From assembly GCA_004145215.1 (NCBI GenBank), contig SEAL01000004.1, forward strand, positions 1 through 32,650: 32,650 bases of DNA, given 5' to 3'. Source of the stretch: Chloroflexota bacterium (lineage in GTDB: Bacteria > Patescibacteriota > Saccharimonadia > Saccharimonadales > Saccharimonadaceae). The first letter of the stretch is position 1, and each line of letters begins with the position of its first letter. The translations under genes were made by a program, and so were the position numbers. Below are positions 1 through 32,650 of this stretch, one piece after another. The notes under the pieces are model-generated. The model was not told the DNA's origin. It made no database searches and saw only the letters and a list, made by a program, of their open reading frames with translations.

Positions 1-846
1 CACGTTTCGGGTAGTGGCGTCACCGACACAACTGGGCTAACTCCTGCCGAAGAGGCTGACTTAGATCAAGCATTAATTGACACCTACGCCCGCGCCGGGA
101 TCACTAGCGATCCACTAACACATAGTTCACTTCCACCAACGATGATGGACCTATACGACACGCTCGTGCACATGGAAGGCAGTGGCCCATCACTGGCACA
201 GCGTCTGCGTAAATATACGACCGGAACATTCGCTGGTATATTCAGCCAACAATCGAACATTGATATCAATAACCAAATGGTGATTTTCAACATCCGTGAC
301 CTCGAAGACGAGCTGCGTCCTGTCGCGATGTACATCGTCCTGTCGCACATTTGGAACGTTACACGATCGCACCTAAAAAAGCGCATGCTGATTGTGGACG
401 AGGCCTGGCAGTTGATGAAGTATGAAGATTCAGCGAATTTCCTGTTTAGCCTAGCGAAACGTGCTCGTAAATATTACCTAGGCGTCACGACAATCAGTCA
501 GGACGTTGAAGACTTTATGGCCAGCAAAATGGGCCGTGCAATCGTCGCCAACAGCTCGATGCAGTTATTATTAAAGCAATCTCCGAGTGCAGTAGATGTA
601 TTATCGGACGTATTCAAATTAACCGACGAAGAGCGCAAACGCCTCGCTAACTTCCCGGTAGGGCAGGGACTATTTTTCGCCGGATCAAATCACGTCCACG
701 TTCAGGTCGTTGCATCACGAACCGAACATCAGTTAGTCACGACGAACCCTGTTCAGCAGATGCAAGAAGAAGAACAAAAGCGTCTGCAGGAAATTGCACG
801 ACAACGCGCAGCACAAGAAGCCGCCGCCCAGCAAATGCAACTGTAG
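1..846 (+). CDS. VirB4/TraC-like type IV secretion ATPase, C-terminal part (5' truncated by window)
   Basis: Frame is open from base 1, upstream of the ORF-track Met at 142. Walker B-like 'MLIVDEAWQLMKYEDSANFLFSLAKRARKYYLGVTTISQDVEDF' and 'LLLKQSPSAVDVL...FPVGQGLFFAG' are typical of VirB4-family C-termini. Confidence 0.88.
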   Translation, partial: HVSGSGVTDTTGLTPAEEADLDQALIDTYARAGITSDPLTHSSLPPTMMDLYDTLVHMEGSGPSLAQRLRKYTTGTFAGIFSQQSNIDINNQMVIFNIRDLEDELRPVAMYIVLSHIWNVTRSHLKKRMLIVDEAWQLMKYEDSANFLFSLAKRARKYYLGVTTISQDVEDFMASKMGRAIVANSSMQLLLKQSPSAVDVLSDVFKLTDEERKRLANFPVGQGLFFAGSNHVHVQVVASRTEHQLVTTNPVQQMQEEEQKRLQEIARQRAAQEAAAQQMQL

Positions 847-879
847 TGAGAATTTAGAAAAACGAAACACTAAAGAAAC

Positions 880-3870
880 ATGCCTAACCTAAAAGAATTA
901 TTGGAGCGAGAGAACCAAGCGGGAAATCAAGAGGATGGCCAGTTTAACGGTGCCCCAGGTAGGCAGAAAAATCAAGCATTCGACGACATCGCCCGCAACA
1001 CCGAACAAGAAGATTTCAATGATATCATGGACCGAAATCTTGATCATGACAGCCCACTCCGTACAGATTCACATGGCGATACGGTACAAAGAAACTATAA
1101 CGCCGACGATTCCAGCGAGAATATTGATGATGTAAAATCACAAGAAGAATCGAGCTTATTCAAAGGCAATGGGCAAGATACTTCTAATAGCTCGGGCGGT
1201 TTTGGCGGTAAGTTAAAAGGGTTTGTTAAAAAGAAAGGGCCAACTGCAGGTATCGTTGGCTTACTTCTAGGCGGCATGGCAGGGTTCACATTACTACTTT
1301 CACCAGCAGCACTACTTGTCGCTATTGAAAAAGCCGTCACGAACGATGGCTCTGACTCGTCGAGGACCAACGGTGTTATGCGAAGAGCATACATTGGCAA
1401 TGTTCTGAGTAGTACCAAGGACGACAAGCCTTGTGAAGGTTCAAAGGTAAAATGCAAGTTCAAGAGCATCGGGGACAAACAGCTTGATAATTGGAAGAAG
1501 TTGGGATTCAACATAGAATCCACCAAAGATACAAAAAACGGCAGAAACAAAGTTACAAAGATTACATTTCCTGATGGCAAAGAGGTAAATAACGGAAAAG
1601 AATACCACGGCCACATAGACAAGAATGTGAACGCAAACCGAAGTTCAAACCGCGTACTAAATTTGCGGTCTTTTGCATTTATGGATGCGAAGTTTAACAG
1701 TGTGCTAAAAAAGTTTAATATTTCAAAAGGTAACATCCTGAAATCTTCCAATAGTCGCGATAAAGCAGAACGTAAAGCTGCAATTGATAAATCCTTTAAC
1801 GAGAATGTGGGCGCTGGTGAAGACAAGCAGGGTGGAATAACTAAAGTACGGGCAGCACTCGATAAAGCAAAGAAGACACCAGGTCTTCAGCGAGGTGTTA
1901 AAAGTATTGGCCCTACTAGCTCGGCCATCGCAATTGCATGTACCGCATACAATACCGTACGTGTAACGAATGCGCTTGTAAAAGCCGAGCTGATATACCA
2001 GCTGATTGCTTTTGCTTATCCTTTTGTACAAGCCGCCTCCCAAATTCAAGATCAAGGAAATATTGAACCTGAAGTTACTGAAAATATTGGTGACCGGTTG
2101 ACATGGTATGACAAAAAACGAACCAACGACGATGGCACTCCAAATGAAAAATTTGGTTTAACAGCAACAGATTCTCAGGGTCTTCAAACCGCATTAAGCG
2201 GAGACTACAGTGCTTTGACAGATTTTGCAAAAACATATACTACAGGATCAAGTCTTTACGCAATCGCAGGATCACAAGTTATCAGAAATATACAGGACAC
2301 ATTAGGTAAGGATAATATCCGGTCTGTTTGTATAGGCAACAGCTACGTAGGACTAGCATCGAGTGCGACATGTCTCGCAGGTCCATGGGCTGCAGCTCTG
2401 TGCGTAGGTTTATTGGCGCTAGTGTGGACTGCAGGACCTTACGTTATCGATGCGATCATCGACAAGTTATCCGACCCCGCGATGAAAGCAATCGCTAACG
2501 CAAATCTTACTTCGGACCTCAAAGGAGTGGATGCAGGAAATGCATTAGCTGCAGGTATCGGCTTGATGCTCTCCTATAATAGTCTTGGATCTGGCAATCG
2601 TCCTGTTAAAGATAAAGATAATGGTGGAGTTAATCAAGTTAAGCAGTTTATTACTGCCACAGACCCAGAGTACAATCGCCAAGTCGAACTTGCCAAGTAC
2701 GAAGCAAAAGATACTCCATTCGATATGTACAATCAATACTCCTTCGCAGGAAGACTTGCCGTCGCTATGAATCCATACAATTCAGGGGCGAGAGCAGGCT
2801 TTGATAAAGCAGCTAATATGCTTGCCGTGCTAACCACTCCGCTATCAATGCTATCAACAACCGCCAGCGCGTTACATAGTCAGCCATCTATGATGACTGC
2901 AAACGACAAGACATTAGAAGGTAGAATGAATAACTGTGGAGATGTTGATATGGCCGATACCGGTCTAGGCTGCGACTGGTCTGGTCGCCTGATTGGATTT
3001 TCATCGCCGAACTTTTTAACAATGGCCTCGAATCAAGCAACCGAGGATGTAGCTGAAATAGATAGCGTAACTGACAGGTTAATTGCCGCAAAAGACATTG
3101 ATGATGACGGAAAGCCTGTAAAGATGGACGAAGACATCGATGATATGAGCGAATACGCAAAATACCGTAAATTCTGCACCGAACAAAGGACTGATTATGT
3201 CGGTACATCATCCATCCCAATTGAAGAGGGTAGCGAAGCAGATCAGGATTGGTACGATGGAAAAGCGTGCGCATACGGAAACGCTGAAGTCTCCGAATCA
3301 AGGTTAGACGACTTCGCATTCTACTTTAACTGGTGCGAACGGCAATTTCCTGCCGCTGAAGGACTTTCGACAACAGATTGTTGGAGCGACTCTGCTACGC
3401 CGAGCGCACCAACCGGCAATGCTGGCGGCTCGATTCCTGCGAATGGCCCATGGGGGTGTCCGGTAAATATTAACGCTGGCGGCGTCATGACGCAGGCTCA
3501 GCATGATATCGGCAATGGGACAGCATCAGGTGTTGATTATGGATATGGCGGCAACCCTATAGGACCACCGGCCGGAATTTATGCAGTACGCGATGGCACC
3601 GTCGTCGAGGCGGGTCCAGCTAGTGGTTACGGTAACTGGGTTATGATTCAACATGAAGAGAACGGGCAGCCTATCTATAGTTATTATGGTCACATGCAAT
3701 CGCAACACATTTATGTGAAGGTTGGAGATTCAGTCAAGATTGGGCAACACATAGCCGATCAGGGAAGCGAAGGGTATAGTTCGGGTCCTCATGTCCATGT
3801 TGGGTTAAAGATGAGCTCTGGCCCGACAGCACAGGACTATGAAACAAGGTTCATGGCGGCATGTCAATAA
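880..3870 (+). CDS. Large multi-TM T4SS-associated (VirB6-like role possible) protein with C-terminal M23/LytM-like domain lacking the first zinc His
   Basis: 996 aa. Acidic N-terminus, TM segment GIVGLLLGGMAGFTLLLSPAALLVAI and further hydrophobic segments. C-terminal 'GVDYGYGG..IYAVRDGTVVEAGPASGYGNWVMIQHEENG...YYGHM...GPHVHVGLKM' matches the M23 fold. Confidence 0.8.
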   Translation: MPNLKELLERENQAGNQEDGQFNGAPGRQKNQAFDDIARNTEQEDFNDIMDRNLDHDSPLRTDSHGDTVQRNYNADDSSENIDDVKSQEESSLFKGNGQDTSNSSGGFGGKLKGFVKKKGPTAGIVGLLLGGMAGFTLLLSPAALLVAIEKAVTNDGSDSSRTNGVMRRAYIGNVLSSTKDDKPCEGSKVKCKFKSIGDKQLDNWKKLGFNIESTKDTKNGRNKVTKITFPDGKEVNNGKEYHGHIDKNVNANRSSNRVLNLRSFAFMDAKFNSVLKKFNISKGNILKSSNSRDKAERKAAIDKSFNENVGAGEDKQGGITKVRAALDKAKKTPGLQRGVKSIGPTSSAIAIACTAYNTVRVTNALVKAELIYQLIAFAYPFVQAASQIQDQGNIEPEVTENIGDRLTWYDKKRTNDDGTPNEKFGLTATDSQGLQTALSGDYSALTDFAKTYTTGSSLYAIAGSQVIRNIQDTLGKDNIRSVCIGNSYVGLASSATCLAGPWAAALCVGLLALVWTAGPYVIDAIIDKLSDPAMKAIANANLTSDLKGVDAGNALAAGIGLMLSYNSLGSGNRPVKDKDNGGVNQVKQFITATDPEYNRQVELAKYEAKDTPFDMYNQYSFAGRLAVAMNPYNSGARAGFDKAANMLAVLTTPLSMLSTTASALHSQPSMMTANDKTLEGRMNNCGDVDMADTGLGCDWSGRLIGFSSPNFLTMASNQATEDVAEIDSVTDRLIAAKDIDDDGKPVKMDEDIDDMSEYAKYRKFCTEQRTDYVGTSSIPIEEGSEADQDWYDGKACAYGNAEVSESRLDDFAFYFNWCERQFPAAEGLSTTDCWSDSATPSAPTGNAGGSIPANGPWGCPVNINAGGVMTQAQHDIGNGTASGVDYGYGGNPIGPPAGIYAVRDGTVVEAGPASGYGNWVMIQHEENGQPIYSYYGHMQSQHIYVKVGDSVKIGQHIADQGSEGYSSGPHVHVGLKMSSGPTAQDYETRFMAACQ

Positions 3871-5159
3871 TATTTCGAACAGGTTGGCAGTTACGTCATA
3901 GGCTATTTTATGCAAGTAGCGTAGTACTCATGCTTTTTTCACTTGTCAGTCCGGTTCAAGCGAGAGACTTACTTTTCCGCGCTAATAACGACGTACTTTA
4001 TTCGGACGACTGTGCACCATCAACCTCGGGATCTGCGACACCAAATGCGCCAGGTACTCCAGGAACACCAACAGGTACTTTCACCGGGGGCGGTGATTGC
4101 GGAGATCAAGGTTATGGATCTGGTGCGCGTAATTCTCAAGCAAATAAAGATACGATCTGGAAGTATTTCAAGGATAAAGGTATGTCCGACACTGAAGTAG
4201 CTGGTATCATGGGGAATATTCAAACTGAATCCGCTTTCATGCCAGATGCAGTTAACTCTATCAACTGCAAGGGAATTGTACAGTGGTGTTTTGGTAGGGC
4301 TGATGCAATGGTTGCAAAAGCAGCGGAACAGAATAAAGACTGGCGTTGTCTGCAATTTCAATTGGACTACATTTGGTATGAGATAAACGACACGGCAGAA
4401 AAGCAAGTGCGGGACCCACTAAGTAAGGCTTCTACACCTGAAGAGGCGGCAATGGTATTTGCACGAGTTTTCGAACGGCCTGGTGAAAGCGAATATGCCA
4501 CCCGAGACACGAATGGGCGTGCTGTGTTTGATGAATACGGCGGAACCCCTGGTGGAGGTTCGACAAGTAGCCCTGCCGCAACTCAAACAGGCGACACAAG
4601 TAGTAGTAAGTCGTCAGACTGTCTAGATGCCGCTGCAGGCACTGCGGAATCTAGCCCAAAGGGCAGTCTCGCTGACGGTGAATGTTCTGCACTCATCGAA
4701 CGTATTAAGCAATTAAAGGCAGAGGGCAAACTCGTCCTAATGAATGAAGCTCCTGAAATGGAAGATATTGAAAATTGTGGGAATGTCGTCACATGTCCGA
4801 GCTCGGACCATATTGGCATCGAAAAGCGTACGGCTCAAGTATTAATATCACTCGCTGAGCAAAGTGGCCAAGTTGTTAAGGTTTATGCGCTCAATAAAGA
4901 CCACTTCTGTGACGCGGGCGAGCACGGAAAGGGCCTCGGTATAGACATACCTTACAACGCCGGGACGGCCGAGGGTAATGCAATATATAAATATCTATAC
5001 GACAATGCAGGAACGCTAGGCGTTCATAAGTTGATTTACAATCCAACGCCACAGGGGTATGAATGTATGTACGCAGGTGCGCCAGCTGACTGTCGAGAAG
5101 TTTACGCCGATGCGCTTTCTGCCCACCAAGATCACATCCATGTGTCATTATATCCATAG
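3861..5159 (+). CDS. Secreted protein with phage-tail-lysozyme-like domain and C-terminal M15-like (HxxxxxxD...HxH) peptidase-like domain
   Basis: 432 aa. Signal peptide MSIIFRTGWQLRHRLFYASSVVLMLFSLVSPVQA; 'IWKYFKDKGMSDTEVAGIMGNIQTESAF...GIVQWCFGR' lysozyme-like; 'HGKGLGIDIP...HQDHIHVSLYP'. Start overlaps the upstream stop. Confidence 0.78.
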   Translation: MSIIFRTGWQLRHRLFYASSVVLMLFSLVSPVQARDLLFRANNDVLYSDDCAPSTSGSATPNAPGTPGTPTGTFTGGGDCGDQGYGSGARNSQANKDTIWKYFKDKGMSDTEVAGIMGNIQTESAFMPDAVNSINCKGIVQWCFGRADAMVAKAAEQNKDWRCLQFQLDYIWYEINDTAEKQVRDPLSKASTPEEAAMVFARVFERPGESEYATRDTNGRAVFDEYGGTPGGGSTSSPAATQTGDTSSSKSSDCLDAAAGTAESSPKGSLADGECSALIERIKQLKAEGKLVLMNEAPEMEDIENCGNVVTCPSSDHIGIEKRTAQVLISLAEQSGQVVKVYALNKDHFCDAGEHGKGLGIDIPYNAGTAEGNAIYKYLYDNAGTLGVHKLIYNPTPQGYECMYAGAPADCREVYADALSAHQDHIHVSLYP

Positions 5160-5168
5160 GAGAAAACG

Positions 5169-6761
5169 ATGAATTTATTAAAAAAGATAACCGACCTTTT
5201 AAAGCTACCGATACACGTATGGGTACGCATTGCAGTCCTCGTCCTAGTAGTCTGGGGGATATACTATATTACTTCAACTTTTACTCTTGTAAGTATTATC
5301 ATCCAAGACTCGACAAATAATCCAGGTGAGGCAGAGATAATTTCTGAGCGTAAATCCATAGACGCTAAGGCGTATACCCCTCTAAAAGTTGGGCCGATTT
5401 CAATAGCATATCGAGACACAGTTACCGTGCGTGCCGTCAGTGGATATGCACAAACCAGTAAACAGGTTGATGGATTACCATTTCTTTGGTCTGGGACACT
5501 ACAAATCGACATCAAACAAGATATGAATGCGGATAAAGTCGGAACCGATTCGCGAGATTGCTCACTTTATAACATATCAGACGACACTCCTGTATCAGTA
5601 GACTGCATCAACAATACCATTAACCGATATGCCTACACATATACATTAAATCAATCAACGAAACAATGGTTCAATCAAGGTAAAAGGCTTCCGAGATTAT
5701 CGTCGATCGAGCAATTCAACGATGGCATGATAGGTGTCAAACAGGACAGATCTCTTGAAACGACAGCTGATGACTCAGCGGAAAGACAGATCTTCATCAG
5801 TGGCTTCAACAGTGAGCCACAGAGCTTTCCTGCTCCAGGTGACGTGCTCGCCAGCGTCGTTCGTTTTGGTCGAATTGCCACAGATCCAACCAGAGAATCA
5901 CCGCGTTTCATATATAGTTCAATTGATGGTTATATTTATATCGGCACAAAAACAAATGATACTATAACTTACCAAAAAGTAGAGAGACCAAAGAATTATA
6001 GCCAGCGTGATGCGACACTATGTGCGCTCGAGGGCGAGAAAGCCTATTGCTATCAGGGCGAATCTAACCTAAGCGTCTTACCACACGAAGGTGATGAACA
6101 TAGCGAACCGACAGCAAAAACCGGTTTACTAAGGGAGATTGATTTTTCAACACCAACACCGAAAGTAATAGACTACACTACTCGCGCAGGTCTAATGTTG
6201 AACGCTATCGCCACAAAAAATAACACCATAGTGGGGCTCGGTGACGATAAAAATCTCTATACACTTGAGAAAAGGGATTCATCCATAAAAGACGGTATAT
6301 TTGCTAAAAATATTATTTCGATAGCAACAAGTAACGAAATTCTCTACAGCACTGATCGAAGCGTATTCTCGCTCGTCGATACAAAAACATCACAAGCTGT
6401 CTTCACTTCAAAGAGACTATCAATTAAATCTATTTCATCTTATTTAGGAAATACTACAATTAAAGCCTCGATCGATGGCGCAGGTACGAATCTTCATACT
6501 TACAAACTCACGAATGAGCTCAACGAAACCGCAGGATCTCGCCTGATTGACATACTCCCTCTCGATTTTAGAGACTCTGTCAACATAAGTAATATGAACT
6601 TAGTGAAAGATTCACTCTACATCCGCGTCATGATACCGGTTAGTCGGAAGGGTGATGGAATCGACACCGAGATGCTTGAAAATACAAAAAACTCAGTACG
6701 TACAGAGTTGTCTAAAGCAGGTGTGGATGTCAATTCATTAGATTTGCATTTCTCTTACTAA
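5169..6761 (+). CDS. Single-TM protein with large extracytoplasmic domain, function unknown
   Basis: 530 aa. RBS-like ggagaaaacg before ATG; N-terminal TM 'VWVRIAVLVLVVWGIYYITSTFTLVSIII'; long soluble domain; in operon with neighbours. Confidence 0.75.
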   Translation: MNLLKKITDLLKLPIHVWVRIAVLVLVVWGIYYITSTFTLVSIIIQDSTNNPGEAEIISERKSIDAKAYTPLKVGPISIAYRDTVTVRAVSGYAQTSKQVDGLPFLWSGTLQIDIKQDMNADKVGTDSRDCSLYNISDDTPVSVDCINNTINRYAYTYTLNQSTKQWFNQGKRLPRLSSIEQFNDGMIGVKQDRSLETTADDSAERQIFISGFNSEPQSFPAPGDVLASVVRFGRIATDPTRESPRFIYSSIDGYIYIGTKTNDTITYQKVERPKNYSQRDATLCALEGEKAYCYQGESNLSVLPHEGDEHSEPTAKTGLLREIDFSTPTPKVIDYTTRAGLMLNAIATKNNTIVGLGDDKNLYTLEKRDSSIKDGIFAKNIISIATSNEILYSTDRSVFSLVDTKTSQAVFTSKRLSIKSISSYLGNTTIKASIDGAGTNLHTYKLTNELNETAGSRLIDILPLDFRDSVNISNMNLVKDSLYIRVMIPVSRKGDGIDTEMLENTKNSVRTELSKAGVDVNSLDLHFSY

Positions 6762-6834
6762 CATCCCTCAATACTCTGTACATATTATCAATTTTGTGGT
6801 AATATAGTTTCCGTATAGAGAGCTCTTATGGAAG

Positions 6835-9402
6835 ATGGTGAATTTCGAAATCGTAGCAAATATGATGACCCGAATAATAATGGGTTTGACGTTCGACACC
6901 AAGAGCAAAATCCTCAACCAATCCCCAGACAAAAAAGGATCATTAAAAGGCAAGACATCGCTGATTACTATTATTTTAGTATTGTTTGGCGGGGCGGGCG
7001 TAATGACAATTATGTCTTCGCCGGTGTTTGCGATCGTGCAATTCAAAGAACTCCTTGCAAAAGATTTAAACGACCAGCTGGCCGCGTATGACGCGAGTCA
7101 GGTGACGATGCTGCGCGCAAAACTAAAACAAACGACTCAGGGTTCGTGTGGATTAGTAAAGATAAAATGCAAATTCAATACGATGAGCGAACGACAAGTG
7201 AAGAATCTGGAAGCGAGCGGCCGGTTAAAAATAGACCTCGATAAAACCGTTGGATTCGGCAGTAATCGTGGTCGCGTCAAGAGCATCACGCTACTTGACG
7301 ACAAAGGTTCGCCGACCGCTGTCTATGACACTCCTGAAAAATTCGCAGCCGCCATGCGAGGTACTGGCAGCATTGAACTGCGTTCAGCAATCGCCAGCAG
7401 GCTGAATCCGACCGTTAATAGTATCAATGACCCAAGCGGCAAACGAAGCCTCGCTAAATTGGGCGTGCGACTGAAAAACGTCATCAGCGGTAGCAACAAA
7501 GAAGAACGTCAACGGTCACTGAACAGTGCTGTCGAAAATAAGACTTCACCGAGTGGGCGAACCTTGACACCAATCACAAATGACCGAGGGGAAACGACGG
7601 GGTATACCGATGACACCGGCCGGCAATATACTCCTGATGAAGTAAATAGAACGAATGAATCTGCATCGCGCATAGCATCATCCGCTGGAACGATGAAAGT
7701 CTTGCAGGGAGCTGCGCTCGGCGCAAGCATTGTTGGCGCAATTGACGCATCCTGCACGATCTACAATACATCCCGCGCCGTCAGCGGAAAAACTGCCTAT
7801 GACTCTGCTGGCTATCATTTAGCAGCATATGGTACAACCGCACCACTGAGCGCACGAGACCAACGATTGATGATCGGTGGCGGATTGGTCGGTAAACTCG
7901 ATGTCGTGAATCAGGCTATCGCGACCGTCGTCAACGGCGGTGATCCGGATCCGAAAGAAGTGAGTAAAAAATGCGGTTATGTTCAGAATATATTTATACG
8001 AACAGCCGCAGTAGGCATTGGCATCCTAGCTGGCGCTGGAACGCTAGGCCTTTTCACTGTCGCGTCAGTTGCCGGATCGACCGTTATTTCACTCGCGCTA
8101 CCTCTACTCGAAGCGCGAATGGCCGATATGTTAAAGGGTGAGGTCTACACCGACCTAGAAGGTCAAGACAGTGGCAGTGGTGGATTTGTCGGTACGGCAG
8201 CTATCTATAGTCAAGCAGCTCAGGATCGCGGTATGAAAGCGTTGAGTAGCGAAGAGGCGTTTCAGCAACAACAGATTACTCGCCAAGCCAACGCTCGTAT
8301 GGACGAGGTAGGCTATTACATGGCGCGCTCAACGCCATTTGATATTATGAATCGTTATTCATTCCTGGGATCGATCGCGTACGGCATTACACCAACTGTA
8401 CAACAATCGAAAAGAACGGTTGCAACCGCCGCCATGGGGCTATTTAATAGCTTTTCACTAGCAGCATCAATAGCAAATCCCCATGCGAGCGCCGCAACAT
8501 TATCCCAAGAACGATTCGAGCAATCGAATGACCAAGATTACTTATCTGCTGGTATCGGTGCGGACATGTTTGGTAATGTTCGTTTTGGACTGAGTCGCGA
8601 AGAAATGGAAATGGATCCGTTTGAAAACATTGATTGGCTAGTTAGTACGGGAAATATTGATCCTAACGACGAAAGTGGTGTCGCTATCGATAATGGACAG
8701 CCGTGGAATTACATGAAATACATGGAAACGTGCGTCGCAAAACCGATCGACTACACGTATGCTCCGTGCCGATCCGAAGAAAACGAGCCACTTAATAAAC
8801 ACTTCCGTGTCTTCACTATCCACAAGACAATCGATGAAAATCTAGATGAAGAAAACCAGAATACCCTCGCGCCAGGTGAAATGGGTGCCAATCCGGGTGA
8901 ACGAGGCGAATTAGGTGTCGATGGCTGGGCGTATCCAACCGTACCCGAGAGTATTGTGACGAGCGACTACAAAACGCCACAGCGTCCATCACATCGAGGC
9001 GTCGACATGGCGCTACGATCAAGTGATATTAATGCCGCTATGGGTAAGCCAATTTTTGCCGCACGCGACGGGGACGTCGTCGCAGCCGGGCCAGCTTCTG
9101 GATTTGGAAATTGGATTATTATTCAACACACCGTCAACGGTCGCCGCGTCGATACAGTCTATGGACATATGTACGATGATGGCGTCCTAGTAAAAGTCGG
9201 TCAAAAAGTGACTGCTGGCCAACAAATTGGAAAAATCGGCAGCAACGGGCAAAGTACCGGCGCGCACTTGCACTTTGAAGTTTGGGAAGGTGGTCGACTA
9301 CCCGAAGGGGCGGGGCAAGAAACGAACCCTAATCCAGTACTCGAGGCCGGAAAAGGTAATGCCGGATCACAGCCTGCTGACGATCCGAGGCGGAGAGTAT
9401 AA
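6835..9402 (+). CDS. Paralogue of the 880-3870 protein: multi-TM envelope protein with intact M23 (LytM) peptidase domain
   Basis: 855 aa. 'SHRGVDMAL...IFAARDGDVVAAGPASGFGNWIIIQHTVNGRRVDTVYGHMYDD...GAHLHFEVWEGG' has HxxxD and HxH zinc motifs. Shared segments with the 996-aa protein: CKFxxxxxxQ, C..YNT.R, 'TPFDxxNxYSF'. Start is uncertain (see finding). Confidence 0.83.
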   Translation: MVNFEIVANMMTRIIMGLTFDTKSKILNQSPDKKGSLKGKTSLITIILVLFGGAGVMTIMSSPVFAIVQFKELLAKDLNDQLAAYDASQVTMLRAKLKQTTQGSCGLVKIKCKFNTMSERQVKNLEASGRLKIDLDKTVGFGSNRGRVKSITLLDDKGSPTAVYDTPEKFAAAMRGTGSIELRSAIASRLNPTVNSINDPSGKRSLAKLGVRLKNVISGSNKEERQRSLNSAVENKTSPSGRTLTPITNDRGETTGYTDDTGRQYTPDEVNRTNESASRIASSAGTMKVLQGAALGASIVGAIDASCTIYNTSRAVSGKTAYDSAGYHLAAYGTTAPLSARDQRLMIGGGLVGKLDVVNQAIATVVNGGDPDPKEVSKKCGYVQNIFIRTAAVGIGILAGAGTLGLFTVASVAGSTVISLALPLLEARMADMLKGEVYTDLEGQDSGSGGFVGTAAIYSQAAQDRGMKALSSEEAFQQQQITRQANARMDEVGYYMARSTPFDIMNRYSFLGSIAYGITPTVQQSKRTVATAAMGLFNSFSLAASIANPHASAATLSQERFEQSNDQDYLSAGIGADMFGNVRFGLSREEMEMDPFENIDWLVSTGNIDPNDESGVAIDNGQPWNYMKYMETCVAKPIDYTYAPCRSEENEPLNKHFRVFTIHKTIDENLDEENQNTLAPGEMGANPGERGELGVDGWAYPTVPESIVTSDYKTPQRPSHRGVDMALRSSDINAAMGKPIFAARDGDVVAAGPASGFGNWIIIQHTVNGRRVDTVYGHMYDDGVLVKVGQKVTAGQQIGKIGSNGQSTGAHLHFEVWEGGRLPEGAGQETNPNPVLEAGKGNAGSQPADDPRRRV

Positions 9403-10739
9403 TGCGACGATTCTTTATCGGTATCATTACCGTCTGCTTTATCTTGTCGCAGACTGCGCCAACAGTTCAGGCGGTTGCAGAACTTGATAAAACGTTCTTT
9501 CATGGCAATGATATTTCGTTTTATGATCCTACGTGCGAAGCTAAAAAGGTTAGCCGCGTCACACTGGCGGGTGATAATAATATCGAAAAATTAATGAATC
9601 TGTTCATGCGCGAAGGCAATATGAACGTCGCACAGGCAAGTGGCATCTTGGGGAATATGATCCAGGAGTCTGGCGGCAAAACTATCATGATCGGTAGCGG
9701 TTCAAAGCAGGTATCGATCCAAGAACCGCAGCCAAATGTTCGACAGGGCGGACGAATTGTTGACGACACCTATGTACCAGAAAATAGTGTTGGATTTGGA
9801 TTAGTGCAGTGGACATTTACCGGTCGCCAAAAACCACTCCAAGATCACATGCGTAAATTAGGCGTCGGCATCACCGATTTGAGTGGCCAGGGCAGTTTTG
9901 TTCTCGAAGAACTGCGCGGACCTTACAAAAAAACACTCAATGCATTACTGGCAACGAACGATCCCGTCGAAGCTGCAGTAATCGTGCACGGTCCACCGTA
10001 TCCGGGATACGAAGCGTCCGCCGACTCTGCCGATAAAGTCCGTACCGTTCGTGGTGGTAACGCAAAAAAGATTTACGACGCTTTTTCTGACGCTTCGGCG
10101 CTAGCCGGATCGACCGCACCAGATGCGCTGAACAATCCGAGTACTGGCGATGGCGACGCGTCATCGACTGACGCCGCCCAGCAAGTCAGCAATATAACGA
10201 CAACTCCGCAGGGGAGTAAAGATTCTAGCTGTAATGAGTCAGGATTTGGCGGCGGTGATCTAGGTGCAACGACAACCGCTTATGCCTGGAGTGACTATAA
10301 AGGCAATGACATTAAAGCCCGTCAGGAATACACCGATGCCGTGAACCGAGCGATGAGCGAAAAACGCTACGTCGGTGGAACTGCATACAAAGGAATCGAC
10401 TGTGGCGGCTTTGTGACGACATTACTATACGACAGCGGCTTTGATAAGTCGTATAATAGTAACGCAAAGGGAGGCAATACCGTATCGCAAGAAGCATGGT
10501 TAAAGCAAAACTGGACACCGATTAGTGCAACTGATGCCGGGGATAGGCAGCCAGGCGACGTCGCGATCAACGCCCAGCACACGTATGTCTATGTTGGCGA
10601 TATCAACGGATTCAATAGCAAAATCGCTTCCGCTTCGTGGGACGAGCGTGCGCCAATGGCCGGTAAAGAAGCCGTGACTGACAGTTCATTCCGGTGGTAT
10701 CGTATTAAAGCAACTGAACAAAAGAATATAAATATCTAG
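9402..10739 (+). CDS. Secreted protein with phage-tail-lysozyme-like domain and C-terminal NlpC/P60-like domain
   Basis: 445 aa. Signal peptide; 'MNLFMREGNMNVAQASGILGNMIQESGG...VGFGLVQWTFTGRQKPL'; 'GIDCGGFVTTLLYDSGFD...RQPGDVAINAQHTYVYVGD' resembles the Cys/His core of NlpC/P60. ATG overlaps the upstream TAA by 1 nt. Confidence 0.8.
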   Translation: MRRFFIGIITVCFILSQTAPTVQAVAELDKTFFHGNDISFYDPTCEAKKVSRVTLAGDNNIEKLMNLFMREGNMNVAQASGILGNMIQESGGKTIMIGSGSKQVSIQEPQPNVRQGGRIVDDTYVPENSVGFGLVQWTFTGRQKPLQDHMRKLGVGITDLSGQGSFVLEELRGPYKKTLNALLATNDPVEAAVIVHGPPYPGYEASADSADKVRTVRGGNAKKIYDAFSDASALAGSTAPDALNNPSTGDGDASSTDAAQQVSNITTTPQGSKDSSCNESGFGGGDLGATTTAYAWSDYKGNDIKARQEYTDAVNRAMSEKRYVGGTAYKGIDCGGFVTTLLYDSGFDKSYNSNAKGGNTVSQEAWLKQNWTPISATDAGDRQPGDVAINAQHTYVYVGDINGFNSKIASASWDERAPMAGKEAVTDSSFRWYRIKATEQKNINI

Positions 10740-10741
10740 TT

Positions 10742-11380
10742 ATGACAAATGAATTTTTCCTCACTCACCGAAAAAAGATCGTTATTGGCGCGATACTCCT
10801 TTTTGTCGTGTTCGTTCTATTTAGTGCCGCTACCTATATATCTAGGTCCGGAAAAATCGGTGTGACTTTTTCTATCGTTCCAGGTGATGCATCATTGACC
10901 GTTAATGGTAACAAAAGCGGCAAAGGAACACAGTGGTTAACGCCAGGTACGTATACGATAAAAGTTGAAAAGAACGGATTTCAAACCGTTGAAAAACAGA
11001 TCATCGCCGACGCCAACAAGGAACGAAATGTAGCTGCCGTATCACTGACTCCAGAATCCGATGAAGCCAAGGCATGGGCAGAGAAAAACCAAAATTTATA
11101 TAAAAGTAATGAAGAATTTGGTAGTATTGAGGCCCAAGAAACCGGAAAATTCCTGCGCGCTCGTCATCCGATTATCGACGTTTTGCCGTACAAAGATCCC
11201 TATTATACAGTCGCATATCGACTGAATAATGATCAGTCGATCACACTGACCGTCGATACACCATCGCCACGATATCGTTATTTCGCTGTCCAAAAAATCC
11301 GTGAACTCGGTTATAATCCAACCGATTACGATATCGAATTCAAGCAGTATAAAAATCCGCTCGGAGGTAGCGATGAATAA
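10742..11380 (+). CDS. TM-anchored PEGA-domain protein
   Basis: 212 aa. N-terminal TM; 'GVTFSIVPGDASLTVNGNKSGKGTQWLTPGTYTIKVEKNGFQTVEKQI' is PEGA-like. Confidence 0.78.
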   Translation: MTNEFFLTHRKKIVIGAILLFVVFVLFSAATYISRSGKIGVTFSIVPGDASLTVNGNKSGKGTQWLTPGTYTIKVEKNGFQTVEKQIIADANKERNVAAVSLTPESDEAKAWAEKNQNLYKSNEEFGSIEAQETGKFLRARHPIIDVLPYKDPYYTVAYRLNNDQSITLTVDTPSPRYRYFAVQKIRELGYNPTDYDIEFKQYKNPLGGSDE

Positions 11381-11867
11381 TCGTCAAACCGTCATATTAG
11401 GCATTTCGACAGTCGTCGTACTGGCAGTTGTTGTCATCGTCGGTGTTGTCGTCAGCTCTCCGCAGCAACCAACTCCAGCGCCCGCACCTCAGCAACAGAC
11501 TGACAGTCGACCACTTTCCGAGCAAGAATTAGATGCATTACTCCAGACGGAATTGCCGACACTTGCCGAAGTTCTGACGACAAAATTTCCAGCCGCAGTT
11601 GACCTCTATACGATCAACCAAGGAAAATTATATGACCGTGGTCAATGGTATGGGACGACGCTGACATATCGGGGGAGTGATGAAGATAATCGTGACACGC
11701 TACGCGTTCTGATGCAGAAAAAAGACGGCGTCTGGATTGTTCGAACAACGCCACCACAATTACTGCTCAGTCAAAAATCATATCCTGACGTACCAAAAAC
11801 AATTCTACAGACTATCAATCAGCCAGCCGAATTACCAGGTACGACTTCATCGCCCGCAATTAACTAA
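11373..11867 (+). CDS. Small TM-anchored protein of unknown function
   Basis: ATG at 11373, preceded by ggagg and overlapping the upstream stop, is a better start than the track's 11301. 'MNNRQTVILGISTVVVLAVVVIVGVVVSSPQQPTPAPAPQQQ'. Confidence 0.7.
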   Translation: MNNRQTVILGISTVVVLAVVVIVGVVVSSPQQPTPAPAPQQQTDSRPLSEQELDALLQTELPTLAEVLTTKFPAAVDLYTINQGKLYDRGQWYGTTLTYRGSDEDNRDTLRVLMQKKDGVWIVRTTPPQLLLSQKSYPDVPKTILQTINQPAELPGTTSSPAIN

Positions 11868-12904
11868 CCTAGATCAATAATAGAGGCTTCGTCGATCATC
11901 GCCGCACTACTAGCGCTGGTCATAATAATCTGGTTACCTTGGAATTTTGTCGCTAGGTGTGTTTGCCGTTCCTGATCCAATTCGCCGAATACGTCGTCCA
12001 GTAAAATCAGTGGCTGCTTGCCGGTGATTTCATGAATAACATCGACTTCTAGGAACTTCAAGGCCAGCACCGTACTGCGCACTTCACCGCGCGAAGCAAC
12101 CGATAGGGCGGGCATGCCATTGAATTTGAATTCGACATCATGACGATGCGGTCCGATACTGGTGTAGCCCAATAATTTATCACGCTCTAGCCGCGCGTGG
12201 AGCTCGCTGAGCAGCTTTTGCTTGATATTGTCGATGACGGTATGGGAATAGTGCATCGATACCGTGTCGGACGACTGAGCGATCGTATTGTAGGTCGTAT
12301 TCAGCTCGGCGTTCAATCGTTCGATGAATTCAACCCGGCGTTCGATAATAATTGCGCCGTATTCGCTCAGTGCGACATTCCAGACGAACAGATCGTCGGT
12401 AGGAAAATGACTTTTTTTCAAAATCGTATTGCGCTGCCGCAAAGCTCGGTCGTATTTACGGAGGGCCTGAGCATATTCCGTATCTAGCTGGCTGATAAAG
12501 CGGTCAATGAACTGACGACGACGGGACGGTGACCCATGTAATAGACGTAAATCTTCAGGTTCGAACAGAACAATGGGGTATTTATATGCCGGTGTCAGAC
12601 GGTAGGCGGTTTTGTCGTCAACGACGAACTGCTTTTTTCCACTAGTTTTTGACGGATCGAATTTAACCGTTCGATCTCCCTCGTCGCTGCGAACATCAAT
12701 GCGCCACCACGGACAGTCATACTTCAAAACATCAGTATCTGTCCCTTTAAACGACGTTCCTTGCAGGGCAATCGTCAGTGCCTCAATAAGTGACGTTTTT
12801 CCACTGCCATTTTTGCCGGTGATCAGTGTGACGCTCGGTGAAAGTGTATGCGTAAAAATAGCATGTGTTCGGACATTCTGAACTTGCAGGGAAGAAATGA
12901 TCAC
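11864..12904 (-). CDS. recF: DNA replication/repair protein RecF
   Basis: 346 aa. 'LITGKNGSGKTSLIEAL', 'FEPEDLRLLHGSPSRRRQFIDRFISQLD', 'LLDDVFGELD'; directly downstream of dnaN. Confidence 0.95.
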   Translation of the reverse strand: MIISSLQVQNVRTHAIFTHTLSPSVTLITGKNGSGKTSLIEALTIALQGTSFKGTDTDVLKYDCPWWRIDVRSDEGDRTVKFDPSKTSGKKQFVVDDKTAYRLTPAYKYPIVLFEPEDLRLLHGSPSRRRQFIDRFISQLDTEYAQALRKYDRALRQRNTILKKSHFPTDDLFVWNVALSEYGAIIIERRVEFIERLNAELNTTYNTIAQSSDTVSMHYSHTVIDNIKQKLLSELHARLERDKLLGYTSIGPHRHDVEFKFNGMPALSVASRGEVRSTVLALKFLEVDVIHEITGKQPLILLDDVFGELDQERQTHLATKFQGNQIIMTSASSAAMIDEASIIDLG

Positions 12905-12916
12905 CGCGGCGACCGC

Positions 12917-14017
12917 TTAACTCTTTAATGGCATAACTATGTGGACATAGTCGCTATTTTTACTGACGGTCGATAGTACACATGGGGATAACTTTCCGCT
13001 AAAGCGAAATTGTACCGTCGGGCCCGTTAGTACTGAAAGTGCATCGGCCAAATAGCGCGAGTTGAGAGTAACTTGACCTTCTGCAGAAACTTCGGCAGTC
13101 GATGTTGAGGTATTTTCACCAAGCTGTGAGGCAATCGAGTGAATCGCAAGGGTTTTGTCGTCGCTGCTCGCCGTTAGCGTCACGCTTCCACCGGATTCCC
13201 GGGCAAATAAACCAGCAATTTTGGTAATGCGGACAAATTCTGATTTTTCAATCACGACGACTGATTCAGATGACGCCGGGATTAACTGGCGATAATCAGG
13301 GAAATTACCATCGATCAATCGGCTCGTTACTTCTGATTCACCGGCTCGGAATCGTACCTGCGTTTCATCAAACAACATATCAACTTCGCTAATATCATCG
13401 CTTAATGTTCGCAGTACCTCCTGCAGGGTAGTAGCGGGAATAATTGCCGCTACATCACTTTGCGTTTCGACAAGTCGTTTTTCGGTTAACCGATACCCGT
13501 CAGTTGCCGCTAGATAAAGTGATCCTTCGTACGAATGCCAATAGACACCTGTCAGCACCGGGCGAGTTGCGTCGTTACTAGCGGTTAGTATTGTTTGCGA
13601 CACGGCCTGTTTAAAGTCAGCCGCATTAATACTGTACTGAATCGACGACGTTTCATCGATTGTCGGTAATTCAGGGAAGTCATCCGATGCAATACCATTA
13701 ATCACTGAGCTAAAGCCACCCGCTGTAATATGGAGGTGATCATTTTTTACCAGTAATTCGACATTACCTTTCGGAAGTGACGAAACGAACTCTGCAATTA
13801 ATTTCGCTGGAACAGTGATTGATCCAGGTTTGGTGATTTTAGCTCCTATCAACTGTGTCGTTGCGATTTCTAAGTTGGTCGCTGCAACAAGTAATCGATT
13901 GCTATCGGTCCTCAGAAGGATGTTGCTGAGTATAGGCAATTGTGTTTTAGTACTAGCGACTCTTGATGCTGCAGTCAATGCTTTGGATAGGTTTTCTTGT
14001 GTGACGGATAGTTCCAT
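12917..14017 (-). CDS. dnaN: DNA polymerase III beta sliding clamp
   Basis: 366 aa. 'MELSVTQENLSKALTAASRVASTKTQLPILSNILLRTD', 'LAATDGYRLTEKRL', C-terminal 'YVHIVMPLK'. Confidence 0.96.
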   Translation of the reverse strand: MELSVTQENLSKALTAASRVASTKTQLPILSNILLRTDSNRLLVAATNLEIATTQLIGAKITKPGSITVPAKLIAEFVSSLPKGNVELLVKNDHLHITAGGFSSVINGIASDDFPELPTIDETSSIQYSINAADFKQAVSQTILTASNDATRPVLTGVYWHSYEGSLYLAATDGYRLTEKRLVETQSDVAAIIPATTLQEVLRTLSDDISEVDMLFDETQVRFRAGESEVTSRLIDGNFPDYRQLIPASSESVVVIEKSEFVRITKIAGLFARESGGSVTLTASSDDKTLAIHSIASQLGENTSTSTAEVSAEGQVTLNSRYLADALSVLTGPTVQFRFSGKLSPCVLSTVSKNSDYVHIVMPLKS

Positions 14018-14296
14018 TATTATTACCTTTCTTTTTAAATTTCATTTGGTGGGCTTAGTAATAGGTCCTGTGGATAATGGGGATAACTCGGGGATAACAG
14101 ATTAAATAGGTGATTTTTCGGTGTGGGTAAGTTGGGTAATATCATGGGGAGAATAATGCGTATAAACCAGGCTTTTACACGTGTGCACATTTTGCACACA
14201 ATATTGTTTGTCGTATCTGTGGATATATCACCACACGTTATCCCATGATATATCCAGAGGTTATGCACATGATTTGCACACAGTAGCGATACCATA
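14018..14296. promoter_or_regulatory. dnaN-dnaA intergenic DnaA-box cluster (probable part of bipartite oriC and/or dnaN control region)
   Basis: TTWTNCACA matches at 14069-14077 (TGTGGATAA, minus), 14190-14198 (TTTTGCACA) and 14261-14269 (TTATGCACA), plus near matches at 14218-14226 and 14272-14280. Confidence 0.65.
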
Positions 14297-15670
14297 TTAT
14301 GCATATAATTTCTCCTTTATTTCTGCGACTTGTTCGCGAATTGTGAAATCTAACTTTATAGACTTCTCGATTTTCTCGACAGAATGGATAGCAGTGGTAT
14401 GGTCTTTACGACCTAGTTCGCCGGCGATCTTTGGAAAACTGAGATGTAGTTCGCTACGTAATAGATACATGGCAATTTGGCGCGGTGTCACGATATGTTT
14501 GTCGCGACGGCTGCTGCACATTTCGGGTGTCGTCAACTGGAAGTACTTCGCCGTCTTGTCGATGATTTGTTTTGACGTCAAATGCTGGGGGCGACTATGG
14601 CGGACATTACCAACTAAACCTTCGGCGGTTGTAATGTCCGGTTCGATGCCGCGCATTTCCGCGTAAGCGAGCAGTTGATTGAGCGCACCTTCGAGCTCAC
14701 GGATGTTAGTCTTTATATTATTAGCGAGGTATTCTGCCGTTTCATGGTTCAGCTCGACACCAGATAGGGCAGCCTTTGCTTCCAGGATGGCGCAGCGAGT
14801 TTCAAAATCAGGCATCTGGATGTCGATGGACATGCCCATTTCAAAGCGACTTCGTAAACGTTCGGTTAGCGTAGGGATGCTTTTGGGTGGTTTGTCGCTA
14901 CTGATAATGATCTGCTTGTTGTTTTGATGCAGCACGTTAAAGGTATGGAAGAATTCTTCCTGGGTCTTTTCTTTGCCGGCAATAAACTGCATGTCGTCAA
15001 TAATCAGAACATCAACGTTGCGGTATTTATCAGAAAAACCTTTTTTCTTGAATCGGATACTGTCCATGAATTCTTTGACGAAAGTTTCTGAACTGATATA
15101 GAGAATGCGGGCATCTGGTTGGTTTTTTACGATCTCGTTACCGACAGCCTGCATCAAGTGCGTTTTACCCAGCCCAACACCACCGTAGAGGAAGAGAGGG
15201 TTATATTTCACACCGGGATATTGCGCAACAGCTTGGCAAGCTGTGTAGGCTAAGTCATTACTAGATCCGACAATAAAATTATCGAAATTGTAGCGTGGAT
15301 TGAGGCCACTAGAAGGGGAGAGCTGGCTAGCGGAGGTGCGAGGTTTTGGGCGAGGGGCGATGAGTTCATCGACGCTATCAGATGCGGTTTGTGTTGTTGT
15401 TTCCCGACTAACGACTGTCTTTTTGCCTTGTGTTCTAACGGTGTAGGCGATCTTTGCGGGATGCATGCCGTTCTTTGCCAAGACTTCTTTTACCTGGTCA
15501 TTAAATTTAACTTCGAATTGTCGAATGGCGAATATATTCGGCACCGCAATCGTCACTTTTTCATCGGTTACTTCAACCAGTTCGGTGTTCTGGAACCAAG
15601 TGATAAAAGTGGCGTGCGATACAGATAATTCAATTTCACCTAAGACTGATTGCCATAATGAATTATGCAC
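14297..15670 (-). CDS. dnaA: Chromosomal replication initiator DnaA (GTG start proposed)
   Basis: 'GGVGLGKTHLMQAVGNEI', 'VLIIDDMQFIAGKEKTQEEFFHTFN', 'TPRQIAMYLLRSELHLSFPKIAGELGRKDHTTAIHSVEKI'. The N-terminus VHNSLWQSVLGEIELSVSHATFITWF fits domain I starting at GTG (15668-15670); the 52 aa upstream in the track do not look DnaA-like. Confidence 0.95.
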   Translation of the reverse strand: MHNSLWQSVLGEIELSVSHATFITWFQNTELVEVTDEKVTIAVPNIFAIRQFEVKFNDQVKEVLAKNGMHPAKIAYTVRTQGKKTVVSRETTTQTASDSVDELIAPRPKPRTSASQLSPSSGLNPRYNFDNFIVGSSNDLAYTACQAVAQYPGVKYNPLFLYGGVGLGKTHLMQAVGNEIVKNQPDARILYISSETFVKEFMDSIRFKKKGFSDKYRNVDVLIIDDMQFIAGKEKTQEEFFHTFNVLHQNNKQIIISSDKPPKSIPTLTERLRSRFEMGMSIDIQMPDFETRCAILEAKAALSGVELNHETAEYLANNIKTNIRELEGALNQLLAYAEMRGIEPDITTAEGLVGNVRHSRPQHLTSKQIIDKTAKYFQLTTPEMCSSRRDKHIVTPRQIAMYLLRSELHLSFPKIAGELGRKDHTTAIHSVEKIEKSIKLDFTIREQVAEIKEKLYA

Positions 15671-15734
15671 GTAACCCTCTATCCCTCTATGTGTTATGTT
15701 TGGTGTTTTACCCAACGTTTTGTTACGTTCAACT

Positions 15735-15935
15735 ATACGGTATTCACAAGTTTTCCACAACTTTAAAAGTGTTTTTCGAGCGTAGGTCAAATAGAGGAGC
15801 GATTTATCCACACAGTGCAGTCTCATCTGTTAATCTGTGGATAACTAGGTGCGCTTGGTGGATAACTTTACTATATTAGGATACTCAAGTGACTACTTTT
15901 CAAGCATGACTGTAATCACAGCTGTGGATAGCAAA
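15735..15935. promoter_or_regulatory. oriC region with DnaA boxes
   Basis: TTTTCCACA 15751-15759, TTATCCACA 15804-15812, TGTGGATAA 15836-15844, with one-mismatch boxes at 15857-15865 and 15923-15931; located between dnaA and rpmH. Confidence 0.85.
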
Positions 15936-16015
15936 AGCGGCATTAGATACCCATAAATTGTTGCTACTCGGGGGAGCTTGTCAAAAGGGCAAAAAAGAGG
16001 TATTATGGTACAGAT

Positions 16016-16153
16016 ATGCCAAAGCGAACACACCAACCCCACACTCGTCACCGCGCAAGGACGCACGGCTTCCGCGCTCGCGTGAGCACAAAAGCTGGTC
16101 GCGCTGTGATCAAGCGTCGCCGAATTAAAGGCCGCGCAAAACTTACTGTCTAA
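16016..16153 (+). CDS. rpmH: 50S ribosomal protein bL34
   Basis: 45 aa, absent from the ORF track: [45 protein letters not shown]. Confidence 0.96.
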
Positions 16154-16171
16154 TTAGACAGTAAAGCAGCA

Positions 16172-16206
16172 AAAACCGCTCTATGTGATAAACGTAGAGC
16201 GGTTTT
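16172..16206 (+). terminator. Intrinsic terminator-like hairpin between rpmH and rnpA
   Basis: AAAACCGCTCTA (16172-16183) and TAGAGCGGTTTT (16195-16206): perfect 12-bp stem, 11-nt loop, ending in TTTTAGTTT. Confidence 0.8.
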
Positions 16207-16223
16207 AGTTTATACTGAAATAT

Positions 16224-16580
16224 ATGTTAGCTCAGCGCAACCGATTTCATGGCCATGGCAGCCTACGATTCCTGTACAAAAATGGACAGGCGGAGCGTTC
16301 ACGCACCATTACTTTGAAACACATCGAAAACCCGCGTCGCAAGCATACACGTGTCGCTGTGGTTATTAGCAAAAAAGTATTAAAGAGTGCAGTACTTCGC
16401 AATCGAGTTCGTCGCCGCGTCTATGAGATCATCCGCCAAGATCTGCCGCAACTGGACACATCGTATGATTTAGTATTTTTAATTTTCAGTGGCGAAGTGT
16501 TAACGATGCCGCACGACGAATTATTGGCGCAGATGAAACACCTAACATCGGCCGCTGGTATCTATAAAAACCAGCGCTAA
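16224..16580 (+). CDS. rnpA: Ribonuclease P protein component
   Basis: 118 aa. 'RVAVVISKKVLKSAVLRNRVRRRVYEIIR' is the RnpA signature; position after rpmH. Confidence 0.94.
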   Translation: MLAQRNRFHGHGSLRFLYKNGQAERSRTITLKHIENPRRKHTRVAVVISKKVLKSAVLRNRVRRRVYEIIRQDLPQLDTSYDLVFLIFSGEVLTMPHDELLAQMKHLTSAAGIYKNQR

Positions 16581-16626
16581 AATGATATACTAAATCGAAA
16601 GATTTTAGAAAAACTGGAGAAAAACT

Positions 16627-17571
16627 GTGAATATTTTTGATGTTTTGATCGTCCAGCCAATTTTCAATCTGTTGATTGGACTGTATGCGGTCATTCCTGG
16701 CGGCGATTTTGGGGTAAGTATTATCCTATTTACGATACTGCTGCGTTTCGCGCTGTATCCACTGGTGAAAAAGCAATTGCACCAGACAAAAGCAATGCGC
16801 AAAATGCAACCCGAGCTGAAGCGTATCAAAGCGCAGGCAAAGGGCAACAAGCAACTGCAGGGTGTGCAGACGATGGAGCTGTATAAAAAGCACGGCGTGA
16901 ACCCATTTGGTACGATCGGTATTCTGTTGATTCAGCTGCCAATCTTTATCGCGCTGTATCATGTGATACAGATCTTTACGTCACAACGCGAACGTGTCGA
17001 ACAGTTTACCTACGGATTCCTAGAGAGTATTCCAGCTGTTCAGAATATTATCCAAAACCCCGAACAGTTCAATGAAAAGCTGTTTGGTATCGTTGACCTC
17101 ACGCAGCGCGCGTTCAACCAGAACGGCGTTGATGTATTCCTGGTAGCACTGGCGGTCATAGCGGCAGTGACGCAGTACATTATGTCAAAGCAGACAATGC
17201 CACACGAAGAGAGCAAAAAGAAACTTCGTGAAATTTTGAGTGAAGCATCTGAAGGTAAAGAGGCTGACCAATCAGAAATTAATGCCATCGTCATGGGTAA
17301 AATGATGAAGGTCCTTCCATTCTTTATGCTGTTTATTATGCTGAGTCTGCCAGGTGCATTGGCGCTATACTATGCAACATCAAATATCGTTGCCGTGATC
17401 CAGCAGTACTTTATTCTGAAACGCGACGAAGGTGAAATGGAAGCGCTTGCTGAAGAGGCTGTGAAGCAAACGACTGGCAAAAAAGCGACAGCAAAAGCTC
17501 GCGCAAAACAAGCACAAGAAGGAACGGTCACTCGTATCGTTGCAAAAGATTCGAAAGCTAAAAAGAAGTAA
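16627..17571 (+). CDS. yidC: Membrane protein insertase YidC/Oxa1 (GTG start)
   Basis: 314 aa. 'FGVSIILFTILLRFALYPLVKKQLHQTKAMRKMQPELKRIKAQ', 'YKKHGVNPFGTIGILLIQLPIFIALYHVI', 'LPGALALYYATSNIVAVIQQYFI'. Confidence 0.95.
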   Translation: MNIFDVLIVQPIFNLLIGLYAVIPGGDFGVSIILFTILLRFALYPLVKKQLHQTKAMRKMQPELKRIKAQAKGNKQLQGVQTMELYKKHGVNPFGTIGILLIQLPIFIALYHVIQIFTSQRERVEQFTYGFLESIPAVQNIIQNPEQFNEKLFGIVDLTQRAFNQNGVDVFLVALAVIAAVTQYIMSKQTMPHEESKKKLREILSEASEGKEADQSEINAIVMGKMMKVLPFFMLFIMLSLPGALALYYATSNIVAVIQQYFILKRDEGEMEALAEEAVKQTTGKKATAKARAKQAQEGTVTRIVAKDSKAKKK

Positions 17572-17585
17572 CGAAAGGAAGCGCG

Positions 17586-18047
17586 ATGAATCAAGAAGAG
17601 TCAATCAAGTTTGCAGAAAAGTACCTTGCCGACCTCCTTTCGTTCTTTGGGGTAAATGCGGATATTATATCCAGCTACCGTGATGAAGTTATCGAGCTAT
17701 CAGTACCTTCATCGGACATTAATAGTCTGTTGATTGGTCGTAACGCCGAAACACTACGAAGTATCCAGTTTTTGATTTCGACCACACTCCGTAATCGCGA
17801 TGCCGAAATTACTCGCGTAAATGTCGACGTTGCTGATTATAAAAAACAGCGTGCTGATAAAGTCGCAAAGCAAGCTCGTGAATGGATTCAAGAAGTATTG
17901 CGAACGGGCGATTCGTACGTAGCAAAATTGAATGCGGCCGACCGTCGCATCGTCCATCAAGTTGCGGGTGAGTATCCAAACGTTAGTACCTTTTCTGAAG
18001 GCGAAGGACGAGACCGAAGTATCATCATTGCACAGCAGAGCTCATAG
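17586..18047 (+). CDS. jag: KH-R3H RNA-binding protein Jag/KhpB family
   Basis: 153 aa. KH segment 'INSLLIGRNAETLRSIQFLIS', R3H 'ADRRIVHQVAGEYPNVSTFSEGEGRDRSIIIA'; position after yidC. No N-terminal Jag_N domain evident. Confidence 0.92.
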   Translation: MNQEESIKFAEKYLADLLSFFGVNADIISSYRDEVIELSVPSSDINSLLIGRNAETLRSIQFLISTTLRNRDAEITRVNVDVADYKKQRADKVAKQAREWIQEVLRTGDSYVAKLNAADRRIVHQVAGEYPNVSTFSEGEGRDRSIIIAQQSS

Positions 18048-18054
18048 CTAGCTG

Positions 18055-19464
18055 ATGAAGCAGGCGTTGGGGCGGGTATACCGAATACTACAGGATCATA
18101 AATGGTTCTGTAGTATTACTTTTATCGGATTGCTATTGTATCTGGTTATTTCTATTTCAAAGCACCTCCATTTCGGCAGTACCGGTTATGATTTGGTTAT
18201 TTTCGACCAGGCTGTCAGAAACTATAGCCTGTTTAGCGCACCAGCAAGTACATTCCGAGGATTTGAAAACCTCCTCGGGGATCATTTTCACCCAATATTA
18301 GCAGTGCTAGCGCCGCTGTATTGGATTGCTGATACGCCGATCATGCTGTTGATTGCTCAGGCGTTATTGATCGTATCAGCGGCCATTCCGGTCTATCTGT
18401 ATGGGATCAAAAAGCTGTCGCGGATGTCGGCACTTTTTGTCGTTATAGCCTTTATACTAAATGCGGCGCTTTTGCGGGCGATCTACTTCGACTTTCATGA
18501 AATCGCCTTTGCGATACCGTTAATTGCCTGGGCTATTTATTTTATCGAAACGGGGCGATGGAAGTGGCTATATGCATCACTGGCATTACTGCTCCTCACA
18601 AAAGAAACCTTTGGAATATTGGCAGTGTTCTTTGGTTTGTATTTACTCGCAAAACGTCAGTTTTACAGAGGGACTGCGGTAATACTGGTTGGCGTAGCAT
18701 CGTTTTTGTTAATTACAAAAGTAGTGATTCCGTACTTTGCTGGTGGTGGAAGTTTCAATTATTGGACCTATGATCAGCTGGGTTCTGATTTGCCGTCGGC
18801 AATTGGTGGTATCATTACAAACCCGTTGTTTGCGTTATCACTGCTATTTCTGCCGGCTGTAAAGATAGTGACGTTTATCAAGACATTTGGTATATTCTTT
18901 GGCTTTACATTTTTGTCGCCGATTATTATTCTGGCCGTTCCGCTAGTACTGGAGCGATTCTTGTCATCAAATAGTAATTATTGGCAATTCCATTTCCACT
19001 ACGGGGCGACAGTAGCGCCGATTTTGGCTATGGCATTTATTGATGGCGTCGACCGATTGACGAAGTATGGGTTTCTCCAAAAATATAATCCACGTAAATA
19101 TATCACATACGTGTCTGGCGGTGCGGCGGCCGTAGCGGTTGTATTATTTGCGATTTCGCCAATGACGTTCATCGCAAAGCCGAGTAATTGGTCAATGACA
19201 AACATGGAACGCTCGGGATATTCTATGATCAGCTCTGTAAAGAAGAGTGAAAGTGTCTGCGCAACAAATCATATTGCGCCACATTTGGGGGCGCATAACT
19301 TGTATTTACTCGATGAGACCACGGCGAAGCCGCAGCCGTGCAATGTCATTATATACGCAGAATCGCTTGATCAGGTGGCGCACGACGCCGTACGTCAGCA
19401 TATACGAACTGGTGGGTATGAACAGCGGTCCGAACAAGACGGCTGGTACATCTACGCGAAGTGA
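18055..19464 (+). CDS. DUF2079-like polytopic membrane protein
   Basis: 469 aa. 'TGYDLVIFDQAVRNYSLFSAPASTFRGFENLLGDHFHPILAVLAPLYWI' is characteristic; many TM segments. Confidence 0.8.
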   Translation: MKQALGRVYRILQDHKWFCSITFIGLLLYLVISISKHLHFGSTGYDLVIFDQAVRNYSLFSAPASTFRGFENLLGDHFHPILAVLAPLYWIADTPIMLLIAQALLIVSAAIPVYLYGIKKLSRMSALFVVIAFILNAALLRAIYFDFHEIAFAIPLIAWAIYFIETGRWKWLYASLALLLLTKETFGILAVFFGLYLLAKRQFYRGTAVILVGVASFLLITKVVIPYFAGGGSFNYWTYDQLGSDLPSAIGGIITNPLFALSLLFLPAVKIVTFIKTFGIFFGFTFLSPIIILAVPLVLERFLSSNSNYWQFHFHYGATVAPILAMAFIDGVDRLTKYGFLQKYNPRKYITYVSGGAAAVAVVLFAISPMTFIAKPSNWSMTNMERSGYSMISSVKKSESVCATNHIAPHLGAHNLYLLDETTAKPQPCNVIIYAESLDQVAHDAVRQHIRTGGYEQRSEQDGWYIYAK

Positions 19465-19466
19465 CG

Positions 19467-20558
19467 CTATTTTGTCAGCGCTTGCATATAAACGGAGTGG
19501 GTCTGCTTGGCCATTGTTAGCCATGAATAATGCGCGAGTAGATCTCGTGATTTACTGATCAAATCCATACGCAGTGAATCTTCGCGGAGTACTTCATCGA
19601 TTGCTTGAGCGATACTATCGACGCTCTTTGGATCGAAGTAGTGTGCCGCATCTTGGTAGATTTCCGGGAGGCAGGTTGCATTGCTGCTGATAACGGGTAC
19701 GAAGTAGTTCATCGCTTCTAGCCCCGGCAGGCCAAAACCTTCCATGAGCGATGGAAAGACATATGCTTGGCAATGTGAATATAGCCACGCGAGCTGCGCA
19801 TCTTCAACAAATCCTGTGAAGTGGATATTCTTATATCCTTTGGATTCAAAGTAGTGTTCGTTATTGAGGGCACTGGCGTTCTTTTTGCCCACTAGGATCA
19901 GGCCGAGGTCGGGGTAGCGAGATTGTAATTGCTGGTGTGCGTCACCGAGTCGTTTGATATTTTTGTAGTCACTTTGCTGACCGACGTATAATAAAAACTT
20001 TTTAAATGGTACGTTGTACGGTTGCGGTTCGGCTTTGATTTTATCAGCGGCTTCGTGAGTGACGGTGATCTTGTCTAGGGATATTCGCGCAAAGTCAGCG
20101 TAGGCTTTCTTAGTGTAATAGGACGGTGTGATAATGTGACTGCTGCTGCGCGCTATTTTCCAGAATACAAAACGCCCAACGAGTTGTTTGCTTCGATAGA
20201 CGAACCAGTTTTTGTCGGAATTATACGCGTTCAATAGTGTCAGGTCGTGAACGGTTGTGACGTGTTTGCCAGTGTACAGGATTGGTTGCTGGGGCATACA
20301 AAAGTGCACCAAGTCTGGCTCTAGATTATCGAGGAGTGATTTAAAGGCGAATTGTTCGGCAAACGAATAATCGGCAAAATCTGCAACCATGACGGTGAAG
20401 TTTGGTGACTGCGGTTGCCAGTATTGTTCGTCTTTGGCGCGTACGAGGACGGTGTATTGATTATCTTGGTCTATCGTCTGTAGGTAATTTAGAAGGCGCT
20501 CAATGTACCGACCCGTCGTTGAATTAATAATGCGGGCATCGATGGCAATGTGACTCAT
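19467..20558 (-). CDS. Glycosyltransferase, GT4 (family 1) type
   Basis: 363 aa. 'FLLYVGQQSDYKNIKRLGDAHQQL', 'AYVFPSLMEGFGLPGLEAMNYFVPVISSNATCLPEI'. Confidence 0.9.
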   Translation of the reverse strand: MSHIAIDARIINSTTGRYIERLLNYLQTIDQDNQYTVLVRAKDEQYWQPQSPNFTVMVADFADYSFAEQFAFKSLLDNLEPDLVHFCMPQQPILYTGKHVTTVHDLTLLNAYNSDKNWFVYRSKQLVGRFVFWKIARSSSHIITPSYYTKKAYADFARISLDKITVTHEAADKIKAEPQPYNVPFKKFLLYVGQQSDYKNIKRLGDAHQQLQSRYPDLGLILVGKKNASALNNEHYFESKGYKNIHFTGFVEDAQLAWLYSHCQAYVFPSLMEGFGLPGLEAMNYFVPVISSNATCLPEIYQDAAHYFDPKSVDSIAQAIDEVLREDSLRMDLISKSRDLLAHYSWLTMAKQTHSVYMQALTK

Positions 20559-20585
20559 GTTACTAGTATACCTAAAAACAGTCGA

Positions 20586-21554
20586 CTAACGGGGAGTTTT
20601 GTCCTGGAATTCGGGAATGACAGGTGTGGTCGCGTGGTACTCTTCGATTAAATAGAGCGGTCGTTGCTTGGTTTCGTTAAAAATACGTCCAATGTATTCG
20701 CCGATAATGCCGAGTGACAATAATTGAACGCCACCAAGAAATAGGATCACTGCCATCATCGATGGATAGCCGGCCATGTCTGCGCCAAACATGATCGTGC
20801 GAATGATCACGACGATGATATAGATAAAGGCAAAGAACGATACGAATAGCCCTAGGAACGTAGAGATTCGTAGGGGGGTTGTCGTGAACGATACGATCCC
20901 GTCGATTGCTAGGTTAAATAGCTTAAAGTAATTCCACTTCGTTTCGCCAGCAGCGCGTGGATCACGAGCATACGTAATCTCTTTTTTCTTGTAGCCAATC
21001 CAGCTAAAGAAGCCTTTCGTATAGCGTTCACTTTCACGAATACGCTTAAGGGCGGTAACGCAGCGTCGGTCAAGGAGGCGAAAGTCACCAGTATCGCGTT
21101 GAATAGGGATTGTCGTTGATTTTTGCAAGACTTTATAGAACGAGCGGGACGTGAATTTCTTTAACCATGATTCTCCCATGCGACTGCTGCGGCGAGCAAA
21201 CACATCATCATAGCCATCTTGCCAGATTTTGATCATGTCAGGGATTAGTTCTGGTGGATCCTGCAGATCAGCATCGATAATAACTAGGGCGTCACTGTTG
21301 ACGTGATCGATCCCAGCAATCATGGCGATTTCTTTACCAAAATTACGAGATAGGTTCACATAAGATACACGTTTATCTTTTTTGGCATAGCCTTTGATGA
21401 TATCAAGCGTTTCATCGCGACTGCCGTCATTTACAAACAAAAATTCTAATTTGTAGTCAGGGAGGGTGTTCGCGAGTTGTTCGAGGCGGTTGTATAGTTT
21501 TGGCAAGACAGGCGCTTCATTGTAGGCGGGAATTAACAGGGTAATGGATTTCAT
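20586..21554 (-). CDS. Glycosyltransferase family 2 (GtrB/DPM1-like, two C-terminal TM segments)
   Basis: 322 aa. 'SITLLIPAYNEAPVLPKLYNRLEQL', 'ALVIIDADLQDPPELIPDMIKIW', 'RDTGDFRLLDRRCVTALKRIRE', C-terminal hydrophobic pair. Confidence 0.92.
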   Translation of the reverse strand: MKSITLLIPAYNEAPVLPKLYNRLEQLANTLPDYKLEFLFVNDGSRDETLDIIKGYAKKDKRVSYVNLSRNFGKEIAMIAGIDHVNSDALVIIDADLQDPPELIPDMIKIWQDGYDDVFARRSSRMGESWLKKFTSRSFYKVLQKSTTIPIQRDTGDFRLLDRRCVTALKRIRESERYTKGFFSWIGYKKKEITYARDPRAAGETKWNYFKLFNLAIDGIVSFTTTPLRISTFLGLFVSFFAFIYIIVVIIRTIMFGADMAGYPSMMAVILFLGGVQLLSLGIIGEYIGRIFNETKQRPLYLIEEYHATTPVIPEFQDKTPR

Positions 21555-21601
21555 GGTACCTATAGTATATCAGGTCATATTCATCAAAATAGTGAGATAT
21601 T

Positions 21602-23071
21602 TTACGCCAGCCAATTATCAGACAAATCAACGATGCGTGCCTTTTTGTCGTCGCTTTGGCGATCGTACAATTTGACCATGATCGCCGAGCGGTAATTATT
21701 TTCAAATAACGTCCTGTTATCAGCAATAAATCGCCAGTACAGCGCGTCCCATTGTTCCGCCCAATCTCCTTTTTTGTAGTCGCTCATTTTGAATATATAA
21801 TTACTGCCGCTAATATATGGCTTCGTCGTTATTTTATCGCCTGCTGCAAATTGGCTCATTGCGTAGACGTTCGGCACCATTACCCAGTCGTAGGCGTCGA
21901 CAAATAAACTCATGAACCACTCATAGACTTCATCGGGATGAATACGGAGTAGTAGCATGGCGTTTCCAAGGATCATCAAACGTTCAATATGATGTGCATA
22001 TCCAGTAGTGAGGACTGAACGAATTGTCGTATCAACCGGTTCGAGTCCAGTATTTCCGGTCCACCACGATTCATCAAGCGGGCGAGTATGCTTTAAATGA
22101 TTACGGGTCCTCATTTCACGTCCATAGCGGACATACGTCGCGCGCATGTATTCTCGCCATCCGATAATTTGCCGAATGAATCCCTCGAGACTCTCAATTG
22201 GTGTAGTATGGGTTTTTGCGAAATGCAGTGTCGTATCGACGACGTGCTGAGGAGTGAGAAGACCATTATTAAGCAATGGGCTGATAACAGAGTGAAACAT
22301 CTGCGGGTACTGCTGTGCGATTGCGTCTTCGTATGGTCCAAACAACTCCAAACGTTCTTCGAGAAACTCTTGCAACCTTTTTTCTGCTTCTTGGTGAGTA
22401 ATGGGGTAGGCAAACTCATCCATCGTGCCAGGGTTGTCTGGAAAATATTGCATTACCCATTCCGACGCATCGGCTATGTACTGGGATGACTGCGCGGAAT
22501 ATGGTGCTGGCGGGACGATATGTTTTGGTAGCCTCTTACGGTTGGCGACGTCGTAACTCCATTTACCGCCAACCGGTTTATTGTTTTCAACCAGAATATT
22601 CATACGTTTTCGTTGCCATTGGTAAAAATGCTGCATGCGATTTGGATGATGATCAAAGTAATCCTCAATTTGACCGCGAGAGGTGAGAAATGACGGTGAT
22701 TCAAGTCGTCGTTTCTCAACGTGCGCATTATCGAGTACAGTGGTGAGTCGCTGAATGAGCCAGTCGTCACATACGTCGTAGTATTCAACAGTTTTGACCT
22801 GATGCCTATCAAGCACGTCTGCTAACAACTGCATGCTCGGATCAGAGTCGAACTCTATGTAGGTAACTGAATAGCCATCTTGCTGCAATGTATCGGCGAA
22901 TGCTTTCATCGACGCGTGGTGCAGTAGGAGCTTTTGCTTATGAAACTTATACTGCTTAAAAAACAAGTCATCTTCGGAGAAAATAATTAAGGTATCTTTT
23001 GATACTGTTCGAACATCGTCGAATAGTTGATGCGGAAAGAGAAGTCGTGCTGTCGTAAACGTACTGCTCAC
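21602..23071 (-). CDS. Cryptochrome/photolyase-related protein, PhrB/DPRP (FeS-BCP) family, Fe-S ligands missing
   Basis: 489 aa. 'EGFIRQIIGWREYMRATYVRYG', 'GYAHHIERLMILGNAMLL', 'AYDWVMVPNVYAMSQFAAGDKITTKPYISGSNYIFKMSDYKKGDW'. Only one Cys in the protein. Confidence 0.9.
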   Translation of the reverse strand: MSSTFTTARLLFPHQLFDDVRTVSKDTLIIFSEDDLFFKQYKFHKQKLLLHHASMKAFADTLQQDGYSVTYIEFDSDPSMQLLADVLDRHQVKTVEYYDVCDDWLIQRLTTVLDNAHVEKRRLESPSFLTSRGQIEDYFDHHPNRMQHFYQWQRKRMNILVENNKPVGGKWSYDVANRKRLPKHIVPPAPYSAQSSQYIADASEWVMQYFPDNPGTMDEFAYPITHQEAEKRLQEFLEERLELFGPYEDAIAQQYPQMFHSVISPLLNNGLLTPQHVVDTTLHFAKTHTTPIESLEGFIRQIIGWREYMRATYVRYGREMRTRNHLKHTRPLDESWWTGNTGLEPVDTTIRSVLTTGYAHHIERLMILGNAMLLLRIHPDEVYEWFMSLFVDAYDWVMVPNVYAMSQFAAGDKITTKPYISGSNYIFKMSDYKKGDWAEQWDALYWRFIADNRTLFENNYRSAIMVKLYDRQSDDKKARIVDLSDNWLA

Positions 23072-23280
23072 TCGTCGAGTTCGCTCGCTAGTTTGATAAT
23101 CTTCGTCCCATCATCCTGCTTAATAACAATCGCTGGATCGTCGTCGGTACCGTTGCGCGTGATCGTTTGGCCTTTCGAAGTAATCTCTGTTTTTTTGTGA
23201 GACACTTTTTCGACGGTGCCGCTTGCAGTGCCGTTACCCCAGCTCCATATCACTGAATCACCCGATGAATAATTTGTCAT
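23068..23280 (-). CDS. Hypervirulence-associated Tudor-like (DUF2945) small protein
   Basis: 70 aa. 'GDSVIWSWGNGTASGTVEKVSHKKTEITSKGQTITRNGTDDDPAIVIKQDDGTKIIKLASEL'; stop overlaps the photolyase start. Confidence 0.75.
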   Translation of the reverse strand: MTNYSSGDSVIWSWGNGTASGTVEKVSHKKTEITSKGQTITRNGTDDDPAIVIKQDDGTKIIKLASELDE

Positions 23281-23355
23281 GCTACAACTGTATAGATTAC
23301 TGATAGGCGACGCAGTTATATTTCTTACAATCCTTAGGCGACAATTATTTATACT

Positions 23356-24897
23356 ATGAGGATGGATATATCTATTGTATGGTTTCGCCGCGATCTACGT
23401 CTGTTAGACAATGAGGCTGTTTCAAGGGCCACGACCGAATCCACACAATGTTTGTATGTATTCATTATTGATCCATGGTTTTTTACGCAACCAGAGATTG
23501 GGCTGCTGCGCGTCAAGTTCATGTTTGAGTGCTTGAGTGCACTCGATGATCAGCTACAAAAATACGGAAATAGGTTAACTATCCTCAGCGGAGAAAGCGT
23601 CTCGACAATGTCGCACCTAATCGATAGTCTTAAAGCAAATGGATATCGTCCAAAGCTCTATTTCAATCACGACATTCAAGTGTCGTACGGACGACAACGC
23701 GACGATGCAATAACTGCGTACTGCGACGCTAATAATATTCCTTTAGCTACTACCTACAACTACTTTCTATTACACGACGAGGCAGAAATGGATGACTGGT
23801 GGAAGCGGTATTACGAGTACCAATACACAGACCAATTCCCGTTGCCTGACATTCGTCCAGAACAGGCGGAAGTCAGGAATATAGTCAACCAGCTTGACCA
23901 GTTTGGCGCACAGACGTTAGCGAAGGATTTGTCGTTAACGTTGCCAAGGCCGACACAGACACTCTTTGTCGGGGGAGAGAATGCAGCTCGACAGGCAGTA
24001 TATTCGTTCATCAAAGATAGGGTGAATGGGTATCGCTGGAAAATATCTCGACCCTTCTTGGCGCAAAACGGAGCAACGTCGCTACTCGGTCCACATTTGG
24101 CATTTGGAACGGTATCGAACCGGGCAGTGTTCCAGGCGGCGGCCGGTCATCGCACGAGAGTAGTGGCCGCTCGACCGAAGAAAGCATTTGATATCGCAAC
24201 GTATCTTGATAGGCTGCGGTGGCGCGATAGTTTTACGCAGCGGCTCTGGTTTCATCCCGATCTAATATGGAAGAACCGTTTTGCAGAGTTTGATGATGTC
24301 TATAACGAAAAAGCTCTGACCCCGCAGCAGCAAGAATATTTTGATCGTTGGAAAAATGGCACAACAGGCTTTCCACTGCTCGATGCGGCGATGACGCAAT
24401 TGAAGCATGATGGCTTTATTAACTTTCGAATGCGCGCAATGGCGGCGACGTTCCTGACCATCAACTGTGGCGTCAGCTGGCATCACGGAGCTCGTCATTT
24501 TATGAACTGTCTTGTTGACGGAGATATTGCAATTAACCACTGGCAGTGGCAGATGCAAGCGGGCATTACAAATCCGCTCAGTCCTACGTTTCGAATGTAT
24601 AGTCCGACGAAAAACTTACGCGACCGAGACAGCTCGGCTGCCTATGTTCATTTTTGGCTCCCTGAAACAAGAGGGAAGGATGTTGACACTATCCTCAGCG
24701 AGGCGACGCCTATGCTTGATTTTAATGAAACTCGCAAGGTGAATGGCAAAATTATTTCTGATCTCCGCAAACAAACACGAGAACGTATCATTGCTGAAAA
24801 AGGTATCGAACTAGAAGGTGCAGAAACAGCTCATGCTGTTGTCAAAGGCTATGATAAACGTTCCGCCGATCGGTATAAACGCTATATCAAAGATTGA
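23356..24897 (+). CDS. Deoxyribodipyrimidine photolyase/cryptochrome, class I-like
   Basis: 513 aa. 'ISIVWFRRDLRLLDNEAVSRA', 'FINFRMRAMAATFLTINCGVSWHHGARHFMNCLVDGDIAINHWQWQMQAGITNPL...RMYSPTKNLRDRD'. Confidence 0.92.
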   Translation: MRMDISIVWFRRDLRLLDNEAVSRATTESTQCLYVFIIDPWFFTQPEIGLLRVKFMFECLSALDDQLQKYGNRLTILSGESVSTMSHLIDSLKANGYRPKLYFNHDIQVSYGRQRDDAITAYCDANNIPLATTYNYFLLHDEAEMDDWWKRYYEYQYTDQFPLPDIRPEQAEVRNIVNQLDQFGAQTLAKDLSLTLPRPTQTLFVGGENAARQAVYSFIKDRVNGYRWKISRPFLAQNGATSLLGPHLAFGTVSNRAVFQAAAGHRTRVVAARPKKAFDIATYLDRLRWRDSFTQRLWFHPDLIWKNRFAEFDDVYNEKALTPQQQEYFDRWKNGTTGFPLLDAAMTQLKHDGFINFRMRAMAATFLTINCGVSWHHGARHFMNCLVDGDIAINHWQWQMQAGITNPLSPTFRMYSPTKNLRDRDSSAAYVHFWLPETRGKDVDTILSEATPMLDFNETRKVNGKIISDLRKQTRERIIAEKGIELEGAETAHAVVKGYDKRSADRYKRYIKD

Positions 24898-24906
24898 TAG
24901 GTGGCT

Positions 24907-25506
24907 TTAGTATACAATTTTCATAGTACGAAACGAAGCAATTATCGGTGTGTTTAACAAAGCTGGCGGCACGCTACCTGAATAGTGCTTTGCTATCGTA
25001 ACGTGCGGACGTAAACCGAGTGCGTATTGAAAATTGAAATCTTGCTGCATGAACATTGTCGGATCAGTGATGCCGATAGTGCGGAAATATGCTTTTAGAT
25101 CGAGAAGGCACTCAGAGTGTAGCTGCATGGCCAACTCTGCAGCGTCAAACTCAACAACGTAGGTTGAGTGATTAGCACCAAAGAGCGAATGAGTCGTAGA
25201 CTTCATGATGATCGGTATATCTTCGATTGATTCCAAACGCATACGCCACGCTTGAACGAGTTGACTTGTATACTCAAGTAAATCGGCTTCTGATGTTTTT
25301 AGACGACTACTAACGGAATCGATCAGTTTTTGAATTTTGCCAAAGTGGATTATTGTCATGTGCAATTGATCCATCGAGATGGCTGATGCTACTGGATCTA
25401 GCTGGCTTTGCAGGCGCTGTAGCCATTGTATGGTTTCTTGATCGGGTTGTAATTGTACGTATAGCTTGGATTTATTCGTGAGTGTTGAGTGCTCGAATTG
25501 AGGCAT
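24907..25506 (-). CDS. 2H phosphoesterase superfamily (LigT/2'-5' RNA ligase-like) protein
   Basis: 199 aa with two HxT motifs: 'QLHMTIIHFG' and 'RPHVTIAKHY'. Confidence 0.7.
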   Translation of the reverse strand: MPQFEHSTLTNKSKLYVQLQPDQETIQWLQRLQSQLDPVASAISMDQLHMTIIHFGKIQKLIDSVSSRLKTSEADLLEYTSQLVQAWRMRLESIEDIPIIMKSTTHSLFGANHSTYVVEFDAAELAMQLHSECLLDLKAYFRTIGITDPTMFMQQDFNFQYALGLRPHVTIAKHYSGSVPPALLNTPIIASFRTMKIVY

Positions 25507-25511
25507 GGCTA

Positions 25512-25799
25512 TTAGACCTTTGGAAACGACATAGTGAATTCGGTGCCGTGATCTTTGGATGACGAAATATGTACCGTCGCATTATGGAGGTCTAATACTT
25601 TCTTTACCCAATAAAGCCCGAGTCCGGTTCCACCGATTTCTCTGGTAACACTGTTCTCGATGCGGGTAAACTTCTTGAAGAGTTTATTGATACTCGTTTG
25701 ATTCATACCGATTCCTTGGTCGACGATACTAATATCTGTTCGATCCACTTTGTCATCGACCGTTATTGTAATCGTCGTATCAGCGAGTGAATATTTCAT
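25512..25799 (-). pseudogene. Histidine kinase HATPase_c fragment (3' part of split LOV histidine kinase)
   Basis: 'DISIVDQGIGMNQTSINKLFKKFTRIENSVTREIGGTGLGLYWVKKVLDLHNATVHISS..GTEFTMSFP' has G1, F and G2 boxes. The N-box remnant lies across/upstream of the ATG. Confidence 0.75.
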
Positions 25800-25803
25800 C
25801 GAA

Positions 25804-26502
25804 TTATCGATTTATCTTGCCGGCATCAATGCGGGCGATTTGCAACAATTTATCGATGACCTGTAATTGACGGTCGTTGCTCTCGTAAGCTGTTTTTATA
25901 GCATTTAATTGTGCTTCGGATAGTTCGCCGTAAATACCCGCATCCAGCATACCGAGGTATTGTTTTACCGCTGTCGCAGGTGTCCGCAGCTGATGGGAGG
26001 CGACTGAAATGAAGTCGTTCTTAGCTTCGTTCAACTTCTTTAATTGCTCGCGTTCTAACTGAAGCATTTCGTTTTTCAACTCAAGCTTTTTAGCTCGTGC
26101 TTCGGCCCGCTCCTGTTCGATTTTTAGAGTAACGTCGACCTGTAATCCAATGAAATGAGTTAACTCGGCTTTGTCGTTGTATACAGGTGAAACCTGTAGA
26201 TCGTTCCAAAAAGCTTTCCCGCTTTTTGTATAGTTTTTAATAACAACATGCGAATCTTTCTTTTGCTGAATAGACTCTTTTAGTTTAGTGACCTCGGCCT
26301 GTCCGGTGCTTTTGCCTTGCAAAAAGCGACAGTTCCTACCGAGAACTTCTTCTTTGGTATATTCGGTCAGATCTAAAAATGCCGCGTTGCAATAAACGAT
26401 GGGATTATCGGGCAGGCGGTTATCGGTAATCGTCACTGGGCTCTTTGTTGCAGCCAATGCTTTCACCAAGATGCTCGTGTCGGTTATATTCATATCAACC
26501 AT
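25804..26502 (-). pseudogene. LOV (PAS)-HisKA part of a blue-light sensor histidine kinase, lacking the ATPase domain
   Basis: 'VLGRNCRFLQGKSTG', 'KNYTKSGKAFWNDLQVSPVYNDKAELTHFIGLQVDVT' (LOV), then 'FISVASHQLRTPATAVKQYLGMLDAGIYGELS' (H-box). Ends at TAA just after the dimerisation region. Confidence 0.8.
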
Positions 26503-26568
26503 AGTAATATATCGTTTAAGTCGATACTGTAATTTATTTCTCTTTAATTGATGATAGACTTGGTGACA

Positions 26569-27048
26569 CTATGGACGGACGGCACTTTGCACCTGAATCT
26601 GCGTACCGGGATTTTTCTCGAGCTGATAACTGAGAGTGTATCTGACGCATTGCTCAGTAGGATCGGGCGATCCTGTGCAATCGGGCTTGGTGGGAGTGGG
26701 GGTTATTGGAAATGGAACATAGCAATAGCGAGTCGTGTCGTTCGCCCAGCAGTAACCTAGCGAGGACGCCGATCCGGGAGGTCGGAGATTGTCTGGTATC
26801 TGCAAAGTGTCACGTTTGAAATTCGCTGTATTTAACTGTGCGACATTCGGGTAGTAGCCGTTCTGTGCATGGAATAACTCGAGACTTTTTTTGATTACGT
26901 TAATGTCACTGACACGCTGAGAATCACGTCCACGCTGCTGGATGCCGTTAAACGCAACGATAGTAATAGCTGCAAGAATGCCAATCACAACAATGACGAT
27001 AAGAAGTTCGACAATCGTGAATCCTGAGCGTGTATTCTTTGTAAGCAT
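26569..27048 (-). CDS. Type IV pilin / pseudopilin-like protein
   Basis: 159 aa. 'TRSGFTIVELLIVIVVIGILAAITIVAFNGIQQRGRDSQRVSDINVIKKSLELFHAQNGYYP'. Confidence 0.92.
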   Translation of the reverse strand: MLTKNTRSGFTIVELLIVIVVIGILAAITIVAFNGIQQRGRDSQRVSDINVIKKSLELFHAQNGYYPNVAQLNTANFKRDTLQIPDNLRPPGSASSLGYCWANDTTRYCYVPFPITPTPTKPDCTGSPDPTEQCVRYTLSYQLEKNPGTQIQVQSAVRP

Positions 27049-27273
27049 AAGTTAATTCTAGTATACAGTAGGTCACCGCTCTCGCTAAACATAACAGGCA
27101 GTATTTATAAGCAAATTTTACAGGTTCTGGGTGTATTTATATCATTAGAGTAAAGTTAAGTCTGTTAAGTATCTCGCATACATGGCAGTATGACCATGGT
27201 AGGTTGGATGGTAGGTAGTTGCCAATGTAGGCGAGCCGATAATGTATCCAGTATGGATGAATGTGAGGGTATT

Positions 27274-27816
27274 ATGAATTATCAATCAACGAATTTAGTT
27301 AAAAAACGAGGAATGATCACCGCAGCGGCAATGATCATGGGGCTGGTCGTAGCAGGAACGGGTGCCGGCAATGCAATGGCCATGCAAGCCCCAGCGAGTA
27401 CCGCGGATTCATCACAAGCAGTACCTATGACAGGCAACCAGAACAGCCAGGCCGCTGTTGAGCTCAAGGTCGCGATGAATGGCCTGTTGCGAGAGCACGT
27501 TTCGTCAAGTCTCAATGTAACCCGATCAATTGTCGGTGGAGCATCAGAACGACAAGTTAACGGCGCGATGGAAGCGCAATACGCTAACTCAGATGCACTT
27601 GCTGCTGCAGTCGGTAGTATATATGGCGGCGGTGCACAGGCTCAATTTTCTGAACTATTCCGCGAGCATATCGTAGAATCGAATAAGTACGCCATGGCAG
27701 TGGCTGCCGGTGACCGCACGGCGGCAGATGCTGCGAACATGGAACTGAAAGAGTATCTCGCAGACATCTCTAATTTCTTTGTTGGCGCAATCCCCGGACT
27801 TAGCTTATTCCTGTAA
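27274..27816 (+). CDS. Secreted helical protein of unknown function
   Basis: Start at 27274 (gaggg upstream, signal peptide NLVKKRGMITAAAMIMGLVVAGTGAGNAMA) preferred over track start 27190. Two similar helical blocks 'LLREHVSSSLNVTRS' and 'LFREHIVESNKYAMAVAAGD'. Confidence 0.72.
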   Translation: MNYQSTNLVKKRGMITAAAMIMGLVVAGTGAGNAMAMQAPASTADSSQAVPMTGNQNSQAAVELKVAMNGLLREHVSSSLNVTRSIVGGASERQVNGAMEAQYANSDALAAAVGSIYGGGAQAQFSELFREHIVESNKYAMAVAAGDRTAADAANMELKEYLADISNFFVGAIPGLSLFL

Positions 27817-27836
27817 CGATAGGTAAGTATAGACCA

Positions 27837-27867
27837 AATAATGAGCCGGCATCGCCGGCTTATTATT
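27837..27867 (+). terminator. Intrinsic terminator after the secreted protein
   Basis: AATAATGAGCCGGC-ATC-GCCGGCTTATTATT: 14-bp stem with one G-T wobble, 3-nt loop. Confidence 0.8.
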
Positions 27868-28161
27868 ATATTTCCTGCGCGATATGGCTATGCTGATTGC
27901 CGATACGGCCTGGGGATATGATTAGTTAGCTTGGGGGATCAGCCATATTCTTGATAGAGAAATAGTCGCTATTAATGTATTAGCTGACGATCATAAAGGG
28001 GGTTTTGCCTAACTGGAACTCTACTAGGCTCAGTCCGATTTATCGTTGGTATTAATCAAAGTATGCCAATAGCAAGCTAGAGAATAACAATAGATATATT
28101 TCGAAAATTAGTTGGTTGACCGATGACTTCGCTGTTTGATGATTCGAGCCAATGGCAGTAC

Positions 28162-28209
28162 TGGTACATTTAAAGACCACCGGAATTCCGGTGGTCTTTA
28201 AATGTACCA
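28162..28209. repeat. 48-bp perfect palindrome, candidate bidirectional terminator
   Basis: TGGTACATTTAAAGACCACCGGAA|TTCCGGTGGTCTTTAAATGTACCA; 24-bp arms, no mismatches, no spacer. Confidence 0.9.
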
Positions 28210-28217
28210 AGAGTTTG

Positions 28218-28553
28218 TTAGCTGCCGTTGGATATGCGGCCAGCGAATGCGTTCTTATCAGCCTCTAGCTGGTTGCCATAAGTATCTCGAACGCTGTTAA
28301 ATCCACCGATAAACTGATCCTTAGCAGCATTGGCGTCATTGCCCATGTTACTTACCTTTGCGGCAAATCATTCTTTGCTTGGTCGAGCGCGTTGAAATAA
28401 GTTGCTTTTGCATTATTGAAAGAGTCAATGAATTGGTCTTTGCTTTCGCCGCTATTTGTGGCAGTTGCGACTTGACTTCGGAATGTAGCTGATGCTGTAG
28501 TTACCAATATGGACGTGAAGATGGCGCGAGACGATATAACAATCTAAAATTGA
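28218..28553 (-). pseudogene. Frameshifted small secreted helical-repeat protein
   Basis: Minus-strand reading: 'SSRAIFTSILVTTASATFRSQVATATNSGESKDQFIDSFNNAKATYFNALDQAKND' then a frame change to 'AAKVSNMGNDANAAKDQFIGGFNSVRDTYGNQLEADKNAFAGRISNGS*'. Two similar ~35-aa repeats in different frames. Confidence 0.65.
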
Positions 28554-28578
28554 TTTGATTGACTTTTGATGCTATAAT
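28550..28578 (+). promoter_or_regulatory. Candidate sigma70-type promoter
   Basis: TTGATT (28550-28555), 17-nt spacer, TATAAT (28573-28578), TGC just upstream of the -10. Confidence 0.55.
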
Positions 28579-28618
28579 TGATCAGTAATCCTTTACACCT
28601 ATTAGACAAATTTTTACA

Positions 28619-28643
28619 ACTCCGGCTCCACACCGGAGTTTTT
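28619..28643 (+). terminator. Intrinsic terminator (plus strand)
   Basis: ACTCCGG-CTCCACA-CCGGAGT followed by TTTT. Confidence 0.8.
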
Positions 28644-28653
28644 GTCTTATAAA

Positions 28654-28688
28654 AAGTAACCTCGGTGCTGTGGCTCCCGAGGTTACTT
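28654..28688 (-). terminator. Intrinsic terminator downstream of the minus-strand repeat-protein gene
   Basis: AAGTAACCTCGG ... CCGAGGTTACTT, 12-bp perfect stem; minus-strand transcript continues into TTTTTAT. Confidence 0.8.
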
Positions 28689-28706
28689 AAAGCGAGATGC
28701 TATGAA

Positions 28707-31454
28707 CTATATATCTCGTCGAGAAGGCAATACGTAGATCGTAATCTCACTAACTGTGTGACTGTAAGCGCCTAATATAACTAGCGTCATTTCACCTGGC
28801 ACTGTACTAGCTGGGATGATGAAACTTGAATTGCTAATTGTACCGTCTGCTGCAGCGTAGACCGTAACCGACGCTGTACCAAGCTTGTTCGTAATCGTAA
28901 TCGGCTCACCAGCAAAGTAGCCGCTTCCGATTACTGTTACGGGTGCACCAGCTTCAACGGCGTAGGTTTCAAGTTGCGTTGCAGTGTAGGACTGCGCGAC
29001 GGTGTAGCCGGTCGTTGAGCGAGCGTCGCTGTCATCACCGATTGCAGTAATAATGAGTTCACCAGCTTTAGCGTATGGAACGGTTACTTTCAAAGTGAAG
29101 GCGCCATTCTTGTCAGCTTGGGCAACACCCAGCACAATGCTCCCGGCTTTAATGGTAACTGCTTCGTTTGCTGCGTAGCCGCTACCGGTAACGGTAACAA
29201 TGCTGCCGCCGACGCCGTAGTAGCTATCAAGTTGTACGCCTGCATAGAAGTCTGCAAGGCCAACGTTAACGTTCAGGCTGACATCGCTCAAATTGCTTAT
29301 TAAGATGTAATCAGCAATCTTGCCATAAGGAAGTGTATATACCTTACTCACAAAGTTTCCTTTGCTATCGGCTGTTTCAGTACCACGGACTTGACCTTGG
29401 AAAACGATCGAGACTGTTTCGCCAGGAATGTAGCCACTACCAGTGAAGACTACATCGCTCCCTGGAGTTGCGTAGTACGTCGATGGAGATACTGTTGGGG
29501 TATACGGTGCAAGCGTCAATGTCGTTGTTGAAACGGCAGTTGAACGAGAACCGGTCGCAGTAATATCAATCGAACCTTTTGTGCTTCCGAAAGGAACAGT
29601 GAAGAGCAATGAGAACGCACCATTCTTATCCGCTGTCGTTTTTACAGAATACGTACCAGCAGTGATAGTGATTTCTTCGTTCGCTGCAAAGCCGTTGCCG
29701 CTGAGGGTAATCTCAGTGCCAGGTTTGACGTAGTAATCGCTTGCACCAACTGATGCGTAGTAATTACCAATTCCAATACCAACTGAACCAGTCGCTTGGC
29801 TTGTCATACCGATAATGAGAAGCTGCGCTGAGCTTGCGCCTGCAGGAAGTGAGACCGAAGTAAATGTCGCGTTTCCATTTTTATCAGTTGTCGCTGTCGC
29901 TAGGATTGAAGTCCCACTCATGAGATTCACGATCTCATTCGGTGCAAACCCTGAAACGCTGACTGAGAATACTTCAAATGGAAGAACGTAGTAGCTCGAT
30001 GGAGTAACTTGGGTTGAAAGTGTGCCAACGCCGAAGCTAATCATTTGTGGAGTTTTACTGATTGATCCAAGAAGGATGTAGCTCGCGCTCGTGTTTGCCT
30101 GGTTGTAGGCAACCATGATGCCGCCGGCATTCTTAAAGCTACCGTCAGCACCGACAGTAAATGCCCCTACGGCTTTGTTGCCTTTGAAGATGGTAACGAT
30201 TTCACCTGGAGCATAGCCGCTACCAGTAAAGGTGACGGTACTTCCTGGTGTTGCGTAGTAGCTCGATGGTGAAACCTGCGGGCTGTAGCTGCCGATTTGA
30301 ATGCTTGCTGAGCCCATGCCACGACTTGTTTCGCCGATGAGGCTGTATGTCTGAGTTGTGCCTGCAGCATCAAGAGGAACGAGAACGTTGCCGGCATTTG
30401 TGATTTTGCCGAAGCTATCAGCAACAACCGTCCCTACAACTGTTGCACCGTTCATAATTGTAATTGTCTCGCCCGGAACGAAGCCTGATCCATTGAAACC
30501 AACAGTCGTACCTGGCATTGTGTAGTACACGAATGGAGAAACGCTTGGGAAATACTTACCAATCGTTGAGCTCGTTGTCGCAACTGCTTTGCTCTTCATG
30601 CCAGTGAGAACGAACTGTTTTTCAAGTCCTGCAAATTTAGCTGGAACGATGAATGCGCCACCATTTGTGAAGCTGCCATCAGCGCCTGCGGTGAATGTAC
30701 TAAGGACTGCGCCATCTTTGGCGTCAGTGACAGTAATTGTTTCACCAGCAGCAAAGCCAGCGCCGTTGAAGCCGAGGCTTGTTGCAGGAAGGACGTAGTA
30801 GGAAGTTGGAGCTGCGCTTGAATAGAATGAGTTTACGTATTGATACGCAACAGCTGAAGCGCCAGATGACTCACCAGTACCAACAAGGGTGTAAGCGGCG
30901 GCTGGAACGCTTGGTGTTGCAAGTGTAAAGTTTGTAAATGCGCCTGCGGCATTAGACGTTACTGATGCCGTTGCACCAGCAAAGTTAAAGCTGACGACTT
31001 CGTTAGGTGCGTAGCCTGTTCCGCTGATAGTTAGTGGGGCATATGGATCTGACGCACCAGCGCTTGTTGTGAGTGCTGGAGTGAACGGAGAAACATAGTA
31101 ACTATTCGATGCGGAATGGCCGCTCGTCAGGCCAGTTGCAGTAATTGTGGCACTACCTTGAGCGATTTTTGCAGGCAGAGTGACAGTTGTAGAGAATTCG
31201 CCGCCGGCAGTTGCAGTGACGTTTTTTGCGCTGATCTGACTACCGTTTGCTACGATCGTGATTGCGACGGTTTCACCAGCTGCATAGTTACCGCCAGTAA
31301 TTGTTAATACAGAGGCAGGCTTGCCGCTGAAGCTATCAAGCGTGACATACGATGAAATCGCATTTGCGGTTGGCGCAGTTAGTATTGGGGTGGCTACGGC
31401 CGTAAAGATTGCCGTTGACGCTGCAACAGATAAAATTCCGGTTTTAAGGCTTAT
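28707..31454 (-). CDS. Large secreted protein made of ~10 Ig-like/IPT-like repeats (surface adhesin/stalk-like); start codon unresolved
   Basis: The track ORF (28707-30599) is 5' truncated; the frame stays open to a stop at 31494-31496. Extension gives a signal-peptide-like 'SLKTGILSVAASTAIFTAVATPILTAPTANA' and repeats of form 'SPSSYYATPGSTVTFTGSGYAPGEIVTIFKG...ADGSFKN'. 31454 is a provisional ATA start. Confidence 0.75.
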   Translation of the reverse strand: MSLKTGILSVAASTAIFTAVATPILTAPTANAISSYVTLDSFSGKPASVLTITGGNYAAGETVAITIVANGSQISAKNVTATAGGEFSTTVTLPAKIAQGSATITATGLTSGHSASNSYYVSPFTPALTTSAGASDPYAPLTISGTGYAPNEVVSFNFAGATASVTSNAAGAFTNFTLATPSVPAAAYTLVGTGESSGASAVAYQYVNSFYSSAAPTSYYVLPATSLGFNGAGFAAGETITVTDAKDGAVLSTFTAGADGSFTNGGAFIVPAKFAGLEKQFVLTGMKSKAVATTSSTIGKYFPSVSPFVYYTMPGTTVGFNGSGFVPGETITIMNGATVVGTVVADSFGKITNAGNVLVPLDAAGTTQTYSLIGETSRGMGSASIQIGSYSPQVSPSSYYATPGSTVTFTGSGYAPGEIVTIFKGNKAVGAFTVGADGSFKNAGGIMVAYNQANTSASYILLGSISKTPQMISFGVGTLSTQVTPSSYYVLPFEVFSVSVSGFAPNEIVNLMSGTSILATATTDKNGNATFTSVSLPAGASSAQLLIIGMTSQATGSVGIGIGNYYASVGASDYYVKPGTEITLSGNGFAANEEITITAGTYSVKTTADKNGAFSLLFTVPFGSTKGSIDITATGSRSTAVSTTTLTLAPYTPTVSPSTYYATPGSDVVFTGSGYIPGETVSIVFQGQVRGTETADSKGNFVSKVYTLPYGKIADYILISNLSDVSLNVNVGLADFYAGVQLDSYYGVGGSIVTVTGSGYAANEAVTIKAGSIVLGVAQADKNGAFTLKVTVPYAKAGELIITAIGDDSDARSTTGYTVAQSYTATQLETYAVEAGAPVTVIGSGYFAGEPITITNKLGTASVTVYAAADGTISNSSFIIPASTVPGEMTLVILGAYSHTVSEITIYVLPSRRDI

Positions 31455-31502
31455 CGAATTATCAGCTATATAGACTCGCGAAAATCCGATATTTTAGGAG
31501 AA

Positions 31503-32650
31503 TTAATGTGTGATGGTTATTTTCACAGATTGCTGACCAATGACACTACCGGTCGCTGATTTTGCGACAAAAGTCAGCGTGTATTGTCCATTGCCTTGCC
31601 AGTTCCAGCCGCTGAGATCAACAAGCGATTCCTTATGGCTGACGCCGTCGTTAACGGTAGGCATAAGATTGAGCTGACCACCGTCAACTTGCCAGAATAA
31701 TTGATAGCTATTTTGGTCGACTCCATCGATGAGTGCTTTAAATGGCTGCACACCAGTGACGCTGCTACCGTTACTCGGCCACCAGATATTCACTTTCGAG
31801 CCTGCTGGAGGCGTTGTGGTTACTGGTGGAGTTGGGGGAGTGACAACAGGAGGTTGAGTAACTGGCGGCTGTGGCGTCACGACCGGAGGAGTGACAACGG
31901 GTGCGTTTGTTGTACGGGCAACTCCCGCTGTATCATTCCAAGAGAGATTAGATTGCCAGCCAGCGCTAAAGATTCCAGCGCGAACAGAGTAGGTGCCGTC
32001 TCGTGGAGGCGTCCATGTAATCGTATATGGTTTTGTAGATGAGCTAATCGATTGGCCTTCATAGAATTTCTGAGCAACGCGCTGTCCATTTATGTCGTAG
32101 ATCTCAATATCGACGATGACATTTTGCAAAGGTGAGGATGAAGCAAAGGTCACCGTTGAGGTGGTGGTGTCGTTGCCGTCCCATTCGCTGTAAACCAAGT
32201 CTTCATGACGTTTTGAGCCTGCTTGTTTTGTGGAGTGTAGCCCGTATCGTTTACTCCGCCGGCATTGGGGTTGGTTGACCAGTCCCAGAGCGCAACGCCG
32301 CGCATATAAGAGCTTGATCCCCAGTATGAAAATAGTGCTTCATAGGCACGCGCCTGCAGGCCTTGGTTAACGCCGCCTGGATTTTCATACCCTGTTCCCG
32401 GGTCACCAAGTCCATTGTTGCCAGAAACGTAGCCAACTTCAGTAAATGTCAGTGGTTTATTGTATCTCGCAGCAAGTCCTCGAAGTTGGTTGGTGTCAAT
32501 TTGAGACCAACGGCTTTTCATGTTGTCGACACTGGATGAGGCGTCGCCCATAGAATAGTAGGCGGAAATGCCGATCACATCGAGATAGCCCCAGAATTCA
32601 AGCGCTTGATCATCGCCCATGTAATCGCTACGCTGCGCACCGTAAATGAG
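31503..32650 (-). pseudogene. Secreted glycoside hydrolase (GH113-like TIM-barrel end) with Pro/Thr linker and C-terminal beta domains, split by a frameshift; 5' end outside window
   Basis: Open frame from window edge: 'LIYGAQRSDYMGDDQALEFWGYLDVIGISAYYSMGD...LTFTEVGYVSGNNG...MRGVALWDWSTNP...NVMKTWFTANGTATTPPPQR*', then another frame '..STVTFASSSPLQNVIVDIEIYDINGQRVAQ...PPVVTPPTPPVTTTPPAGSKVNIWWPSNG...VKITITH*'. Confidence 0.7.

Follow-up and report, generated by a model that had tools for sequence, protein, structure and literature searches.

The origin-proximal end of the type IV secretion system (T4SS) analyzed here probably consists, with a probability that we put at about 0.6, of two non-identical wall-penetration modules that serve one VirB4 machine and divide the labour between them. 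Both modules are linked to the T4SS, embed wall hydrolases with unlike peptidase types, and lie behind one common origin-linked VirB4; moreover, their evolutionary behaviour differs. Module 2 (A2, B2, C2, and D2) is the standard Saccharibacterial cassette, and its architecture is the same in all two-module genomes over the readable part. Module 1 (A1, B1, and C1), located in the virB4-proximal slot (slot 1), traces back to an earlier divergence within the A family and has undergone repeated replacement and domain shuffling.

The window, i.e., the whole stretch of 32,650 nucleotides analyzed, is the entire contig C71 of a genome (G000) of 1.1 Mb in 106 contigs, which is 86% complete. Among the named genomes found by these searches, the closest to it is CP011211.1, the closed genome of Ca. 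Saccharibacteria bacterium GW2011_GWC2_44_17 (hereafter G109). The window starts inside virB4, which is cut by the contig end; the C-terminal 281 residues of this T4SS ATPase (1..846, + strand) match P-loop_TraG (5.5e-16) and NF045971 conju_CD1110 (3e-46). The start of the gene lies on contig C64, whose last 119 bp are identical to positions 1-119 of the window; given this exact overlap, C64 is very probably located immediately upstream. It harbors an array of VirB2-like pilin genes (six sites with PF18895 matches, including five strong ones), PrgI/VirB3 near virB4 (PF12666, 5e-13), a broken third A paralogue (A3), and a TrbL/VirB6-like protein of 797 aa, whose PF04610 match (24.0 bits) is under the curated cut-off of 25.9 but exceeds it in the relatives G109, G041, and G082. 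The T4SS context proposed in the initial annotation is thus borne out by the joined contig. VirB4 has a mean column identity of 76% among 13 Saccharibacterial VirB4s, and only one origin-linked copy is present per genome. A sequence search for a VirB8-like subunit did not retrieve any match. On the other side, the cassette is bounded by recF (11864..12904, - strand; TIGR00611, 5.3e-90), according to synteny in both single- and two-module genomes, followed by dnaN (12917..14017, - strand; TIGR00663, 2.4e-83) and dnaA (14297..15826, - strand; TIGR00362, 1.8e-153) in the neighbourhood of the replication origin. A promoter and terminator scan of the locus gave a signal near the shuffle background, which says nothing on the operon limits. 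To our knowledge, the relaxase and the coupling protein are absent from, or unlinked to, Patescibacterial (MPF_FATA-like) T4SSs. As far as the published account describes it, the locus is the same origin-linked chromosomal T4SS, near dnaA/dnaN, that has been reported for Patescibacteria (PMC12102498).

The initial annotation had depicted a tandemly duplicated cassette of three genes, coding for a large multi-TM protein with an M23 domain, a secreted lysozyme-like protein, and a single-TM protein; all seven of its open reading frames were confirmed with their coordinates. A1 (996 aa; 880..3870, + strand) and A2 (855 aa; 6835..9402, + strand) share a conserved, Cys-containing core and a C-terminal M23 domain (E 6.7e-20 and 1.2e-25, respectively), the latter with intact zinc ligands (HRGVD, HLH) in A2. 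Regarding the multi-TM topology, one N-terminal TM segment is clear, and one to three further hydrophobic stretches have moderate support. The homology of A1 and A2 spans about 650 residues besides M23: blastp aligned residues 125-773 of A1 with 46-640 of A2 (E 1.7e-10), the genome-wide search gave E 3e-9, and the motifs originally quoted are present in both proteins (CKF at 192 in A1 and 112 in A2, CxxYNTxR at 354 and 307, TPFDxxNxYSF at 612 and 500). The structure prediction of the A core (pLDDT 72) yielded structural matches for M23 only, EnvC among them; for the core itself, the structure and PDB searches returned neither a recognisable fold match nor a convincing solved-structure relative. 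The identification of A as the VirB6 subunit was rejected, since none of A1, A2, and A3 matches TrbL, a TrbL gene of its own stands beside A3, and the structure model matches M23 only.

A3 is about 900 aa long, and a hydrolase domain was not detected in it. Its sequences form one clade in the A-core tree (100/100) and come from the sampled two-module genomes and from g13. The gene follows the TrbL/VirB6-like gene in G109 (7.6e-6) and G140 (weak match); in these two genomes and in G059 it shares the T4SS locus with the modules, and in g7 it lies elsewhere. Stops and a change of frame interrupt it in the window genome, where part of its interior also seems to be lacking. Ordinary genomes with one module, G053 and G115 for example, gave one A match only and no TrbL match at the threshold used.

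The B proteins are secreted and carry, in agreement with the lysozyme-like assignment, a Phage_lysozyme2 domain (PF18013), with E 7.3e-32 in B1 (3861..5159, + strand) and 9e-20 in B2 (9402..10739, + strand). The signal peptide and the lysozyme constitute their shared part (hhalign probability 99.9, E 4e-34, 202 columns), the lysozyme of B1 being related to that of phi29 gp13 (3csq, E 3.4e-7); the C-terminal domains show no relationship (E 0.39). That of B1, matching PDB entry 9flh (E 6.9e-5), displays the motif HGKGLGIDI...HQDHIHV, whose pattern HxxxxxxD...HxH recurs across 27 proteins and from which a LAS/M15 metallopeptidase type can be inferred. That of B2 appears NlpC/P60-like, in a VirB1-like architecture, through a weak match (0.008 for the whole protein and 0.0015 for the domain alone, with 18.9 bits, under the cut-off of 23); the Cys and His residues (DCGGFV...HTYVYVG) are conserved in most of the 53 aligned homologues, and the PDB search returned no match for B2. 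Each module embeds one lysozyme and two peptidase-type domains.

The remaining proteins, C1, C2, and D2, have one N-terminal TM segment each, as originally predicted for C1 and C2. C1 (530 aa; 5169..6761, + strand) belongs to a small family conserved in type-1 modules, with no Pfam or NCBIfam match and no convincing solved-structure relative. C2 (10742..11380, + strand) comprises a PEGA domain (9.3e-7) and a C-terminal alpha/beta domain, and D2 (11301..11867, + strand, with the start at 11301 or 11373), from a family of 30 with no convincing family match, ends in a small C-terminal domain. C2 and D2 are naturally fused in many gut lineages (L096, L098, L112, L117-L120, L153, and others). The AlphaFold model of the L117 fusion (pLDDT 95), in which the alpha/beta domain of C2 is seen, is matched foremost by carboxypeptidase-regulatory/transthyretin-like structures. 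VirB8 is absent among its 50 best PDB matches, and the idea that C2 or D2 might be the missing VirB8 was dropped on this ground. Between C1 and C2, hhalign aligned only the last ~62 columns (probability 42, E 2.7e-4, with controls reaching about 1e-3); this C-terminal match is marginal, and homology is not claimed. The pairing of the three genes is therefore solid for A, half-shared for B, and doubtful for C.

The synteny of the modules was checked, with VirB4 as the anchor, in a class sample plus 80 named genomes, the architectures being assigned by custom-built HMMs on loci several of which are truncated where the contig or the locus stops. The usual Saccharibacterial order is virB4-A-B-C-(D)-recF-dnaN-dnaA, with one module. 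Two tandem modules were found in at least 11 genomes from six genera, a count that comes from samples made mostly of MAGs and is not a census: the window genome (g1), G109 (g20), G140, i.e., L075 (g94), G041, G082, G116, and G173 (g7), G190 and G197 (g13; slot 1 of G197 is less complete), G130 (g84), and L080. The presence of the same tandem in closed CP011211.1 and on other contigs shows that it did not arise from the assembly. Loci with the modules apart from each other, which speak against the initial annotation, do occur to some extent: type 2 stands alone in most of the class, and four g13 species (G059, G074, G164, and G172) harbor type 1 alone, with recF directly after it, which implies that module 2 is not indispensable. 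The core-only profile of A matched 213 of the 229 high-quality family genomes versus 6 of 145 genomes drawn from the whole phylum; A is thus, at profile sensitivity, nearly confined to this group. Of the initial suggestions, the Saccharibacterial origin of the DNA, the assignment of the wall hydrolases to the T4SS, and the placement of two modules behind one VirB4 are supported.

In the A-core tree (41 rows), the A2 sequences of 12 out of 12 two-module genomes form one clade (100/99), inside a 100/100 clade together with ordinary single-module copies, and a 100/100 branch splits the A2 clade from A1 of the window. The A1 sequences occupy several separate places, those of the window and G109 being among the type-1 copies. 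The backbone tree (recF+dnaN+virB4) places the window and G109 as sister to the single-module G059/G074 (100/100), and this match with the A1 tree indicates that A1 is vertically resident in the window/G109/G059/G074 clade. The AU test rejected three hypotheses: that the duplication in g1/g20 is recent (p 1.4e-33), that A1 and A2 together form one clade (p 5.5e-4), and that the A1 sequences form one clade by themselves (p 7e-4); moreover, no residual direct repeat of at least 24 bp was found. The two modules are adjacent, as the initial annotation had it, but a recent local duplication is rejected. Judging from these trees, the A1/A2 split predates these genera, and module 1 is an ancient paralogue. 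On the simplest reading, both modules were already present in an ancestor of these genera, part of g13 lost module 2, and slot 1 saw several replacements; modules may also have been transferred between genera, the deep backbone nodes being weak.

The two slots differ in their layout. Slot 2 always reads A-M23/Lys+NlpC/C2/D2 where it is readable to its end (G000, G109, G041, G082, G190, G197, and G130), and the other two-module loci agree over the available part. Slot 1 shows at least four A lineages and seven layouts: A-M23/Lys-M15/C1 (G000, G109), A-M15/Lys-M15/C1 (L080), A-M15/M23/C1 (G116, G190, G130), A/M23-Lys/C2/D2 (G140), A-M15/Lys-NlpC/C2/D2 (G082), A-M23/945 aa/C1 (G173, L099), and A-M15/999-aa Lys/others (G041). 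The turnover of slot 1 is therefore clear. Single domains may have moved as well: in the M23-domain tree, the M23 of the window A1 falls with module-2-type M23s (98/99) and that of the G109 A1 with type-1 M23s (98/95), a placement suggesting that the domain of the window A1 was exchanged, probably between modules. As for sequence change, the proteins of the modules have diverged far more rapidly than VirB4: between G000 and G109, identity is 93% for VirB4, 81% for DnaN, and 31.8-61.4% for the module proteins, with 56.7% for A1, 45.5% for A2, 61% for both B1 and B2, 32% for C1, and 56% for C2. In g7, A1 is more diverged (28-38%) than A2 (56-58%); faster change in slot 1 is not uniform, since A1 is better conserved than A2 in G000/G109.

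In principle, we can depict the following scenario. The A protein, with its TM segment, Cys-rich core, and, usually, C-terminal peptidoglycan peptidase, would be a membrane anchor near the channel; B, a secreted lysozyme plus peptidase, would play the VirB1 role and cut the wall around the channel; and C (and D), as single-pass membrane proteins, would probably provide an envelope scaffold. Both modules would feed the single VirB4-driven machine and cut the wall at the assembly or injection site. Alternative or co-assembled wall-penetrating complexes, as initially proposed, are plausible. The division of labour would follow from the unlike peptidases, since two such kits should cut different bonds: the fixed module 2 would most likely open the wall of the cell itself, and the variable module 1 might have adapted to another target, for which the host's wall is the most plausible candidate. 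The full form of this proposal, in which a constant module deals with the wall of the epibiont itself, while a recombining module that can be swapped is matched to the host wall and helps to set the usable hosts, is speculative, and we regard it as rather doubtful.

The best surviving alternative, to which we concede a real though minor chance, is an ordinary gene-family expansion, with the second cassette retained by chance and both modules performing the same VirB1-like job. The number of modules does vary, partial B-C duplications being present in gut lineages (L101, L102, L114, and L140), and four species do with module 1 only. However, both modules are maintained across six genera in genomes of about 1 Mb, their order and the architecture of module 2 are fixed, and the peptidase types differ between the modules.

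It is less probable, and in our opinion unlikely, that module 1 is undergoing decay or has a regulatory role, with an M23 that is a non-catalytic LytM-type activator, like EnvC/NlpD, and modulates rather than cuts. Degenerate LytM domains are known activators, EnvC is among the structural matches of A, and in the ligand alignment the M23 domain of the window A1 lacks the first zinc ligand, HxxxD reading ASGVD. However, A1 of the sister G109 retains HQGID, and B1 keeps both the lysozyme glutamate and the HxxxxxxD/HxH motif; since the window is the only one of the aligned close relatives with the ligand loss, this loss cannot account for the conservation of two modules.

Two separate machines for secretion or DNA uptake, one module each, are very improbable: some two-module genomes do possess a second, distant VirB4 (about 40% identity), but it lies at another locus, was not found in the two-module G041, G082, and G173, and is present in the single-module G074 and G115, so that the modules do not have a VirB4 each. 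DNA uptake, suggested in the initial annotation, is unsupported; no competence gene adjoins the modules. In S. epibionticum, comEC is dispensable and the T4SS essential (PMC12857230), and the literature, as far as these reports cover the point, argues against competence as the reason for this essentiality (PMC12857230; PMC10633639).

The T4SS of Ca. Southlakia epibionticum ML1 (SEML1_0006-0019; Wang et al. 2023, PMC10633639; Quinonero-Coronel et al. 2025, PMC12102498) is, according to these accounts, likewise chromosomal, with an MPF_FATA-like VirB4, PrgI/VirB3, VirB6, a VirB2-like pilin array, and, directly after virB4, homologues of the peptidase and the lysozyme. It is described as essential for growth on the host (PMC10633639), the essential genes including those peptidase and lysozyme homologues (PMC12102498); in the only species examined so far, epibiotic growth requires the Saccharibacterial T4SS, its role being unknown (PMC11665869). 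Unlike the S. epibionticum system as described there, the lineage of the window has two modules and a third A paralogue paired with the VirB6-like protein. A description of tandem modules was not found in the open-access papers searched. The two-module clade represents a natural experiment, with constant machinery on the one hand and a part varying between species on the other, and the contrasting behaviour of the modules, one fixed and one swapped, hints at different jobs. The hydrolase domains are defined units that lend themselves to in vitro assays of wall specificity; if the swappable host-wall module were real, the slot-1 cassette would help to set the host range in this Saccharibacterium clade.

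B2, with a secreted glycosidase and an apparent NlpC/P60-like domain beside virB4, appears similar to the VirB1-type hydrolases of Gram-positive T4SSs (TraG of pIP501, PrgK, TrsG, and CwlT of Tn916), in which a glycosidase is combined with an NlpC/P60- or CHAP-type peptidase. Unlike in these, the glycosidase of B is Phage_lysozyme2 rather than SLT, and B1 has an M15/LAS-like metallopeptidase. Rickettsiales, which likewise depend on a host, have a T4SS with duplicated VirB6, VirB2, and other components (compare PMC2653234). That system is similar in that paralogues of T4SS parts have multiplied around one core; there, the expanded subunits are others and not a wall-hydrolase cassette. The phage phi29 gp13, a tail-tip lysozyme and M23 endopeptidase, combines the same lysozyme family with M23; here, unlike in gp13, the two activities usually reside on separate proteins that are membrane-anchored and T4SS-linked, while slot 1 of L075/G140 encodes them as an M23+Lys fusion, as in gp13.

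The third A-family paralogue (A3) is present in the two-module genomes sampled and also in the species of genus g13; this distribution suggests that the doubling of the module and the VirB6-A expansion tend to go together. In both L036 (6792-11613) and L165 (5929-10769), the partner of A3 is an additional TrbL/VirB6-like gene, the second of its kind. In the window's own genome the A3 gene is broken (L034, G000:C64, 10278-12528, adjoining T4SS genes): what is left is one ORF of 360 aa and another of 367 aa, which lie in different frames with stops in between, and an internal stretch is apparently absent. The gene is intact in the relatives' loci L036, L043, and L165; the disruption in L034 may represent either a pseudogene or an assembly error.

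The single-pass membrane proteins C2 and D2 of module 2 form one fused protein in gut Saccharibacteria (L117, at 15465-16376, L096, L098, L112, L118-L120, and L153), and this natural fusion suggests that they function jointly. The B-C portion of the cassette is partly duplicated in gut lineages (L101, L102, L114, L132, L140, and L152), independently of the two-module clade. In several single-module genomes (L054, L056, L058, L059, L062, and L065), Phage_lysozyme2 is encoded a second time at an unlinked site. The genes around this second copy differ from those of the cassette, seem to be conserved and include no A gene; they may belong to a mobile element or to some other machine.

Within the window, a photolyase/cryptochrome-family gene (23356-24897; TIGR03556, 5.4e-61, under that family's curated cut-off) is unusual for a genome so reduced. 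A 630-aa protein with Ig-like/adhesin-type repeats (28707-30599; NF058592, 4.1e-27) is a candidate surface adhesin.
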